Origin: Acutalibacter sp. 1XD8-33
GTDB lineage: Bacteria; Bacillota; Clostridia; Oscillospirales; Acutalibacteraceae
Assembly: GCF_003612555.1 (NCBI RefSeq)
Contig: NZ_RAZF01000009.1
Location: 1 to 64,000 of the forward strand
DNA: 64,000 nucleotides
Reading direction: 5' to 3'
Of the stretch, positions 1 through 64,000 are shown in pieces. The translations under genes were made by a program, and so were the position numbers. Position 1 is the first letter of the stretch. Every line of letters begins with the position of its first letter. The notes below the pieces were generated by a model. That model did no database searches, was not told where the DNA came from, and saw nothing but the letters and a program-made list of their open reading frames with translations.

Positions 1-240
1 AGGTCCGGTGGGACCGGTTGCTCCATCAGCGCCGGTAGCTCCCGTTGCCCCCGTAGGGCCGGTTACGCCATTCGCGCCCGTGGCTCCCGCCGCTCCTGTA
101 GGTCCGGTGAGACCGGTTGCTCCATCAGCGCCGGTAGCTCCCGTTGCCCCCGTAGGGCCGGTTACGCCATCCGCGCCCGTGGCTCCCGCCGCTCCTGTAG
201 GTCCGGTGGGACCGGTTGCTCCATCAGCGCCGGTAGCTCC
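1..240. repeat. 99-bp tandem repeat within collagen-like gene
   Basis: A 99-bp unit (33 codons, 11 Gly-X-Y triplets) occurs at 1-99 and 100-198, and a third copy begins at 199 before diverging near 240. The two full copies differ by only a few substitutions, for example ggtggg versus ggtgag and attcg versus atccg. The array continues past the left edge, so total copy number is unknown. Near-identity suggests recent expansion, and length variation between strains is likely. Confidence 0.85.
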
Positions 241-618
241 CATAGGACCAGCCGCACCGGTGGGGCCAGTCGCACCAGTAGGGCCTGTAACTCCGTCCAT
301 ACCCGGAGCTCCAGTCGGCCCCGTATCACCTCTGGGGCCTGTTGGCCCGGCCAAGCCGTTTGCTCCGGTAGGCCCCACAGCCCCAGTAGGCCCGGTACTG
401 CCGTTGGCTCCTGTAGGGCCAGTAGGTCCAATCAGACCTGTAGCACCTGTAGCTCCTGTCGGCCCAGTAGCACCAACGGGACCAGTCGGGCCAGTTGGGC
501 CACCCACAGGATATGGCGGACAAGGCGGAGGGCAGCAAGGAGGCGGACAGGGTGGAAGCTCGCCGCAGCAGCAACCATCGCCGGATGCCGAGGAACCCGA
601 ATAAATTTTCATATTCAT
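1..618 (-). CDS. Collagen-like Gly-X-Thr repeat protein, C-terminus cut by window edge
   Basis: Reading the minus strand from the ATG at 618 gives 206 uninterrupted codons to the left edge. The first ~40 residues are rich in Cys and Pro (CCCGE, then [14 protein letters not shown]), followed by Gly-X-Y triplets dominated by GPT, GAT, GAD and GAN. This is the pattern of clostridial and Bacillus collagen-like surface or exosporium proteins such as BclA. GGAGGT lies 9 nt upstream of the start. The plus strand is also open here because the repeat is compositionally symmetric, but it gives an implausible Ala-Pro-Val polymer. A sigma-K-like promoter upstream suggests late mother-cell expression and a spore-surface location (inference). 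The C-terminal domain is missing, so the exact type cannot be assigned. Confidence 0.85.
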
Positions 619-678
619 GCTGGGATTACCTCCAAAAATGGTATGGCCCCGGCTCTTCTCATGAACCAGGGCCTATTC

Positions 679-705
679 CAGTATATGCCTGTCCGGAAAA
701 AAGGT
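679..705 (-). promoter_or_regulatory. Candidate sigma-K promoter of collagen-like gene
   Basis: On the minus strand, CACC (AC at 705-704) is followed after exactly 16 nt by CATATACTG (687-679). This fits the sigma-K pattern mACm-N16-CATAnnnTA with one mismatch at the last position. It lies about 60 nt upstream of the start codon of the collagen-like gene. Sigma-K control would fit a spore-surface protein. The match is by eye only. Confidence 0.4.
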
Positions 706-827
706 GCAATTACAATATCTTGCCGAAAATCCTCATCTCATTTTTTGGCAGAAAATAGTATATTTCCAGCCAACGTACAGCTCAAAATTCCCGAGACAAT
801 CACCGATTTACGGTTCCTTTTTGTTTC

Positions 828-3689
828 CTATTTTTCGCGGATAAAGAAACGCAATGATTTTAAAGCAGTCTGTTTAGTAAAGCAAACCCGCAAATCTATC
901 GGTCCCTGCTTGGAAACCACAGTACCATACAGAGGGGCAAAACGGGTCATGCCGCCGGTGCCCGGCCCAGAACAGGATCCCAGAATTTCTCCTGTGGCAT
1001 TATCCGCCAAAATCAAATCCACCGTGCCGGAAACGGAGGACACCAAGACCTCAAACCCATCGCAGCCGTGGAGATCCACCGCTTGATATACCGCATAGCT
1101 GCGAAAATCCTTGGCTTCCAGATACTCCTGCCAATCCCGCTTGTCTGTCAGGAACTCCACATTCCGATAGTCGATGACGTCCAAAGGGTTGATGGGCTTT
1201 CGTCCATCCCGGCCAACTAATTGTTGGCCTTCAATATACACGGTACAACGGCAACGGATATCCTCAGAGGACGCGCTGATCTCCAGAATATACTCCCCAT
1301 CCTCTACCACATAGCTGTTTGAGTCTGTATCCCAGAAGGCAAGGTCCTCCACCTGGAAAGATAAGTGAGCAGTGACTTTCTCGCCTTGCTTCACAGCCAA
1401 GCGGGAAAATGCCTTCAGCATTTTCCTGGGCCGGGTAAATAGAGACTTAGGCGGCACTACATACAACTGCACTACCTCGTCACCATCCCAGCTGCCCACA
1501 TTTTCAATATCTACGGAAACATGCACCTCGTCCCCGCAGGAATAACTTCTCTGGTCGGCAGCCACATTGGAATACGCAAAATCTGTATAGCTCAGTCCAT
1601 AGCCGAAGGGATACAGTGGCTTGCCATCAAAATAAAGATAGGTGGTCTTGTTCTTCATGATATCATAGTCGTCCAGAGACGGAAGGTCCTTAATAGAGCG
1701 ATACCATGTAGACGGCGTACGTCCGGCGGGAACATTTTCTCCAAACAAGGTATTGGCCGCCACATGTCCCAGACAAGGCCCCAGATGGCTGGAGCACAGC
1801 ACTGCACCGGCATGTTCCCGCTCCTCTGCAATGGCAAAAGGATAGCCAGTAATCATATAGAGCACCGTATTTCGGTTCATCTCCCACACAGCCCGAAGAA
1901 GCTCACCCTGCGACAGAGGCAGGTTGATGTCCGGACGGTCATATTCCTCCCGTGCGTTAATGAGAGGCTGATTGCCGCCGCAGACCACGGCATAGTCCGC
2001 CTGAACCGCCAGCCGCGCGGCCCGCTGTGCGCCAGAAGAAACCACCTCCGCCGTGAACTTTACGTCACCGCAGTCTCCATGAGTCACCGCCGAGATTACT
2101 CGGCCTTCTCCATCAACAGCCACATCTCGTCCCTGCCAGGTAGACAGATACAGAACACCGTCCTCCTCTTTGGCGGTGAAAAGCTCCATCACGAACCAGC
2201 CAAAGGCCTCGTCGGAAACACAGTTGAGTCCGGGGTTAACCGGCATCCGATGAGCCTCCTCCTGCATGGCGGCAAATCCCGCCCCTTCCGTGACATATTT
2301 CCGCGTTTTCAGGGAGCGCAGGGTCCAGGAACCATAATCCCAGTCCGTGCGCTCGAAAACCTCAGCGCTATTGGCAGTATCTGCGTCTGCCATCAAAGCG
2401 CCGTTTTTATCCAGGCGGACGTATTTTCCCGTTTTCTGAGACTTCAAAACAATATGGTCCAATCCCTCGTCAAAGAGCACCCGGTTCTCCCCCAGCTTCT
2501 GGCGCAGTCCAGCCACCACCGAGGTCTGGTTCGGAGCATAGCCGCAATACCAGCAGGTATAGTTCTTATCGGCGAGAGGGCCAACCACCGCTACTTTGCA
2601 CTTTCCATCGTCCTTGAACGGCAGCAAACCATTATTTTCTAGAAGAATCATGGACTCCTCGGCCGCCTGAACCGCCAGTTTTTTATGTTCCTTGCAGGCC
2701 AGTTTGGATTTATTCATATGGGCGTAAGGATTCTCTTGGGGATCGAATTCTCCCAGCATGAAACGGATAGTAAACATGTCTATCAAGGCCTTGTCCAGCT
2801 GGGATTCCGCCAGATAGCCTTTTTCCAGGGCTTCCGCTACTGCCGGATTCACCATATCCTGGCTGTCCAGCATCATGTCCGCGCCTACACCCAGGATATC
2901 CGCAATAGAGTGGGCATGGTCCTCATAGCTGCGGTGGGCTCCCACATTTTGACCAAAGTCTCCCCCATCACTCAGGGCAAACTCCATCCCCCACTCTTTT
3001 TTGCAGATCTCCCGAACATCAGGATTGTTTACTCCCTCTACGCCGTTGATACAATTATAGGCGGTCATCAAGCCTACGGCTCCACCCTCCCGGATGGCAG
3101 GTTCAAAGGCTTTAAGATAGTATTCCCGCTTCAGCCGGGGAGTGATATTGGCATTCGTGGTCTGGCGTTCATTTTCGTAGTTATTTGCATAGAAATGCTT
3201 CAGCAGAGGCGCAGACTTCAAATAATACACATGTTCTCCCCGCAGGCCCCTGGTATAAGCCGCAGTCAGTTTGCCCGTCAGGCAGGGGTCTTCTCCATAG
3301 GCCTCTTCGTTGCGTCCCCAGCGGGGGTCCCGCTCCATATCCACCGTTGGTCCAAAAAGGGCCAGCGAGCTGGGCGGATCCATCTGATTGCTGATGCGTA
3401 CCTCATCGCCAGCCATATCGCCTAGTTTTTCCATCAGCTCGCTGTCAAACATTGCTGCCATGCCCCAGGGCTGGGGCAGTATGGTGGTTTCCCTCTGGCC
3501 ATTCCGCTGCACCAGGCCTCGGGCAATCTCCACTCCAAATCCTACTTCTGGAATTCCTAACCGTGGAACACCGTCCAAATGGTTGGTTACCATGCGGACC
3601 TTTTCATCCCTGGTAAGCAGAGCCACCAATTCTTCCGCCCGTTTACGGGGAGGCAGGGCAGTATTTTGGAATACATATTGATCACTCAT
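828..3689 (-). CDS. GH3 beta-glycosidase with trefoil-like insertion and C-terminal binding module
   Basis: A 953-residue glycoside hydrolase family 3 enzyme in standard domain order with no signal peptide, so probably cytoplasmic. The (beta/alpha)8 domain shows KHF at ~164 and the nucleophile motif LSDGGD (Asp241). The alpha/beta sandwich holds REEYDRPDINLP near 580-591. FGYGLSY starts a fibronectin-III-like domain. Residues ~411-548 are inserted between sandwich halves and contain two copies of a 'SxKTxKYV' pattern typical of fascin/beta-trefoil folds. The last ~120 residues resemble a beta-sandwich carbohydrate-binding module. I chose ATG 3689 because GGAG lies just upstream. An in-frame start 17 codons earlier has no such site. 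Substrate is unknown; beta-glucosidase or xylosidase/arabinosidase are the family options. Confidence 0.88.
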   Translation of the reverse strand: MSDQYVFQNTALPPRKRAEELVALLTRDEKVRMVTNHLDGVPRLGIPEVGFGVEIARGLVQRNGQRETTILPQPWGMAAMFDSELMEKLGDMAGDEVRISNQMDPPSSLALFGPTVDMERDPRWGRNEEAYGEDPCLTGKLTAAYTRGLRGEHVYYLKSAPLLKHFYANNYENERQTTNANITPRLKREYYLKAFEPAIREGGAVGLMTAYNCINGVEGVNNPDVREICKKEWGMEFALSDGGDFGQNVGAHRSYEDHAHSIADILGVGADMMLDSQDMVNPAVAEALEKGYLAESQLDKALIDMFTIRFMLGEFDPQENPYAHMNKSKLACKEHKKLAVQAAEESMILLENNGLLPFKDDGKCKVAVVGPLADKNYTCWYCGYAPNQTSVVAGLRQKLGENRVLFDEGLDHIVLKSQKTGKYVRLDKNGALMADADTANSAEVFERTDWDYGSWTLRSLKTRKYVTEGAGFAAMQEEAHRMPVNPGLNCVSDEAFGWFVMELFTAKEEDGVLYLSTWQGRDVAVDGEGRVISAVTHGDCGDVKFTAEVVSSGAQRAARLAVQADYAVVCGGNQPLINAREEYDRPDINLPLSQGELLRAVWEMNRNTVLYMITGYPFAIAEEREHAGAVLCSSHLGPCLGHVAANTLFGENVPAGRTPSTWYRSIKDLPSLDDYDIMKNKTTYLYFDGKPLYPFGYGLSYTDFAYSNVAADQRSYSCGDEVHVSVDIENVGSWDGDEVVQLYVVPPKSLFTRPRKMLKAFSRLAVKQGEKVTAHLSFQVEDLAFWDTDSNSYVVEDGEYILEISASSEDIRCRCTVYIEGQQLVGRDGRKPINPLDVIDYRNVEFLTDKRDWQEYLEAKDFRSYAVYQAVDLHGCDGFEVLVSSVSGTVDLILADNATGEILGSCSGPGTGGMTRFAPLYGTVVSKQGPIDLRVCFTKQTALKSLRFFIREK

Positions 3690-3730
3690 ATTCTTTCTCC
3701 TTCTATTTTCATTTTGCAGGTCACACAAAA

Positions 3731-3759
3731 ATTTTACCACATCCTTCCAGGTTTTTCAA
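3731..3759 (-). promoter_or_regulatory. Sigma-A promoter for the GH3 gene
   Basis: On the minus strand TTGAAA (3759-3754) and TAAAAT (3736-3731) are separated by 17 nt. This lies ~40 nt upstream of the GH3 start and abuts the stop codon of the preceding SpoVB-like gene, giving the glycosidase its own transcription start. Confidence 0.6.
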
Positions 3760-5292
3760 CTAAAAATCAGCATTTGCCTGGCATTTTTTTGATTTCTTTT
3801 TTGCATTCCATTGCATTATCCCATAAAATGCCCCAACAAAAACACTCCCAGAAAGAACTGCCTGAACGAACACTCGCAAAAAATCGTTGAGGATCACGAT
3901 ATCTGACAGCACCCACCGGGCAAAAGTAATCCCCAGTGCCGCACAGAGCAGCGGAACTAAAATATCCCGGACCAAAAGTATCTGCAAATGACTCACCTTC
4001 ATCAGCCGGTGCAAGCTCATTGACGCATTAAAAATTGTGCTGAAAAACAGGATGGCTACATAGCTTTCCATCCCAAAGAATCGTAAAAGGCAGAGCACCA
4101 GCACAACCCGGATTAGAGAATCCGCAAAATTATACTTCATGGAATTGAACTGTTCATCCATCCCCTTCAGCAAACTGTCAACGACCACATCCAGATAAGT
4201 TAGCGGAACCAAAGGCGCTAATATGCGCAAATAGTCCCCGGCGCTTTCACTGTGATAAAAGGCCTGCCCCCAGCTGCCTCCAAAAGCCACGAACAGCGCC
4301 GCGAAGAAGATACCAAAGGCCAAGGCGGCCTGGACGGCCCTGCCGGAAATGTATGCCACGGCATTCTTATGGCTGAGTTCTCTCTCTTTAGCAATTTTAG
4401 GAATAAGCAGTGAAGCAAAGGAGGTAAGGAAGGAGGAAGGAAAGTACAGCATGGGCATGGCCATTCCTTGCAAAAGCCCGTATTGAGAAAGGGAGTCGGA
4501 ATAGCCCAGGCCGGATTTTTGCAGCTCTCGGGGAATAAGCAGGTTTTCCGCCGTATTCAGCAAACTTTTGGCAGCGGAACTAAGTGTGCATGGCAGAGCA
4601 ATATGGGACAAACCGTGGAGGACTCCGGCACTTCTTTCCTTTTGAGACGGCGTATTCCTTTTTATGCTTTTGCGATATGCGGTCCAACTGGTCAGAAAGG
4701 ACGCGGCCTCTCCCAGAGTGGAAGCACACATAGCCGCCAGACAAGCGTTCTCTATCCCCTGGGGCACAAATCTCCAGAAAAGAAAGACTGTAGCCGCTAT
4801 GGTAAGAATTTGCTCTAAAGCGTCTGAGGCGGCTGTGCTGAGGGATTCATCTACAGCAAGAAAATATCCTTTCATACAGGTGCACAAGGACATAAACGGT
4901 AGGCCTAGGCCCAGAATGCGTAAACAAGGCGCGGCAGAAGGATTTCCTAAAAAGAATCCCGCAGCAAAATCTGCCAGAAAAAACAAACACATGGCAATAC
5001 ACAGGCTGATCGTCAAGCAAAAGCCAAAGCACTTTGCCACCACCGAACGGACAGTGCGTCCTCTGCCCGCTGCCATTGCCGCCGTTACCATACGGGTAAC
5101 GGCTAAACTGATCCCCGAGGTGGACAGCGTCACCGTCAGCATAAAGATAGATAAGATCAGCTGATAGAGCCCCATACCTTCTGAACCAATGTGCTGGGAA
5201 AGGTAGGAACGGTAGCCCATATTAGTTATCCGCAGAAAGAGGGAAACCAAGGTGAGCACGGCCCCTTGTAAGAAAAATTTTTGTTTCGTCAT
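3760..5292 (-). CDS. SpoVB-like polysaccharide/lipid II flippase family protein
   Basis: A 510-residue polytopic membrane protein of the MOP exporter superfamily (SpoVB/MurJ-like). The N-terminus, MTKQKFFLQGAVLTL followed by an Arg-x-x-N-x-GYR segment and IGSEGMGLYQL, matches the hallmark start of SpoVB-type proteins, which move lipid-linked cell-wall precursors across the membrane during cortex synthesis. Length is close to B. subtilis SpoVB (~518). ATG 5292 is preferred because GGAGTGA lies 5 nt upstream. An in-frame ATG 19 codons earlier lacks a ribosome site. It could instead serve another polysaccharide, as there is no cortex operon nearby. Confidence 0.8.
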   Translation of the reverse strand: MTKQKFFLQGAVLTLVSLFLRITNMGYRSYLSQHIGSEGMGLYQLILSIFMLTVTLSTSGISLAVTRMVTAAMAAGRGRTVRSVVAKCFGFCLTISLCIAMCLFFLADFAAGFFLGNPSAAPCLRILGLGLPFMSLCTCMKGYFLAVDESLSTAASDALEQILTIAATVFLFWRFVPQGIENACLAAMCASTLGEAASFLTSWTAYRKSIKRNTPSQKERSAGVLHGLSHIALPCTLSSAAKSLLNTAENLLIPRELQKSGLGYSDSLSQYGLLQGMAMPMLYFPSSFLTSFASLLIPKIAKERELSHKNAVAYISGRAVQAALAFGIFFAALFVAFGGSWGQAFYHSESAGDYLRILAPLVPLTYLDVVVDSLLKGMDEQFNSMKYNFADSLIRVVLVLCLLRFFGMESYVAILFFSTIFNASMSLHRLMKVSHLQILLVRDILVPLLCAALGITFARWVLSDIVILNDFLRVFVQAVLSGSVFVGAFYGIMQWNAKKKSKKCQANADF

Positions 5293-5452
5293 GGGGTCAC
5301 TCCATTTCACATATATTGACAAAAACCTCATTACGGTATAAAATAACATACAAAGCCATTAGGTTAAAGTAAGTTTACCTCACAACGTTGCTTTTGCCAT
5401 ACCCCGGGCACAATCCATATTTCTGAAAACCTTATAAAGAAAGAGTGATGAA

Positions 5453-6391
5453 ATGAACGAAAATTGGACGGAAATCAGGATCACCGTACCCTCAAGTAAA
5501 GCAGACCTGGCCGGGGACATTGCCAACATGACTGTCCCATATGGTATCTATATTGAGGATTACTCCAATTTAGAAGATGAGGCCATGAAAATTGCCCACA
5601 TTGACCTGATTGATGAAGAACTGCTGGCAAAAGACCGTGCTCATGCCATAGTTCACATTTATATAAGCCAAGAAGATAATCCTGCTGAAGTCATTTCATT
5701 CTTGGAAGAACGGTTCCTCGCCTGTGATATCGCATATTCTATTGATTGCGCCGACTGCGTAATAGACGATTGGCTGAATAATTGGAAGAAATATTTTAAG
5801 CCAGTTCCTATAGGCCAAAAATTACTGATCCGTCCTATCTGGGAAACCGATTTCAACCCCATGGGCCGGGCTGTCCTGAATCTGGAGCCCGGTTTGGCCT
5901 TTGGCACCGGCACCCATGAAACCACCCGGTTGTGCTTGGAGTTTATCGAAGAGAACCTTTCCCCTGGATCTCGTTTTCTAGATATGGGCTGCGGTAGTGG
6001 AATTCTTTCTGTGGCCGCGCTGCTGTTGGGCGCTGAATCCGCTGTAGGAATCGACATAGACCCTCTAGCTGTAAAAACAGCGCAGGAGAATGCCCGGTTA
6101 AACAAAATGGAAAAGAACTTCACTGGAATCTGTGGAAATTTGGCAGAAAAAGTAACCGGACAGTATCAAATGATTACCGCCAATATTGTGGCGGACGTGG
6201 TGATTCAATTGACAAAAGATGTGCCGCAGTTTTTGGCCCCCGGTGGAATCTATATTATCAGTGGTATCATTGACACCCGCGAACAGGATGTGCTGGACGC
6301 TCTACAGGACAGATTTACCGTCGTCAGTCGAAAGGAGGACCATGGCTGGATCGCCATGGCGCTAAGCGCCCGAAGGGATATCGCCGATTAA
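5453..6391 (+). CDS. prmA: Ribosomal protein L11 methyltransferase
   Basis: The 312-residue product has the PrmA layout: an N-terminal substrate-recognition domain (1 to ~100), then a class I SAM-dependent methyltransferase domain. Motif I is seen as LDMGCGSGIL and motif II as VGIDIDPLAV. TANIVADVV matches the PrmA-specific 'ANI' motif. FGTGTHETT is the conserved loop preceding motif I. PrmA trimethylates lysines of ribosomal protein L11 in the cytoplasm. It stands alone on the plus strand, divergent from the SpoVB-like gene. Confidence 0.93.
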   Translation: MNENWTEIRITVPSSKADLAGDIANMTVPYGIYIEDYSNLEDEAMKIAHIDLIDEELLAKDRAHAIVHIYISQEDNPAEVISFLEERFLACDIAYSIDCADCVIDDWLNNWKKYFKPVPIGQKLLIRPIWETDFNPMGRAVLNLEPGLAFGTGTHETTRLCLEFIEENLSPGSRFLDMGCGSGILSVAALLLGAESAVGIDIDPLAVKTAQENARLNKMEKNFTGICGNLAEKVTGQYQMITANIVADVVIQLTKDVPQFLAPGGIYIISGIIDTREQDVLDALQDRFTVVSRKEDHGWIAMALSARRDIAD

Positions 6392-6492
6392 CTTGAAAAG
6401 TGTTTTTTCAAGTTGCAGATAAGGCCAATATGCTTTGTGACTTTTCCTGACTCTCATAGAAACGCGGCGTCCCCTACCGACCATAATTCAGC

Positions 6493-6972
6493 ATGAAGTC
6501 CTGTTGTTTGTACGAGTTCAAAAAATGGAGGAATCGAGATTGGAGTACGAAATTCTGGAATATAAAAAAATATAATGAAAATGAAATTCTGCCACTCTAT
6601 AAAAGCGTTGGCTGGACTACTTATACTTCTAACCCTGAAATGCTGCGGAAGGCTTTTGAGAATTCCTTGAAAATCTATGCGGCCTATGTCTGTATGCGTC
6701 CCATGGGCATCATTCGCGCGGTAGGCGATGGCCACTCTATCGTGTATATTCAGGATTTGCTGGTACATCCCAATATCAGGCGTAATGGCATTGGCTGGGC
6801 CTTACTCATGAGGATGATGGACACCTATAAGGATGTTTACCAACGGGTCCTTCTGGCGGACCACACCCTGAAAACTTCTCGATTTTATAAGTCCATGGGA
6901 TTCCAGCAGACTTCCGAACTCAACTGCAAAGCCTATTTAAAAGTTTACCACAAACCTATGGAAAGGACGTGA
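6493..6972 (+). CDS. GNAT acetyltransferase with disrupted N-terminal reading frame
   Basis: The frame gives 159 residues. From ~residue 27 (KYNENEILPLYKSVGW) onward it is a convincing small GNAT protein with the acetyl-CoA loop VHPNIRRNGIGWAL. The first ~25 residues (MKSCCLYEFKKWRNRDW) are not family-like. A natural start lies in another frame: ATG 6525 or TTG 6540 reads LEYEILEYKK and then runs into a run of seven A (6564-6570) that throws it out of frame. With six A, the two frames join as ...EYEILEYKKYNENEILPLY, a typical family N-terminus. So this is either a one-base indel, a sequencing error, or a slippage-controlled gene. It lies 4 bp before the next acetyltransferase gene. Confidence 0.7.
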   Translation: MKSCCLYEFKKWRNRDWSTKFWNIKKYNENEILPLYKSVGWTTYTSNPEMLRKAFENSLKIYAAYVCMRPMGIIRAVGDGHSIVYIQDLLVHPNIRRNGIGWALLMRMMDTYKDVYQRVLLADHTLKTSRFYKSMGFQQTSELNCKAYLKVYHKPMERT

Positions 6973-6976
6973 TTGT

Positions 6977-8032
6977 ATGAATATTTTGGAGACTCCCCGC
7001 CTGCGGCTGCGGCCCTGGCGCATGGAGGACCTGGAGGATTTTTACGCCTACGCCAAAAATCCGGACGTAGGTCCTTGGGCTGGTTGGAAGCCCCATGCGA
7101 GCAGGGAGGAATCTCGGGAAATCCTCAGCAGGTGGGTGGAACCTCAGGAAGGCACAGTCCGTCTGGCTCTGGAGGAAAAGGCCTCCGGCAAGGCCATTGG
7201 CTCCATCGGCATAGAGGAGGACGGGCGGCGGTCCCATGTGGAGGGCTGCAAAAGTCTGGGCTATGTGCTGGGCAAGGACTACTGGGGCCGTGGACTGATG
7301 ACCGAGGCGGTCCAGGCCGCCATGGATTATGCCTTTCAGGTAATGAAGCTGCGGCTACTGACCGTCACCCATTACCCGCAAAATTTGCGCTCCAAGCGAG
7401 TGATCGAAAAAGCAGGCTTTTCCTATGAGGGCAGGCTTCGCACGGCCACAACCATCTACAATGGTGAAGAACGGGATCTCTGCTGCTACTCCCTGCAGGC
7501 CTGGGAATACTGGTGTATGCGGGCAAAAAAGGCCGGATTCTCCCTGAAACTGCCGGAAAATATGGAGCGGGATGATCTGGAAGCCATGCAAAAAGAATTT
7601 GTGGAAGTGGATCGAGATGTAACTCCCTTTGGACTGGATCCCAAAGGAGCCAGTTTCGAACGCTGGCTGGAACGAACGATCGCCTGGCGCTTCGCGGTCC
7701 CCAAGCCCACCTACGCCAAATCCACCCTCTACATTCTTGACAGCCCTCAAGGCCGTTCTGCGGGAGCCATTGACCTGCGCCACTATCTCACCGAGCGGTT
7801 GCTGAGCGGCGGCGGAAACATTGGCTATGGTATCCGTCCCAGTCTGCGCGGAAAGCATTATGCTCCCTATATGCTGGGTCTGGGGATGGAGAAGATCAAA
7901 GAGCTGGGATTGGAAAAGGCACTGGTCTGCTGCGATGAAAATAATCCAGCATCCGCCCGCACTATTGAGGACTGCGGCGGTAAGTTAGAAAGCATTGTGG
8001 AAAGTCTGCGGCGGTATTGGATTGCTGTTTGA
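6977..8032 (+). CDS. Tandem two-domain GNAT acetyltransferase (RimJ/RimL type)
   Basis: The 351-residue protein holds two acetyltransferase domains. The first (1 to ~175) is RimJ/RimL-like: ETPRLRLRPW at the start, GYVLGKDYWGRGLMTEA as the acetyl-CoA loop, then LRSKRVIEKAGF. The second (~190-351) follows a bridging segment and has IGYGIRPSLRGKHYAPYM plus ENNPASARTIEDCGGK, again the GNAT pattern. The fusion suggests two substrates or one catalytic and one binding domain (inference). It starts 4 bp after the preceding acetyltransferase gene, so they are probably co-transcribed. Substrate unknown. Confidence 0.85.
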   Translation: MNILETPRLRLRPWRMEDLEDFYAYAKNPDVGPWAGWKPHASREESREILSRWVEPQEGTVRLALEEKASGKAIGSIGIEEDGRRSHVEGCKSLGYVLGKDYWGRGLMTEAVQAAMDYAFQVMKLRLLTVTHYPQNLRSKRVIEKAGFSYEGRLRTATTIYNGEERDLCCYSLQAWEYWCMRAKKAGFSLKLPENMERDDLEAMQKEFVEVDRDVTPFGLDPKGASFERWLERTIAWRFAVPKPTYAKSTLYILDSPQGRSAGAIDLRHYLTERLLSGGGNIGYGIRPSLRGKHYAPYMLGLGMEKIKELGLEKALVCCDENNPASARTIEDCGGKLESIVESLRRYWIAV

Positions 8033-8140
8033 CGGGTCCTCGAGTATCTCAGGTATGATCTTCAAAAGCCATTGATGAAGGATAAGCGGCGTTCTGAAAG
8101 AAAACGATTCAATATTCTTATAGAAAAGAGGTTCGTGTAA

Positions 8141-8998
8141 ATGCATAAAATTCGGATTGGAAGCATTGTCCCCGGTGAGGCTGTGGAAAAATTTTTGCCG
8201 GAATTTCTGAAGTATGGTTATGAGTGTATCTCGTTTAATTTCCACATGGTATTCCCAGAAAAGGATCTGGCGGCTTTTGCGGAGAGGGTGAAATCCGCTG
8301 CGGACGGTATGCCAGTGGAGGTGTCCTCCATCGGCTACTACTGCAATCCTCTGGAAAATGAGGAGCAGCTGCATACACTGGAGCATTTTATCGACAACGC
8401 CAATTTGTTCCACACGGATTTAGTTACAACCTTTGCCGGAGGATTGGAAGGCCGGCCGGTAGAAGAAGCGATGCCCAGGTATAAGGCTGTTTTCAGCGAA
8501 CTGGCAAAGCGAGCTGAGCATAATGGCGTGCGTCTTGCCATTGAGAATTGTCCCATGGGCGGCACCTGGCAGAGTGCTGCCTGCAACATTGGCTTTAATC
8601 CCAAAGCCTGGGAGATGATGTTCCAAGAGGTGGACAGCCCCGTCATCGGATTGGAGTGGGAACCAGCCCATCAGATGGTACAGCTTATCGATCCCGTTCC
8701 CCAGCTGGAGCAATGGATCAGCCGAATATATCACCTGCATGGCAAGGATGCCACCATTGACTGGAATCGGGTGAAAAAATTCGGTGTTTTCGGCGCGGAA
8801 GAGTTTGCTCTAGCCCGTACGCCTGGTTATGGAGATACCGATTGGAGGGATGTGTTTCATGTGCTTTACATGCACGATTTCTGCGGAGATTTGTGCGTGG
8901 AGGGTTTCCACGATCCCATTTTCCATGGCAGCCTCGAGCTGGCCGGACAGCGGCATGCCCTGAACTACCTCAACTGGTGCCGAGGAATTCCTGGCTGA
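8141..8998 (+). CDS. Sugar phosphate isomerase/epimerase-like TIM barrel protein
   Basis: A 285-residue member of the xylose-isomerase-like TIM barrel superfamily (AP endonuclease 2 fold). Recognisable elements are the mid-barrel LAIENCPMGG (metal-binding Glu), GLEWEPAHQM and IYHLHGKDA (metal-binding His), and a C-terminal acidic strand. Members act as cytoplasmic epimerases or isomerases of sugars, keto-sugars or inositol derivatives using a divalent metal. AGAGG precedes the ATG. No sugar pathway genes adjoin it, so substrate cannot be inferred. Confidence 0.8.
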   Translation: MHKIRIGSIVPGEAVEKFLPEFLKYGYECISFNFHMVFPEKDLAAFAERVKSAADGMPVEVSSIGYYCNPLENEEQLHTLEHFIDNANLFHTDLVTTFAGGLEGRPVEEAMPRYKAVFSELAKRAEHNGVRLAIENCPMGGTWQSAACNIGFNPKAWEMMFQEVDSPVIGLEWEPAHQMVQLIDPVPQLEQWISRIYHLHGKDATIDWNRVKKFGVFGAEEFALARTPGYGDTDWRDVFHVLYMHDFCGDLCVEGFHDPIFHGSLELAGQRHALNYLNWCRGIPG

Positions 8999-9113
8999 GA
9001 GAATTCTATACCGCGCCTTCAAAAGGCATCCTGCATTTCACTGGTAATAATCGTCCCAATATTATGCATCTGATTCCACAATAAACTGCACAAAAATGGC
9101 CTACCATTAAAGA

Positions 9114-9156
9114 AAAAAGCGCATGACAGACCACAAAGGTTTGTCGTGCGCTTTTT
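9114..9156. terminator. Bidirectional rho-independent terminator
   Basis: AAAAAGCGCA (9114-9123) pairs with TGCGCTTTTT (9147-9156), extended inward by GACA/TGTC. The A-rich 5' arm and T-rich 3' arm make it usable from both sides. It lies between the convergent isomerase-like gene and the acetyltransferase that ends the aro operon. Confidence 0.8.
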
Positions 9157-9266
9157 ATATTGACACACAATCAAATTATATGCATTTTCAAAACAGCTTT
9201 CTTTGTGCAATTCCTTCTTCTATTAAGAGAACAGATGGAAAAGCTACAAAGAATCCAACGTCAAAA

Positions 9267-9773
9267 TCATAGGCGTTTTACCATAATGTAATCATCCATT
9301 ACATAGCCGCCGCCAATATCTGTTACGACACTGTCTACAATTGTAAAGCCGTAGTGACGGTATACTTCCACCGCATGAGTATTTCCTTTGTTTACCGTCA
9401 GACGTATAGCGGGCAATCCGTGCCAGCGGGCCTCTGCCTCTACCAGCTGAAAAGCACGCTTTGCCGCGCCTTGGCTCCGTAGTGCGGGCAGCAGATAGAG
9501 TTTGCTTAAAAACATTTCATCCCGGCCTTCATATTGGGGAGAGAACCCTATAAATCCACCTGGGACTCCATCTCCGTAGACCATATAGTATTCATAGCCC
9601 TCCCGAGCCTGTTGCTCGCGCACGGCCTGAGGAGACTGGAATTTTTCAATCATGTATTCCGTCTGTCCCTCTGGCAAAAGCTGGTCATAGGTCAGATGCC
9701 ACACCTGTTCCGCTACTTGACACATCGACTGAAGTTCCTGGTCTGTGTCCACCTTTTTCAGCTCAATCTGCAT
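9267..9773 (-). CDS. GNAT acetyltransferase, last gene of the aro operon
   Basis: A 168-residue single-domain GNAT protein with the acetyl-CoA loop LYLLPALRSQGAAKRAF and the distal NKGNTHAVEVYRHYGF motif. ATG 9773 is chosen because a GGAAG element sits just upstream. An earlier in-frame start lacks support. It lies 43 bp downstream of pheA on the same strand. A role tied to aromatic biosynthesis is not evident, and it may simply be carried along. Confidence 0.82.
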   Translation of the reverse strand: MQIELKKVDTDQELQSMCQVAEQVWHLTYDQLLPEGQTEYMIEKFQSPQAVREQQAREGYEYYMVYGDGVPGGFIGFSPQYEGRDEMFLSKLYLLPALRSQGAAKRAFQLVEAEARWHGLPAIRLTVNKGNTHAVEVYRHYGFTIVDSVVTDIGGGYVMDDYIMVKRL

Positions 9774-9816
9774 TTTTCTTCCCTTTCTGCATAGTTTCCT
9801 GGGACGCAAAACAATC

Positions 9817-10962
9817 TCATAATTCTGCCGTTGTGAATTCGCTGTAATTTCCCAAAAAGGAGAACCTGGGCAGTTCCGCGTTCAACGCGCAGATCAATTC
9901 CAGTGTTTCCGGATTATGGATACAGCCGGTAAAATCCAAATAAAAATCATATTCGAATTCACTGCCGGGGATAGGTCGAGATTCAATCTTCGTCAAGTTC
10001 AGCCCGCCTAAGGCAAACCGTTGTAAAATATGATATAAGGAACCCGTGGTATGGGGCAAAGAGAAGCACAGGCTGATTTTATTTGCATCCAGAGACAGCA
10101 CAGCCTCCCGGGAAACTGCCACAAACCGGGTCGTATTATTCTTCTCGTTTTGAATCCCCCGCTCCACAACCCTTAGTCCATAGCGCTGGGCCGCCTCTGC
10201 AGAGCAAATAGCTCCCACCCCCGCCGGGCATTCCTGAGCCACATATTGAGCGGCAGCGGCCGTATTGGAATACTCTACAGGAGTTATTCCTCTGGCAGTA
10301 AGATAGGATGAGCATTGGGAGAGTGCCTGAGGATGAGATACAACTCGAGTGATCTCTCCCTCCCCAGCCGCGGCCAGACAGTGTTCTACCTTTACGTCTA
10401 CCGCTCCCACAATAAAGAATCGGTAGCGCAGGATCAGATCGTATACCGCCGTCACGGAACCTGCCGCAGAATTCTCCACAGGGAGCACGCCTAAAGCGCC
10501 CTCTGCCACCTGCTGGAACACTTGGTCAAATTCCGGCACAAATTCAACCGGAATCTGATTAAAAAGGCTGCGGGCCGCTTGATGAGAATAAGCGCCTTCT
10601 ACGCCTTGGCAAACCACTTTGCCTATAGGCTGGGGCAATCGGCGCCTGGCGGAGCGTTCCAGTTCCCGAAGGGTAGAGTTGTTGTCCAGCAGTATATGCT
10701 GCCGGGCTCTGCTGATAGCCATAATCGTCTGGTATAAAGCCACCGCGCTGCCGCCAAAATCTCCCGCCTGGGCGCTGACACGGTTCAGAATTTCCTGTTC
10801 CCGCTGGGCGTTTAGCACCGGTGCGCCAACCTGACCTTTCAGCTCCGCCACTCTCTGGGAGCACTCCATCCGCTGAAGAAACAACGGCAGCAATTGAGCG
10901 TCAATCTGGTCGATTTTTTCCCGCTCCACATCTAATTTTTCCTGAAATTCCCGTTCATTCAT
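9817..10962 (-). CDS. pheA: Bifunctional chorismate mutase / prephenate dehydratase
   Basis: The 381-residue product has three parts in order: an AroQ-type chorismate mutase (~1-85, with KIDQIDAQLLPLFLQRM), a prephenate dehydratase (~105-280, beginning GVEGAYSHQAA and containing NNTTRFV), and a C-terminal ACT domain with LNLTKIESRPIPGSEFEYDFYLDF, the phenylalanine-binding ESRP motif. It converts chorismate to phenylpyruvate and is normally feedback-inhibited by phenylalanine. ATG 10962 is taken because a GGGGGAA stretch precedes it, 22 bp after the aroC stop. Confidence 0.94.
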   Translation of the reverse strand: MNEREFQEKLDVEREKIDQIDAQLLPLFLQRMECSQRVAELKGQVGAPVLNAQREQEILNRVSAQAGDFGGSAVALYQTIMAISRARQHILLDNNSTLRELERSARRRLPQPIGKVVCQGVEGAYSHQAARSLFNQIPVEFVPEFDQVFQQVAEGALGVLPVENSAAGSVTAVYDLILRYRFFIVGAVDVKVEHCLAAAGEGEITRVVSHPQALSQCSSYLTARGITPVEYSNTAAAAQYVAQECPAGVGAICSAEAAQRYGLRVVERGIQNEKNNTTRFVAVSREAVLSLDANKISLCFSLPHTTGSLYHILQRFALGGLNLTKIESRPIPGSEFEYDFYLDFTGCIHNPETLELICALNAELPRFSFLGNYSEFTTAEL

Positions 10963-10984
10963 AAGTTCCCCCAAAGTTTTTTGA

Positions 10985-12085
10985 TTACGAAAGCATCCCG
11001 CTTTGAGCAAGCAGTTCTAAAGCCGCCAAGCAAGCCGCCGCTTCTACTGCCGGAGCTCCCCGTGGCACAATACAGGGGTCATGCCGTCCAGTAACGGCTA
11101 ATTTGCTGTTTTCCCCTGTTTCCAGGTTCACCGTGTCCTGCTCTCGACTAATGGAAGAAGTCGGCTTTAGAGCTACCGTAAAAATTAGCGGCATTCCGTT
11201 GGTAATCCCTCCTAAAATACCGCCGGAATGATTGGTCTCAGTGCGCACCAGACCACTTTCCTCCATATAGAAAGGATCGTTATTTTCACTGCCCCGCATA
11301 TCCGCCACAGCAAAGCCCGCGCCGAACTCTATTCCCTTTACTGCCGGAATACCGAAAACCAGAGAGGCGATAAGGTTTTCCGTTCCCCCAAACATGGGAT
11401 TTCCTACCCCCACCGGCATACCAAGAATGGCGCATTCCACAAGGCCGCCTACGCTGTCCTGGTCCATGCGAGCCTGGTTAATGGCAGTGCGCATTTCTTC
11501 CCGTACTTCCGGATCAATCACTGGGAAATAGGATTCACTTAACCGTTTCAGCAGCTCTGGGGAAACGGTTACAGGATCAAAACGCGGGTCGTCTCTGCCA
11601 CAGGCGGCAATATGAGTCACATGAGAACCAACTGTAATTCCCCGCCGGGCCAGCATCTGTCTGGCAATCGCTCCAGCAAAAACCAGAGGGGCTGTCAGCC
11701 GTCCGGAAAAATGTCCCCCGCCCCGCACATCGTTATGGCCCCCATACTTCACAAACGCCGTATAATCCGCATGTCCTGGCCGGGGCAATCTCTTCAGCTG
11801 GCTATAGTCCTTGGAACGTTGACTGGTATTTTTTATGATGGCGCAAAGAGGCGCGCCGGTAGTCACTCCCTCCAACAAGCCGCAGAGCACCTCAGGGGAA
11901 TCCTCTTCCTTTCTGGTAGTAGCGGTCAGATCCTGTCCCGGCGCCCGCCTGGACATCTGTTTTAAAATCTCTTCCCAATCAATTGCCTCGCCTGCGGGTA
12001 AACCGTCTATATTTACGCCAATCGCTTTCGTGTGGCTGCCTCCAAAAATGGAAACTCGAATTCTTTCACCCCAGCTGGATGACAT
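10985..12085 (-). CDS. aroC: Chorismate synthase
   Basis: The 366-residue product has the chorismate synthase signatures: SIFGGSHTKAIG at the start, RPGHADYTAFVKYGGHNDVRGGGHFSGR, and a late GRHDPCIVPRGAPAVEA. It makes chorismate from 5-enolpyruvylshikimate-3-phosphate and needs reduced FMN. ATG 12085 lies inside the end of aroA (20-bp overlap) and follows a GGGAGG element, indicating translational coupling. The order aroA-aroC-pheA places consecutive shikimate-to-phenylalanine steps together. Confidence 0.95.
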   Translation of the reverse strand: MSSSWGERIRVSIFGGSHTKAIGVNIDGLPAGEAIDWEEILKQMSRRAPGQDLTATTRKEEDSPEVLCGLLEGVTTGAPLCAIIKNTSQRSKDYSQLKRLPRPGHADYTAFVKYGGHNDVRGGGHFSGRLTAPLVFAGAIARQMLARRGITVGSHVTHIAACGRDDPRFDPVTVSPELLKRLSESYFPVIDPEVREEMRTAINQARMDQDSVGGLVECAILGMPVGVGNPMFGGTENLIASLVFGIPAVKGIEFGAGFAVADMRGSENNDPFYMEESGLVRTETNHSGGILGGITNGMPLIFTVALKPTSSISREQDTVNLETGENSKLAVTGRHDPCIVPRGAPAVEAAACLAALELLAQSGMLS

Positions 12086-13367
12086 CTGCCTCGCCTCCCA
12101 AGTTTCTGAAATCATCATAAAAATTCGGATACGTTTTTTGGATGCTCCAAGCGTCCGTCACCTGGACAGGAGCCTGGCTTCGCAGCCCCGCCCCAGCCAG
12201 TGCCATCAATACCCGGTGATCATTACAGCCTTGGGCAACTCCTCCGGCGAGGCTCTCCACGCCCTGAATAATCAGATCGTCTCCCTCTTCCCGAGCCTGC
12301 CCGCCCAAAGCGTTAATTGCCTGTTTCATAGCTGCCAGACGATCGCTCTCCTTCAGGCGCAAACGCCGGCCATTCACGAATCTCGTCTCGCCTTTGCTAA
12401 GAGCCGCGCAGACAGACGCCGCCGGAACCATGTCTGTAATCTGGGATACATCGATGTCCTGTCCCGTAAGGCCGCCAAAGGGTTCTCCCGCCCGAGGATT
12501 CCGAGCTATCAGCTCCCCTTTCTCCCAGCAGGTCTCCAGGCCGAATCCACCAAAAACTTCCAGGCAGGCCATGTCGCCCTGCAAGGATTCCGGGTTCAAT
12601 CCCGCAATACGAACCTCGCTTCCTTGGGGAGACAGCGCTGCCATATTTAAAAAGAACGCCGCCTGGGACCAATCTCCTTCTATAGAGTAGGAAACACCGC
12701 GATAGCGCTGCTTTCCCGGAACACGCCAACCCTTGTGGGTAGAAATGAGCTTTACGCCGAAATCCCCCAGAATGTCCCAGGTCATGTCCACATATCCACA
12801 AGATTCCAAGGGAGAAGTAAGCACAATTTCGCTGTCTCCGTCCAAAAGCGGCAGAGCAAACATTAAACCGGTCACAAACTGAGAGCTGATATCTCCCGGC
12901 AACTCAAACCGCCCAGGCTTCAACTGGCCCTCAATTTCCAGCGGCAGCCCTCCTTGGGTAGAAACATTCACGCCATGGGTTGGAAGCAGATCTTGATAAA
13001 CGCCGATTGGCCGCTGAGGCAGCCGTCCCCGGCCGGCAAACCGCCAGGAGCCACCCAACGCCGCCGCAATAGGAATGATAAACCGCAAAAGAGAGCCGGA
13101 TTCTCCGCAATCCACTTCAGAGCCTCCAGCAAAATCTCCTGCTTTCACCCAGGCGTTCTTTTGGGATGGATCGACCGCTGTTTTTGCTCCCAGAGCCTCT
13201 ACTGCTTTCATTGTAGCTAACACATCATCACTGAGCTCTATATTTTCCAGCAAACATCCCCCTTGGGTGAGAGCCGCGCACAGCAAAGCCCGGATAGCGG
13301 CGCTCTTGCTGGGGGGGACTGTCACTTTCCCTCCAGAAAAATGGGAGCCATACTTTACCTGATACAT
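12066..13367 (-). CDS. aroA: 3-phosphoshikimate 1-carboxyvinyltransferase (EPSP synthase)
   Basis: A 433-residue two-domain EPSP synthase. The N-terminal VPPSKSAAIRALL is the phosphate-binding segment. GESGSLLRF is the glycine-rich loop and RLRLKESDRLAAMKQAI the C-terminal signature. It condenses shikimate-3-phosphate with phosphoenolpyruvate. First gene of the aroA-aroC-pheA operon, with AAGGAG upstream and a mapped sigma-A promoter and hairpin leader at 13406-13499. Confidence 0.95.
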   Translation of the reverse strand: MYQVKYGSHFSGGKVTVPPSKSAAIRALLCAALTQGGCLLENIELSDDVLATMKAVEALGAKTAVDPSQKNAWVKAGDFAGGSEVDCGESGSLLRFIIPIAAALGGSWRFAGRGRLPQRPIGVYQDLLPTHGVNVSTQGGLPLEIEGQLKPGRFELPGDISSQFVTGLMFALPLLDGDSEIVLTSPLESCGYVDMTWDILGDFGVKLISTHKGWRVPGKQRYRGVSYSIEGDWSQAAFFLNMAALSPQGSEVRIAGLNPESLQGDMACLEVFGGFGLETCWEKGELIARNPRAGEPFGGLTGQDIDVSQITDMVPAASVCAALSKGETRFVNGRRLRLKESDRLAAMKQAINALGGQAREEGDDLIIQGVESLAGGVAQGCNDHRVLMALAGAGLRSQAPVQVTDAWSIQKTYPNFYDDFRNLGGEADVIQLG

Positions 13368-13405
13368 CTGGCAATCTCCTTCATTCGTGATGCCGTTCTA
13401 TTGTT

Positions 13406-13466
13406 AACATATACTTTTTGAAAGAAAAGGGCTTTGCACGCTTGTCTTTCAGAAACTGTATATGTT
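13406..13466 (-). promoter_or_regulatory. Hairpin leader of the aro operon
   Basis: Between the promoter and aroA, AACATATAC and GTATATGTT (13458-13466 and 13406-13414) form a perfect 9-bp inverted repeat enclosing a TGAAAG/CTTTCA inner pair. The structured leader begins within a few bases of the predicted transcription start. It may stabilise the mRNA or act in attenuation. I see no T-box sequence or leader peptide rich in Phe or Trp. Confidence 0.45.
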
Positions 13467-13470
13467 TCTT

Positions 13471-13499
13471 ATTATACCAGCTAGAGACTGGGCTTGCAA
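13471..13499 (-). promoter_or_regulatory. Sigma-A promoter of aroA-aroC-pheA operon
   Basis: On the minus strand TTGCAA (13499-13494), a 17-nt spacer, and a perfect TATAAT (13476-13471). It lies ~105 nt upstream of aroA, leaving room for the hairpin leader. Confidence 0.7.
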
Positions 13500-13610
13500 G
13501 GAAAATAAATTTACGGGTGTCTAAGATGAACGCCGCTGGATAAAAAATGCTTTTTCAAGAAGGCCTGCGGCGATCATTCGGATAACGTGCAATCCGTCCT
13601 TGTACTCCTA

Positions 13611-14717
13611 TCACAACAGCCGGCAGGCAATCTCCTGCAGCCTGGGCAAGGCATAAGGGAAAAATTCTTGATAAGCCGGACAAAAATAGTTGCCGCCGTT
13701 CTGCGCTAGAGGCTCCCGGTCCCGCCGGCATCCTCCCCTGCAAATATTTCTCCAAGGGCATCCCTGGCAACGCTCCCGGCGGGAAACGCCCTGAGATAAA
13801 AACCTCTGGGCAGTTTCACTCTCTGCCATGGACGCAAAGGAATCCTCCCGGATATTTCCCAGCCGCCACTGGTCCAAGCAGTAGAAATCGCAGGGATAAA
13901 CCGAGCCGTCAGCCTCTATCACATTTTGAAGCATACACTCTCCCCACAGTCCGCAGCTTTCCGGACGCCGGCCCAAAAGCATGGCCAACAGATTTTCAAA
14001 ATATCGGATATAAATAAACCGTCCAGCCATGATATCCTGATACCAAAGGTCAAAAAGTGTTTTCAGGAATTTGGCATATTGAGCCGGAGTCAAAGAATAG
14101 GGAGACGTTCCCCGTTCCGCCTCTATGGGGTCCAGACAAGGAATATACTGCTGATAAAGCAGATTGGACCGGCGATAAAAAGAATATATCTTACTAATGG
14201 AGTCTGCCGTGCGGTTTGTCACTACTGTAAGCAGATTGAAGTCCACTTGATGGGCAGTCAACTTTTGAGCTGTTTTCAGTACCCTGTTGAACGTGCCCTT
14301 CCCCTCTGGATCCAAACGATTCCGATCATGAACCTCTTTCACCCCGTCCAAAGATAACCCCACCAGAAAATGGTTATCATGGAGAAACTCCGCCCACTCA
14401 TCGTCAATAGCCAGGCCGTTGGTTTGAATCGCGTTGGCGATTTTTATATGATGGACGTTATACTTTTTTTGCAGGAAAATGAGTTTTTGAAAAAAATCCA
14501 GCCCTCTCAGCGTGGGTTCTCCTCCTTGAAAGCCAAATGAGCAGAATCCAGTCGCGGCATCCAAAGCCTTTTGCACCAGGATTTCCAAAGTCTCCTCTGA
14601 CATAAACCCATAGGAAAAGGTGTCTCTGTTCTCCTGCTCATCATGATAGAAGCAGTACCGGCAGCGGAGATTACATCCTCCAGATGCGGGCTTAATCAGC
14701 AGGCTGAGCGTTCGCAT
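13611..14717 (-). CDS. Radical SAM/SPASM protein, anaerobic sulfatase-maturating enzyme type
   Basis: The 368-residue product begins with the radical-SAM cluster motif CNLRCRYC (Cys15, 19, 22), followed by FGFQGGEPTLRG. The C-terminal SPASM region supplies more cysteines (CGLWGEC, CDFYC, CQGCPWRNICRGGC) for two auxiliary 4Fe-4S clusters. Family members convert a Cys or Ser of an arylsulfatase to formylglycine in the cytoplasm; related enzymes modify peptides. No sulfatase or short precursor peptide is seen nearby, so the substrate is open. The gene start overlaps the end of the histidine kinase by 26 bp, so the three genes form one operon. Confidence 0.82.
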   Translation of the reverse strand: MRTLSLLIKPASGGCNLRCRYCFYHDEQENRDTFSYGFMSEETLEILVQKALDAATGFCSFGFQGGEPTLRGLDFFQKLIFLQKKYNVHHIKIANAIQTNGLAIDDEWAEFLHDNHFLVGLSLDGVKEVHDRNRLDPEGKGTFNRVLKTAQKLTAHQVDFNLLTVVTNRTADSISKIYSFYRRSNLLYQQYIPCLDPIEAERGTSPYSLTPAQYAKFLKTLFDLWYQDIMAGRFIYIRYFENLLAMLLGRRPESCGLWGECMLQNVIEADGSVYPCDFYCLDQWRLGNIREDSFASMAESETAQRFLSQGVSRRERCQGCPWRNICRGGCRRDREPLAQNGGNYFCPAYQEFFPYALPRLQEIACRLL

Positions 14718-15987
14718 GTGGTCCCTCCTTCTTTTTATAGAATCGTACTGTAAGCCGCACTATATTGGGCTGGATATATTGAGCGGAAACAGAGCCTTTA
14801 TTCATTTGAACAATGGACTGAACAGCAGCAAGCCCGATGCCATACCCTCCGGACTTCTGGGTCCTTGCGGTGTCGTCCCGGTAAAATCTTTCAAACAACT
14901 TATCTGGCGGGGCCTCTGGCAAGCTGGCACAGGTGTTCTGAATTTGCAGCGTAGCCTGTCCTTTTTCCCCATACAGGCGGATTTCCAGACTTCCTCCCTG
15001 ATCCGCGTACTTTATACTGTTATCCAGCAAGATGGAAAGCGCCTGACGGATCTGATTCTTATCCGCCCACAAGGTGGTTCCAGCCTTAATGCTTTTTGAC
15101 ACCTGGAGGTCCTTCCCTTTTATGAGCTGGGAAAATTCTTCCAGCATCTGAATTATAAGCGCATCAAAGAAAAAATTCGTTGGATGAGCCTGCATCGTTT
15201 CCTCGTCTATGCGGGCCAAAAACAGTAAATCGTTGACAAGCCTGCTCAGTCTTACCGTTTGCTCTTTAATGTTTTTACTCCACTTGCTTTCCCCATTATA
15301 TAGCTCCAGAGCCTCCGTATTGGACTGGATAATGGCCACAGGCGTTTTAATTTCATGGCCGGCGTTTGTGACAAACTGTTTTTGACGCTCTACATTTTCC
15401 GCGATAGGCCGAATCGCCTTTTTGGACAGCAAAATGACGCAGAGCAGCATCAGAACCCAAGATACCAGGCCTGCCCCAACAGAGAGAAACAGTACGCGGA
15501 TATAGGAAAGAATCTCTACTGAAGTATCCAAAAACACAATAGACACGCCTGTATGGGCTGGAGATTCCTTCATGAGATATCGAAAACATCCTTTTTCACC
15601 TCTTTCCGATTCTTCTCTATACACAGACTCAGCCAAAGCCCGCGCCTCTTCTTTTGTGACCTGAGAAGTCCGGCTCACATCCACAAACACTACCGTTCCC
15701 TCAAGATCAAACCGTACTACAAAATAGTTGGAGGCCATAAAGGTGTCATAATCATTGGGCCCCATATCCCGCAGTTCAGAAGGAGCTTCTCGGAAGGGTT
15801 GGGGCTGCATAGGAGGAAGCTGCCCGATGTCTCCCCCGGTCCTTCCCAACATTTCCAGAGTATGGTCCAATCTCCCACTGACGATGGCAAAATTGATGAT
15901 ATTGATGGCTCCAAGCAAAACCAGGATAAGCCCGGTTATGGCGATCATCGCCGTTGCCACAAATTTCCATTGGAGAGTCCGGATCAT
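14692..15987 (-). CDS. Two-component sensor histidine kinase
   Basis: A 431-residue membrane kinase. Transmembrane segments at ~11-33 and ~160-187 bracket a ~125-residue extracellular sensor domain. The phospho-acceptor motif is NAGHEIKTPVAI (His211), followed by an HATPase_c domain with DNSIKYAD (N box) and GYGIGLAAV (G box). ATG 15987 follows GGAGGT and overlaps the response-regulator stop in an ATGA junction. The signal is unknown; the overlapping radical-SAM gene suggests the operon serves one physiological response. Confidence 0.9.
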   Translation of the reverse strand: MIRTLQWKFVATAMIAITGLILVLLGAINIINFAIVSGRLDHTLEMLGRTGGDIGQLPPMQPQPFREAPSELRDMGPNDYDTFMASNYFVVRFDLEGTVVFVDVSRTSQVTKEEARALAESVYREESERGEKGCFRYLMKESPAHTGVSIVFLDTSVEILSYIRVLFLSVGAGLVSWVLMLLCVILLSKKAIRPIAENVERQKQFVTNAGHEIKTPVAIIQSNTEALELYNGESKWSKNIKEQTVRLSRLVNDLLFLARIDEETMQAHPTNFFFDALIIQMLEEFSQLIKGKDLQVSKSIKAGTTLWADKNQIRQALSILLDNSIKYADQGGSLEIRLYGEKGQATLQIQNTCASLPEAPPDKLFERFYRDDTARTQKSGGYGIGLAAVQSIVQMNKGSVSAQYIQPNIVRLTVRFYKKKEGPHANAQPAD

Positions 15988-16658
15988 TGGCGTACCTCCA
16001 ATGTATAGCCGATATTTCGTTTCACCGCAATCGCCACATTGGCGTGCAGCAGGGAAAGCCTTTTTCTCAAATAGGAAAGGTAGACCCAAACCACGCCCAC
16101 TTCTGCTTCCGTATCATAGCCCCATGCCTTGCAGAGCAAATCTTCTGTTGAAAGATAAATTCCTTGGTTCAGCATGAGCGTCTCCATGAGAAGATACTCC
16201 TGTTTCGTCAGCACAAACGATTGCTTGCCGCTGGAGAGTTCGCAAGTTTTTTGATTAAGCGTAATATTTCCACAACTCAGCACATTCGGAATATATTCCT
16301 CCCGGCGGCGAAGCATCGCTCGCAGTCTTGCCAGAAGCAATTGAGTAGAAAAAGGCTTGGGCAGGTAATCGTCCGCTCCCAAATCCAGGCCTTCCACCTG
16401 ATCCTCTACCTCTGCTTTTGCTGTAAGTAACAATACCGGAGTACGGCAGCCTGTGCCGCGAATCCTCTTTAAAACTTCCAAGCCACTGAGTTTCGGCATC
16501 ATGATATCCAAAACAATACCGTCATATTCCTCCGCCAGAGCGTAATCCAGTGCTTTTTCTCCGTCATATACAGCATCAACGATATAGTTATGGTAGACCA
16601 AAATGTCCACAACCGCTTCAGACATGGCCGGCTCGTCTTCCGCATATAAAAGTTTCAT
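15984..16658 (-). CDS. OmpR-family response regulator
   Basis: The 224-residue product has a receiver domain (1 to ~115) with the acidic pair EDE at 7-9, phospho-acceptor Asp51 in IVLDIMMPK and the conserved Lys in YLPKPF, then a winged-helix DNA-binding domain (~125-224) with LTKQEYLLMETLM and VWVYLSYLRKRL. ATG 16658 follows GGAGGTG. It is the first gene of the regulator-kinase-radical SAM operon and probably binds near its own promoter. Confidence 0.92.
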   Translation of the reverse strand: MKLLYAEDEPAMSEAVVDILVYHNYIVDAVYDGEKALDYALAEEYDGIVLDIMMPKLSGLEVLKRIRGTGCRTPVLLLTAKAEVEDQVEGLDLGADDYLPKPFSTQLLLARLRAMLRRREEYIPNVLSCGNITLNQKTCELSSGKQSFVLTKQEYLLMETLMLNQGIYLSTEDLLCKAWGYDTEAEVGVVWVYLSYLRKRLSLLHANVAIAVKRNIGYTLEVRQ

Positions 16659-16704
16659 AAAAGCACCTCCAATAAGCGACAAGCAACCAGCTTTATCAAA
16701 ATCC

Positions 16705-16733
16705 ATTTTATCAAAGACGGGCCAGCTTTTCAA
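16705..16733 (-). promoter_or_regulatory. Sigma-A promoter of the two-component operon
   Basis: Minus strand TTGAAA (16733-16728), 17-nt spacer, TAAAAT (16710-16705), about 45 nt upstream of the response-regulator ATG. A flanking repeated TTTGATAAA-like motif (two copies, near 16690 and 16706) might be a regulator site, though this is weak. Confidence 0.6.
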
Positions 16734-16817
16734 CACCAGATTCCGTCTTTTCCGGTTTGTATCAAAATATTTTTATCCCACCAGCATAGCTGAAGATTAT
16801 TATATGGAAGCGGACAA

Positions 16818-16856
16818 AAGGACCGCTTGGCCGGAAATTCCGGCCAAGCGGTCCTT
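16818..16856 (-). terminator. Terminator downstream of SASP gene
   Basis: A perfect inverted repeat with 19-bp arms around a single central base (16837). On the minus strand the second arm runs into CCTTTTGT. It lies 15 bp after the SASP stop codon and ahead of the two-component promoter, so it insulates the two units. Confidence 0.85.
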
Positions 16857-16871
16857 CGCGGAAGAGAATGA

Positions 16872-17063
16872 TTACTTCATACCCTTCTCATAACTCTCGA
16901 TCATCTTCTTCACCATCTGGCCGCCCACAGAGCCAGCCTGACGGGCGGTGATATCGCCGTTGTAGCCCTGCTTCAGGTTCACGCCAACCTCAGAGGCAGA
17001 CTCCATCTTAAAACGCTCCATAGCTTCCTTGGCCTCGGGGACCATAACAGAATTGCTTTTCAT
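16872..17063 (-). CDS. Small acid-soluble spore protein, alpha/beta type
   Basis: The 63-residue product matches the alpha/beta SASP family: VPEAKEAMERFKMESASEVGV covers the region of the germination-protease site, and NGDITARQAGSVGGQMVKKMI is the conserved DNA-binding C-terminal half. These proteins coat spore DNA and protect it, then are degraded at germination. ATG 17063 is chosen for the AAGGAG element upstream. A candidate sigma-G promoter (GTTATA, 17 nt, CACAATA) lies about 35-65 nt upstream but matches weakly. Typical length for the family. Confidence 0.93.
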   Translation of the reverse strand: MKSNSVMVPEAKEAMERFKMESASEVGVNLKQGYNGDITARQAGSVGGQMVKKMIESYEKGMK

Positions 17064-17214
17064 GATTCTCGTCTCCTTCATAAAGTTTTTTCGCGTTTGC
17101 ATTATCTATTGTGACTGTTTTCTCCGGCTTTATAACTGTCAATTTTTGCATATCTACCGCGAAAAAACGGAGTTAGGCTGTAGACTGGCTCCCCGCGCTG
17201 AATTATCTTTCATT

Positions 17215-18531
17215 TCAAGAAGCTACATTCTGCCCCAGTGCCTTTGCCTGGAGCCCGTCAAACTCTTCCATGCACTGCTCTACCGTAGAGCCGTTTAGCA
17301 GTTTCCGTACAATCAAACAGGTATTGCCCCACTGCTCTACCGTCATACCTGCGTTAGAGCCCAAAACATAAATGCCTTCCTCAATCCTGTCATTGAGAGG
17401 TTTTAAAGAAGGTGCACAGTCCACCGATACATTTTTTGAAGGCGAGATCACTCGGTTTGTTTCGGCATAAGTCTTAAGTGCTTTATCGGAAACCATTACA
17501 TCCAGCACCCGGGCCGCATCTTCTCTGTGCTCTGCCTCCACACCCACAGCAAACCCTGTCATGGGCATTACCGGCATCTGGCCCCGACTGCTGGGAAATC
17601 CAATCACCTGCATCTCAAAATCTGTTTTTCCATAAGCCGTTTCCGTATTGGCCGCTCCCCAATAAGCCATGACGATGGGCGTTTTCTGGGCTAGAAAATC
17701 CGCCCTTTCCCCTTCAATTGCTTCACTGACACTGGCTTTTTCCTTGTCGATATAGCCACGGTCAATTAGCGTCTGAAGGAACTCAAAGCCCGGGCGCATA
17801 TAGTCGCTGTATTTGGCTTCGCCGCTATTCAGCGCCGCAATCTCCGCCTCTGTATTTCCAGCATTATACAAATCCGCATAGGCCTGAGCAAAAACAAAGG
17901 TTTCCAGCCACCAGCGATTGGCGCCCACCGGCGTCTCAATCCCATTTTCTTTGAATATCCGGCAGCATTCCAGAAATTCTTCCGGCGTCTGCGGCAGGCT
18001 GAGATCGTATTGGTCAAACATGTCTTTGTTGACGAACAGTCCATAGGCCACTACCTCCTGGGGAATGGCAACTAGCTTTCCATTCACGGTATTGGCCGTG
18101 CGGATAATATCCCGCAGATTTTGCGCGCTGTCCAAGCCTGACAGATCCATCAGTCTCTCCTCCTCTCCCAGAAGCAGGATGGTGTCCGGGTTCAGCAGGT
18201 ATATATCATCCATATTATTGCGGGCTCTGTCAAGAGAGACTTCATCATAGGTTTTATCCTGATAGTTTTCCGCCGTATACGTTTTATATGCCACGGTCAC
18301 ACCCAAAGCGTCCTCCGCCATCGCCACTGTCAAATCTAAAGCATTTCTGGCAACATTCTCCGCGTTGGGGTCAGTTTTCTCCATGGGGCTGAACAGGTTC
18401 ACCAGTTGTTCTTCTTCCTTTTCCCGGGAAATCAGGTTCTTGGGATCTTGGGAGGTTCCACAGGACGCCAGTGTCAGAGCGGTCAATATTGCCAAGCAGC
18501 CAATCGACCACTTTGAGATTCTCTTTGTCAT
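17215..18531 (-). CDS. Extracellular solute-binding lipoprotein coupled to hybrid kinase
   Basis: The 438-residue product has a lipoprotein signal peptide ending LASC (Cys24) and the family 1 solute-binding fold, with FVNKDMFDQYDLSLPQTPEEFLECC typical of sugar-binding proteins. Its ATG overlaps the stop of the upstream hybrid kinase in an ATGA junction, and no permease or ATPase gene is adjacent. It may act as the ligand-sensing partner of that kinase rather than as a transporter subunit (inference). Downstream is the SASP gene on the same strand, 150 bp away. Confidence 0.85.
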   Translation of the reverse strand: MTKRISKWSIGCLAILTALTLASCGTSQDPKNLISREKEEEQLVNLFSPMEKTDPNAENVARNALDLTVAMAEDALGVTVAYKTYTAENYQDKTYDEVSLDRARNNMDDIYLLNPDTILLLGEEERLMDLSGLDSAQNLRDIIRTANTVNGKLVAIPQEVVAYGLFVNKDMFDQYDLSLPQTPEEFLECCRIFKENGIETPVGANRWWLETFVFAQAYADLYNAGNTEAEIAALNSGEAKYSDYMRPGFEFLQTLIDRGYIDKEKASVSEAIEGERADFLAQKTPIVMAYWGAANTETAYGKTDFEMQVIGFPSSRGQMPVMPMTGFAVGVEAEHREDAARVLDVMVSDKALKTYAETNRVISPSKNVSVDCAPSLKPLNDRIEEGIYVLGSNAGMTVEQWGNTCLIVRKLLNGSTVEQCMEEFDGLQAKALGQNVAS

Positions 18532-21092
18532 TGTGCTTCTCGTTTTCGGATACATTGCGCGATCACCTTCTTTAAAAGTTCCATATTTAATGGCTTTGCT
18601 ATATGAGCATCCATTCCAGCGTCCAAAGCCGCCTTCTCATCTTCAGCAAAGGCGTTGGCTGTCATGGCAATGATGGGGATGTGCTGTCCAGTATTCTTTT
18701 CCAAAGTGCGGATTGCTCTTGCCGCCTCATGGCCATTCATCACCGGCATCTGCACGTCCATCAGGATCCCGTCAAACTCTCCTTCCTCCGCCTGTTGAAA
18801 GCGCTCTACCGCCAAACGGCCATTCTCCACAATTTCGCAGGAAGCGCCTTCAATTTCCAGAAGTTCCACAAGAATTTCGCCGTTGATCTCATTGTCTTCC
18901 GCAGCAAGAAAGTGCAAATCCTTCAAGGCACCGCTCTCCTGAGCTTCTGCGCTATCCTCTCTCGGCTGCATCCACATTTCTTCCAGTTTCTTCTGAAGCG
19001 CAGAGACAAAGAACGGCTTTGGCAGAATCCCTGTACGCTCCATCATAAGAGCCTCTTCTGTCCCCGCCGCGTCGGGATCTACCAAAAACACCATTGGTAT
19101 AGAGTTGCCCAGCGCTTTCCGCAGCTCTCGGGCGACCGGAAGGTCGCGAACATCCCAGTCCAGCAGTACCAGCTGGCAGTCCCCGCCTCTATCCTGTAAC
19201 CGCTCCATAGCCTCGTCCAAATTCTCCGCGACATCCAGCCGGACACCGGCATCCTCCATCAATGTTTGAATATTCTTCCGGCTCTCCGAATCCCGGTCCA
19301 CCAGCAAAGCGCAAAAGAGCCCATGCTTTTTCCAGAACTGCCGGTTCTCCTGTTCCTCAAAAATCCGGAGCTCCAGGTCCACCCGGAAAAGGGACCCCTG
19401 GTTCACTTGGCTAAAGACTTCAATCGTTCCTCCCATAAGTTCCACAATACTTTTAGTAATCGCCATGCCCAGCCCAGTGCCCTGAACTTTATTGGTGGTA
19501 CTGTTTTCCGCCCGGGTAAAAGCGTCAAAAATTGTCTCCAGATACTCTGGCGTCATTCCATAGCCGTCATCTTCCACCTCAATACGGATATGCTCGTATT
19601 GTTTGGAATGCTGCTTCAGCCCAATGATTCGAAACCAGATATGCCCCCCATCCGGTGTGTACTTCACCGCGTTGGAAAGAAGATTGATCAAAATCTGGTT
19701 AATTCGCGTTTCGTCTCCTACCAGATATTCATACCGGATGCCCGTTACCTCCAGACAGAACTCCTGCCCCTTGGCTTTCGCCATTGGATGGATGATGGCA
19801 TCCACAGAGGAGACTATATCACTGAGGGCAAATTTGTCAAAATTCAGTACAACTTTCCCGCTTTCAATTTTTGACACATCCAGAATATCGTTGATCAGGC
19901 CGAGAAGATGTTGTCCGGAAGCCATAATTTTCTTTGTATATTCCCGCACCTTTGCCGGGCTCTCCGCGTCTGTGTCCAGGAGCGCAGCAAATCCAAGTAC
20001 CGCATTCATGGGGGTACGGATGTCGTGGGACATATTTGAAAGAAAGGTGGTCTTGGACCTGCTGGCAATCTGAGCAGCCTGTAGTGCTTCCGCCAGCTGT
20101 TGGTTGTGCAGCTTCCGCTCTGCCTCTCTTTCTTTTCTTACTCTGTCTTGCTGCCTCCAATTAAAATAGTACAGGACAATGCATAGGAAAAATGCCACCA
20201 TCATAGAGGCCACAACAATAAATATATTTTGGTTAACCGTCCGCCCTTCCTGCTGGATAGCCTCCACTGGTACATAGCCCACCAGATAGATTGTTCCGTC
20301 ATTTACCGGCCACATATAGTTGAGAGCATGGATCTCCCGAATATCATGGTAAAACAAAATATTATTCCCGCTTTTCAGGCATTCCTCCACGCCTGCTTGA
20401 ATCTCCGTGTCCATAATATTGTTTGCACGATAAAAATCAGCCAGATTCAGATGACCGGCGCTTCGCTGCCCCATTCCTTTGGGCTTCAAAACAAAACGCC
20501 TGCTTTTTGCGTCCATAATATAGAGCGACGCCTGCTTATTGTAGAACCCGTTTGGCAGCGATCTGTCAATAACGTCATAGATATATTCCGCATAAAGAGT
20601 TCCAATTTCTTTGCCATCGCGCTCCACTGGACATTTGGCTGTATATGCCCATGTGCCCATATAGTTTAAATAGGACTGGGAAACCGGCAGTCCACCTATC
20701 GTTCCGCCGGCAGAAAAGTCCAGCCCCTCCTCGGTGAACCGTTCTCCTGTATTGGAAATCCCTTCTGTTTTTCCAGAAAGGATCAAAGACATCTTCGACA
20801 TGGTTTGGTTTGTTTCACATGCGCGGATATAGGCTTCCGGATCCTCTGCCCGAGCGATCTCATGGGCAATCAACGTCTGAAAGTCCGCCTCACTGCGCAA
20901 GATTGCCTCAATGGTGTATTGGATCAGATCCAAACTCTCGCTTACATTCTGAATCGCTGATGACGACATCTCTTGGGTGATTTTTTGTGAGACAGTATAT
21001 ACCACTGTCCCTAAAACGCAGAAAATCAGCAGGATAGAGAGGAGCAGGGATATCCCCTTGCGCTTTTCTTGTTTCTTTTGCTTCTCTTTCAT
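18528..21092 (-). CDS. Hybrid sensor histidine kinase with two receiver domains
   Basis: An 854-residue protein. Transmembrane segments at ~15-35 and ~288-310 enclose a ~250-residue extracellular Cache-like sensor. A coiled linker leads to the HisKA motif SNMSHDIRTPMNAV (His356) and HATPase (NLLSNAVKYTPDG, GTGLGMAI). The first receiver domain is degenerate but keeps LLDWDV. The second is canonical, with AAEDNEIN and ILMDVQMPVMNG. No HPt domain is seen. A GTG 11 codons earlier is possible, but ATG 21092 starts the typical Lys-rich N-terminus. It is translationally coupled to the binding lipoprotein downstream, suggesting a two-part sensor. Confidence 0.9.
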   Translation of the reverse strand: MKEKQKKQEKRKGISLLLSILLIFCVLGTVVYTVSQKITQEMSSSAIQNVSESLDLIQYTIEAILRSEADFQTLIAHEIARAEDPEAYIRACETNQTMSKMSLILSGKTEGISNTGERFTEEGLDFSAGGTIGGLPVSQSYLNYMGTWAYTAKCPVERDGKEIGTLYAEYIYDVIDRSLPNGFYNKQASLYIMDAKSRRFVLKPKGMGQRSAGHLNLADFYRANNIMDTEIQAGVEECLKSGNNILFYHDIREIHALNYMWPVNDGTIYLVGYVPVEAIQQEGRTVNQNIFIVVASMMVAFFLCIVLYYFNWRQQDRVRKEREAERKLHNQQLAEALQAAQIASRSKTTFLSNMSHDIRTPMNAVLGFAALLDTDAESPAKVREYTKKIMASGQHLLGLINDILDVSKIESGKVVLNFDKFALSDIVSSVDAIIHPMAKAKGQEFCLEVTGIRYEYLVGDETRINQILINLLSNAVKYTPDGGHIWFRIIGLKQHSKQYEHIRIEVEDDGYGMTPEYLETIFDAFTRAENSTTNKVQGTGLGMAITKSIVELMGGTIEVFSQVNQGSLFRVDLELRIFEEQENRQFWKKHGLFCALLVDRDSESRKNIQTLMEDAGVRLDVAENLDEAMERLQDRGGDCQLVLLDWDVRDLPVARELRKALGNSIPMVFLVDPDAAGTEEALMMERTGILPKPFFVSALQKKLEEMWMQPREDSAEAQESGALKDLHFLAAEDNEINGEILVELLEIEGASCEIVENGRLAVERFQQAEEGEFDGILMDVQMPVMNGHEAARAIRTLEKNTGQHIPIIAMTANAFAEDEKAALDAGMDAHIAKPLNMELLKKVIAQCIRKREAQ

Positions 21093-21188
21093 AGATAAAT
21101 CACCATTCTGATATTTTGGGAGCACGCCAGAACATTCCTCTTGAAAAGGCTTCTTTGCGCTTTCATATTGAGAGAGATCTGTTTATCT

Positions 21189-21218
21189 ATTATACTATTT
21201 TCTTCATTTTAGTGTCAA
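21189..21218 (-). promoter_or_regulatory. Sigma-A promoter of the hybrid kinase operon
   Basis: Minus strand TTGACA (21218-21213), 18-nt spacer, TATAAT (21194-21189), both consensus hexamers. It sits in the 325-bp divergent gap (21093-21417) between the kinase and asnB. For asnB only a -10-like TATAAT at 21378-21383 is visible, without a good -35 at the right distance. The rest of the gap shows nothing further. Confidence 0.75.
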
Positions 21219-21417
21219 TAGCTTCCTGACAGGACATAGGGTTTTCTTATCCTAGCTTCTCTTTTTGCGAGGACTACCAGAGTCGAAAAATCTCCTCTAT
21301 GCAAATACTGTTTCGCAATAGAACCTGTTTCATCCGCTTTTCGACAGTTTGCAAGGAAATCCAAACCGCCGTCCGCATATAATAAAAGAGCATACTTTTT
21401 GGAAAGGGTCTGGTTTT

Positions 21418-23271
21418 ATGTGTGGAATTGCAGGCTTCAGCGATTATGATGGAAATCTGTTGGATGAAAAATATCTTTGGATGGCCTTAGTTCGGCGTAT
21501 GGCCCGCCGGCTCTCTCACCGGGGTCCAGACGATCAAGGCGCTCACGTTTCTGCCCATAGCGCCTTGGCACATAGGAGACTGGCGGTAATTGACCCGCAA
21601 AATGGCCATCAGCCCATGACAACCGTTCGAGATGGCAAGGAGTGCACTGTCGTCTATAACGGCGAACTCTATAACGCCGCAGAACTCCGCGTCGACCTGG
21701 AAAGCCGGGGATTTACTTTTTACACCGACTGCGACACCGAAGTTGTGCTTAACGCTTACCTCTGCTACGGAGAAGAATGCCCGGAAAAACTCAACGGAAT
21801 CTTCGCCTTCGCGGTAGATGACTGCGCCAAAGAGCGCACTTTCCTGTGCCGGGACCGCTTTGGGGTAAAACCGCTCTTTTATACCTTCCAAAACGATCGG
21901 CTGGCCTTTAGCTCGGAAATCAAAGGGCTGTTCGAATATCCCGGTGTAAACCCTGTCCTGGGCAGAGATGGGCTTTGTGAAATTTTTGGCCTAGGGCCGG
22001 CCCGCACTCCCGGCTGCGGCGTATTTCAGGGCATTTATGAGCTAAAACCTGGATATATGGCGTTCTTTGACCGAGAGGGTTTTCGGGATCAGCAATATTT
22101 TGATCTGACCGCTATGCCCCACATGGAGGACTATGAAAGCACTGTGACCACCCTGCGGGAATTGCTGATGGATACCGTAGAACGGCAAATGGTTTCTGAT
22201 GTGCCTCTATGCACCTTTCTGTCCGGCGGGCTGGATTCCAGCGTCGTGACCGCTATCGCAGCGCGTCTTTTAAAAGAGCAGGGGAAATCCCTTTCCACCT
22301 ACTCCTTTGAGTTTCAGGGCAACGAAGAATTCTTTACCCCTTCCTCTTTTCAACCGGACCGTGACCAGGCCTGGGCGGAAAAGGTCAGTGAACTGCTGGG
22401 CACCTATCACACTACACTTCTTTGCAGCAACGACCAACTGGCGGACTCTCTTTTTGAAGGTGTAATTGCCAAAGATCTGCCTGGCATGGCCGATATTGAC
22501 GGTTCTCTGCTTCATTTCTGCCGCCAGGTAAAAAAGAATCATGTAGTTGCCCTCTGCGGGGAATGCGCGGATGAAATTTTTGGAGGATACCCCTGGTTCC
22601 ACCGGCGGGAAATGTTCGACGGCACTCATTTCCCTTGGAGCAATAACCTTGATGTCCGTCAATCCTTGCTGAAGCCTGAGCTGGCGGAACAGTTGAAGAT
22701 TGAAAATTACGTAAACTTAAGATTACAGGAGGCCTTAGATTCTGTCCCAGTTCTTTCTGGAGAATCCGCAGAACAGAGGAGAATGCGAGAAATATCCTAT
22801 TTGAACATGAAATGGTTTATGTCAACCCTTTTGGATCGAAAGGACCGGTGCAGCATGGCAAGCGGTTTAGAGGTGCGCGTGCCTTACTGCGACCATCGGA
22901 TTGCCCAATACGTATTTAACATTCCCTGGGACTTCAAATGCCCGGGCGGCATTCCAAAAGGCTTGCTGCGGGACGCCGCCAAGGGCCTGCTGCCCCAGGA
23001 GATTCTCCAACGGAAAAAAAGCCCCTACCCCAAAACCCATAACCCTGGTTATGAGCAGATTCTGAAGCAGCGGCTTTCCTTTATTCTGCGTGACGGCCTA
23101 CAGCCTATCCACAAAATCCTTTCAGAAGAAGTGGTGCAGGGCTTGCTGAATCAAAACTTTGACTACGGCAAGCCCTGGTTCGGTCAGCTCATGGCCGGGC
23201 CCCAGATGCTGGCCTATTTGATCCAGATTAACTACTGGATGCTTCACTATAACATCTATCTGGACATTTAA
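21418..23271 (+). CDS. asnB: Asparagine synthetase (glutamine-hydrolysing)
   Basis: The 617-residue product starts MCGIAGF, so Cys2 becomes the N-terminal nucleophile of the class II glutaminase domain. RLSHRGPDDQG and VYNGELYN follow. The synthetase domain shows the pyrophosphate loop SGGLDSS and later GECADEIFGGYPW. It makes asparagine from aspartate, glutamine and ATP. ATG 21418 is required for the exposed Cys and follows GGAAAGGG. An upstream in-frame start would bury the nucleophile and is rejected. Confidence 0.95.
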   Translation: MCGIAGFSDYDGNLLDEKYLWMALVRRMARRLSHRGPDDQGAHVSAHSALAHRRLAVIDPQNGHQPMTTVRDGKECTVVYNGELYNAAELRVDLESRGFTFYTDCDTEVVLNAYLCYGEECPEKLNGIFAFAVDDCAKERTFLCRDRFGVKPLFYTFQNDRLAFSSEIKGLFEYPGVNPVLGRDGLCEIFGLGPARTPGCGVFQGIYELKPGYMAFFDREGFRDQQYFDLTAMPHMEDYESTVTTLRELLMDTVERQMVSDVPLCTFLSGGLDSSVVTAIAARLLKEQGKSLSTYSFEFQGNEEFFTPSSFQPDRDQAWAEKVSELLGTYHTTLLCSNDQLADSLFEGVIAKDLPGMADIDGSLLHFCRQVKKNHVVALCGECADEIFGGYPWFHRREMFDGTHFPWSNNLDVRQSLLKPELAEQLKIENYVNLRLQEALDSVPVLSGESAEQRRMREISYLNMKWFMSTLLDRKDRCSMASGLEVRVPYCDHRIAQYVFNIPWDFKCPGGIPKGLLRDAAKGLLPQEILQRKKSPYPKTHNPGYEQILKQRLSFILRDGLQPIHKILSEEVVQGLLNQNFDYGKPWFGQLMAGPQMLAYLIQINYWMLHYNIYLDI

Positions 23272-23319
23272 AGCCGGTATTCATATTTAACGGCGGCCAC
23301 AGATTGTGAATATAAGTTC

Positions 23320-24420
23320 TTAGCTCCACCCGGATAGATTTTCCTCCTCCAACCGGCGCACTTTAACATTCACTTCTACCTCATAGTGGCACTGGGACAG
23401 AATCTGCGGCCAATCCTGAGAATTCTCCTGCCAAAAGCCAGTATAATGGCGGTACAGCCGCCTACCAAATCCAAAAATATCACAGCCATCCCGTACCGCG
23501 CTCTGTTCAATGGCAGAGGCCGCTTCCTCCCGCAAAAGCTGGGCTGCGGCGGCCTCCAAGGCAGGATAGAACTCCCTCTCTTTTTCATGGTTTCCCGCAG
23601 CCGCGCTCACATCCGCGTCAATCTGGATAGAGATCTGAAAATCGGGCGCTTCCCTAAGACCCGCCTGAATCTCTCCCTCAACATTGCGCAGGCTTAGGGT
23701 GACGGATCCCAGTTGTTCTCCAAAAACTGCCAATTCCCCATGTTCCAGCTTACCCAATGCCGCCAGATACCCCCGTGTCTGCTCCAGAGAGAGAAATCCT
23801 TTGATCTGGGTGCCGGAAAAGTATCCGGTAGCCGCCACTTCTACGCCGGAGTCAGTGGCCCGCAATACTGGCAGCACCGGCGATTCGCCCTCACCTTTGG
23901 CGCTGTTTACGAAGTCCAGGATATCCACGTCCGCCACTTGGCCGTTATACCGGCCCCCACTGCCCAAAGCCTGGAGCTCCGACATTCTCATCAATTTTCC
24001 ATCTTTCTCTGAGGACAGTACCTCCTCCGCCGTATTCTCCGCCAAAAAGAGTTTTACGGCTGGCCTAGTGTTATAGTAGCGCACAAAAAAATCCAGACAT
24101 TGATCCAGTCCTCTTTGGGCGCACTCCATGCCGAATACCACCAGATAATTGTGGGCGTAAAAGGGGTCGCGTCCGGTAGAAAGCGACAGGCTGGACAGAG
24201 CCTCCAGTACGGTGGAGCCTTGGCAGACAAACAGCTCTTCTCCCTCATCCTCCGCTGAGATAGAGGACCGCACGGTTACCCGGTAGTTTTGCCCGTCCCA
24301 ATCTACGCCGATCCCATGGATGAGCACTCTCTCGTAAAGTTCAGGATATCCGCAGCCGCTGAACATCCCAACCAATACCAGAACCATCCCACCCAGAAAG
24401 ATTCTTTTCCACAGCTTCAT
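23320..24420 (-). CDS. Ger(x)C-family germination lipoprotein
   Basis: The 366-residue product begins with a lipoprotein signal peptide ending FSGC (Cys23), followed by GYPELYERVLIHGIGVDWDG, the recognisable start of GerAC/GerBC C subunits. The rest is the beta-rich Ger(x)C fold. It is anchored outside the spore inner membrane as the C subunit of a nutrient germinant receptor. ATG 24420 overlaps the B-subunit stop (ATGA) with GGAGG in the preceding codons. It closes the germination operon, convergent with asnB. Confidence 0.92.
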   Translation of the reverse strand: MKLWKRIFLGGMVLVLVGMFSGCGYPELYERVLIHGIGVDWDGQNYRVTVRSSISAEDEGEELFVCQGSTVLEALSSLSLSTGRDPFYAHNYLVVFGMECAQRGLDQCLDFFVRYYNTRPAVKLFLAENTAEEVLSSEKDGKLMRMSELQALGSGGRYNGQVADVDILDFVNSAKGEGESPVLPVLRATDSGVEVAATGYFSGTQIKGFLSLEQTRGYLAALGKLEHGELAVFGEQLGSVTLSLRNVEGEIQAGLREAPDFQISIQIDADVSAAAGNHEKEREFYPALEAAAAQLLREEAASAIEQSAVRDGCDIFGFGRRLYRHYTGFWQENSQDWPQILSQCHYEVEVNVKVRRLEEENLSGWS

Positions 24421-25505
24421 TTGCCCCTCCTCTTTCTTCCCAATGCTCCCGCCGCCCAGATTATCAGCGGTATTGCTCCACCGCTGATTACTGTGCACCA
24501 GAACAGAAATTTCGTATCCAAAAACCATCGCTGCATTCGGGACTGGCCGGCGATGGCCAAAGCCAATACCAAAACAGCCACGCCAGTGGCCCAAAGAGCC
24601 CATTTGGGCTCTTTTCTTTTCGTCAAGGCGGAAAAGCATACCCGGCAAGCATAGAGATCGCAGGCCAATTTAATCACCAATCCCATCATCCAGACGCCGG
24701 TAAACACCGCGTCCAGCCTTTGCAGGGAACGTACTTCCGTAATGGAGGCCAGCACATAGACCGGGAAGTTCTGGGTGTAGGCGTACCGTCCCAAGCACCC
24801 CACGATCAGCAGCACCGTCACCCCTACGAAAAGGGAGGTTCCCGCCATCCAGCCAAAAAAACCCAGCTTCTTCCGGCCCTTTACCTGGGGCAGCAGAACC
24901 GCCATGTCCGCGAAAATAGACGTCCTGGCTAAAAACAGCACCACCCCTTGCCCCGTCTGAGAAAGCCCCCCACAGAACAGCGGCTCCAGATTGTCCAAGG
25001 AAAAGCGCCTGGCCACAATGGAAAACACCAGCCCGCAGCCCAGCAGGAGCACCACGAATACACAGGTAGCGCACCGCGCCACGGTTTCAATCCCCCGCAT
25101 GGCTCCGTATAGAGCCACACCCACCAGGGCTGTAATCACCATTCCCGCTGAGAATCCAGGATTCACCGTGTCCATGAGAAAGATCTGGAACAGCGCCAGG
25201 GAGGTTCCTCCTACTAGCACAAAATACAGCCCATAGCAGATTGGCACGAGCCTTCCGGCCCAGCCCATGTTCTCCATGGCCAACTCCGGCACACCTCTTT
25301 CTCCGCTACGTCCCAGGGCCATCCAGATTGGGACGGCCAGAACCGCCCCTATAGCCATGGCAATCAGATAGGAAAAAATGGTGTCCAGCATATTCTCTCC
25401 CCCAGTATAGTGGGCATTGAGAGCAATGGTCACCACCACCCGGGACACAAACATGGCGATAAAAAACTGGGCTGAGCTAATCTTTGTCCGCTCCATGGCA
25501 ATCAT
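24417..25505 (-). CDS. GerB-family germination permease subunit
   Basis: The 362-residue integral membrane protein has about ten hydrophobic segments and matches the B subunit of germinant receptors, which belongs to the APC transporter superfamily. The start MERTKISSAQFFIAMF is typical of the family. It binds germinant within the spore inner membrane together with A and C subunits. ATG 25505 overlaps the A-subunit stop in an ATGA junction with GGAGATAGGAGA just upstream. Confidence 0.92.
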   Translation of the reverse strand: MIAMERTKISSAQFFIAMFVSRVVVTIALNAHYTGGENMLDTIFSYLIAMAIGAVLAVPIWMALGRSGERGVPELAMENMGWAGRLVPICYGLYFVLVGGTSLALFQIFLMDTVNPGFSAGMVITALVGVALYGAMRGIETVARCATCVFVVLLLGCGLVFSIVARRFSLDNLEPLFCGGLSQTGQGVVLFLARTSIFADMAVLLPQVKGRKKLGFFGWMAGTSLFVGVTVLLIVGCLGRYAYTQNFPVYVLASITEVRSLQRLDAVFTGVWMMGLVIKLACDLYACRVCFSALTKRKEPKWALWATGVAVLVLALAIAGQSRMQRWFLDTKFLFWCTVISGGAIPLIIWAAGALGRKRRGK

Positions 25506-26956
25506 TCTCCTATCTCCCGGCTGCCGGGCATATCCTGTACCTTGGCGTTCCCCTTTGCCAGCCGCCGCCAGCCAGCCCGAACCAGTACATCCCGAAAGGC
25601 CAGCCGTCTGTTATAAGGGGCCACCGGAGAAAGCAGGGGCACCCCGAAGCTATCCGTTCCGCACAGGTCCATAAGCAGCAGTACCAGACCAATCATCACA
25701 CCCCATACCCCTAAGAAATTTCCTGCCAGCAAAAATGCCAGCCGCAGCAGGGCCAGGGGTTCATATAGCCTGGGTACCGCATAGCCGGCGATAGCGGTCA
25801 GGGCCACCACCATCAGAGATGGGGCGCTCACCAGCCCTGAGGACACGGCGGTGTCTCCGATGACCAGCCCGCCCACAATGCTCACCGTAGTGGAAAGGGA
25901 CCGGGGCGCCCGCAGGCCCGCTTCCCGCAGCACCTCATAGAGAAAATACAGAATCAAGGTTTCCGCCATCACCGGAAAGGGGGTCTGGGCTTCGGATTCC
26001 GCGATTTTCAGCAGCAGGGCCTCAGGAAGCATCTCAGGGTGATGGGTAGCGATGGCCACGTAAAGTCCTGGCAGAAAGGCGCTGAGAAAAAAAGACGCGT
26101 ATTTCAACCAGCGGATGAAGGTACCGTAAAAGGGTCGGGTGAGGTAGTCATCCAGTGTTTGAAAGTTCTCCACAAAGAGGAAAGGAACCAGAATGGCACT
26201 GGGAGTTCCCTCGACCAAAATGGCGATCCGGCCCTCTTCAATTTTTCCGCAGACCACATCGGGGCGTTCCGTCATGCCGACTCCGCTGAACACGCCCCCT
26301 CGTTCTAAAAAGCTCACCAGATACCCCGCGCCCAAGGCGGTATCCAGATCATAAGATTTCAGCCTCCGGCGGACCTGCTCCAGAATCTGCGGGCTGGCAA
26401 CGCCTTCTAGATAGCACAGAGCCAAGGGCGTGCGGCTTTGGCCTCCGACCTCCGCCTTTTCAAATTTCAGAGCGGCGGTTTTCATTCTTCTCCGGATCAT
26501 GGAGATATTATTCTGGTAGCTTTCTGTGAAGCCATCCTTGGCTCCCCGCTGCATCACCTCATTTTGAGGCTCATCCGGGCCCCGGGTTTCGAATCCCTGC
26601 ACCCCGAATACCAAGGCCTCCGGACATCCGTCCAGGCAGAGCACCGCAAAGCCGCTCATAAGCAGAACCAGAATCTGGTCCATCCTGGCCTCCCGCTTCT
26701 GCTCCATTGTGCCCAATACGGCCTTCTCGATATAGTTCAGCCGGGCGGATCCATCGCCAGGGATGCTTCCCGCCTCCATCAGCGGGTTTAAGATACTGAG
26801 GGTGATGATCTGCTTGCTTACTAATCCATCCAGAGCAAATAATGCGGCTTTTCCTCCCCCGACTTCCAAATCACGAGCCATAAAGTCCATGGCATTCTCA
26901 AATTTTTTTTGGAGATACCGTTTGGTTTCCTCCAAATTTGCGGAAATTATCTCCAC
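25502..26956 (-). CDS. GerA-family germination protein, A subunit
   Basis: The 484-residue product is the A subunit of a nutrient germinant receptor: a large N-terminal soluble domain (with LEVGGGKAALFALDGLVSK and RRMKTAALKFEK), VEGTPSAILVPFLFVENFQTLDDY, then a membrane domain of several helices. I place the start at GTG 26956 because GGAGG lies 8 nt upstream. A TTG five codons earlier would put this site inside the gene. First cistron of an A-B-C operon with two 4-bp overlaps, so subunits are probably made in fixed ratio. Confidence 0.92.
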   Translation of the reverse strand: MEIISANLEETKRYLQKKFENAMDFMARDLEVGGGKAALFALDGLVSKQIITLSILNPLMEAGSIPGDGSARLNYIEKAVLGTMEQKREARMDQILVLLMSGFAVLCLDGCPEALVFGVQGFETRGPDEPQNEVMQRGAKDGFTESYQNNISMIRRRMKTAALKFEKAEVGGQSRTPLALCYLEGVASPQILEQVRRRLKSYDLDTALGAGYLVSFLERGGVFSGVGMTERPDVVCGKIEEGRIAILVEGTPSAILVPFLFVENFQTLDDYLTRPFYGTFIRWLKYASFFLSAFLPGLYVAIATHHPEMLPEALLLKIAESEAQTPFPVMAETLILYFLYEVLREAGLRAPRSLSTTVSIVGGLVIGDTAVSSGLVSAPSLMVVALTAIAGYAVPRLYEPLALLRLAFLLAGNFLGVWGVMIGLVLLLMDLCGTDSFGVPLLSPVAPYNRRLAFRDVLVRAGWRRLAKGNAKVQDMPGSREIGE

Positions 26957-27086
26957 CCATCCCGCCTCCAATCCAACAAATCATGAGCATAGTGTTGACG
27001 GAACCCGCCCGTTTATGCGGATAAACCTGGGAAAGCGAGTGATAATAGGGGCAGAGAATTCAAAAATCAGTGGAAAGAGGGATTCG

Positions 27087-27770
27087 ATGATAGTTTCTCT
27101 GGTGCGGACTTTGATCATGTACGGAGCAATTCTAATCAGCGTGCGGCTGATGGGAAAGCGGCAGATTAGCCAACTGCAAACCTCCGAGCTGGTGGTAACC
27201 CTTCTGATCTCCGAGCTGGCGGTCATGCCCATCCAACAGCACGACGATCCCCTGTGGAACGGCTTGATTCCCATGGTGGTTCTGGTTGCCTGCGAAATTA
27301 TTATTTCGCTGTTCATGCTGAAAAGCGGCAAATTCCGGCAGGCGGTGGTTGGTAATCCCATTATTGTGATAGAAAACGGGAAAGTCCTGGAAAACCAGAT
27401 GCGCCGTCTGCGCCTAAGCACTGAGGACCTCTTTGAAGAACTCCGCCGGGCAGGAGCTTTCGCCCTGGAGGACGTGGCCTATGCCATTGTGGAAACCAAC
27501 GGCCAGATGAGCGTTTTAAAAAAATCTTCGGCAGACTATCTTACCCCAAAACAAGCCGGTGTAAAAGCACCGCAGGAGGCTTTGGAAGTGGTGGTGGTCA
27601 GCGACGGCCGCATTTCCCAGAACTCCCTGAAGCTCTGCGGCCACGACCCCGCCTGGCTGCGGGAGCAGCTGAAAAATCAGGGCGCCGAGCTTTCCGAGGT
27701 GTTTATTATGACGGTTCGTACAGACGGCAAGCAGCAGATTATTAAAAAGTCACCGAAACCTCAAAAGTAG
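27087..27770 (+). CDS. DUF421 (YetF/YcaP-like) membrane protein
   Basis: The 227-residue protein has three N-terminal transmembrane segments and the family motifs RLMGKRQISQLQTSELVVTLL and the central GNPIIVIENGKVL, followed by LRLSTEDLFEELR and a cytoplasmic domain. Family function is not settled; several members are expressed in spores. ATG 27087 follows AGAGGG; reading further upstream gives no family-like sequence. It is divergent from the germination operon and followed by a SprT-like gene on the same strand. Confidence 0.85.
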   Translation: MIVSLVRTLIMYGAILISVRLMGKRQISQLQTSELVVTLLISELAVMPIQQHDDPLWNGLIPMVVLVACEIIISLFMLKSGKFRQAVVGNPIIVIENGKVLENQMRRLRLSTEDLFEELRRAGAFALEDVAYAIVETNGQMSVLKKSSADYLTPKQAGVKAPQEALEVVVVSDGRISQNSLKLCGHDPAWLREQLKNQGAELSEVFIMTVRTDGKQQIIKKSPKPQK

Positions 27771-27843
27771 ACCTTCTTTCCCATTGCGCGGCCGTCGATT
27801 TTTCAGTATAATACAGTTATTCTATTGGCAGGAGGCGGCGGTA

Positions 27844-28332
27844 ATGGAGCAAAAAGACCTGGACGAGACGCTCGCTCAAATGTGGGAAATATTGAAGAAG
27901 CTGGGAATTCCCGTGTCTAAAAAAATCCAGCCTGTGCTTAAAATAAACACCCGGGCCAAGAGACGGCTAGGGTGCTGCTTTTTTCAAAACGGTGAATATT
28001 CCATTGAGATTTCTTCCATTCTGACGGAAGATGAACCTCTCCTGCGCCAGACTCTGGCTCACGAGCTCCTGCACACCTGCCCTGGCTGCCGGAATCATGG
28101 CGAACGGTGGAAAGCTTACGCCCAGATCGTGAACCAAAGCCTGGACTATGAGATCAGCCGCACGGTGCAAATGCAGGAACTTCCCCTACCTCTGCGCCGG
28201 GAAGAGGTGAAATATGTTCTGGAATGTGAAAGCTGTGGAGCTCATATCCAGCGCAAACGTCTGTCCAAGGCAGTGAAGTACCCCTGGCGCTACCGCTGCC
28301 CCTGCGGGGGAAAACTGAAACGTATTCAATAG
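27844..28332 (+). CDS. SprT-like zinc metalloprotease family protein
   Basis: The 162-residue product carries the metalloprotease motif HELLH (His73-His77), preceded by LRQTLA and followed by HGERWK, the SprT arrangement. The C-terminus forms a zinc ribbon from CESCG and CPCGG. SprT-like proteins are related to SPRTN, which degrades DNA-protein crosslinks, but bacterial roles are poorly known. ATG 27844 is preceded by AGGAGG at 9 nt. Lies 73 bp after the DUF421 gene. Confidence 0.85.
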   Translation: MEQKDLDETLAQMWEILKKLGIPVSKKIQPVLKINTRAKRRLGCCFFQNGEYSIEISSILTEDEPLLRQTLAHELLHTCPGCRNHGERWKAYAQIVNQSLDYEISRTVQMQELPLPLRREEVKYVLECESCGAHIQRKRLSKAVKYPWRYRCPCGGKLKRIQ

Positions 28333-28354
28333 GCCTAGTCAGTCGGGAGAACGC

Positions 28355-28383
28355 TTGACATTTTTGGGGGAATCAGGTAGAAT
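28355..28383 (+). promoter_or_regulatory. Sigma-A promoter of small lipoprotein gene
   Basis: TTGACA (28355-28360), 17-nt spacer, TAGAAT (28378-28383). Located about 90 nt upstream of the lipoprotein ATG and just after the SprT-like stop. Confidence 0.7.
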
Positions 28384-28471
28384 AAAGGTAATTTCTCCTT
28401 TCCCGTTTTTGTGCAATTTAATTCAATGAAAGAATCCATACAAAATTTGCTAATATAAAAGGAATTTTACG

Positions 28472-28864
28472 ATGAAAAAAATCTTTGGATTATTGTGTGT
28501 GCTTTGCGCAGCAGCCCTACTTTCCGGCTGTTCCACCCCGGATTCCTTGCAGCTGGACCTCTCCCAGGGTTGCGGCGCACAAGTCAAACTGCTGCATCTG
28601 AATGCCAGAACAGAAGCTAAGCGCCAGCGGATTGAGGAATTCGCCTCTATCCTGGAAAACGCCCAGCCCTTGGAAAAGGATCTCTCCTTATTTGCCTATT
28701 ACCCTGATTACCTGATGGAGATTACCCGGGACGGGCAGAAAACCAGCGCTATTGTGGACCTCAATGGAGACTTTGTGGACTTCCGCTATCCCGATGATGA
28801 CACTGTCTACCGCTCTTCCATGAGTGTCCAGGAGCTGAAAAAGCTCCTCCACCAGCACTCATAA
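28472..28864 (+). CDS. Small lipoprotein of unknown function
   Basis: The 130-residue product has a clear lipoprotein signal: MKK, hydrophobic core, LLSGC (Cys20). The mature part is mixed Glu/Lys-rich helix then a beta-like stretch (LMEITRDGQKTSAIVDLNGDFVDFRY) and a C-terminal QELKKLL helix. I do not recognise a family. It has its own strong promoter and stands alone. Confidence 0.75.
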   Translation: MKKIFGLLCVLCAAALLSGCSTPDSLQLDLSQGCGAQVKLLHLNARTEAKRQRIEEFASILENAQPLEKDLSLFAYYPDYLMEITRDGQKTSAIVDLNGDFVDFRYPDDDTVYRSSMSVQELKKLLHQHS

Positions 28865-29011
28865 TTTCACAGAGGACTCTCCTTGAATCGTGAGTGGGCC
28901 ATCCATATCCAGCTGTTCCCCTCTAGTCAGGATGAATTTGGAAGATCCCGCCCTCTACAACTGCCTTGAGAGCAGACATTATATGATATGGTCATCGGAA
29001 CATAAATATTT

Positions 29012-29051
29012 GGCAGATATCATCCCTAAAATCAGGGGAGCGATATCTGCC
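29012..29051. other. Stable hairpin downstream of lipoprotein gene
   Basis: GGCAGATATC (29012-29021) pairs perfectly with GATATCTGCC (29042-29051), with an inner CCCT/AGGG pair in the loop. It lies in the 246-bp gap 28865-29110 between convergent genes. Without a clear T-tract it is not a textbook terminator, but could end either transcript or protect a 3' end. The rest of the gap shows nothing recognisable. Confidence 0.5.
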
Positions 29052-29110
29052 TTGTCTTATGCCGCGAAGATTCATTTATGGTATGGGCCCGCCTCCCACA
29101 AGACAGGAAA

Positions 29111-29992
29111 TTAGACCCGACTGGCCCATTCCCGGTAAAAACTCAGCTTTTCTATCGTAATCCGGGGCCGCCACCAAGCCCGCGCCTGTTGAAACTCCTT
29201 CTCATAGGGTGTGTACCACTGCCAAGGAATATCAAAGCCTCCGTCCTCCATTTGCAGCCTGTCCAGCACAGCCAGTTCCGCTCGAATTTGAGGCACCAGG
29301 CTCTCTGGGAGAAATTCTCCAGGGAAGGTAGATGGTGTTGGCACATACTCCACTCCATATTTGGAAACGTCTGTGCAGACGGCCTTCTGCACACATATCT
29401 GAATGGCTTGCCGGGCATGGTCAAAATCCACAATTTCCTCTACTCCTGATTGTTTCAGCAATCCGTAGGCCAGGATGAAGCATTTCAAAGTGTTATCATC
29501 CCTCTCCTTCTCCAACTCCTGAAACGCCTTTTGCACCTGCCCCCGCCAGGGTTCTCCCTCTCCCATGCACACAAGAAAAGCCGCCAAAGACACTCCTGGA
29601 TTCCAGGTGACCTCGTCATCCTCTTGTCTCTCCCACCAGATGGCATGCGGATAATCCTTATTGCTGTCAATGGAGCCAGGCCAAAGCAACTTCTCCGGGT
29701 CCACGGAGGATTTCAAATATTGCGCCATACCCCGAGCCATATCTTCGGCTTCCTTTAGAGCTCCGGCTTCAAATAGATGGAATAGCGCGTTGTTTGTGGT
29801 CATAGGGCTGGAATTGGGATTCCAGTTGTCAGGTTCTAGGGCGTGTCCAAAACCTCCATCTGGATTCTGGAAAGGCTTTAATGCCTGGATCACCGCATCT
29901 ACTGATCCATTTTGAAATTGGCGCTGAAACTTTGCCAGTTCCACAGGCCGGGCATTCTCCAGGATGAATTGTTCCGCTTTTTTCACATTCAT
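29111..29992 (-). CDS. Alpha/alpha-toroid (terpenoid cyclase/prenyltransferase-fold) protein, unknown function
   Basis: The 293-residue soluble protein has repeated signatures of the terpene-cyclase/prenyltransferase toroid: LKPFQNPDGGFGHALEPD early and LDRLQMEDGGFDIPWQW late, both 'QxxDGGF'-like. It lacks a DXDD or other cyclase catalytic motif that I can see, so a role in hydrocarbon cyclisation is unsupported. Homologous-looking proteins are usually annotated hypothetical. It stands alone behind its own promoter, with a ~130-nt leader. Confidence 0.75.
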   Translation of the reverse strand: MNVKKAEQFILENARPVELAKFQRQFQNGSVDAVIQALKPFQNPDGGFGHALEPDNWNPNSSPMTTNNALFHLFEAGALKEAEDMARGMAQYLKSSVDPEKLLWPGSIDSNKDYPHAIWWERQEDDEVTWNPGVSLAAFLVCMGEGEPWRGQVQKAFQELEKERDDNTLKCFILAYGLLKQSGVEEIVDFDHARQAIQICVQKAVCTDVSKYGVEYVPTPSTFPGEFLPESLVPQIRAELAVLDRLQMEDGGFDIPWQWYTPYEKEFQQARAWWRPRITIEKLSFYREWASRV

Positions 29993-30126
29993 AATACTTT
30001 TCGTCTCTCCGTTTTCTTTAATTCTTGCCCTAGAATCTTATGGACTTTTGTTCCAGAACCTGGGGAAGCATCTCTTCTACCAAAGCACCATTTCTGAAAC
30101 AATCCTTGATACGACACGTTTTCATT

Positions 30127-30155
30127 ATTATACCATACATTTTAGCTCGTTTCAA
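30127..30155 (-). promoter_or_regulatory. Sigma-A promoter of the toroid-fold gene
   Basis: Minus strand TTGAAA (30155-30150), 17-nt spacer, TATAAT (30132-30127). The transcript would have a leader of ~128 nt before the ATG at 29992, in which I see no clear riboswitch. Confidence 0.65.
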
Positions 30156-30203
30156 CATATTGCCCTTCATGGAATCAATCATTTTGTAGGTTTATCAAAT
30201 AAA

Positions 30204-30612
30204 TTAGACGATGAATTGGGAGGGAGAAAACCAGTTAAGAGGTCTCATCGGTAAGTTGTTGGCGTGGCAGTTGGTGAACTCAAAACCATTATCGATCTGG
30301 ACGCACTCTGCCTTTATTCCCCTGCGGAAATACCGCTTCACCAGGCGTTTGAGGAAGTCGGCGGAAGAGTAAGTGAACTGCTTAGGATAAGCCGCCAGGA
30401 AACGGAGCCTGGAAAATTCGTCAATGGCAGTATAGTATATTGAAGCAGGCATAGCTCTGGGTCGGCGATATAAGCTCTGGGGACCACTTTCACATCTACC
30501 TGGATACGCTCTCTGAGATAGATCATCTTCTCGTAGGGCTTCTGGCCAATTTGTATTGTACTCCTACACGCTTGGACACTCCCTGCTTTTTAGAATGCTT
30601 GACAATTCCCAT
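30204..30612 (-). pseudogene. Decayed transposase remnant (DDE integrase core, IS481/IS3 type)
   Basis: Two minus-strand frames give pieces of an rve-type transposase. One reads RIQVDVKVVPRAYIADPELC up to LLQYT; the other continues YTAIDEFSRLRFLAAYP and QIDNGFEFTN. The frame change falls on a tandem duplication of AGTAT (30429-30438), which adds 5 bp. The gene is also truncated: sequence after the second catalytic Asp (IDNG) is lost, and the N-terminal part is out of frame. No terminal inverted repeats are visible. The fragment sits directly upstream of the rpsB promoter. Confidence 0.75.
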
Positions 30613-30627
30613 ATCTTGTGCTATGAT
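30599..30627 (+). promoter_or_regulatory. Sigma-A promoter of rpsB-tsf
   Basis: TTGACA (30599-30604), 17-nt spacer, TATGAT (30622-30627). Near-consensus, as expected for a ribosomal-protein gene. It overlaps the extreme end of the transposase remnant. Confidence 0.75.
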
Positions 30628-30633
30628 ATTACC

Positions 30634-30753
30634 GCAAAATCACACGTCGGAAGTTCGGCTCTGGTCCACTGCTTCCCCCCGCGCATTTTTGGGGGTGGTT
30701 CTGGTTAACCCGAAGAAACTTCCGGCGGAGGAAAAACCAGGAGGTAATATTAA
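30634..30753 (+). promoter_or_regulatory. Structured rpsB 5' leader, probable S2 autoregulation site
   Basis: The ~120-nt leader contains CGGAAGTT (30648-30655), which pairs with AACTTCCG (30717-30724), enclosing a CCCCC/GGGGG hairpin (30675-30695). This closed multi-helix arrangement ends shortly before the AGGAGG ribosome site. rpsB leaders that bind S2 are known in Firmicutes; the assignment here is inferred from position and base pairing only. Confidence 0.5.
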
Positions 30754-31503
30754 ATGGCAGTAGTATCTATGAAGCAGCTGCTGGAGGCCGGCGTTCATTT
30801 TGGCCATCAGACCCGCCGCTGGAACCCCAAAATGGCCCCCTATATCTTCACGGAGCGCAATGGCATCTACATTATTGACTTGCAGAAAACCGTGCGGAAG
30901 CTGGAAGAGGCCTATAATTTTGTCCGCGACCTGTCCGCCGAGGGTAAGAGCCTGCTCTTCGTAGGCACCAAAAAACAGGCCCAGGAGTCTGTGAAAGAAG
31001 AAGCCGTCCGCGCTGGAGCTTACTATGTAAACGCCCGCTGGTTGGGCGGTATGCTTACCAACTTCTCCACCATTCGCACCCGGATCCAGCGCCTTGCGCA
31101 GCTGCGGAAAATGGAAGAGGATGGAACTTTCGAGCTGCTTCCCAAGAAAGAAGTAACCAAGCTCCAGCTGGAAATTGAAAAACTGGAAAAATACCTGGGC
31201 GGTATCAAAGAGATGAAGTCCTATCCCGGAGCTTTGTTCATTGTGGACCCCCGAAAGGAGCGTATTGCGGTTTCCGAGGCCCGTAAACTTCAGATCCCCA
31301 TTGTTGCCATTGTGGATACCAATTGCGATCCAGATGAGATCGATTATGTGATCCCCGGCAACGACGATGCCATTCGCGCGGTCAAACTCATTGCCAGCGC
31401 TATGGCCGATGCCGTTATTGAAGGCCGTGAGGGCCAGATGGGCGCCGCAGCCCGCCAAGAGCCTGAAGAGGCAGAGACCGCTGAGGAAAATACTGAGGAA
31501 TAA
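30754..31503 (+). CDS. rpsB: 30S ribosomal protein S2
   Basis: The 249-residue product shows S2 signatures: [22 protein letters not shown], then [21 protein letters not shown], and [45 protein letters not shown]. Length is normal. AGGAGG precedes the ATG. The last ~20 residues are Glu/Ala-rich, as often seen. First gene of the rpsB-tsf pair. Confidence 0.97.
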
Positions 31504-31666
31504 CCAGTCACGCTGTTTCAGCACAGCATAGGGCGCTTCCGGTGTTTGGGGGAAGATTTTTAAGCCTTTAACGGCCTAAGGATCTATTCCAGAGCAATAT
31601 TATGCTAAAGCGTGCCTGTCTGGCCAGTGCAAACAGATGATACCATAACGAAGGGAAGAGATTAAC

Positions 31667-32581
31667 ATGAATTTTACCGCCAAGGATGTAGCCGCTCTCC
31701 GGGAGAAAACCGGCTGCGGCATGATGGACTGCAAGAAGGCCCTCACCGAGGCCGGCGGCGACATGGAAAAGGCCATTGACCTGCTGCGGGAGAAGGGCTT
31801 GGCCGCTTCTGTGAAAAAGGCCGGGCGTATCGCTGCCGAGGGTGTAGCTTTTGCCGAAGTAAGCGAGTGCGGCAAAGTAGCGGTAGCTATTGAGGTAAAC
31901 GCCGAGACTGACTTCGTAGCCAAGAACGCCGAATTCCAGGCGTTTGTCAAGACTTGCGCTGACACTGTGATCTATGAGAACCCCGCCGACCTGGACGCTC
32001 TTCTGGCCGCCAAGGCCCATGGCAGTGACATGACCGTGGACGCCCTGCTGAAGGACAAGATCCTCACTATCGGCGAGAACATCAAGGTCCGCCGTTTTGC
32101 CCGGTACGAGGGAGTCGTCACCTCCTATGTCCACGCCGGAGGACGCATCGGCGTCATTGTGAAGTTCGATGTGGACGACGCCGTGGCCGCCACCGAGGGC
32201 TTTAAGACCTATGCCCACAACGTGGCTATGCAGATCGCCGCCCTGAACCCCGAGTATCTGGATGAGGCCTCCGTGCCCGCCGAGCGGGTGGAGAAGGAGA
32301 AGGAGATTCTCACCCAGCAGATTGTGGACGAGGGCAAGCCCGCCAACATCGCGGAGAAGATCGTGGCTGGCCGTCTGGGCAAGTTCTTCAAGGAGATCTG
32401 CCTTGTGGATCAGGCCTATGTGCAGGACGGCAATATGACCGTGAAGCAGTATACCGAGAGCGTTGGCAAGGAACTGGGCGGCAGCATCAAGATCGCTGCG
32501 TTCACCCGCTTTGAGAAGGGCGAAGGCCTGGAGAAGCGTGAGGACAATTTCGCGGAAGAGATTGCCAGCATGGTGAAATAA
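31667..32581 (+). CDS. tsf: Elongation factor Ts
   Basis: The 304-residue product starts with the UBA-like domain (VAALREKTGCGMMDCKKALTEAGGD) and contains the TDFVAKN motif at ~80, which contacts EF-Tu to release GDP. The full-length dimerisation region follows. GGGAAGAGATTAAC precedes the ATG. The 163-bp gap from rpsB holds no gene. Unlike many Firmicutes, pyrH and frr do not follow; a strong terminator does. Confidence 0.97.
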   Translation: MNFTAKDVAALREKTGCGMMDCKKALTEAGGDMEKAIDLLREKGLAASVKKAGRIAAEGVAFAEVSECGKVAVAIEVNAETDFVAKNAEFQAFVKTCADTVIYENPADLDALLAAKAHGSDMTVDALLKDKILTIGENIKVRRFARYEGVVTSYVHAGGRIGVIVKFDVDDAVAATEGFKTYAHNVAMQIAALNPEYLDEASVPAERVEKEKEILTQQIVDEGKPANIAEKIVAGRLGKFFKEICLVDQAYVQDGNMTVKQYTESVGKELGGSIKIAAFTRFEKGEGLEKREDNFAEEIASMVK

Positions 32582-32629
32582 AAACTGAACAGGCAAATTC
32601 CTGGGGCGGTCGTCCCAGGAAAGCAGGCG

Positions 32630-32668
32630 CCCTCTGAAAAGTGGTTTCTTTTCAGAGGGCTGCGTTTT
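32630..32668 (+). terminator. Terminator of rpsB-tsf
   Basis: CCCTCTGAAAAG (32630-32641) pairs with CTTTTCAGAGGG (32648-32659), followed by a GCGTTTTA tail. A second, smaller hairpin CCTGGG/CCCAGG lies just before it (32600-32620). Confidence 0.85.
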
Positions 32669-32700
32669 ATGGGGCTGAATTGTATTTTTTTGAGTAATAG

Positions 32701-32897
32701 AAGGCCTTCGCCGCAAAGGGCGCGGCTACGGCAAGGTCGTGGGACGCTGTCCCACACCCTGCCAGGGGCCTAACGCCCCTGGACCGCGCAATGTGTTTCA
32801 CTGGGGCGCACACCGCTAACCAGGGTAAAAGTTTGGTGGGGTTTGGGGCAACGCCCCAAGGTCTTGCCGAAGGGCCGTCCTTTGGCCCGAAGGCCTT
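32701..32897 (+). repeat. Hairpin-rich intergenic repeat, copy A
   Basis: A 197-bp element bounded by terminal inverted repeats AAGGCCTTCG (32701-32710) and CGAAGGCCTT (32888-32897). Inside are hairpins GTGGGAC/GTCCCAC, CCAGGGGC/GCCCCTGG and TTGGGGC/GCCCCAA, and the 19-bp core CTAACCAGGGTAAAAGTTT at 32816-32834, identical in copy C. No protein-like frame is present. It fills most of the 385-bp gap between tsf and the CPBP protease. Confidence 0.75.
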
Positions 32898-32966
32898 TCA
32901 CTACTTCAAAAAACACGCTTTAGACTATACATAAACAGACGTGGAATCGATTGGGAGGCAACGTTG

Positions 32967-33731
32967 ATGAACAGGCGGGAGCTCATTTCTATCGGGGTTT
33001 TGACTTTGCTGATTACGTGCATGGAGATCACGGGCATTCCAAGCGCGTTTTTTGTGGAGATCCATCTTGCGGACATAGAGCCTTTCTATTTCACGCTGAT
33101 GGTCAATTTCCTGATCATCGGACTCTTCGCCTTCCTGTATCTGAGAACGCTGTGTCCTCAGTGGAGGCTGGGGTTCACAAAAACCGGGCTGGCCGCAGGG
33201 CTGAAACAGTATGGAGCCATGGGAGCGGCGGCCGCGGTCGTGGGATTCGCGGCGTTTTATCTGGGCCTGTCGCCCTTTGACCGCCAGCCCTCCATCGGGA
33301 AAGTGCTGGTGGAAGGCATCCTGTACTATGTGGGCGTCGCGATCATCGAGGAGCTCTATGTGCGGGGCCTCTTGCTGAACCTGATGGAGAGGCTGTTTGC
33401 CAAGAGAAAAAACAGCGCTCTGCTTGCCGTGGCGCTGTCGTCGGTGGTCTTTGGGCTGGGGCATGTGTTCGGCGTGCTGGGCCAGCCGCCCCTGGTGATC
33501 GTGAGCAAAATCCTCTGGACCGTGGGCATGGGCCTGTTTTTCGGGATGGCGTATCGGAAAACCGGGAACCTGTGGGTGCCGGTTCTCCTGCATTTCTGGG
33601 TGGATGTTGGCGCTCTGCCATATTGCTTTTCCAGCGTCAGCGGATACGCCAACGTAACCCTATGGATTGTGGTACCCCTGTACGTCTTTTTAGGAATCTA
33701 CAGTGTTGTTGAGATGAAGCGGAGAGCGTGA
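32967..33731 (+). CDS. CPBP family intramembrane metalloprotease
   Basis: A 254-residue protein with about seven hydrophobic segments and the Abi/CPBP motifs: EELYVRG (Glu128-Glu129, Arg133), then FGLGHVFG and LLHFWVD supplying metal-binding His residues. These intramembrane glutamic-type peptidases relate to CAAX processing enzymes and bacteriocin self-immunity. No bacteriocin genes are visible nearby. ATG 32967 follows GGGAGG; a TTG one codon earlier is also possible. Confidence 0.87.
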   Translation: MNRRELISIGVLTLLITCMEITGIPSAFFVEIHLADIEPFYFTLMVNFLIIGLFAFLYLRTLCPQWRLGFTKTGLAAGLKQYGAMGAAAAVVGFAAFYLGLSPFDRQPSIGKVLVEGILYYVGVAIIEELYVRGLLLNLMERLFAKRKNSALLAVALSSVVFGLGHVFGVLGQPPLVIVSKILWTVGMGLFFGMAYRKTGNLWVPVLLHFWVDVGALPYCFSSVSGYANVTLWIVVPLYVFLGIYSVVEMKRRA

Positions 33732-33765
33732 ACGCCCCCGTTTCGATTCCCCAAAGGAGGCTGTG

Positions 33766-34606
33766 ATGGACACCTGTTACCCTTACTACGAACTGTATCT
33801 CCGGTGCTTTCCGGAATTTCCCGTGACCTACCGGACCTTTCTCCAGACCCTGCGGCCGGAGAGGGGGCAGATTTTCGCCCAGTGGGACCGGGGCGCTCTC
33901 GCTGGCTATGCCCTGGCCCACGGCAGCTCTATGGCCATGCTCTGCGTGGAGGAGTCCCACCGCCGGCAGGGGATGGGAAACTGGCTGATGGCTCAAGCGG
34001 AGGCAGCCGCCTGCAGGCAGAGTGAGCCCCGGATGTCTCTGGGACAGGGGGCCCACTACCTGTTCCAGGGCGTGCCCGAGGGTCCGGCTGTGGACTTTTT
34101 CCGGGAGCGGGGCTACCGCGCCCAGTGGTCCAGCGTGAACATGTCCCTCTCCCTGGGAGGGTTTTCCCTGGAAAAGCTGGACATTCCCCCCGGGCCGGAA
34201 GGGCTCTCCTATCGCTTCGCGGAGGCCGGCGATCGGGAAGCCCTGCTGGCTGCGGTCAAGGAGGCAAAATCCACTTGGACCAGCATTTTCGAGACCTGCC
34301 AGGACCCGGTGCTCCTGGCAGTCCTAGAGGGAGAGATCGCCGGGTTCCTGATTTTGGACCCGGAGGGAGGCCATTTCTCCGCCCCCCCCCCCCCGCCAGA
34401 GGGTGGGCAGCATCGGCTGCGTGGGGGTGGTCCCCGACCGGCGGGAGCAGGGCGTCGGCCTGCGGATGGTGGCTCACGGGGCGGACTGGCTCAAATCCCA
34501 GGGCTCCACCCAGGCGGAGCTGCGGTATACCTGGCTGGAGAGCTGGTACGGCAGGCTGGGCTTTTCCACCACGTGTCGCCAGTGGATGGCAGAAAAGAAT
34601 CTCTAA
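33766..34606 (+). pseudogene. Two-domain GNAT acetyltransferase interrupted at a C13 tract
   Basis: From ATG 33766 (AAAGGAGG 5 nt upstream) the frame encodes a first GNAT domain (VEESHRRQGMGNWLMAQAE) and the beginning of a second, up to a run of 13 C at 34382-34394. After it, the original frame degenerates into Gly/Arg/Pro-rich sequence. The next frame continues the domain: VGSIGCVGVVPDRREQGVGLRMVAHG, then ELRYTWLESWYGRLGFS, with its stop at 34604-34606. A one-base change in the C tract would restore a ~280-residue protein. It could be a real mutation, a phase-variable switch, or a sequencing error in the homopolymer. Confidence 0.75.
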
Positions 34607-34627
34607 GCGTCCATTTATAAACAGACT

Positions 34628-34882
34628 CTAAGCCTCCTCCCAATTCTCCTCCAGCCAAGCCAGTAGCCCCTCCATTCCCTCTTCGCTCAGGGGAAAATCC
34701 TTCTCCGCCCTCTCCCCTGCCCGCTCAAAGCATTTATCCTCCTTCCAGCACCAGGCCAACAGCAGCTGGTTTTCCTTATCAGGATTCACCCGATAGCGCA
34801 AAAGGTGGCTCCCCTCTGTCCGGCTCCCGGCAAAGTCATTTCCCTCTTGAAAAAAAATCAGCTTCCGCATGTCAAACATCAT
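34628..34882 (-). CDS. Small hypothetical protein
   Basis: The 84-residue product (MMFDMRKLIFFQEGNDF...) is acidic and soluble, ending in EGLLAWLEENWEEA. ATG 34882 has GGAAAGGA upstream; a longer version would begin in Gly/Ala-rich sequence without support. I do not recognise a family. It is divergent from the YaaH-like gene, with a short shared upstream region of 82 bp. Confidence 0.6.
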   Translation of the reverse strand: MMFDMRKLIFFQEGNDFAGSRTEGSHLLRYRVNPDKENQLLLAWCWKEDKCFERAGERAEKDFPLSEEGMEGLLAWLEENWEEA

Positions 34883-34964
34883 GATCTTCCTTTCCGCCGG
34901 CATACCTCCGGCCCCGCCCCGCATATTCTGGTACTACCAAATTACCGGAAATGAGGCGGTCTTT

Positions 34965-36242
34965 ATGCTTCTCTACACTGTTCAGTCTGGGGAATCCCTC
35001 TACCAAATCGCCCGCCGCTTTGGCGTTCCGCCTCAGCGAATCATCCTAGATAACGGCCTCGCCAATCCCCAAAATCTGCCTGTAGGCCTTCATCTTCTGC
35101 TGCTTACCCCCGCCGTCACCTATACTGTCCGGCAGGGAGATACTCTCTCTGCCATTGCGGAGCGATTCGGCGTGACTGTGGTGGTCCTGCTGCAAAACAA
35201 TCCACAACTCATTCTCTCCCCCACCCTTCAGGTAGGCCAGGAAATCGTTATCGGCTTTACCGCCGGAAAGCGCCGCCAGGTGGCCATCAACGGCTACGCC
35301 TACGATTTTATCCAGCCGGACACCCTCCGGCGGGCGCTGCCCTACCTCACCTATCTCACCATCTTCGGCTACGGCTTCACCCCCGAGGGGCGGCTGATCC
35401 CCCCGGCGGACGGCCCCCTTCTGGAACTGGCCCGGCAGTATCAGGCCGTGCCGGTGATGCTGCTCTCCTCCATCACCGGAAGCGGGAATTTCAGTCCCCA
35501 GCTGGCCAGCCAGCTCTTTCAAGATGCTGTCCTGCAAAACCGGGTACTGGCCAATCTGCTGGCTGTTATGGACCAGAAAGGTTATAGGGGCCTGGATATC
35601 GACTTTGAGTTCATTGTGGAGGAGGACGCGGAAGCCTACCTGCGCTTTCTGGAAAACGCCGCCTCCCAGCTGCACGCCCGAGGGTACTTCCTCCATGTGG
35701 ACCTAGCCCCCAAAACCTCCGGCGAACAGAAAGGTCTGCTCTACGAGGCCCACGACTATGAGTCCATCGGAGCCATCGCGGATTTCGTGCTGATGATGAC
35801 CTACGAGTGGGGCTACACCTACGGCCCGCCCATGGCGGTGGCCCCCCTCAATCAGGTGCGCCGGGTGGTGGAGTACGGCGCGTCTGTGGTTCCCCGGGAG
35901 AAGATCTTCATGGGCCTGCCCAACTACGGCTACGACTGGATCCTTCCCTTCCAGCGGGGGATCACCCGTGCCACAGCCATCGGCAACCAGTACGCGGTGG
36001 AGATCGCCCAGCGCCAGGGCGCGGCCATCCAGTTCGACACCGCCGCTCAGTCCCCCTGGTTCAGCTATAGCAGGGACGGCCTGGACCACGTGGTCTGGTT
36101 CGAGGACGTAGCCAGCGTAGAGCAGAAATACAACCTGATGGACGAATTCTCCCTTTTGGGCGGGGGCTACTGGAACGTGATGCGCCCCTTCCAGCAGAAC
36201 TGGTCCTTCCTGGCCGCCCGGTATAATATTGAGAAAAAGTAA
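34965..36242 (+). CDS. Spore cortex hydrolase, LysM-LysM-GH18 (YaaH/SleL type)
   Basis: The 425-residue protein has two N-terminal LysM domains (2-46 beginning LLYTVQSGESLYQIA, and 52-96 beginning TYTVRQGDTLSAIA), then a GH18 barrel with the catalytic motif GLDIDFE (Glu215 as acid). Length and order match YaaH/SleL, N-acetylglucosaminidases that degrade cortex muramic-lactam peptidoglycan during germination. There is no signal peptide, as usual for YaaH, which is delivered to the forming spore from the mother cell. ATG 34965 follows GAGGCGG; upstream in-frame codons do not look like LysM. Confidence 0.9.
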   Translation: MLLYTVQSGESLYQIARRFGVPPQRIILDNGLANPQNLPVGLHLLLLTPAVTYTVRQGDTLSAIAERFGVTVVVLLQNNPQLILSPTLQVGQEIVIGFTAGKRRQVAINGYAYDFIQPDTLRRALPYLTYLTIFGYGFTPEGRLIPPADGPLLELARQYQAVPVMLLSSITGSGNFSPQLASQLFQDAVLQNRVLANLLAVMDQKGYRGLDIDFEFIVEEDAEAYLRFLENAASQLHARGYFLHVDLAPKTSGEQKGLLYEAHDYESIGAIADFVLMMTYEWGYTYGPPMAVAPLNQVRRVVEYGASVVPREKIFMGLPNYGYDWILPFQRGITRATAIGNQYAVEIAQRQGAAIQFDTAAQSPWFSYSRDGLDHVVWFEDVASVEQKYNLMDEFSLLGGGYWNVMRPFQQNWSFLAARYNIEKK

Positions 36243-36258
36243 TTTGGGAGTAATATAG

Positions 36259-36554
36259 GGCCTCCGGCGGCGGGAGACTTGGCAAAGCCAAGTCTCCCGC
36301 CGCCGGAGGCAAGGCCGTGGGGCTCCGCGCCCCACACCCCCGCCAGCTTAAGACCAGCTGGACCGGCCAATGCACACGGCGCGAAGAATGGCAAGATGTT
36401 ATGGCTGGGTTTCGCCGTGTGTCATGAGTTTTGTTTCACAAAACTCTGCCAAGCTGATTACAAAGCGCACATAACTGACCAGGGAAAAAGTTTTGTCCAC
36501 TTTTTCAAAAGTGGCGGGGTTTTCAGGGGTGGAACCCCTGAACCGCCGGAGGCC
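36259..36554 (+). repeat. Hairpin-rich intergenic repeat, copy B
   Basis: A 296-bp element with terminal inverted repeats GGCCTCCGGCGG (36259-36270) and CCGCCGGAGGCC (36543-36554). It opens with a perfect hairpin of 24-bp arms (36260-36283 and 36287-36310, loop AAA). It shares CTGACCAGGGAAAAAGTTT (36475-36493), ACTTGGC/GCCAAGT and the GCCAGCT/AGCTGG hairpin with other copies. The first hairpin lies 17 bp after the YaaH stop and may double as its terminator. It occupies nearly the whole gap 36243-36566. Confidence 0.75.
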
Positions 36555-36566
36555 GTAAACATCGTC

Positions 36567-37304
36567 CTAAAAACACGCGTTTTGGACACTCCGGTACAGG
36601 TAGGCCCGGCCCTGATTCCCGATCCGCTCCACGGCCCCCAGCTCACGGGCCGCGCTCAGGGCCAGGGAGCCGTTCATGGGGGAGAAATGCCCGCAGGCCC
36701 GGAACTCCTTGGAGGTGAACGCCTCCGGTAGGTCCGGGGGCAGCAGACGGGGGAATTCCTCCGGGCCCCGGGCCCAGACCTCCTCCAGCAGGCGCACAGG
36801 CATCCGCTCCCACCGGGTGTAGCCCCGGCGGCCCCGGCCGTCCTTCAGGCGGTACTCCTCCACCTCCAGCAGCATGGCGCACAGGGTCAGCCCAGGCTCT
36901 TTCAGCAGGTCCCGGATGGAATAGAGCTCCGTGAGCATCTCCCAGGCCCCGCCGGTCTTGGGGCTTCTCCGCCGGCGGGACTGGCTTCCGTCCGGTCCCA
37001 CGGAGATCAGCCATTTCACCGCCGCCACCGGGTACACCAGGGCCACGGGGTAGTGGGGCAAAAAGAACTCCAGCTTCTCCCGCAGCCGGCCGAAGCCCGC
37101 TGTCTGGATCTCCGTGATCCCGGCCTCGTTGACGATGTCCGCCACGTACCGGCCCACCAGCACCTCCCGGCAGGCCTCCCGTGGCTCCAGATACCGCTTC
37201 AGCGCCGCATGGAGGGATTTCTCCCCCAAAGCGCCGATGCCCGCCGGGCGGGTCCCCTCGGACAGCACCTCCCGGCAGGCCTCCAGAAACCGGCTCTCAT
37301 CCAT
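36567..37304 (-). CDS. Hypothetical protein with PD-(D/E)XK-like nuclease pattern
   Basis: The 245-residue protein resembles a restriction-endonuclease-like core: GEKSLHAALKRYLEP (Glu28 in a helix), then VADI (Asp56) and ITEIQT (Glu65, Gln67), the order E-x(n)-D-x(n)-ExQ. The C-terminal ~70 residues (FTSKEFRACGHFS..., GAVERIGNQGRAYLY) look like a winged helix. I do not recognise a named family. The start ATG 37304 overlaps the upstream amidohydrolase by 8 bp, so it is probably translated with it. Function unknown; the nuclease idea is inference. Confidence 0.7.
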   Translation of the reverse strand: MDESRFLEACREVLSEGTRPAGIGALGEKSLHAALKRYLEPREACREVLVGRYVADIVNEAGITEIQTAGFGRLREKLEFFLPHYPVALVYPVAAVKWLISVGPDGSQSRRRRSPKTGGAWEMLTELYSIRDLLKEPGLTLCAMLLEVEEYRLKDGRGRRGYTRWERMPVRLLEEVWARGPEEFPRLLPPDLPEAFTSKEFRACGHFSPMNGSLALSAARELGAVERIGNQGRAYLYRSVQNACF

Positions 37305-38142
37305 GGCTTTCTTTTTGTGTGGAGACGCGGTATAGCCGGGCGAAATTCTCAAACAGGATCCCGCGGTTTTCGGCCTGTGTCAGGCCCAGGGCAAAGAGGG
37401 CCCGCAGCTCCGGCCCGGCGGGCCACATGGGGAAGTCCGTGCCGAACATCACCCGGTCCGCCCCGAACAGGGCGATGCTCTCCAGCGCCTCCTCCTCTGA
37501 GAGAAAGGGGAAGGAGCTGGAGGTGTCCACGTACACGCCGGAGCCCCGAAGGCACTCCCGGGCGGCCTTCCACTCCGTGTAGCCCCCCAGATGCGCCGCC
37601 ACACAGGTGAGGCCCGGCAGCTTCTGGAGCACCCGGGCCAGCTGTCGGGGGGAGGAGAAATTCTTCCGGCTGTCCCCGGTGTGGAAGAGAATGGGCAGGC
37701 CCCGGCACTCCGCCGCCCGGTAGAAGGGCAGCATCTTCGGGTCGTCGATGGCGAACTCCTGGAAGTCCGGGTGGAGCTTGATCCCCCGGAGGCCCTGGCG
37801 CTGGATGTCGTCCAGCTCCCCCTCGATGTCCTCCACGTCCGGATGCCACGCCCCAAGGCCCACAAACTGGGGGTACTCCCGGCAGGCGCTCTCGATGAAG
37901 CCGTTGATGGAGCGGACCTGCTCCACCTTTGTGGCCACGGAGCACACCAGGAACCGGTCCAGGCCCGCCTGGGCCCCGGCCTCCGCCAGAACCCCCGGCG
38001 TGCCCACATAGCGCATGGCGAGGTCGTAGAACCGCCCCACGGAGGCGGTGGCCTTTTCCGCGATCTTTTCCGGATAGATATGGGCGTGGGCGTCCGCCGC
38101 CAGATAGCTCGCCCCGTTATGAATCACTGGCAATTTCCTCAT
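37297..38142 (-). CDS. Amidohydrolase-family TIM barrel protein
   Basis: The 281-residue product has the metal-dependent hydrolase pattern: DAHAHIYP (His19, His21), RGIKLHPDF, LFHTGDS, CVAAHLGG and FGTDFPMW supply the expected His and Asp ligands. This matches the amidohydrolase-2 group, which includes decarboxylases and lactone hydrolases. GAGGAAAGGA precedes the ATG. It starts inside the end of queH (26-bp overlap) and overlaps the downstream gene, forming a three-gene unit. Substrate unknown. Confidence 0.85.
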   Translation of the reverse strand: MRKLPVIHNGASYLAADAHAHIYPEKIAEKATASVGRFYDLAMRYVGTPGVLAEAGAQAGLDRFLVCSVATKVEQVRSINGFIESACREYPQFVGLGAWHPDVEDIEGELDDIQRQGLRGIKLHPDFQEFAIDDPKMLPFYRAAECRGLPILFHTGDSRKNFSSPRQLARVLQKLPGLTCVAAHLGGYTEWKAARECLRGSGVYVDTSSSFPFLSEEEALESIALFGADRVMFGTDFPMWPAGPELRALFALGLTQAENRGILFENFARLYRVSTQKESHG

Positions 38143-38773
38143 TCCTTTCTTCCCGGCGCCGGTCCCGCTGGACCTTGGAGTAGACGCAGCCGCAGTAGTC
38201 CTGGCGGTACAGGCCGTACTGCCGGGACAGCAGGATGGAGCGCTTGTAGCCCTCCCGCTTCTTGAAGTCCGCGGGCAGGTGCCGGACCCCGAATTCCGCC
38301 GCCAGCTCCTCCCCGATCCGGTTCAGGGCCCCGGCGTTTTTCAGGGGGCTGATGCTCAGGGTAGTGGTGAAGTAGTCCATGCCGTGGTCCCGGGCGGCCA
38401 GGGCGGCCTCCCGCAGGCGCAGGCGGTAGCAGGCCATACACCGGGCCCCGCCCTCGGGCTCCGCCTCCAGGCCCTGGGCCATTTGGGCGAACTCCTCCCC
38501 CCGGTACTCGCAGGGCAGTAGCTCCACCGGCCGGGGCAGGGGCAGCTCCCGGAGAAGCCGCCGCAGCTCGTTAAGGCGCTTCTCGTACTCCTCCTGGGGG
38601 GCAATATTGGGGTTATAGTAGAGCAGGTAGACGCGGAAATGGGGGGCCAGGTATTCCAGCACGGCGCTGGAGCAGGGGGCGCAACAGGCGTGCAGGAGGA
38701 GCTTGGGGGCGGTATCCCCCAGCCCGGCGATGAGCCCCTCCAGCTCCCTGGAATAATTTCGTTTTTTCTCCAT
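38117..38773 (-). CDS. queH: Epoxyqueuosine reductase QueH
   Basis: The 218-residue product shows the QueH cysteine set: HACCAPCS (Cys30, Cys31), CMACYRLRL (Cys112, Cys115) and YCGCVYS (Cys194, Cys196), which hold a 4Fe-4S cluster and a second metal site. It performs the last step of queuosine synthesis in tRNA and replaces QueG in many anaerobes. ATG 38773 follows GAAGGAGG. Strong promoter upstream. No other queuosine genes are in the window. Confidence 0.92.
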   Translation of the reverse strand: MEKKRNYSRELEGLIAGLGDTAPKLLLHACCAPCSSAVLEYLAPHFRVYLLYYNPNIAPQEEYEKRLNELRRLLRELPLPRPVELLPCEYRGEEFAQMAQGLEAEPEGGARCMACYRLRLREAALAARDHGMDYFTTTLSISPLKNAGALNRIGEELAAEFGVRHLPADFKKREGYKRSILLSRQYGLYRQDYCGCVYSKVQRDRRREERNEEIASDS

Positions 38774-38800
38774 GGCGCGCCCTCCTTCTTTAATATGGGA

Positions 38801-38829
38801 ATTATAACACAAAGCCGGAAAAATTTCAA
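38801..38829 (-). promoter_or_regulatory. Sigma-A promoter of queH operon
   Basis: Minus strand TTGAAA (38829-38824), 17-nt spacer, TATAAT (38806-38801), ~30 nt upstream of queH. Confidence 0.7.
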
Positions 38830-38854
38830 CAGGGGTAGGGCCAAACACTCCCCT

Positions 38855-38883
38855 TGACTTCTCCCCGCAAACCGGGTATGATA
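38855..38883 (+). promoter_or_regulatory. Sigma-A promoter of divergent PAP2-family gene
   Basis: TTGACT (38855-38860), 17-nt spacer, TATGAT (38878-38883), ~80 nt upstream of the ATG at 38965. It is back-to-back with the queH promoter. Confidence 0.7.
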
Positions 38884-38964
38884 TTAAGAAAGGCGCTTCG
38901 AAACCGGTAAATTGAGCCAGTGGCGTTTGCCATAGAGTATCTCACCAGGAAAGGACTGGCCCGT

Positions 38965-39459
38965 ATGGACCTCTCGATTTTGCTCTCCAACCCCCTGATC
39001 AATATCAGCGTGATCTCCTGGGCCGCCGCCCAAGCTCTGAAAACCCTGGTGGACGCGGTAAAGCACAAGCAGTTCGACCGCCACCGGTTGGCCGGGGCCG
39101 GAGGAATGCCTAGCTCTCACTCGGCGGTGACCTGCTCCGTGCTGCTCACCTCCTACTATCTTTACGGCTTTAACTCTCCCATCTTTGCCCTCAGCTTTGT
39201 GTTGGCCCTCATCGTCATGTACGATGCCACAGGCGTGCGCTGGGCCGCCGGGCTTCATGCCCGGGCCATCAACCATATTGTGGAGTTTCTGGAACAGGAA
39301 GACGCCACGGAGGGCCGACAGGCTTTACGGGAGCTGATCCCCAAGCTGAACGAGTCCCTGGGCCATCGGGTACGGGAGGCCATCTGTGGAGCTGGACTGG
39401 GATTTCTCATCGCGGTCATCGCCCATATCATCCGCAGGGGCGGAATTTCCTGGTTTTAG
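38965..39459 (+). CDS. Divergent PAP2 family membrane protein (DUF212, YuiD-like)
   Basis: The 164-residue protein contains LAGAGGMPSSHSAV, the family's phosphatase-like SSH motif, and VMYDATGVRWAAGLHA, with three or four hydrophobic segments. It resembles B. subtilis YuiD. Activity is not established; PAP2 relatives dephosphorylate lipids such as undecaprenyl diphosphate. ATG 38965 follows AGGAAAGGA at a longish distance; an upstream in-frame start exists but begins outside family sequence. Confidence 0.85.
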   Translation: MDLSILLSNPLINISVISWAAAQALKTLVDAVKHKQFDRHRLAGAGGMPSSHSAVTCSVLLTSYYLYGFNSPIFALSFVLALIVMYDATGVRWAAGLHARAINHIVEFLEQEDATEGRQALRELIPKLNESLGHRVREAICGAGLGFLIAVIAHIIRRGGISWF

Positions 39460-39489
39460 ATTCTGGGGCTTCGGCCCCTTTTCTCATGC

Positions 39490-40014
39490 CTATTTTGTCT
39501 CTGCCTCTACCAGAATAAACAACTGCTGCTCTTCTCCCATCAGCCGCAGAGCCTCCAAGTCCTCCTCTTCCAGCACCGGATTCATCCTGACGGCAGAGTA
39601 GGCGGGAGGCGTTTCCCTTCCAGGCAAAAGAATGTCCTCCGTGCGGTTATTTTGGTAGCACAGGTACTCCCCCCGGCGAATCCAGCCGTCCGGGCTCTTT
39701 TCCCCTTGGACGCCTGCTTCCACGAAGTTCCCTGCCTCCAGATTTCCCGCCTCCAGCACGGGCTTTCCGCCCAGCTGTGCTGTACAGAGCCGGATCCGCA
39801 GGCTGCACCCTGCTTGTCCGCTGTTGCGGAAGGCCACGCCCCCTTGGGCCAGCTCCCCTGGCAGCAGCACCGGGTCCGCCTCTCCATCCTCCCCACTCAA
39901 GGAGATCACTTCCAGCTTTACCGGGGCTTCCTGGGGCTTGAGCAAAAAAACGGCTCCCCATACCGCAGCCAGCAGCATCAGTCCGGCTGCGGCCAACAGC
40001 CCCCCCCGCCTCAT
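39490..40014 (-). CDS. Membrane-anchored exported protein of unknown function
   Basis: The 174-residue product has one N-terminal hydrophobic segment (4-25) after MRRGG, so it is secreted or membrane-anchored. The rest is beta-rich with Glu/Gly-rich turns; LLPGELAQGGVAFRNSGQAGCSLRIRL resembles TasA/CalY-like or SipW-dependent exported proteins, but the match is loose. Its ATG overlaps the stop of the upstream exported protein (ATGA), so they are co-translated. Confidence 0.65.
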   Translation of the reverse strand: MRRGGLLAAAGLMLLAAVWGAVFLLKPQEAPVKLEVISLSGEDGEADPVLLPGELAQGGVAFRNSGQAGCSLRIRLCTAQLGGKPVLEAGNLEAGNFVEAGVQGEKSPDGWIRRGEYLCYQNNRTEDILLPGRETPPAYSAVRMNPVLEEEDLEALRLMGEEQQLFILVEAETK

Positions 40015-40736
40015 GGCTTTTCCCCCAGGCGGAAGCTCTCTCCAATAGCCCGGCCTGTCTGGTTCACGGTAAATTCCGCCATGGCTTCGGACAAATCCGG
40101 ATCCACGGTGTCATTCTCCCGGCACACGCCCAAGAGGCATTCCACCGCCTCCGGCTGAGCTCCCCCTTCTGGCACAGAAACCCTATACACGCCAAAAGGC
40201 AGGCCGGTAAATTCCGCCTCTAGCCGGGGCGAACCACCCTGGGGATCCGCCTCTGCCCAAGCCCGACGGAATAAGGTCAAATCCTGGCTCTCCAGCTGGA
40301 ACAGAACCGAATGCCCTGCCTGTACCGGAAATCCCACACCCCGCACCCGCACCGTGCCGCTGACCACCCGCACCCGGTAAGTAAGATTGGCCCAGCTGTC
40401 TTTGCCATCCTCTCGATGGAGCACTGCGGAAAGCTGATAATCCGTATCCTCCCGGGGCCGCTCTCTGCCTAGATCTTCCAGAGTCATACGTCCTCCCGGG
40501 CCCATCCACCAGCACTCCATCTCTCCTGTCTCTTCCGGAAATTCCTTTCGCAGGCGCTCTTCCAGTGTCTCGCCTTCTATCCGCAAAGGCGCGGCCTCTC
40601 CCAGAAACACTGTTTCCTCCCAAAGAGGCTCTTCCTCCCCAAAAGCCTCCAGCACCGGCCCACCTATACAGACTGCTGCCGCCAGTAGCAGGGCCCCGGC
40701 GGTTCTCTTCCATGTTTTGAAACGCTCCCAATTCAC
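40011..40736 (-). CDS. Secreted protein of unknown function, partner of the downstream exported protein
   Basis: The 241-residue product starts with a signal peptide (WKRTAGALLLAAAVCIGGPVLEAFG). The mature part looks like beta-sandwich domains: DYQLSAVLHREDGKDSWANLTYRVRV and LPFGVYRVSVPEGG, the latter like SpaA/prealbumin-type pilin domains. No sortase motif or transmembrane tail is seen. Coupled to the 39490-40014 gene by a 4-bp overlap. Function not assigned. Confidence 0.65.
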   Translation of the reverse strand: MNWERFKTWKRTAGALLLAAAVCIGGPVLEAFGEEEPLWEETVFLGEAAPLRIEGETLEERLRKEFPEETGEMECWWMGPGGRMTLEDLGRERPREDTDYQLSAVLHREDGKDSWANLTYRVRVVSGTVRVRGVGFPVQAGHSVLFQLESQDLTLFRRAWAEADPQGGSPRLEAEFTGLPFGVYRVSVPEGGAQPEAVECLLGVCRENDTVDPDLSEAMAEFTVNQTGRAIGESFRLGEKP

Positions 40737-41191
40737 GGCAATTCTCCTTTCACTTCTATTGATTTAGGCAGTATCTGCAGAGCTTCCTGTGGGAATTTTC
40801 CGGGCCATTTTACCGGCTCTCGGGTCCCAAAATCGCGGATGTTTTTCCACACTCCAAAGCCCTGTGTAAACACCGGCGCAGACGCCGCCTAATTGACTTT
40901 GGGTACAAGTTACCATGTTTGGGCCGGAAATTTTGTCACAGTCTGGAGGCGCTTGCAAGTTTCTTAAATTTGGGGTATAATGAGACACAGTACCCGCCTA
41001 CTCTTCCATCAAAGCCAGCGCCGCTGTGTCATTATATGGGATTTCCCAGGCAAAGGTGTCCGGCCCCATTTTCAGTGCGCTCAGGTGATAAATTTCATTG
41101 TAGCATATGGGATACCCTCTGATGGCGGAGACTGCTCCATATCATGAAAAATGTGTTCTGAAAGCCATAACCTAGGAAAGGCGGGACGACC
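40737..41191. other. 455-bp gap without a confident gene
   Basis: The only clear signal is a sigma-A promoter pointing right (40953-40981). On the minus strand, codons ending at ~41006 read FAWEIPYNDTAALALMEE before a TAG. They have protein-like composition but are preceded closely by a stop and lack a start, so they may be the tail of a lost gene. No RNA gene is recognised. Confidence 0.4.
40953..40981 (+). promoter_or_regulatory. Sigma-A promoter upstream of RluA-type gene
   Basis: TTGCAA (40953-40958), 17-nt spacer, TATAAT (40976-40981). The transcript would have a ~200-nt leader before the pseudouridine synthase ATG at 41192, and could also express something shorter. Confidence 0.6.
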
Positions 41192-42196
41192 ATGCCCCGG
41201 AAACTGTTAACGGTAGCCCCTAACGACGCGGGCCAGCGCCTGGACAAGTTCCTCACCAAAACTTATCCCAATCTGCCCCCTACCGTGCTCTACAAGTGCA
41301 TCCGCACCAAGGACGTGCGCCTAAACGGAGCCCGGTGTAAACCGGAAAGCCGCCTTGCCGTCGGGGACCAGCTCTCCCTCTTCTGGCAGGAGGATTTCTT
41401 CCAGCAGTCCCCCAAGGACTACGACTTCCTCAAGGCCCCAAAAAAGCTGGACATCGTCTACGAGGACAGCCAGATTCTGCTGTTGGACAAGCGGCCCGGC
41501 CTCATCGTTCACCCGGACGAGAACTATCACTTCGACTCCCTCATCGCCCGGATCCAGCGCTACCTCTACGAAAAGGGCGAGTACCGCCCCCAGGAGGAGA
41601 ACTCCTTCTCCCCGGCCCTGGTGAACCGCATTGACCGGAACACCGGAGGCATTGTCATGGCGGCGAAAACCGCCGCCGCCCTGCGGGTTCTCAACCAGAA
41701 GGTCAAGGACCGGGAACTGGACAAGCGCTACCTCTGCGTGGTCTGCGGCAGGATGCGGGAGGCGTCCGCCCTGCTCACCGGCTACCTTGTGAAAAACGAG
41801 GCCCAGAACCGGGTCTACGTGAGCAAAAAGCCCAGCCCGGGGGCCAAGACCATCCGCACCGGGTACCGGGTCCTGGAGGAACGGGGGGACTACTCCCTCC
41901 TGGAGGTGGAGCTCCTCACCGGGCGCACCCACCAGATCCGGGCCCATCTGGCGGCCATCGGCCACCCCCTGGCCGGAGACGGGAAATATGGCCGGAACGC
42001 CCTGAACAAGCCCTCCGGCTTCCCCTATCAGGCCCTGTACTCCTACAAGCTGCGGTTCGCCTTCACCACCCCGGCGGAGGAGCTGGACTACCTGAACGGT
42101 CAGGAATTCCAGGCGGAAAACGTCTGGTTTCTGGAGGAATTCCGCCGCTTTCCCAAAAATTTCCACGAGAGGAAGGATCCCCATGCTCCGCGCTGA
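41192..42196 (+). CDS. RluA-family pseudouridine synthase
   Basis: The 334-residue product has an N-terminal S4 RNA-binding domain (15 to ~65) and the RluA catalytic domain with HPDEN and the signature RIDRNTGG, whose Asp148 is the catalytic residue. GRTHQIRAHLAAIGHPLAGD is the conserved C-terminal motif. It isomerises uridines in 23S rRNA (RluC/RluD-like; exact site unknown). GGAAAGGCGGG lies upstream of the ATG. Its end overlaps the next acetyltransferase gene by 14 bp. Confidence 0.9.
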   Translation: MPRKLLTVAPNDAGQRLDKFLTKTYPNLPPTVLYKCIRTKDVRLNGARCKPESRLAVGDQLSLFWQEDFFQQSPKDYDFLKAPKKLDIVYEDSQILLLDKRPGLIVHPDENYHFDSLIARIQRYLYEKGEYRPQEENSFSPALVNRIDRNTGGIVMAAKTAAALRVLNQKVKDRELDKRYLCVVCGRMREASALLTGYLVKNEAQNRVYVSKKPSPGAKTIRTGYRVLEERGDYSLLEVELLTGRTHQIRAHLAAIGHPLAGDGKYGRNALNKPSGFPYQALYSYKLRFAFTTPAEELDYLNGQEFQAENVWFLEEFRRFPKNFHERKDPHAPR

Positions 42197-42638
42197 AATC
42201 ACCCCCTATCTCCCAGAGGAGACCCGCGCCCTGCGGCAGGCCGTCTTTATGGATGAGCAGGGCTTTTCCTATGAGTTCGACGAGACAGACCTGGCCGCCC
42301 TGCACATCACCCTCTATGAGGACGGCGATGCTGTGGCCTGTTGTCGGATCTTCCCGGAGGGGCCCCGGCGCTGGCATGTGGGCCGGGTGGCGGTCCGCCA
42401 GGACTGCCGGGGGCGGAACCTGGGGGCCCTGGTGATGGCGGAGGCGGAAAAAGCTGCCGCTATCCGGGGCGGGGAAACTATTGTCCTCTCTGCCCAGGTG
42501 CGGGCATCGGGCTTCTACCGGAAGCTGGGCTACGCCCAGGAGGGGGAAGAATACCTGGACGAGCACTGCCCCCACATCCACATGAAAAAAGAGATCAGGG
42601 CTGGTTTGAAAATAGAGGAAATAAAAACAAAGGAATGA
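42183..42638 (+). CDS. GNAT acetyltransferase (ElaA/YjcF-like)
   Basis: The 151-residue product matches the ElaA/YjcF group: LRQAVFMDEQGFSYEFDETD at the start, GRVAVRQDCRGRNLGALVM as the acetyl-CoA loop, ASGFYRKLGYAQEGEEYLDEHCPHIHM at the end. It overlaps the upstream pseudouridine synthase by 14 bp and its stop overlaps an ATG of the following glycosyltransferase gene, so the three are an operon. Substrate unknown. Confidence 0.88.
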   Translation: MLRAEITPYLPEETRALRQAVFMDEQGFSYEFDETDLAALHITLYEDGDAVACCRIFPEGPRRWHVGRVAVRQDCRGRNLGALVMAEAEKAAAIRGGETIVLSAQVRASGFYRKLGYAQEGEEYLDEHCPHIHMKKEIRAGLKIEEIKTKE

Positions 42639-42643
42639 ACTGT

Positions 42644-44872
42644 ATGCGCGTAATTCACCTGATCGGCGGCGGCGACACCGGCGGCGCGAAAACCCATGTG
42701 CTCCACCTGCTGCGGGAGCTGAACAATTTCATCGACGCCCAGCTGGTGTGCTTCCGCAAGGGGGAGTTCTCCGACGACGCGGCCAAGATGGGCGTGCCCA
42801 TCCACGTAATCGAGACCGGGGACCCCATCCGTGGGCTGCGGGAGCTGAAAAAGCTGGTAGCCGGGCAGAAGATCGACATCATCCATTGCCACGGGGCCCG
42901 GGGCAATCTCATGGGCAACCTGCTCAAGGGCACGGTGAATGCTCCGGTGGTCACCACCGTGCATAGCGACTACAGACTGGACTACCTGGGCAGGCCCGTA
43001 GCCCGGCTGAGCTATGGCACCACCAATCTTTGGGCCCTGCGGCGGATGAACTACTATATCGGCGTGTCGGACAACATTACCGACCTGCTTATCCAGCGAA
43101 ACTTCCCTGCCGACCGCATCGAGAATATCCGAAACGGCATCGACTTCTCCACCCCCATCCAGTGCATTCCCCGGGAGGAGTTCCTCCGGTCCATTGGCCT
43201 TGCCGTGGAGCCTGGAGACGTGGTAGCGGGCATTGTGGCCCGGCTCTCCCCGGTAAAAGACATCCCCACCCTGCTGCGGGCCATGCGGCTGGCCTGCGAT
43301 CAGCAGCCCAACCTGAAGCTGGCCATCGCCGGGGACGGGGAGGAAAAGGAAAATCTGGTGCAGCTGGCCGGGCAGCTGGGCCTTACAGATCGGGTGTGCT
43401 TCGCGGGCTGGGTCAAAGACGTAAACTCCTTCTTCAACGCCATCGACATCGCCCTGCTCACCTCCCTCTCCGAGGGCTTCCCCTACTCCCTGACCGAGGG
43501 GGCCCGGATGCACAAGGCCACCGTATCCACCGCCGTGGGAGGCATCCCCGCCCTCATCCAAGATGGGGAGACGGGCATCCTCTTCCAGCCCCGGGACCAC
43601 GAGGCTCTAGCCCACCGCCTGGTGGAGCTGGCCCGAGACGAGCCCCGCCGCCGCCTGCTGGGGGACAAACTCTATGAAAAGGCCCAGGCGGAGTACTCCA
43701 TTGAGAGCATGGTGCGCCGCCAGCTGGAGATCTACCAGCGCATTCTGGCGGAGGAGGCCCGCAAGGCCGCCCATACTGGCCGGGACGGGGTGGTGATCTG
43801 CGGGGCCTATGGCCATGGCAACGCCGGGGATGACGCCATTCTCAAGTCTATCATCCGTTCGGTGCGGGAAACCGACCGCTATGTGCCCCTGACGGTGCTT
43901 GCCAAGAACACCCAGAGCATCAAGCAGCGCTACCGGGTGAACTCCATCTATACTTTCAACCTGCCGAAAATCTTGGGGGCCATGGGGAAGTCCCGGCTCT
44001 ATATCAACGGCGGCGGCACCCTGATCCAGAACGCCACCAGCCACCGCAGCCTCTGGTATTATCTTTTGACCCTCTGGGCCGCCAAGCGCCTGGGCAACAA
44101 GGTGGACATGTACGGCTGCGGCATCGGCCCGGTACACGGCAAACGGAACCTGCGGCTGGTCCGCCGGGTGCTGAACAGCTCGGTGGACGTGATCACCCTT
44201 CGGGAGCCGGACTCCCTCCGGGAGCTGGACAGCTACGGGGGCACCCGGCCCCACCGGGTCCTCAGCAGTGATCCGGCGCTGATCCTCTCCCCCGCCTCGG
44301 AGGAAGAGTGCCAGCGGTTTTTCCGCTCCCAAAATCTGGACCCAGACGGGAAGTATATCTGTTTTTTGCTGCGGACCTGGCGGGGCTTCTCAGAAAAAGC
44401 TCCCATTCTGGCAAAATGCGCCCAGCGGGCTCGGATGGAGCTGGGCCTGGAGCCGGTGTTTCTCTCCATCAACGCCTTCCAGGACGAGGCTGCCGCCCAA
44501 ACAGTGCTGGAATATATGCAGACGCCCGGCATCCTCCTCTCCGGCACGCCCAGCCCCGAGCTGCTAATTTCCATTCTAGGGCACATGAGCGTGGTGGTTT
44601 CCATGCGCCTGCACGGGCTGATTTTCTCCTCCTTGAGCGGCGCGCCCCTGGTGGGCGTAAGCTATGATCCAAAGATTGGCTCTTACCTGCGGTATCTGGG
44701 CTATGGGAAATATCAAGATCTAGAAAACATGAAGGAAGATTGGCTGTGGAATGCCATCGTGGAAGCCTATGCCCAACTACCCCGCCGGGCGGAGCTGAAG
44801 GCCAAAACCCAGCGCCTCATCGCCGTGGAGCGGGAAAATATCGCCGCCGTCAAGGAACTACTGAAGCAATAG
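42644..44872 (+). CDS. csaB: Fusion of GT4 glycosyltransferase and CsaB polysaccharide pyruvyltransferase
   Basis: The 742-residue protein has two complete enzymes. Residues 1 to ~370 are a GT-B glycosyltransferase (MRVIHLIGGGDTGGAKTHVL, and LSEGFPYSLTEGARMHKATV as the nucleotide-sugar motif). From ~380 (VVICGAYGHGNAGDDAI) to the end is a CsaB-type pyruvyltransferase with YINGGGTLIQNATS and VVSMRLHGLIFSSL. CsaB adds ketal pyruvate to a secondary wall polymer so that SLH-domain proteins can bind. ATG 42644 gives the canonical start with AAAGGA 9 nt upstream; an ATG 3 codons earlier overlaps the previous stop and is also possible. Confidence 0.9.
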   Translation: MRVIHLIGGGDTGGAKTHVLHLLRELNNFIDAQLVCFRKGEFSDDAAKMGVPIHVIETGDPIRGLRELKKLVAGQKIDIIHCHGARGNLMGNLLKGTVNAPVVTTVHSDYRLDYLGRPVARLSYGTTNLWALRRMNYYIGVSDNITDLLIQRNFPADRIENIRNGIDFSTPIQCIPREEFLRSIGLAVEPGDVVAGIVARLSPVKDIPTLLRAMRLACDQQPNLKLAIAGDGEEKENLVQLAGQLGLTDRVCFAGWVKDVNSFFNAIDIALLTSLSEGFPYSLTEGARMHKATVSTAVGGIPALIQDGETGILFQPRDHEALAHRLVELARDEPRRRLLGDKLYEKAQAEYSIESMVRRQLEIYQRILAEEARKAAHTGRDGVVICGAYGHGNAGDDAILKSIIRSVRETDRYVPLTVLAKNTQSIKQRYRVNSIYTFNLPKILGAMGKSRLYINGGGTLIQNATSHRSLWYYLLTLWAAKRLGNKVDMYGCGIGPVHGKRNLRLVRRVLNSSVDVITLREPDSLRELDSYGGTRPHRVLSSDPALILSPASEEECQRFFRSQNLDPDGKYICFLLRTWRGFSEKAPILAKCAQRARMELGLEPVFLSINAFQDEAAAQTVLEYMQTPGILLSGTPSPELLISILGHMSVVVSMRLHGLIFSSLSGAPLVGVSYDPKIGSYLRYLGYGKYQDLENMKEDWLWNAIVEAYAQLPRRAELKAKTQRLIAVERENIAAVKELLKQ

Positions 44873-44894
44873 ATCTCTTGCGGAAAATAGTTAT

Positions 44895-45182
44895 GTGAGT
44901 ATTCGTGGGCCTTCGGGGGTAATGAAACGGTCTCGCCCGCCGGTTCGGTCGGTTCGTGGCTTAGTCTGCAATACTTGGCTTTGCCAAGTATCCGGCAGAA
45001 CGCTCACCTCCTACGTACGGCAAGGTCGTGGAGCGCTGCTCCACACCACGCCAGGGGTTACGCTACCCCTGGACCTAGCAATGTGTCTAGCTTTATCGCA
45101 TACAACTAACCAGGGTAAAAGTTTCGTAGACTTCGCGCAGCGAACGTCTTACTTTTCTCAAAGGAGGCCCACGAATACTCAC
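44895..45182 (+). repeat. Hairpin-rich intergenic repeat, copy C
   Basis: A 288-bp element flanked by perfect 18-bp terminal inverted repeats: GTGAGTATTCGTGGGCCT at 44895-44912 and its complement at 45165-45182. Inside lie ATACTTGGC/GCCAAGTAT (44971-44991), a GTGGAGC/GCTCCAC hairpin, CCAGGGGT/ACCCCTGG, and CTAACCAGGGTAAAAGTTT (45106-45124). No coding potential. It fills most of the gap between csaB and moxR (44873-45231). Confidence 0.8.
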
Positions 45183-45231
45183 GCATTTTTCCAAGAACTG
45201 CATTTTTTAATAATCACAGGAGGATAACCAC

Positions 45232-46167
45232 ATGGAAACTGTTCTGCAGGCTATAAAAGTCAACATCGCCAAGGTCCTGGTGGGCCAGGAGAGGGTGGCG
45301 GATCTGATGCTCGCCGCCCTTCTGGCCGGAGGCCATGTGCTGGTGGAGGACGTGCCCGGCATGGGGAAAACTGTCATGGCCCGAGCCCTGGCAAAATCTG
45401 TGGGTGCTGACTTCGGCCGGGTGCAGTTCACCCCGGACCTGCTGCCCTCCGACGTGACCGGGCTGAACTTCTTCGACCAGCAGGAGGGGGCCTTCGTGTT
45501 CAGCCCGGGGCCGGTGTTCTGCAACATCCTCCTAGCGGACGAGATCAACCGGGCCACCCCCCGGACCCAGTCCAGCCTGCTAGAGTGTATGGCTGAGGGG
45601 CAGGTCACAGTGGACGGCGTCACCCGCCGCCTGCCGCCTCCCTTCTTCGTCATCGCCACCCAGAACCCGGTGGAAACCCTGGGTACCTATCCTCTGCCCG
45701 AGGCCCAGCTGGACCGCTTCCTCATGCGGATCTCCATGGCGCCCCCCACCCAGGACCAGGAGGTGGCCATCCTGGAACGCTTCCGGGACGCCGAGCCCCT
45801 GGAGGAGCTGGAGCCCGTGTGCACTCAGGAGGACATCACGGCCTTGCAGAAAAAATCCCGGGAAATCTTTGTCCACAAGATCCTTTTGGGATACATAGCC
45901 GCCCTGGCCCAGGCCTCCCGGGGACGCGGCGGTCTGGAACTGGGGGTAAGTCCCCGGGGCAGCTTGGCGCTGCTGCGGTCCTGCCAGGCCTTTGCCCTGG
46001 TTCAGGGCCGGGACTTCGTCACCCCTGAAGATGTCAAGGCCGTGGCGGAGCCTGTGATCGCCCACAGGCTTTCCGTCAGCGGGGCTATGGGTTCTCAGAG
46101 CCAGAAGCAGGCAGCTCTGGAGCTGTTGAATTCTGTGCCTGTGCCCACAGAGAACTGGGAAAAATAG
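45232..46167 (+). CDS. MoxR-family AAA+ ATPase
   Basis: The 311-residue product is a MoxR ATPase: Walker A VPGMGKT (41-47), Walker B LLADEINRATPRTQ, sensor-1 ATQNPVE followed by GTYPLPEAQLDRF, and the C-terminal lid. MoxR proteins act as chaperones, often for an associated DUF58/von Willebrand protein. AGGAGG precedes the ATG. The DUF58 partner follows, but after an inserted 351-bp gap carrying a repeat element, so coupling may be weakened. Confidence 0.93.
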   Translation: METVLQAIKVNIAKVLVGQERVADLMLAALLAGGHVLVEDVPGMGKTVMARALAKSVGADFGRVQFTPDLLPSDVTGLNFFDQQEGAFVFSPGPVFCNILLADEINRATPRTQSSLLECMAEGQVTVDGVTRRLPPPFFVIATQNPVETLGTYPLPEAQLDRFLMRISMAPPTQDQEVAILERFRDAEPLEELEPVCTQEDITALQKKSREIFVHKILLGYIAALAQASRGRGGLELGVSPRGSLALLRSCQAFALVQGRDFVTPEDVKAVAEPVIAHRLSVSGAMGSQSQKQAALELLNSVPVPTENWEK

Positions 46168-46253
46168 CCAGGGCCTCTCCACGCAAGGGAGCCCAGCTGC
46201 TGGAGGCGGCTGCGGGCGCCCCGCATTGCGTCCAAACCTATAGATTTTGAGAG

Positions 46254-46480
46254 TATGTTTTGGCCTCTGGCAGCTGAGGGTTTCACCCTCAGACCCCTGA
46301 CCAGCTGTAAACTTGGCGTTGCCAAGTTTCGGCCAGCTAGACCGGCCAAAGCCGTCCAGGGTAAAAATTTCGTCCACCTTTTTAAAGGGGGGGGGGACAA
46401 TCGCCAGTGGCGATTTCCCGTCGCTGACCGAGCCGGCAGGCGAGACTCGAAGCCCCTCCCTGCCGTAGCCACACAGTATT
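46254..46480 (+). repeat. Hairpin-rich intergenic repeat, copy D (diverged)
   Basis: Boundaries are approximate. It shares CTGAGGGT/ACCCTCAG (46274-46292), AAACTTGGC/GCCAAGTTT (46309-46329), the GCCAGCTAGACCGGCCAA block seen in copy B, and CCAGGGTAAAAATTTCGTCC (46356-46375). The left end resembles the GGCCTCTGG terminus; the right terminal repeat is not recognisable. A run of ten G (46387-46396) lies near the end. It sits between moxR and DUF58 (46168-46518); the first ~85 bp of that gap shows only a GC-rich palindromic stretch. Confidence 0.6.
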
Positions 46481-46518
46481 ACTCTTAAAAATACATTTTT
46501 TGAAAGCGAGGGCATTCA

Positions 46519-47637
46519 ATGGCGCCCATTCTTATCATCTGCGCGGTATTGGCCCTGGGATTCTGGGGACTGCGGATTCTTTATAACCGCTTCTGGCAGC
46601 GAGGGCTTGGCTGCCGCATCGCCTTTACCCAGGATTATGCTGTGGAGGGCGACACCTCCACTCTCTCGGAGGTGATCGTCAACCGAAACCTTCTCCCCCT
46701 GCCGGTGCTGGAGATCAGCTTCCATATGGACCGGCGACTGCGGTTCGGTGGCGGAGAAAACGCCTCCCTCAGCGACCAGACCTACCGCCGGGACGTGTTT
46801 GCCGTCTCCATGCGGCAGAGGATTACCCGCACCCTGGAATTCAAGTGCGCTGGGCGGGGGTATTTCCGGATTGACGAGGCGGGCGTCGCGGCACAGGACC
46901 TGTTTCTCACCCGGAAATATCTCTCTTCCCGGTCCCAGAATACGGATTTTTACGTGTTGCCCCGACCGGTTTCCGCCACTCAAATCCAGATTCCCTATTC
47001 CCGGATTATGGGTGCGGTGCTCAGCCGCAAGCGGATCTGCGACGATCCCTTCGAGTTTGGCGGGCTTCGAGAGTACTCCCGGGGAGATCCCATGAAGTAC
47101 ATCAATTGGAAAGCCACTGCCCGGGCCGGACAGCTGCTGGTAAACCTTCACGAGTCTACCCTGTCCCAGCGGGTGGTGCTGGCCATCGACATGGAGGTCG
47201 GGGGGCATCAAGGGGATTTCCTCAACGAGGCCGGAGTACGGATTGCCTGCACCCTGGCCCGGCGGCTGCTCCGGGAGGGGATTGAGCTTGGGCTCTACAG
47301 CAACGGCCACGACGTACAGACCGGCCAGGTCTGGCGGTTGGAATCCGTGGCGGGTGCGGGAAGCCTACTGTTTTTGCAGAAAAAATTGGCTTGCCTGCAA
47401 TCCGGCCCGGACCTGCCTCCCCTGTGCTCATGCCTGCCTCCATCCGGCTCTGAGTCTGGCGACCTGTTGGTGCTAATCTCACGTAATCTGCGGGGGGACC
47501 TGGGCGAGGCCTTCTCCCTGGCCGTGGGCAAAGGGCAGGGGCTGCGGATCATTCCTTGCGGCCTGGGGACTTCCAAAGAAAACAGCCAGGAACTGCTGGG
47601 ATACCCTAATGTAGAAATCCAGTGGATGGAGTTCTAG
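46519..47637 (+). CDS. DUF58 domain protein, MoxR partner
   Basis: The 372-residue product has one N-terminal transmembrane segment, a beta-rich middle and the DUF58 signature FGGLREYSRGDPMKYINWKATAR, followed by a von Willebrand-like region (VVLAIDMEVGG). Such proteins are found with MoxR and membrane DUF4129/transglutaminase proteins in cell-envelope or stress-related modules. Ribosome binding is weak (GAAAGCGAGGG upstream). The downstream gene starts 11 bp later. Confidence 0.88.
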   Translation: MAPILIICAVLALGFWGLRILYNRFWQRGLGCRIAFTQDYAVEGDTSTLSEVIVNRNLLPLPVLEISFHMDRRLRFGGGENASLSDQTYRRDVFAVSMRQRITRTLEFKCAGRGYFRIDEAGVAAQDLFLTRKYLSSRSQNTDFYVLPRPVSATQIQIPYSRIMGAVLSRKRICDDPFEFGGLREYSRGDPMKYINWKATARAGQLLVNLHESTLSQRVVLAIDMEVGGHQGDFLNEAGVRIACTLARRLLREGIELGLYSNGHDVQTGQVWRLESVAGAGSLLFLQKKLACLQSGPDLPPLCSCLPPSGSESGDLLVLISRNLRGDLGEAFSLAVGKGQGLRIIPCGLGTSKENSQELLGYPNVEIQWMEF

Positions 47638-47648
47638 GAGAAATTATC

Positions 47649-48871
47649 ATGAAAAAAATCACGCATATTCTCAAAGCCGCGCCCCGGCAATTGGTCTTGC
47701 GTTTGCTGGCCCGGTTCCACTGCGGCCTGGTGGCAGGAATCCTCTTTGCCGTCGCATTCAGCTCCATTTCTCTTCTGGGAATTTCCTACGCCTCCCCGGA
47801 AAGCGCTTTCTGGCGGGGAATTCTCTTCGCGCTCCCCAGCGCTCTGTGCTTCTACGCCGCAAAACGTCTGCCCGTCATGTGGCAGTTTCTGCTGGCCTCA
47901 GCCCTGCTCTGCGGTCTCAGCTGGATTCTCATCGGTCACCCGGGCGGCCCTGTACTGACGGCGCTCATGGCCCTGTTCCGGGCGAAAACCGGATGCAGGA
48001 GGCGGAAGGAGGGCCTCCGGTGCGCTCCTTCTTCGACGCACCCACCTACTGGATACTGCTGGTCTTTCTGGGGGCCTTTCTGCTCAGTGCGGGAATGGCT
48101 CTCCCCTCTTTACAGCGCCTCTCCCTTTTGGGCGCGGCCCTCTACTTTCTGCTCTGCTTAGGCTTCCGAGGGCTGAGCAGAATCGATGACTACCTCACCC
48201 TGAACCAGGACATGCGCAACCTGCCTGCCCGGCGCATTCAACGAATCGCGGGTGGGGCTGTATTTGCCGACCTGCTCTTTTCCGCCGCGCTCCTCTTGCC
48301 CCAGGCTTTGGGCAGCTCCGGCGGCTTCCGCATCATTCTGCCGGATTTCAAGGACCGCGGCTCCCACGTATACCGCTTGGCGGAGGACCCTCCCGCCAAC
48401 AACAGCTATCAGGCACAGATAGATTTTTTGGAAAACCTGGAGCCTGCCTGGCAAATCCCCCCTTTTGTCACCAACCTGATCTTGGGGATTATTCTGGCCG
48501 GCCTTCTGGTGGTCGCCATCATCGCAGTGTGGAAGCTCTTCAAGGAATTCGGGCGGAGCTATACCGATGGCAGCCGGGACTTTGTGCAATCCCTCACTAA
48601 GGAGGACCAGGACGAGTCAGGCAGCCGAGAGGAAGGGTTTGGAAAAATACGCAGGCCCTCCTTCTGGGACCGCTCTCCCAACGCCGCCATCCGCCGGCGC
48701 TACCGCCGCGCCATTGAAAAGTCCAGCCCCCAGCTCCCCTCTCCCAGCCTGACCCCCACTCAGCTGGAAAAGCACGCCGGACTAGAAATTCCGCTGCTCC
48801 ATAATCTGTATGAGCAGGCCCGTTACGGCGCCCGGTCTTGCACCCCGGAGGATCTACGAAGCCTGCGATAA
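47649..48871 (+). pseudogene. DUF4129-type membrane protein split by a frameshift
   Basis: From ATG 47649 (GGAG upstream) the first frame encodes ~115 residues with four hydrophobic segments up to LTALMALFRAKTG, then degenerates into Cys/Ser/Pro-rich sequence and stops at 48161. The adjacent frame takes over from about 47993 with MQEAEGGPPVRSFFDAPTYWILLVFLGAFLL and continues to 48871, ending in the DUF4129 motif RRRYRRAIEK. Joining the two near 47970-48000 gives one ~400-residue multi-pass protein, the usual third member of moxR-DUF58 clusters. No ribosome site precedes 47993. Either a true frameshift, a sequencing error, or two overlapping genes; I favour a single broken or slipped gene. No transglutaminase gene follows. 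Confidence 0.7.
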
Positions 48872-48897
48872 ATTTTTGCAAACTTTGCATTCTTCCC

Positions 48898-48928
48898 TTG
48901 ACTTGGACCTTGCTCCATATTGTATAAT
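48898..48928 (+). promoter_or_regulatory. Promoter of aldo/keto reductase gene
   Basis: TTGACT (48898-48903) and consensus TATAAT (48923-48928), spaced by 19 nt, longer than ideal. About 30 nt upstream of the ATG. Confidence 0.55.
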
Positions 48929-48958
48929 GGATTTACAAACCTACAGGAGGATGATTCT

Positions 48959-50080
48959 ATGGCTGAACAGTATCTCGGCGAGAACATTAAGAAATTGGGC
49001 TTTGGACTTATGCGTCTGCCTATGAACGGGGAAGAAATTGACATTGAGCAGACCAAAAAAATGGTGGACGCCTTCATGGAAAAGGGCTTCACCTATTTTG
49101 ACACTGCTTACGTCTATATTGGCGGAAAATCTGAGGTTGCCCTGAAGGAGGCGGTAGTAGAGCGCTACCCAAGGGACAGCTTTCAGTGCGCCACCAAGCT
49201 GCCCATCTGGGACCTGAAGGGCCAGGATGAGATGGAGAAGATCTTCCAGGAATCCTTGGATCGTGCCGGGCTTACATACTACGACTTTTACTTGCTCCAC
49301 GCCCTGGGCAAGGAGAGCGCCGAAAAGGCCGACAAACTGGGTGCTTGGGACTTTATCAAGCGCCTGAAGGCGGAAGGCCGGGCTAAGCATATCGGCTTTT
49401 CTTTCCACGATTCCGCCGAAGTGCTGGAGGATATTCTCCAAAAGCACCCGGAGGCTGAGTTTGTCCAGCTGCAGATTAACTATGCCGACTGGGACAGTGA
49501 AGGGGTGCAGTCCCGGAAATGCTATGAAGTTGCCCGCAAATACGGCAAGGCGGTGATCATCATGGAGCCTGTCAAGGGCGGCGCACTGGCCACTATGACC
49601 CCTGAAGTTCAGAAGATTTTCAAGAAAGCTGACCCCGAAGCCTCCATCGCCTCCTGGGCGGTTCGCTACGCGGCCTCCCTAGACGGCCTGATCACTGTGC
49701 TTTCCGGTATGAGCGATGAAGCCCAGATGGCGGACAACCTAAGCTATATGGCAGACTTCAAGCCACTGAACGATGGTGAGCGCCAGGTAGTGGAACAGGT
49801 GGTGGAGGTGCTCCACAGCCTGCCTACCATCCCCTGCACCGGCTGCAAATACTGTGTGGACGGCTGTCCCCAGAAGATCAATATTCCCGGCCTCCTTTCC
49901 GCCATGAACCAGCTTATTCTTTATGGCGACGAAAAACGAGCCAAAGGCCAGTATAAAAACGCCGTAGGCGAGGGCGGTAAGGCCAGCGACTGTATTCAGT
50001 GCGGTGCCTGTCAGGGCCATTGCCCCCAGCACCTGGAAATTATCGAGCATTTAAAGAAGGTGGCTTCCACTTTGGAGTAA
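48959..50080 (+). CDS. Aldo/keto reductase with C-terminal 2[4Fe-4S] domain
   Basis: The 373-residue product is an aldo/keto reductase barrel (LGFGLMRLP, YFDTAYVY with the catalytic Asp-Tyr pair, IKRLKAEGRAKHIGFSFH) followed from ~290 by a ferredoxin-like segment with CTGCKYCVDGCP and CIQCGACQGHCP. Proteins of this build are common in anaerobes; they may couple NAD(P)H and ferredoxin-linked reduction of carbonyl compounds. ATG 48959 is preceded by AGGAGG. Monocistronic, closed by a strong terminator. Confidence 0.9.
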   Translation: MAEQYLGENIKKLGFGLMRLPMNGEEIDIEQTKKMVDAFMEKGFTYFDTAYVYIGGKSEVALKEAVVERYPRDSFQCATKLPIWDLKGQDEMEKIFQESLDRAGLTYYDFYLLHALGKESAEKADKLGAWDFIKRLKAEGRAKHIGFSFHDSAEVLEDILQKHPEAEFVQLQINYADWDSEGVQSRKCYEVARKYGKAVIIMEPVKGGALATMTPEVQKIFKKADPEASIASWAVRYAASLDGLITVLSGMSDEAQMADNLSYMADFKPLNDGERQVVEQVVEVLHSLPTIPCTGCKYCVDGCPQKINIPGLLSAMNQLILYGDEKRAKGQYKNAVGEGGKASDCIQCGACQGHCPQHLEIIEHLKKVASTLE

Positions 50081-50100
50081 GCGCAGCGGTCATCAGCCAG

Positions 50101-50139
50101 AACCCCTGGATACCAAACAGGCATCCAGGGGTTCTTTTT
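50101..50139 (+). terminator. Terminator after aldo/keto reductase
   Basis: AACCCCTGGAT (50101-50111) pairs with ATCCAGGGGTT (50123-50133), followed by CTTTTTT. Confidence 0.9.
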
Positions 50140-50174
50140 TAAATTTAGTGACATCCGGTTTAAAAAAGGATTAT

Positions 50175-50278
50175 AGTTTATTAAGTTCAAAAGAATCTTT
50201 TTAACTAGGCGAGGAGGGAACACCTCCTGAGCCGCCGAATTTAAGAACCGCTTTATCGGTTCTTAAATTAACTTACTA
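50175..50278 (+). repeat. Three-hairpin intergenic repeat, copy 1
   Basis: About 104 bp aligned in order with an inverted copy at 59977-60068: a Ts/As first arm (TTCAAAAGAATCTTTTTAA), a GC hairpin region (GGAGGgaacaCCTCC), and AAGAACCGcttatCGGTTCTT-type final hairpin, ending TTAACTTACTA. The ends are near-inverted repeats of each other. Non-coding. It lies between a terminator and the AraC regulator promoter. Confidence 0.65.
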
Positions 50279-50343
50279 AATCGGAATATACCGATTTTTT
50301 GAAACTGGACAGCAAAGCCGCCTGCTGGGAAATCGATATCTGC

Positions 50344-50374
50344 CGGTTTTTCTGTTCTAAAACGGTTTTTCTGT
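50344..50374 (+). promoter_or_regulatory. Direct repeats upstream of AraC regulator promoter
   Basis: CGGTTTTTCTGT occurs twice, at 50344-50355 and 50363-50374, 19 bp apart start to start, and 20 bp upstream of the -35. Two directly repeated half-sites about two helical turns apart are the usual pattern for AraC-family binding. Autoregulation by the adjacent regulator is a reasonable inference. Confidence 0.5.
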
Positions 50375-50394
50375 ACTTTTTGCCCGGATATTTC

Positions 50395-50423
50395 TTGCAT
50401 TCCGGCGGATTTTCCTGTATAGT
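50395..50423 (+). promoter_or_regulatory. Sigma-A promoter of AraC regulator gene
   Basis: TTGCAT (50395-50400), 17-nt spacer, TATAGT (50418-50423), ~50 nt upstream of the ATG at 50475. Confidence 0.65.
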
Positions 50424-50474
50424 AAAATATATTACACGCATGCAGGCTGAAATTTCCGGAAAGGAGGCGGACAG

Positions 50475-52640
50475 ATGAAAATATACAGAAGGTTCCTTGC
50501 TTCCTATCTATGCGTGTGCCTTGTGCCGCTACTGCTGTCCCTGGTTACCATCGGCGGGCTGGAACATCGGATGCAGGAATCTATCATGGAAAACCAGGAG
50601 AGTTCCATACAGGCAGTCCGACAGGAAATCGATAAAAACCTGGGAAACGCGGCCAGTCTTATCTCTCTCTTTTCCAGAAACGCCCTGGCCTCCCGACTGG
50701 CAGAAAAAACCACGCTGCATGCAGAGGAGCTTTTCGACCTATGTGAACTGAGCGGAAGCCTCGCTGCGGCGACCAGTCAAAACGCCGGATTTTACCGGGG
50801 ATTCTGCTATTTCGCCCGCAGCGGTTTTTTGGTTACGGACCGGCGGACCTACCATCCCCAGGCGACAGATCTATTTCCCTGGGACCTGCAGCTGGACCCA
50901 AGTAGCTTCTATCCGGTACTGGATGGCGGCAGTTCCTCGGAACATATCACCACCATTTATAAAAAGGATGGGGGCGGCTGGATTCTGGTTCTACGCAGCC
51001 AATATGACTCACGAAGCCGGGAATTTCTTTTCTGTACAGGAATCATCATGCAGCTGGATAGAACCCTCTCTCCCTGGAACACAGCGGACTTCGAAGCATT
51101 TGTCACTGATGAAGCCTATAAACTGATCTGCGGCGGCAGCCGCGCTCCGGCCGCCTGTGATTTCATCGCTCAAAGCAAAGCGGACCAGGGGGAGCTGGAT
51201 CTGGAGGGCCAGCGGTATGTCTACTCCCAGTATCACTCCAGTTTAAGCGGCGTCCGCTATGGCTTTCTCACCCGGCGGGACGCCTATTACCAGGAACTGC
51301 GGATTATCTGGTTCCAGCTGGTGGTGGAAGTGGCTGTAATCTTCGGCGTAAGCGTGCTTTTGGCGGTTTTCTGGAGCAGGCGCACCTACCGTCCGATTAA
51401 AAATATTCTGCCCTTTATGGAGCCAGGCTTCTCTCAGGCGGAGTATCGGTCCATTGCGGAGCTGGAATCCGCTTTGGTGAGCTTTGCCCAAGAGAAAGCC
51501 AGCCTGGAAACACAGATGGAACAATCTGCCCAACAGGCCAGAAGCGCCGCCTTGGTGCAGTATCTGCTGGGCCTTCAAACCAGTTCTTCCGGCCTGTCCC
51601 AATATCTGGAGGAAGGCCAGCCCTATCAGCTTCTGGCCTTTGCCCCGGCGGAAAAAACAACTTCTCAGGAGGCAGTGTTCCGGCGGCTGCGGGAATGCCT
51701 AGATGAGATCCTGTTGGACAAAAGCGGGGGCGTCAGCCTGCAGTTCCGTCAGTGCGCCGCAGTACTGGTTCAGAAAGCCCTGACCTATGAGGAAGCGGTC
51801 CAGATTCATTTTGCGGCGGAACATTCTCTTTCCATGGGGCTGGTCTGTTACATAAGCGACACCTGCACCCATCTGGAGGATGCGCCTCAGGCATGGGCGA
51901 CTGTTTACCAGGCTCTGCGTCATGACAATTTCTGGGGGCACAGTCGGGATCGGGGAGTCTGCCCGGTCAATGGTTTGCCGGAAAACCAGGATTTCGCTTC
52001 TTATCGGGAGTTCCTCTCACGGCAGAAGGCTTTGACAGAGTACCTGGCAGCTGGGAAAAAACTGCGGGCAGAGAGTTGTTTACGAAAGATCCTCCAAGAG
52101 GATCTTTCCGACAGGAGCCTGTCGGTGGAAAAACTCCGGCGGCGGTATGGGGATGTTGTGGAAATCCTTCTCCCCTATGTTTTGGACGGTACCACCAGGA
52201 GCGGACGATTCCAAGGATATGAAACAACCGCCCGGGAAATGGAGGAGGATCTTCTCTCCCTGTTCAACGGCATTTCCTGGGAAGGGGGGGCCCAATCGGA
52301 ACTCTCTCAAATCAAAAAAGAACTGACCAGCAAAGTGAGGGACTATATCCGTGCCAATTATCAAAACCCGGCCCTGAACGCCAGCATGATCGCTGACTAT
52401 CTGGGCATGAACCTGTCCACCCTGAGCCACCAGTACAAGGCGGCCACAGGAGGCGGTCTACTGGATGAGCTCCATGCGGTCCGGCTGGAAACCGCCAAAA
52501 CATTATTGACCGAAGGCCTAAGCGTTCGCGAGACCGCAGAGCGTACCGGCTATGTGGACCCCAGGTCCCTGATTCGAGCCTTTAAGCGATATGAGGGAAT
52601 CACGCCAGGACAGTACGCAAAAAGCGCTGGAATTTCTTGA
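50475..52640 (+). CDS. Membrane-anchored AraC-family transcriptional regulator
   Basis: The 721-residue product has transmembrane helices at ~9-29 and ~275-297 flanking a ~245-residue extracellular sensor domain, a cytoplasmic linker, and a C-terminal AraC DNA-binding domain (~615-715; YIRANYQNPALNASMIADYLGMNLSTLSHQYK and SVRETAERTGYVDPRSLIRAFKRYEGITPGQY). This architecture (YesN/YtdP-like) regulates adjacent carbohydrate-uptake operons. It lies directly upstream of LplB/YtcP-type permeases, so it very likely controls them. AAAGGAGG precedes the ATG. Confidence 0.92.
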   Translation: MKIYRRFLASYLCVCLVPLLLSLVTIGGLEHRMQESIMENQESSIQAVRQEIDKNLGNAASLISLFSRNALASRLAEKTTLHAEELFDLCELSGSLAAATSQNAGFYRGFCYFARSGFLVTDRRTYHPQATDLFPWDLQLDPSSFYPVLDGGSSSEHITTIYKKDGGGWILVLRSQYDSRSREFLFCTGIIMQLDRTLSPWNTADFEAFVTDEAYKLICGGSRAPAACDFIAQSKADQGELDLEGQRYVYSQYHSSLSGVRYGFLTRRDAYYQELRIIWFQLVVEVAVIFGVSVLLAVFWSRRTYRPIKNILPFMEPGFSQAEYRSIAELESALVSFAQEKASLETQMEQSAQQARSAALVQYLLGLQTSSSGLSQYLEEGQPYQLLAFAPAEKTTSQEAVFRRLRECLDEILLDKSGGVSLQFRQCAAVLVQKALTYEEAVQIHFAAEHSLSMGLVCYISDTCTHLEDAPQAWATVYQALRHDNFWGHSRDRGVCPVNGLPENQDFASYREFLSRQKALTEYLAAGKKLRAESCLRKILQEDLSDRSLSVEKLRRRYGDVVEILLPYVLDGTTRSGRFQGYETTAREMEEDLLSLFNGISWEGGAQSELSQIKKELTSKVRDYIRANYQNPALNASMIADYLGMNLSTLSHQYKAATGGGLLDELHAVRLETAKTLLTEGLSVRETAERTGYVDPRSLIRAFKRYEGITPGQYAKSAGIS

Positions 52641-52658
52641 AGAATTTATTATGACCAA

Positions 52659-52707
52659 GAATGGCAGGGAGTGTTTGGAAAAGCGCTCCCTGCCATTCTC
52701 TTTTTTT
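52659..52707 (+). terminator. Terminator after AraC regulator
   Basis: GAATGGCAGGGAG (52659-52671) pairs with CTCCCTGCCATTC (52686-52698), followed by TCTTTTTTT. It separates the regulator from the transporter operon, which must have its own start in 52708-52912; only a weak -10-like TATAGA near 52825 is visible there, consistent with activator dependence. Confidence 0.9.
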
Positions 52708-52912
52708 GCGCACAGACCTGGAAATCCCGCAAAAAAATGCACCTTTACCGGAAGAATACCAAAATTTGCGCGGATCCTCATACAAAAATCTGGCACTTTA
52801 CAGTTTAGAAACATCTTGTTAATATAGAATCAAAATTTACAGCTGTTCCCAGAGCGCGGTGCCGGTATACCGGCGCTTTGGCCCAGCGAAACAGCAGGAA
52901 AGGAAAGGTGTT

Positions 52913-53869
52913 ATGCAAAACTCCACTATTGCATCTGAGCCGCTGCGCAAATCGCGCAAGTTCACATGGCCCAACATCAAGAGGGACTTCAAAAAGAACT
53001 GGCCTCTCTTCGTCATGGTGCTGCCTGCCGTGGCCTTCTACATTATCTTCCACTACATCCCCATGGGCGGCCTTTTGATGGCCTTCGAGAACTTTAAGCC
53101 AAAGCTGGGATTTTTCGACTCCCCCTTTGTAGGCATGGAGAATTTTGCGGATTTCTTTGGCTCCGCCTTCGCCGGACGGACCATCCGCAACACACTGATT
53201 CTAAGCCTGCTGCAGATCGGCATTGAGTTCCCTCTGACCATCCTCTTCGCTCTTCTGCTCAATGAGCTGCGCAGCAAACGCTACCGCAAGACTATCCAGA
53301 CGATCTCTTATATGCCCTACTTTATCTCCATGGTAGTTGTGGCGGGCATTATTATTGATTTCTGCTCCACCGACGGTGCCATTACCTCGTTTATCGGTAG
53401 TATCACCGGCAATTACGATAACCTTTTGGGCAACCCCTCCAACTGGCGGACTATCTATGTGGTTTCTGACCTGTGGAAGAACTTGGGCTTTGACTCCATC
53501 ATTTATGTGGCGGCCCTCTCAAGCATCGACCAAACCCTCTATGAGGCTGCGGAAATTGACGGTGCCAATCGCCTGCAAAGGATCCTGCGGGTCACCATTC
53601 CGGGGATCATCGACACCATCATGATTATGCTTATCCTGCGGGTAGGCCAGATGCTTTCTGTTGGCTATGAAAAGACGATCCTGCTCTACAACCCCCAGGT
53701 ATACGAAACGGCGGATATTCTCTCCAGCTTTGTGTACCGCAAAGGCCTGCAGGAGGCTAACTATGGTTACTCCACCGCAGTTTCCCTGTTCAACTCGGTG
53801 ATTAACTTCATTCTGCTGCTGTTTGCCAACGCCTTCAGCAAGAAATATACGGAGTCCGGTTTATTCTAA
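52913..53869 (+). CDS. ABC transporter permease, LplB type
   Basis: The 318-residue protein has six hydrophobic segments and the permease EAA loop (YEAAEIDGANRLQRILRVTIPGI). The start PNIKRDFKKNWPLFVMVLPAVAFYIIFHYIPMGG is the hallmark of LplB-type sugar or oligosaccharide permeases. GGAAAGGAAAGGTG precedes ATG 52913. It pairs with the YtcP-type permease downstream; no ATPase gene is in the locus, so a shared MsmK/UgpC-type ATPase must energise transport. Confidence 0.92.
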   Translation: MQNSTIASEPLRKSRKFTWPNIKRDFKKNWPLFVMVLPAVAFYIIFHYIPMGGLLMAFENFKPKLGFFDSPFVGMENFADFFGSAFAGRTIRNTLILSLLQIGIEFPLTILFALLLNELRSKRYRKTIQTISYMPYFISMVVVAGIIIDFCSTDGAITSFIGSITGNYDNLLGNPSNWRTIYVVSDLWKNLGFDSIIYVAALSSIDQTLYEAAEIDGANRLQRILRVTIPGIIDTIMIMLILRVGQMLSVGYEKTILLYNPQVYETADILSSFVYRKGLQEANYGYSTAVSLFNSVINFILLLFANAFSKKYTESGLF

Positions 53870-53892
53870 CTGAAGAAAGGAGAACTGCCGCA

Positions 53893-54804
53893 ATGGCTAT
53901 GGTAAAAAACAAATCTGCGGGAAGCAGAATCTTTGACGGAATCAACTGCCTGTTTTTCGCCCTGATTATCGTGGTGTGTATCCTTCCGGTATGGCATGTA
54001 ATCTGCGCCTCCTTTTCCGACGCGGGCTGGGTGATGAACCAGACAGGCTTGATCTGGAAGATAGAAAAATTCAATGTCAACGGCTATAAGCTGGTATTCC
54101 ATGACAGCCGTATCTGGACCGGCTATCTGAATACTCTGATTTATGTGTTCGGCAACACCGCCCTGGGCATGTTCCTCACGGTGATGGCGGCCTACGCCCT
54201 CTCCCGCAAAGATTTTCTCTGGGCCAATCCCATCATGTTTCTGATCTCATTTACAATGCTGTTTTCCGGCGGCATTGTGCCTCTATACATCCTTGTCACC
54301 CAGAATCTGGGCCTGTTTGACAGCCGCTGGGCATTGATTTTGCCCAACTGCATGAGCGCTTTCTACTTAATTTTGGTTCGCACGGCCCTGCAGAACGTGC
54401 CGGACAGCCTGGAGGAATCCGCCATGTTGGACGGTGCGGGCCGGTTCACCATTCTGTTCCAGATTATGCTGCCTCTGATCAAGGCCACCCTGGCCACCGT
54501 GATCCTCTACTACATCATCGGCAACTGGAACTCCTGGTTCAGCGCCATGATCTACCTGCGCACCACCAGCAAGTACCCCCTGCAGCTGGTACTCAAGGAG
54601 ATTCTGGTGACCACCAACAACAGCAACTCCAACATCGACATCAGCGTGCTCTCCTCTTCAGGAGATTCCGCCGACGCAGTGCTCTACAAGCAGTTAGTAA
54701 AGTACTGCACCATCGTGGTATCCACCGTGCCCATGTTTATTTTCTATCCCTTTGTCCAGAAATATTTTGAATCCGGCGTGATGATCGGCGCCATTAAGGG
54801 ATAA
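53893..54804 (+). CDS. ABC transporter permease, YtcP type
   Basis: The 303-residue protein has six hydrophobic segments, an EAA loop (LEESAMLDGAGRFTILFQIMLPLI) and the carbohydrate-permease family 2 ending VQKYFESGVMIGAIKG, which is typical of YtcP. GAAAGGAGAAC lies upstream. It forms the heterodimeric channel with the LplB-type protein 23 bp upstream. Confidence 0.92.
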   Translation: MAMVKNKSAGSRIFDGINCLFFALIIVVCILPVWHVICASFSDAGWVMNQTGLIWKIEKFNVNGYKLVFHDSRIWTGYLNTLIYVFGNTALGMFLTVMAAYALSRKDFLWANPIMFLISFTMLFSGGIVPLYILVTQNLGLFDSRWALILPNCMSAFYLILVRTALQNVPDSLEESAMLDGAGRFTILFQIMLPLIKATLATVILYYIIGNWNSWFSAMIYLRTTSKYPLQLVLKEILVTTNNSNSNIDISVLSSSGDSADAVLYKQLVKYCTIVVSTVPMFIFYPFVQKYFESGVMIGAIKG

Positions 54805-54869
54805 CGGCTTTGTGCAAACAGCCATTGTTGCTTTTGCAGATACAAAATTTCTCTAGGAGGAAAACCAAC

Positions 54870-56540
54870 ATGAAAAGCCTGAAAAAAATCATTGCTCTTC
54901 TGCTGAGCCTGGCTCTGGTGCTGGCCCTTGGGGCCTGCGGGAATTCCGATTCCGGCTCCGAATCCGGCTCTGAGAGCAGCTCCAGCCAGACGGAGGAATC
55001 CGGCTCTGAGGAATCTTCCGAGGCCAGCACCGAGTCCGGCGGAGAGGCCGCCCCCACCGGCGAGTTTACCTTGCCTATCGTTGACGAGCCCACCACGCTG
55101 AGCTATTTCGTCTCTGCCAGCACCAACGCTGCCATCGTCACCACCGACTACAATGATAACGAGTTCTATCAGGAGATGGAAAAGCGCACCGGTGTGCATC
55201 TGGACTTTGAGATGGTATCCTCTGCGGACTACCAGACCAACTTCAATCTGATGATCGCCTCCGGCACCCTCCCCGACCTGATCTGCTATGGCGCTTCCTA
55301 CTACTCTGAGGGTGTGGATGCCGCCATTGACGACGGCTATTTTATGGACCTGACCGACAAGGTGGATGAGTACATGCCCAACTATCAGGCCATCCGGAAG
55401 TCTGATATCAACTATGAGCTCCTTTCCACCACCGACTCTGGCCGCCTGGGCGCTGTCTATGAGCTGCGCCAGACCAAGCAAGGTCCCTGGCTGGGTCTGT
55501 GGATCCGCCAGGACTGGCTGGACGACTTGAAGCTGGATACTCCCCAGACCTACGACCAGTGGCATGACGTGCTCACCGCGTTCAAAGACGATAAGGGCGC
55601 TACCGCTCCCCTAACCCTGAACTTCAGCGGTAGTGACGGCGAGTTCGGCATGATGTCCGCCGGCCTAGGCGTGCTCAACGGCTGGCAGCTGAACGCCGAC
55701 GGCAAGGTTACCTACGGCCCCTACAACGAGGCATGGAAAGAGTATGTAACCATCATGCATCAGTGGTATGAGGAAAAGCTTATCGACCCCGACTTCATGT
55801 CCACCGATCAGCGCACCGCCGACATGGCCACGGTGGTCACCGGCAAAACCGGAGCTATCCCCGCCGTGTACACCATGCCCTCCCTGTACGAGGAGTCCTC
55901 TGAGGACAAGAACATGAACTGGGCTCCCATCAATCCTCCCGTGAAGAACGCCGGCGACGAGCTTCATATCCGCCTGCGCGACTCTTATACCTCCGGCAAC
56001 ACCGCCATCTCCGCTGAATGCGAGAACTGGGAAGTTGCCATGAAGTGGCTGGACTACCTGTTCACCGAGGAAGGCGCCTTGCTGGCCAACTACGGCCGCG
56101 AGGGAGATACCTTCAATTTTGAAGGCGGCAAGCCCGTCTATACTGAGAAGATTACCAACAATGAGAATGGCTGGACCCTGGCCCAAACCATGGACAGCTA
56201 CCTGTGCCCCTCCGCTGGCGTTGCCAACTGGTCCGACTGGACCCGGGAACTGGGCGGCGTGCCTGAGAAGGATCAGACCTGCTACACCGTTTGGACCACC
56301 AACGCCAAAGACGACTGGCGTCTGCCCAGCATCTCCCTGACCCAGGAAGAGTCCACCGAGCGTGCGGCTTTGTATGCTGATATCAGCACCTGCGTGAAGG
56401 AGAACACCGCCAAATTCATCAGCGGCGCTCTGGACATTGAGCAGAACTGGGATTCCTACGTGGCCGAGCTGGAGCAGCACGGCGTGCAGCGGGCCATTGA
56501 GATCACCCAGGCCGCCTACGACCGCTATCTGGCCCGCTAA
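54870..56540 (+). CDS. Carbohydrate-binding lipoprotein (LplA-like solute-binding protein)
   Basis: The 556-residue product has a lipoprotein signal ending LGAC (Cys23), then a ~45-residue Ser/Glu-rich linker, and a large family 1 solute-binding fold with GVHLDFEMVSSADYQTNFNLMIASGTLPDL. Its length (~550) is typical of LplA-type oligosaccharide receptors that pair with LplB/YtcP permeases. AGGAGG precedes the ATG. The acidic linker probably spans the wall. Confidence 0.92.
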   Translation: MKSLKKIIALLLSLALVLALGACGNSDSGSESGSESSSSQTEESGSEESSEASTESGGEAAPTGEFTLPIVDEPTTLSYFVSASTNAAIVTTDYNDNEFYQEMEKRTGVHLDFEMVSSADYQTNFNLMIASGTLPDLICYGASYYSEGVDAAIDDGYFMDLTDKVDEYMPNYQAIRKSDINYELLSTTDSGRLGAVYELRQTKQGPWLGLWIRQDWLDDLKLDTPQTYDQWHDVLTAFKDDKGATAPLTLNFSGSDGEFGMMSAGLGVLNGWQLNADGKVTYGPYNEAWKEYVTIMHQWYEEKLIDPDFMSTDQRTADMATVVTGKTGAIPAVYTMPSLYEESSEDKNMNWAPINPPVKNAGDELHIRLRDSYTSGNTAISAECENWEVAMKWLDYLFTEEGALLANYGREGDTFNFEGGKPVYTEKITNNENGWTLAQTMDSYLCPSAGVANWSDWTRELGGVPEKDQTCYTVWTTNAKDDWRLPSISLTQEESTERAALYADISTCVKENTAKFISGALDIEQNWDSYVAELEQHGVQRAIEITQAAYDRYLAR

Positions 56541-56571
56541 GTTTCCAATCGCTGTATAAGGCAATTTCAAA

Positions 56572-56613
56572 GGACCGGCAACCGCAGACTTGCGGCCGCC
56601 GGCCCTTCTTTTT
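56572..56613 (+). terminator. Terminator of the transporter operon
   Basis: GGACCGGC (56572-56579) pairs with GCCGGCCC (56598-56605; one mismatch), enclosing an inner CCGC/GCGG pair, followed by TTCTTTTT. Confidence 0.8.
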
Positions 56614-56649
56614 AGAGGATCCGGATTTCGATCTATGCGGAAAACACCG

Positions 56650-56695
56650 TTGCAAATTTCGCGCTTTTGTGCTATAATGTATGCAAAGCATACAT
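56650..56695 (+). promoter_or_regulatory. Promoter overlapped by a palindromic operator
   Basis: TTGCAA (56650-56655), 17-nt spacer, TATAAT (56673-56678). The -10 and start site overlap a perfect palindrome, ATGTATGC-AAA-GCATACAT (56677-56695), placed as a repressor site. A related TATAAT + ATATGCAGAATATGCAT arrangement recurs at 56771-56793, about 98 bp downstream. Confidence 0.6.
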
Positions 56696-56697
56696 TA

Positions 56698-56757
56698 GGA
56701 GAAGCCCTGAGATGCGAAGCATCTCTCTTTTCCTGCGGAAAAGCACCGGACTTCTCC
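56698..56757 (+). ncRNA. Predicted three-way-junction RNA element
   Basis: Three perfect 7-bp helices nest exactly: P1 GGAGAAG (56698-56704) with CTTCTCC (56751-56757); P2 GAGATGC-GAA-GCATCTC (56709-56725); P3 CTTTTCC-TGC-GGAAAAG (56727-56743). Junction strands are CCCT, T and CACCGGA. It begins about a dozen nt after the predicted start of the promoter above. It could be a riboswitch-like leader of the small membrane protein at 56907 or a small RNA. It does not match the class consensus sequences I can recall. Confidence 0.4.
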
Positions 56758-56906
56758 AAGCAGATTTATACTATAATATATGCAGAATATGCATTCGGAG
56801 TTTTCCTCATCCACGAAGTGGGCATAGAAAGTTTGCAGCAAGAATCCATCCCTCAGAATTTGGCCACGAAATTCCGCGAAAATCTCTCTGATAGGAAGTG
56901 CCTCTC

Positions 56907-57182
56907 ATGTACACTGAACCCCAAAAGAATGAGCCTCTTTCCTCTGCCCCTCCCTTCTCCCGGCAGCCGCCTCCCCCTCGTTTGGGCGTGGTGCGCACCA
57001 TCCTTGTCGTGCTGATGATCCTCATTCTCTGGGTGGAAATTCTCTTTTTGGGCGGAGCCTATCTTGTCTACTCTATTTTGCCCTCCTCCAACATAGGCGG
57101 AGTTCCCGGCTCCTCCTGGAACTCCCAAAGCGGTCAAGCCTTGCCTGTGAACGGCGTTCCAGTCCAGAATCCCGCCCAATAA
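56907..57182 (+). CDS. Small single-pass membrane protein, unknown function
   Basis: The 91-residue product has a Pro-rich N-terminus (APPFSRQPPPPRLG), one transmembrane helix (~31-53) and a short C-terminal tail. ATG 56907 has AGGAAG upstream; a GTG three codons earlier is less likely. No family recognised. It lies between the transporter operon and the GH2 gene (convergent with it). Confidence 0.65.
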   Translation: MYTEPQKNEPLSSAPPFSRQPPPPRLGVVRTILVVLMILILWVEILFLGGAYLVYSILPSSNIGGVPGSSWNSQSGQALPVNGVPVQNPAQ

Positions 57183-57259
57183 AGTTCCGGTTTTCCCACA
57201 GCATGTGTTGCCATTTGAGAGCATCACCATATCTGACAGGGAGAGCGCTTTCCCCTGAT

Positions 57260-57308
57260 AAAAAAGCCAGTCGAGTCAGTTATTGTAACTGATCCGGCTG
57301 GCTTTTTT
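57260..57308. terminator. Bidirectional terminator between small membrane protein and GH2 gene
   Basis: AAAAAAGCCAG (57260-57270) pairs with CTGGCTTTTTT (57298-57308), with an inner GTCAGTT/AACTGAT pair. It serves both convergent genes. Confidence 0.85.
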
Positions 57309-57393
57309 ATTGTTTTTCTATATCAGCAGTCTTTTTACAAAAATATTAGCTGCCTTGCATGCTGCCGCTGGATTCCTTTTTCGCCTTTTTCTC

Positions 57394-59943
57394 TCAGACG
57401 TTGGGAGTCATCTCTGCCGCCAGAAGCTGAGGCAGTTCCGTGCAGCCTTCCTGACGGATAGTCTTTGTCTCGCCTGGATAGAGCTTGAAATAGTTATCGC
57501 TATAGTGAACCCGGTCGTCCGGCACACGCAGATAGGCCACCGGTGTGTAACCAGTTGCGGAAACTGTAACGAGCAAGTCTTTTCCCTCCTGCCAGGTCTT
57601 TTCGATTTTCAGCCCCGCCTGGGGGAACTTATAATCTCGGTAATAGGCCCGCAGGCTGTCCGCAGTGTCAAATCCCTCTGCAGAAGCGAAGTAGAAACCG
57701 GTTTTTAGATCGCCGCTCAGCTCCACTGAGAACTGCTGCCAGGAATGGCCGCCGGCCTCCACCGTTTTGGAGACCGCGCCGGAGACCTCCCCGGCAAAGC
57801 TCATGTACCCGCAGCGCAGCTCCAGCGTGAGGGGCTCCGGGGTCTCATTGATCACCGTGACCAGCGCCCCCTCCCCGCTCTGGCGGATAATCAGCTTTCT
57901 GGGGGCGAAGGCCCGCTTGAGGAAGTAGAAAGAGATCTTCCGGGTCAGGTAGTAGTCGATGATGGTCCAGCCTGTTTCCGGCCAACAGTCGTTGTACATC
58001 CAGATCAGGTCCCCCGCGCCATAGGACTTCTGGCGCATGGCCTCGGCCATTTCGGCGTACAGGCAGCCCTGCATGATGCCGCTGTAGAGCAGATAGCCCT
58101 GGGTATCCAGCTGGGAAAAATTCGTAAGATGGCGGTCAATGGCGCCGTCGATGGCGTTTCGCTTACGCTCAAATTCTCCGTGGTGGTTCCAGATCTCCCC
58201 GCCCCGGGCCATCTCCTGACCATCGTGGTAGCGCCGGACCGTACTCTCCATCTGAGCCCCAAAGAAACCGTACTCGCTGGAGAACCGGGCGGGCATACGA
58301 TCAAAAGCCTCCAGCTCATACTGGAACTTAAATTTCGTCTCCGGGTTCCTGCCAAGGTAGGTCCAGGCATGCACATCACCGTCGTCCACCTGGTTGGCCC
58401 TGGTGCCAAAATAGGGAGATGATGGCATGTAGGGAATCAGGGGACTGTTTTTGTGCACGGCCTCCGGCTGAATGTAGTTAAAAATCTTTTCGCCGTAGAA
58501 ACGGTCCAGTCTGATGGGCTCCGGGAACCAGTCGGTATAGGACTCGGCGATCTCGTTGTTGCCGGTCCACACGGCCATGCAGGGGTAGTGGGCCAGCCGC
58601 TTGGTCTGATAGTCCGCCTCCCGCTGGGCTTCCAGTATGAACGCCGGCTCCAGATCCGGATAATATCCGCAGGCATACATAAAGTCGTGCATGAGCAGAA
58701 TGCCGTTCTCTGAGCAGAACTCATAAAAGCAGTCCGGCTCGTAGGTGCCGCCGCCCCACATGCGCAGCATGGTAAAGCCGGCTGCTTTGGCCTCATCCAC
58801 CAAAACCCGATAGCTGGATTCCGGCGTGCGCAGGTAAACTGAATCCGTGGGCACCCAGTTTCCGCCCTTACAGAACACCCGCACGCCGTTCACCTGGAAG
58901 AAGAAATTCCTGGTACCGTCGGCCAGCTTGGAATGATCGATTTCGATGGTACGCAGGCCGACCCGCTTATCCTTGGCCTGAATCGACCGCCCCTCGCAAG
59001 TACACCGGGCTTTCAGAGTGTACAGATGCTGCTCTCCATAGCCATTGGGCCACCAGAGCTTAGGATTCTCCAGAATCGCCGCCTCTTGGAAGAAGTTGGC
59101 ACCGCCGGTGAGCAGCAACGCCTTGCGGGCGGAATACACTGCCTCATCTCCATCCCATAGCTCATACTCCAGGAAAACCTCCTGGGAGGCGCACATATTA
59201 GACGTCTCCAGTTCAAAGACAAAATTCACCTCTGCCCGGTTCTCAGCTAAAGCAAGAGTGTCCACTCTGCTGGCGGAAACTCTCGCTCCGGTAAATGCCT
59301 CAATATGAATGTCCCGGCCAATACCGCAGGTGGGCACCGGCTGACACCAGTCCCAGCCATAAGTAAATTGCGGCTTGCGGGTGTAGACCCGCTGGTCGCA
59401 GATAGCATGTTCGCTGGCGCAGTAAAACGAGATGCTGTCCTTGGGGTAATGCTCCTCCATACCGGAGGTTAAGCGGATGAGGATCGTATTCTCGCCCGGC
59501 TTCAAGAACCGCTTGACATCCTCGCAAAAGGGGCAGAATGTATTGGTATGGTGCCCCGCCGGCCTGCCGTTAATGATGATATCCGCCTTAAAATCCAGCA
59601 TTTCAATATACAGCCGGACAATTTCTTCCCCCAGCAGGTCCTCGTCCACCTGAAATGTACGGATAAACCACCAGGAAAAATCCCGGATCCACAGGCAATC
59701 TTTGGTATTGGTTCCCAGAAGCGGCTCTTTGATGATCCCGGCCTCCACCAGAGGGGTAATCACATCACAAGGAACTTGTGCGGTAAGGAACCCGATCTTT
59801 GCCGGGAACGCGTTGGGCATTTTGCCATGATAGACAGTGAACTCTCCCTCCGGTCTTTCCAGTACTTCCTGAAAACGCTCCGGTCCAATATCCAGGAACT
59901 CCGCCCGCAGTTTCCACGGGCCGGCCAGATTGATATTTTTCAC
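57394..59943 (-). CDS. GH2 beta-mannosidase-like glycosidase
   Basis: The 849-residue protein has the GH2 layout: N-terminal jelly roll (GPWKLRAEF..., FRTFQV-like WFIRTFQVD), Ig-like domain, and a barrel with KGGNWVPTDS, RMWGGGTYEPDCFYEFCSENGILLMHDFMYACGYYP, acid/base WTGNNE (Glu464) and nucleophile SSEYGF (Glu557). These motifs are characteristic of beta-mannosidases. No signal peptide, so it works on imported oligosaccharides. The start codon is GTG (59943) with AAGGAG 8 nt upstream. It probably hydrolyses the sugar imported by the adjacent transporter. Confidence 0.9.
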   Translation of the reverse strand: MKNINLAGPWKLRAEFLDIGPERFQEVLERPEGEFTVYHGKMPNAFPAKIGFLTAQVPCDVITPLVEAGIIKEPLLGTNTKDCLWIRDFSWWFIRTFQVDEDLLGEEIVRLYIEMLDFKADIIINGRPAGHHTNTFCPFCEDVKRFLKPGENTILIRLTSGMEEHYPKDSISFYCASEHAICDQRVYTRKPQFTYGWDWCQPVPTCGIGRDIHIEAFTGARVSASRVDTLALAENRAEVNFVFELETSNMCASQEVFLEYELWDGDEAVYSARKALLLTGGANFFQEAAILENPKLWWPNGYGEQHLYTLKARCTCEGRSIQAKDKRVGLRTIEIDHSKLADGTRNFFFQVNGVRVFCKGGNWVPTDSVYLRTPESSYRVLVDEAKAAGFTMLRMWGGGTYEPDCFYEFCSENGILLMHDFMYACGYYPDLEPAFILEAQREADYQTKRLAHYPCMAVWTGNNEIAESYTDWFPEPIRLDRFYGEKIFNYIQPEAVHKNSPLIPYMPSSPYFGTRANQVDDGDVHAWTYLGRNPETKFKFQYELEAFDRMPARFSSEYGFFGAQMESTVRRYHDGQEMARGGEIWNHHGEFERKRNAIDGAIDRHLTNFSQLDTQGYLLYSGIMQGCLYAEMAEAMRQKSYGAGDLIWMYNDCWPETGWTIIDYYLTRKISFYFLKRAFAPRKLIIRQSGEGALVTVINETPEPLTLELRCGYMSFAGEVSGAVSKTVEAGGHSWQQFSVELSGDLKTGFYFASAEGFDTADSLRAYYRDYKFPQAGLKIEKTWQEGKDLLVTVSATGYTPVAYLRVPDDRVHYSDNYFKLYPGETKTIRQEGCTELPQLLAAEMTPNV

Positions 59944-59976
59944 GTAAATTCTCCTTATGTCCCATAAGAGGTCTTA

Positions 59977-60068
59977 TAGTAAATCAATTCAAGAACCGGC
60001 AAAGCCGGTTCTTGACGGCGGCCATGCCGCCTAGCTCAAAAGGGATTCTTTTGAGCTGAATTAACTGT
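59977..60068 (-). repeat. Three-hairpin intergenic repeat, copy 2
   Basis: A 92-bp element inverted relative to the copy at 50175-50278. Hairpins on the plus coordinates: AAGAACCGGC/GCCGGTTCTT (59991-60013), GGCGGC/GCCGCC (60017-60031), AGCTCAAAAG/CTTTTGAGCT (60033-60057). Ends TAGTAAATCAATTC and GAATTAACTG are near-complementary. It fills the gap between the permuted GH3 and GH2 genes and may also end the GH3 transcript. Confidence 0.7.
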
Positions 60069-60071
60069 ATC

Positions 60072-62909
60072 TCATGTTTCTGCCAGAGTCCGGGCGATCA
60101 CACCCAAGACTGCGGCAGCGCTTTTCTGCACGTCGCCCAGACAGAGAGAGGGCTGTGTATGGAGATTGCCCCGATACAGAACCTCTTTTCCGTCTGGAGA
60201 GAGGGCGGCCACATCGGTTCCAACGGGAATCCAGATGGGTTTGCCTGTGGTGAAGAGCTGCTTCATCCCCTCGGCGTCCATCCGGATACCGCTTACCAGT
60301 AGCTCGCCGTCCACAAAAATGTGACCATCCTTCACCTCAGCGCTGTGCCCCTCGCTGATTTTCGCCGCAATCTGGTCTTTTCCCGCCGGATCCAGCTCAA
60401 AGGAGTTCCACCGGGGGGTTCCCACGGAAATGAAGGGCACGTCCCGCTCCATCAAAACCTGGCCCCGTTCGTCAAACTTGGGCTCCACCACAGTGACGGC
60501 CTTTAGAATGTTCAGCATCTTGGACTTTCCGCCAGGCATAATCAGATCGTTTCCGGCGTGCATGGAGATACTGGGCGTGCTGCTGCCGCCGTTCCAGTCT
60601 GTCATGATCAGGCCCCGGAAGCCGCACTCGCCCCGGGCCACGCCGGTACACAGGTCGTAGCTGTCCGCGCTGGGGACGCCGTTGATCAGGTTGTAGGAGG
60701 TCATGATGGTCATGGGGTCGGACTCCCGAATGGCGATGCGGAAGGGCTCCAGGTAGATCTCCCGCAGGGCCCGCTGGCCCACCACGGAGTTCACGGTGTT
60801 CCGGTTGGTCTCCTGGTTGTTGGCAGCATAGTGCTTGATGCAGGCCCCCGCGCCCGGCAGGGCCTGAATGCCCCGGACCATGGCGGCGGCGATCGTACCT
60901 GTGAGCAGCGGGTCCTCAGAGTAGTACTCAAAGTTCCGGCCGCACAGGGGATTGCGCTGGATGTTGATTCCAGGCCCCAGAAGCACGGCGATGTTCAGCT
61001 CCTTCAGCTCCTCAGAGATGCCCCGGCCCACTTCTTCCACCACTTCTGGGTCAAAGCTCTGGGCCAGCAAAGTGCCCACGGGCCAGGCGGTGCAGTAGTG
61101 GTAGACCATCCGCTTTCCGCCGGAGACCAGATCCTCTGCCTCAAAGGCCTGGGTCACCCGGACACCCGCCGGGCCGTCCGCCACCACGATGGAGGGCACG
61201 CCGAAGGGCTCCTCCAGCTGGTGGGTGGTCTCCCCTGCCGCGCCGGGCACAGACTCGGAGCTCTCCCCCACCACGGGGCTGTTTTCGTCCGCGACGCCCC
61301 AGCCCGTGCCGCAGCACAGGTCCGCCAGCTGCTCCGGGGAGAGCCGCGCCAGAAGCTGGCCCATCTTGGCCTTTCCCGCCAGCACGTCCTGGAAGGTGAC
61401 GGGCTCGTCTGGCACCCGCTCCACGGTCTCATAGGGCATAACGGCCTGATATTCCGGGTCGGTGGTGTAGGTGGTCACGGGTTCTTTGGCGCACTCCTCC
61501 TGCCAGACCGTTTTCGTCATGGCGGGCAGAGGCAACACGGGCACACCGGACCACTCCGGCCCCACGGGATTGGGCACGCCGGGGGCCAGTTCCTTCAATT
61601 CACGGTCCAGGGGCAGCTGGGTGCGGACCTGCTCCACGGTGACGGTCTCCCCCGCCCGCACCACGCACAAAGGCAGGGTGCTCCGGGAGGAGGTCCCTAG
61701 ACTGACCCGGTAGTCCCCCTGAAACAGCTGGTAGGCCTCCTGCTCCTCATTGTAGCTGGCGAGGCGGCGCAGGGATACGAGCACTGTCACCAGCTCGGAC
61801 TCTCCGGGGGCCAGCAGGGCGGTCTTTTTGTATCCCGCCAGAATCTGGGCCGGCATATTAAGCTGGGAATCCGGCGCGGAGGCGTAGACCTGCACCACTT
61901 CCCGCCCGGCGCAGGTCCCGGTGTTGGCGACCCGCACGGTGACATTCAGCGTCTCCCCCTCAATGGCGGCGGAGAGCTCCGAAAGGGCGAAGCTGGTATA
62001 GCTCAGGCCAAAGCCAAAGGGGAAGGCGGGTTCCACCTGGAATGTATCGAAATAGCGGTAGCCCACATAGACGCCCTCGGGGTACAGAGCGGTATCCGGA
62101 TCCGCCAGAAACGCTTTCGCCGAAGGGTAGTCCTCATAGTTTTTGCACCAGGTGGCCGTCAGCTTGCCAGACGGGTTCACTTGGCCGCTTACCACCTGCA
62201 CCGTGGCCGTGCCGCCCTCCTGGCCCGCCTGCCCCATCAGCAGAATGCCGTCCGGGCCGCATTCCAGAATGTCTCCCCCGGAAATAGGCCCACCCACATT
62301 CAGCAGCAGGATCAGCTTGGAAAAAGTCTGCCGGAGCAGCTTCAGGTTGTCCTTTTCTGTCTGGCAGAGCTGGTAGTCGCCTACCTCGTGGTCCACGCCG
62401 TCTACGTTCACTGTGCGCACCATAGAGCGGTCGCTGCCCTCGCCGGAGCCCCGGGAGATCACATAGACAGCCGTATCCGTCTCCTGGGCATACCGGACAG
62501 TCTGAGCCTCGGTAAGCGCCTCTTCTGGATAAGCGAACACACTCATCACCAGATCCTTCTGGGAGCGGCGGTTGGCGTCGTACTTCTCCGCGTAGCTAAG
62601 GAGCTGGCCGCTGTTGACCACCTGATAGCCCCCGGCCTGGAAGGCGTCCAGCAGGTTGATGTGGTAGCGGGGGGACTGGTCCACGTCCGCCGCGCCGCCG
62701 CCGGAGAGCCCGCCGTTAAAGGGGTCCCCGGAGCCGGAGCCGCCCCGGATGGTCCGGGCCGCGCCGTTTCCAAAGAGGGCGATTTTTCCTGCCGCCAGGG
62801 GCAGGGCCTGGTTGTCGTTTTTCAGCAACACCATGCCCTGGGTGGCGGCATGGCAGGCAATTTTGGCGTTGCGGAGCTCACGTTCTGACACAGGGGGATT
62901 GATTGGCAT
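60072..62909 (-). CDS. GH3 beta-glycosidase with permuted domain order
   Basis: The 945-residue protein reads the sandwich domain first (MVLLKNDNQALPLAAGKIALFGNGAARTIRGGSGSG), then a fibronectin-III-like domain (FPFGFGLSYTSFALSE), and only then the barrel, whose catalytic motif IMTDWNGG (Asp771) and KHYAANNQETNR come in the C-terminal half. This reversed order is known from Ruminococcus albus and Butyrivibrio GH3 beta-glucosidases. No signal peptide. ATG 62909 follows AAAGGAG; an upstream extension is not family-like. It probably trims oligosaccharides produced by the uptake locus. Confidence 0.9.
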   Translation of the reverse strand: MPINPPVSERELRNAKIACHAATQGMVLLKNDNQALPLAAGKIALFGNGAARTIRGGSGSGDPFNGGLSGGGAADVDQSPRYHINLLDAFQAGGYQVVNSGQLLSYAEKYDANRRSQKDLVMSVFAYPEEALTEAQTVRYAQETDTAVYVISRGSGEGSDRSMVRTVNVDGVDHEVGDYQLCQTEKDNLKLLRQTFSKLILLLNVGGPISGGDILECGPDGILLMGQAGQEGGTATVQVVSGQVNPSGKLTATWCKNYEDYPSAKAFLADPDTALYPEGVYVGYRYFDTFQVEPAFPFGFGLSYTSFALSELSAAIEGETLNVTVRVANTGTCAGREVVQVYASAPDSQLNMPAQILAGYKKTALLAPGESELVTVLVSLRRLASYNEEQEAYQLFQGDYRVSLGTSSRSTLPLCVVRAGETVTVEQVRTQLPLDRELKELAPGVPNPVGPEWSGVPVLPLPAMTKTVWQEECAKEPVTTYTTDPEYQAVMPYETVERVPDEPVTFQDVLAGKAKMGQLLARLSPEQLADLCCGTGWGVADENSPVVGESSESVPGAAGETTHQLEEPFGVPSIVVADGPAGVRVTQAFEAEDLVSGGKRMVYHYCTAWPVGTLLAQSFDPEVVEEVGRGISEELKELNIAVLLGPGINIQRNPLCGRNFEYYSEDPLLTGTIAAAMVRGIQALPGAGACIKHYAANNQETNRNTVNSVVGQRALREIYLEPFRIAIRESDPMTIMTSYNLINGVPSADSYDLCTGVARGECGFRGLIMTDWNGGSSTPSISMHAGNDLIMPGGKSKMLNILKAVTVVEPKFDERGQVLMERDVPFISVGTPRWNSFELDPAGKDQIAAKISEGHSAEVKDGHIFVDGELLVSGIRMDAEGMKQLFTTGKPIWIPVGTDVAALSPDGKEVLYRGNLHTQPSLCLGDVQKSAAAVLGVIARTLAET

Positions 62910-62978
62910 AAGGTTGTCTCCTTTCAGGCGCCGCGTTAAAAACGAAAAAACACTCACAGCGCACCCGATTCTTGTACT

Positions 62979-63007
62979 ATCATACCAGAACCCAAAAGGA
63001 AATACAA
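62979..63007 (-). promoter_or_regulatory. Sigma-A promoter of permuted GH3 gene
   Basis: Minus strand TTGTAT (63007-63002), 17-nt spacer, TATGAT (62984-62979), ~70 nt upstream of the ATG. It is one of two divergent promoters in the 443-bp gap 62910-63352. Confidence 0.6.
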
Positions 63008-63036
63008 CAGAATAATGAAATTTTATGATAAACACC

Positions 63037-63065
63037 TTGCCTTTTGGTGGCAAAGGTACTATAAT
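63037..63065 (+). promoter_or_regulatory. Sigma-A promoter with internal inverted repeat, facing LRR gene
   Basis: TTGCCT (63037-63042), 17-nt spacer, TATAAT (63060-63065). The spacer holds most of an inverted repeat, CCTTGCC...GGCAAAGG (63035-63056), a possible operator. The long leader to the ATG at 63353 contains GCAATT-ACA-AATTGC, another short palindrome; I see no known riboswitch. Confidence 0.55.
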
Positions 63066-63352
63066 GAGCATGGAAATATAAATTGCGGCAGGCAGCGGGG
63101 TGTTACCAGCACCCCGCCGCCCTGTACGAGTGGAGCAGCACTCAGCACAGCAATTACAAATTGCACCACGGGCTTATTATACCCATTTTGCGTTATAATT
63201 GCAAGGGGATATAACAGGCTGTGCGTTCGCGGTTCAAAGGCGGTGCTGGGCAAAAAAACTCGGCATCGCTTTTTATATTTCCGGCGGGACCCCGGGGCGG
63301 CGCCATGTCCGCCCCAAAGGGGGACTGTTGGAAAAAATATTATTAGGAGGTC

Positions 63353-64000
63353 ATGAAATTGAAAAAGGTTCTATCAGTTCTGCTGGCGCTGTGCCTGCTC
63401 TTTGGCGCAGTGCCCCTCTCTGCCAGCGCGGCGGGCGAGGAGTTCGTCATTACGGACGGCGTGCTAACCGCATACAACGGCCCTGGCGGGGAGGTTGTGG
63501 TGCCCAGCACTGCTACCGAAGTGGATATGTTTGCTTTCGCGGAAAAACAGGAAATTACCCGCCTGACGATTCCTGGAACCGTAAAGCTCATATCCTATTC
63601 GGGTCCAACCCCTGATACTTACGAACCGGGAAAGGTAAATGTAAGAGAGGTTGTTCTGGAAGAGGGCGTCACAACCCTTGGCGATCTTGCGTTTTTCGGC
63701 TTGACAGCATCATTTGAAAAAATCACGATTCCCGCTTCCGTGACTTCCATTCGATGGAGCGCCTTTTTTAAACGCGTGGATATGGAAATTCATTATGGCG
63801 GCACCATGGCTCAGTGGCAAGCGCTTGACCTTGACCTTACTGGGTATGATGAGAATTTAGGTGGATTTTATATGCTGGATTATAAAGACTTTTATAAGTA
63901 CAGCACCATCCACTGCGCGGACGGCGTGCTCCAAGAGGAGAGGCCTGAATTCCAGATTGATAAGAACGGTTGGGTATACCGTTATAACGGTCCAGGCGGG
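63353..64000 (+). CDS. Secreted BspA-like leucine-rich-repeat protein, C-terminus cut by window edge
   Basis: The frame from ATG 63353 runs 216 codons to the right edge. It has a signal peptide (KKVLSVLLALCLLFGAVPLSASA), then LRR_5/BspA-type repeats, for example ITRLTIPGTVKLI, VREVVLEEGVTTLGDLAFFG and EKITIPASVTSIRWSAFF. A second repeat block begins YRYNGPGG, matching AYNGPGG near residue 41. AGGAGG sits only 2 nt from ATG but 8 nt from a TTG two codons later (63359), so TTG may be the true start. BspA-type proteins are surface or secreted adhesion proteins. Confidence 0.85.
   Translation, partial: MKLKKVLSVLLALCLLFGAVPLSASAAGEEFVITDGVLTAYNGPGGEVVVPSTATEVDMFAFAEKQEITRLTIPGTVKLISYSGPTPDTYEPGKVNVREVVLEEGVTTLGDLAFFGLTASFEKITIPASVTSIRWSAFFKRVDMEIHYGGTMAQWQALDLDLTGYDENLGGFYMLDYKDFYKYSTIHCADGVLQEERPEFQIDKNGWVYRYNGPGG

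Follow-up and report, generated by a model that had tools for sequence, protein, structure and literature searches.

In this Acutalibacter-like genome, the four intergenic repeats of the 64-kb window (the whole stretch of DNA that was analysed) probably represent non-autonomous DNA elements of the MITE type, members of a family with many copies, whose hairpins would act as DNA. The initial annotation had staked its family claim on a shared order of parts and on the occurrence of further copies. The order is common to all four copies, and the core occurs 206 times in the 3.6-Mb genome with at most one mismatch (95 exact matches), compared with a single match for the reversed control.

All four window copies (A-D) are confirmed as strongly folded intergenic repeats, with their parts in one common order. 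Within the window, four core matches with up to three mismatches were found against 0.36 expected, and none of 100 shuffles reached four. According to the ORF calls, copies A-D occupy the gaps 32582–32963, 36243–36566, 44873–45231 and 46168–46518, respectively; being located between called genes, they have no coding capacity and are crossed by chance ORFs of 104–210 aa. Among the genes flanking the four copies, the one to the right of B has no Pfam match, and the others could be named. All copies fold more stably than dinucleotide shuffles (z = −6.3 for A, −8.2 for B, −6.9 for C and −5.0 for D), and a direct-repeat search links them to one another: repeat D3 is present in all four, D1 and D7 are common to A and C, and D9 and D13 to B and D. 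The same search places the D5 hairpin in B, C and D. The initial description of four related, non-coding copies in gaps holds.

Copy A (32701–32897, plus strand) consists of GGCCTTC inner repeats, with an inverted repeat of about 10 bp, an arm, the core (32819–32834) and hairpins; its outer ends, as judged by eye, are decayed. Copy B (36259–36593, plus strand) includes a hairpin with a 24-bp stem (36260–36310), the core (36478–36493) and a 12-bp inner inverted repeat, GGCCTCCGGCGG/CCGCCGGAGGCC. Its two-hairpin arm unit (36478–36554, plus strand), with the organization core, hairpin hpY, GGGGTT, hairpin hpX, CCGCCGGAGGCC, scores 96.6 bits with model R1, B itself being among the rows used to build this model. 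Copy C (44895–45182, plus strand) has an 18-bp inverted repeat (44895–44912/45165–45182), the core (45109–45124) and a second repeated module (44929–45008, plus strand, borders by eye) of the form GGTCTC...TTCGGTCGG...CGCTCACC, with an ACTTGGC/GCCAAGT hairpin at 44973–44989. In copy D (46239–46495, plus strand; core 46355–46370), both the left arm (46262–46317) and a second repeated module (46393–46449, borders by eye) are on the minus strand. The signal for a general rule by which the second module inserts into the loops of hairpins is weak (5 of 19, against 9% in shuffles). The inverted repeats of about 10, 12 and 18 bp previously reported for A, B and C thus exist, but these GGCCT repeats are internal and are not transposon ends: copy B continues rightward as far as CGGAGTGTCC (36581–36593, minus strand), where its outer right end, CGGAGTGTCCAAA, is located. 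No left outer end of B was seen; this copy begins less than 20 bp from the stop codon of a LysM/GH18 gene.

The true ends of one type of element (type I) are GGGAGTGTCCAAA/TTTGGACACTCCC. The pattern of these ends has 24 matches in the genome itself (none for the reversed pattern) and 86 matches in 11 of the 29 genomes of the genus (one for the reversed pattern). At a spacing of up to 700 bp, GGGAGTGTCCAAA ends form 49 distinct pairs; a further 41 sightings, in which repeats of one place are included, lack a partner. Target duplications were sought in 38 paired, arm-bearing elements, seven from this genome and the others from congeners. A perfect duplication of 9 bp flanks 12 of them and one of 8 bp flanks 8; 7 have a duplication with one mismatch, and 11 have none. 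Thus, a perfect 8- or 9-bp duplication is present in 20 of 38 elements, against 0.1% when flanks were exchanged (0.11% perfect 9-bp, no perfect 8-bp and 0.65% one-mismatch duplications). Among the seven elements from this genome, three show perfect duplications (ATCCCCAAA in L233, GGTGAACAG in L241 and CTCTGCCA in L230), two a duplication with one mismatch (L235 and L239) and two none (L231 and L236). By their terminal inverted repeats (TIRs) and 8–9-bp target duplications, the type I elements are MITE-like mobile elements.

A second type of ends, TATACTTT...AAAGTATA (type II; 24 matches, none for the control), surrounds the same interior. Elements with both ends are L175, L176, L180, L181, L186 and L190; L197 and L198 were excluded because their poor second ends reach into coding sequence. 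The type II ends are consistent, at the sequence level, with duplication of a TA target, as in MITEs of the IS630/mariner type. Copy D appears to be such an element, with decayed TATACTTT-type ends, TATAGATTTTGAGAGTATGTTTTGGCC and GGCCACACAGTATTACTCTTAAAAATA, at about 46239 and 46495 (assigned by eye against other type II ends). Comparison by eye with related genomes shows site D without the element in 11 of 11 loci, among the loci listed, and site C without it in all four loci that have the same upstream gene (L076, L077, L079 and L080).

Inside, the elements are assembled in mosaic fashion from reusable hairpins. Their main unit is AAAAGTTTCG-hairpin-GGGGTT-hairpin, and in a number of copies these units form inverted doublets. 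Near-identical copies are present at separate sites (L002 and L049, 309 of 328 positions; L027 and L052, 211 of 220), and other pairs (L027 and L035, L009 and L038) are alike in one part and unlike elsewhere, which indicates an exchange of parts. The exact core is nearly private to this genome: among 59 other genomes, it is present only in G024 (one copy) and G026 (two copies). Weaker occurrences of the two-hairpin unit come from 21 further genera of the same family, from a single genome belonging to a second family and from three IMG/VR contigs, of which one carries phage tail genes. In the titles and abstract openings retrieved by sequence and phrase searches of the literature, the repeat family is not described among the matches listed.

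The initial annotation also noted that the paired positions co-vary, and this is clearly the case. In 21 arms aligned by sequence, there are 57 two-sided cells, none one-sided and 7 unpaired, with 97.8% of positions paired, against 16.8 two-sided cells in shuffles; these rows (20 of 49 arms plus one) were hand-picked to be alike in length, a choice that favours intact arms, and the number of further pair types is not above shuffles (457 of 500 reach it). Similar covariation is seen in 42 arms from this genome and in 28 arms from G026, and for 40 distinct arms the two hairpins together give 98 two-sided, 3 one-sided and 12 unpaired cells. When copies were selected by core and loop rather than by stem, 49 of 54 had a 5-bp stem without mismatch, and six different stem sequences occurred among them; in G026, 7 of 24 stems are imperfect. 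Decay is visible between close copies, where one-sided stem changes (121) outnumber two-sided ones (54).

We propose that an insertion sequence with matching ends would supply the transposase that moves the elements in trans, and that recombination would swap whole hairpins between copies. Copies with broken hairpins would stop spreading or be corrected, so that perfect stems of any sequence could persist; the structure would act at the DNA level, as a cruciform or as single-strand hairpins, and not as a fixed RNA. The persistence of perfect stems may reflect the removal of broken copies, an exchange of hairpins or template switching. As the source of the two-sided changes, template switching during replication, by which one stem arm is copied from the other (the mechanism of PMC8794818), is a possible but rather unlikely alternative; covariation would then need no selection. 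The 54 two-sided changes in 2272 pairs, where independent changes would give about 6 (our own estimate, from alignments that share copies), fit this scenario, as does the change from C-G to A-T, which has no G-U route and shows a mismatched intermediate in 1 of 54 stems. However, in the arms where the loop triplet of hpX can be read (33 of 42 and 16 of 28), it never takes the inverted, pyrimidine-rich form, and the same pattern is explained by an exchange of whole hairpins between copies. It is doubtful, although conceivable, that AAAAGTTTCG-hairpin-GGGGTT-hairpin moves as a unit in its own right and is recognized by its shape, with fixed single-strand guides and with stems that may vary as long as they still pair; it would then travel between genera, families and phages along a hairpin-based route and would have been captured by at least two unrelated types of MITE.

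A role of the arms as a conserved structured RNA or as a bidirectional terminator, with copies kept for useful transcripts, is very unlikely. Strong covariation and the presence of the unit in other genera as well as within a cluster of phage tail genes speak for such a role; against it stand the cell counts (the 3 one-sided against 98 two-sided above) and the gaps in relatives that lack the element. In the core orientation, 8 G-T and 7 A-C mismatches were counted in 2071 pairs; given the small numbers and the weak contrast in terminators (22 G-T and 15 A-C in 1159 pairs of 99 hairpins from related loci, 53 of them perfect; the 8 hairpins from the genome's own loci were too few), this comparison shows only the lack of a G-U excess. 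The cores have no strand bias relative to the flanking genes (28 against 31 in the two orientations), and Rfam gave no match at gathering scores in the window or in 8 loci. Together, the lack of a G-U excess, of a strand bias and of Rfam matches argues against a fixed RNA; the structure is constrained, and the evidence favours DNA. Of the earlier suggestion of a selected RNA or DNA structure or a MITE-like element, MITE-like mobility is upheld by the target duplications, and a fixed RNA role is not.

In agreement with the initial annotation, the analysis revealed no intact transposase bounded by GGGAGTGTCC ends. The genome encodes one intact IS200-type and one IS630-type match (L174), with different ends as far as read; those of the latter are not visibly similar, by eye, to type II. 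For IS256, considered as the partner, this genome has no match; five of 28 genomes searched have one, four above the cut-off, and in the four loci checked (L265–L268) neither GAGTGTCC nor GGACACTC was found. Another candidate is an IS481-like relic in the window: eight copies in G006 begin with TGTAGGAGTAC and have flanks other than GGGAGTGTCC; in L253, L254 and L257, GGGAGTGTCC is present next to the TGTAGGAGTAC start. Two G018 elements with GGGAGTGTCCAAA ends contain decayed coding relics, without matches in Pfam or NCBIfam, which may resemble the C-terminus of IS1-family transposases.

Like the elements described here, BOX and Correia elements are modular or hairpin-forming intergenic repeats. 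Bacterial MITEs share the short, non-coding, high-copy and mostly intergenic character, the TIRs and the 8–9-bp duplications, but here exchangeable, covarying hairpins make up a mosaic interior, and one interior bears two unrelated types of ends. To our knowledge, TIRs with 8–9-bp target duplications, as found here, are not expected of the REP/RAYT class. A REP/REPIN-type origin, in which hairpin units are moved single-stranded by a REP-associated tyrosine transposase (RAYT) and the inverted doublet is the moving unit, is accordingly very unlikely: the doublets fit, but of the three Y1 matches in the genome two are broken, and the only intact one is of the IS200 type, with 144.9 bits against a cut-off of 55, and falls below the RAYT cut-off (39.1 against 80), so that RAYT was rejected as the mover. 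Similarly to BIMEs/REPINs (PMC3116915), the family has mosaic palindromic units, inverted doublets and many intergenic copies, but its unit is longer, with two hairpins, TIRs accompany target duplications, and no RAYT exceeds the cut-off in this genome. The CGTC tag of the REPs in PMC3733652, likewise without a known dedicated transposase, precedes the hairpin in 39 of 111 copies (TGTC in 8 more; no CCTC among the matches listed); here, however, the tag is not constant (47 of 111 with either form), and there are two hairpins with conserved AAAAGTTT and GGGGTT single strands.

Within one genome, the same hairpin positions are present in many copies, recent and old, and therefore a long-standing question can be tested: whether perfect covarying stems come from selection or from hairpin exchange and template switching. 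Covariation of the kind that is used as proof of RNA function is found here in repeats that resemble mobile DNA, which calls for caution in RNA discovery. The repeat family may shape operons, given that the relatives read have closely packed genes at sites C and D, and it allows one to ask directly how DNA hairpins remain perfect while spreading.

The initial annotation had joined four intergenic stretches of the window, copies A, B, C and D (delimited here as 32701-32897, 36259-36593, 44895-45182 and 46239-46495), into one repeat family, a grouping that is borne out by a repeat search within the window: all four lie between genes, are strongly folded (z-scores of -5.0 to -8.2) and carry their parts in one order. 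Within the window, the core ACCAGGGTAAAAGTTT is matched 4 times, with 0.36 matches expected. Genome-wide, ACCAGGGNAAAARTTT matches 206 times with at most one mismatch and 95 times exactly, compared with one and zero matches, respectively, for the reversed pattern; these are counts of core matches rather than of elements, given that one element can hold two.

The GGCCT inverted repeats, previously taken for the termini, proved to be internal, and some copies extend outwards to GGGAGTGTCCAAA. Ends of this type number 24 in this genome at ≤1 mismatch (none for the reversed control), some of them outside elements. Pairing such ends over 67 genus loci and 94 loci of this genome, with ≤1 mismatch allowed on the left, ≤3 on the right and a spacing of ≤700 bp, we found 49 distinct pairs, 38 of which enclose an arm, i.e., the two-hairpin unit of core, hairpin hpY, GGGGTT and hairpin hpX; there were also 41 sightings of partnerless ends, the same place possibly being counted more than once. 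The arm-bearing pairs are flanked by perfect direct repeats of 9 bp (12 pairs) or 8 bp (8), by repeats with one mismatch (7) or by none (11), whereas exchanged flanks, scored with the same one base of slack per side, gave 0.11% perfect 9-bp repeats, no perfect 8-bp repeats and 0.65% with one mismatch. Seven of these pairs belong to this genome, with duplications that are perfect in L233, L241 and L230, have one mismatch in L235 and L239, and are missing in L231 and L236.

A second end type, TATACTTT...AAAGTATA, is represented by 24 ends (0 in the control). Both ends are present 242-311 bp apart in L175, L176, L180, L181, L186 and L190; in L193 the distance is 514 bp, and L183 is a 92-bp form. 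These type II copies bear the same arms as the GGGAGTGTCCAAA-ended type I copies, so that one interior has been joined to two end types. In the window, copy B retains a type I right end; by eye, the ends of copy D are decayed type II and those of copy A are decayed on both sides.

Near-identical copies occupy unrelated sites (309/328 identical positions for L002 and L049; 211/220 for L027 and L052). By eye, the gap holding copy C is short and element-free in all four relatives' loci that share the upstream gene, and at the copy D site the next gene directly follows MoxR in 11 of 11 loci inspected. The MoxR protein of this genome has its closest relatives in an Oscillospiraceae isolate and Acutalibacter records (identity up to 86%). 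The case for mobility of the family is strong. In L027/L035 and L009/L038 one part is alike and the remainder different, a sequence pattern that points to exchange of parts between copies.

No partner transposase could be established among the IS256, Y1 and IS630 candidates: IS256 has no match in this genome, the intact Y1 transposase is of the IS200 type, and the ends of the IS630-type match differ, by eye, from the repeats. The IS200-type element (L154:1933-2415, L155, L156), present as an intact copy and two partial ones, has flanks unlike the repeats. Two elements with GGGAGTGTCC ends in the congener G018 contain decayed coding sequence, to which no library searched assigned a family. BIMEs/REPINs (PMC3116915) and CGTC-tagged REPs (PMC3733652) are cited for comparison. 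Elsewhere in the window, a decayed transposase remnant (29964-30583, minus strand) resembles by eye the IS481-like protein of L255, which scores best with IS481, below its cut-off (168.9 vs 224); the remnant ends in GGGAGTGTCCAAGCG followed by TGTAGGAGTACAATACAAATT, a junction type shared by L253 and L254. A run of ~13 C at about 34382-34394, within a GNAT-type acetyltransferase gene (33763-34620), is a possible slippage tract.

The evidence speaks against an oriented RNA. Of 101 copies, 75 could be assigned to a gap flanked by called coding stretches, the neighbours being tandem in 59, divergent in 11 and convergent in 5; in the tandem gaps the core runs along the genes in 28 and opposite in 31. 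Rfam gave no match at gathering scores in the window and the 8 loci tested.

The stems covary. In 21 sequence-aligned arms (20 of 49 found plus one, picked for similar length and thus biased to intact arms), 97.8% of hpY and hpX cells are paired; 57 changes are two-sided and none one-sided, and 7 cells are unpaired, while shuffles gave 16.8 two-sided changes and slid partners ≤10. Further pair types did not exceed shuffles. Model-based alignments of 42 arms from this genome (40 distinct) and 28 from genome G026, biased towards the model, agree. In a less selected check based on the core, the common hpY loop occurs in 54 of 111 copies from this genome, 49 of them with a perfect 5-bp stem (six stem sequences), the remaining 57 having different hairpins or none of hpY geometry; in G026 the stem is perfect in 17 of 24, and most of the seven imperfect stems look like register shifts to us. 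When whole elements (98 copies) are considered, pairing is perfect in 198 of the 232 distinct hairpins, and the mismatches in core orientation are 8 G-T, 7 A-C and 20 of other kinds.

Aligning close copies with one another (146 alignments, among which individual copies recur) shows that 8.2% of unpaired positions differ (847/10372), and stem changes are one-sided in 121 cases and two-sided in 54, 52 of the latter keeping the pair. One-sided changes thus arise at the tips and are rare in deep variation. Replication template switching (PMC8794818) is a possible source of two-sided stem changes; an inverted hpX loop is absent from the readable arms (33/42 in this genome, 16/28 in G026). Perfect stems may be preserved because copies with broken hairpins cease spreading and are lost, or stems may instead be repaired or swapped whole between copies.

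The arm model R1, with no more than 80 candidates scored per genome, matches in 20 of 60 genomes (this one, 19 of 28 congeners, 0 of 31 others). In a wider family sample, 26 of the 200 genomes match, representing 22 of the 135 genera (the own genus included), with lower scores beyond this genus and several genomes having a single match. The exact unit CCTTTGAAAAGGNNGNCGAAACTTTT occurs 106 times here, with none for the control; across the order, 6 of the 394 genomes contain it, this one among them and one being from another family. By eye, an arm lies between the same two genes in L226 and L227, from the congeners G018 and G010, which suggests an old common insertion. The unit is also present in four stretches of three IMG/VR contigs (L360:97-122, L358:2782-2807, L361:121-146 and L361:2805-2830), in L360 within a tail gene cluster having a tape-measure gene (phrog_1535, E 1.9e-95); in L358, one of five proteins tested gave a match (lysis and unknown families). 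Phages may be a vehicle. We classify the A-D family as MITE-type, with a modular, covarying hairpin interior.
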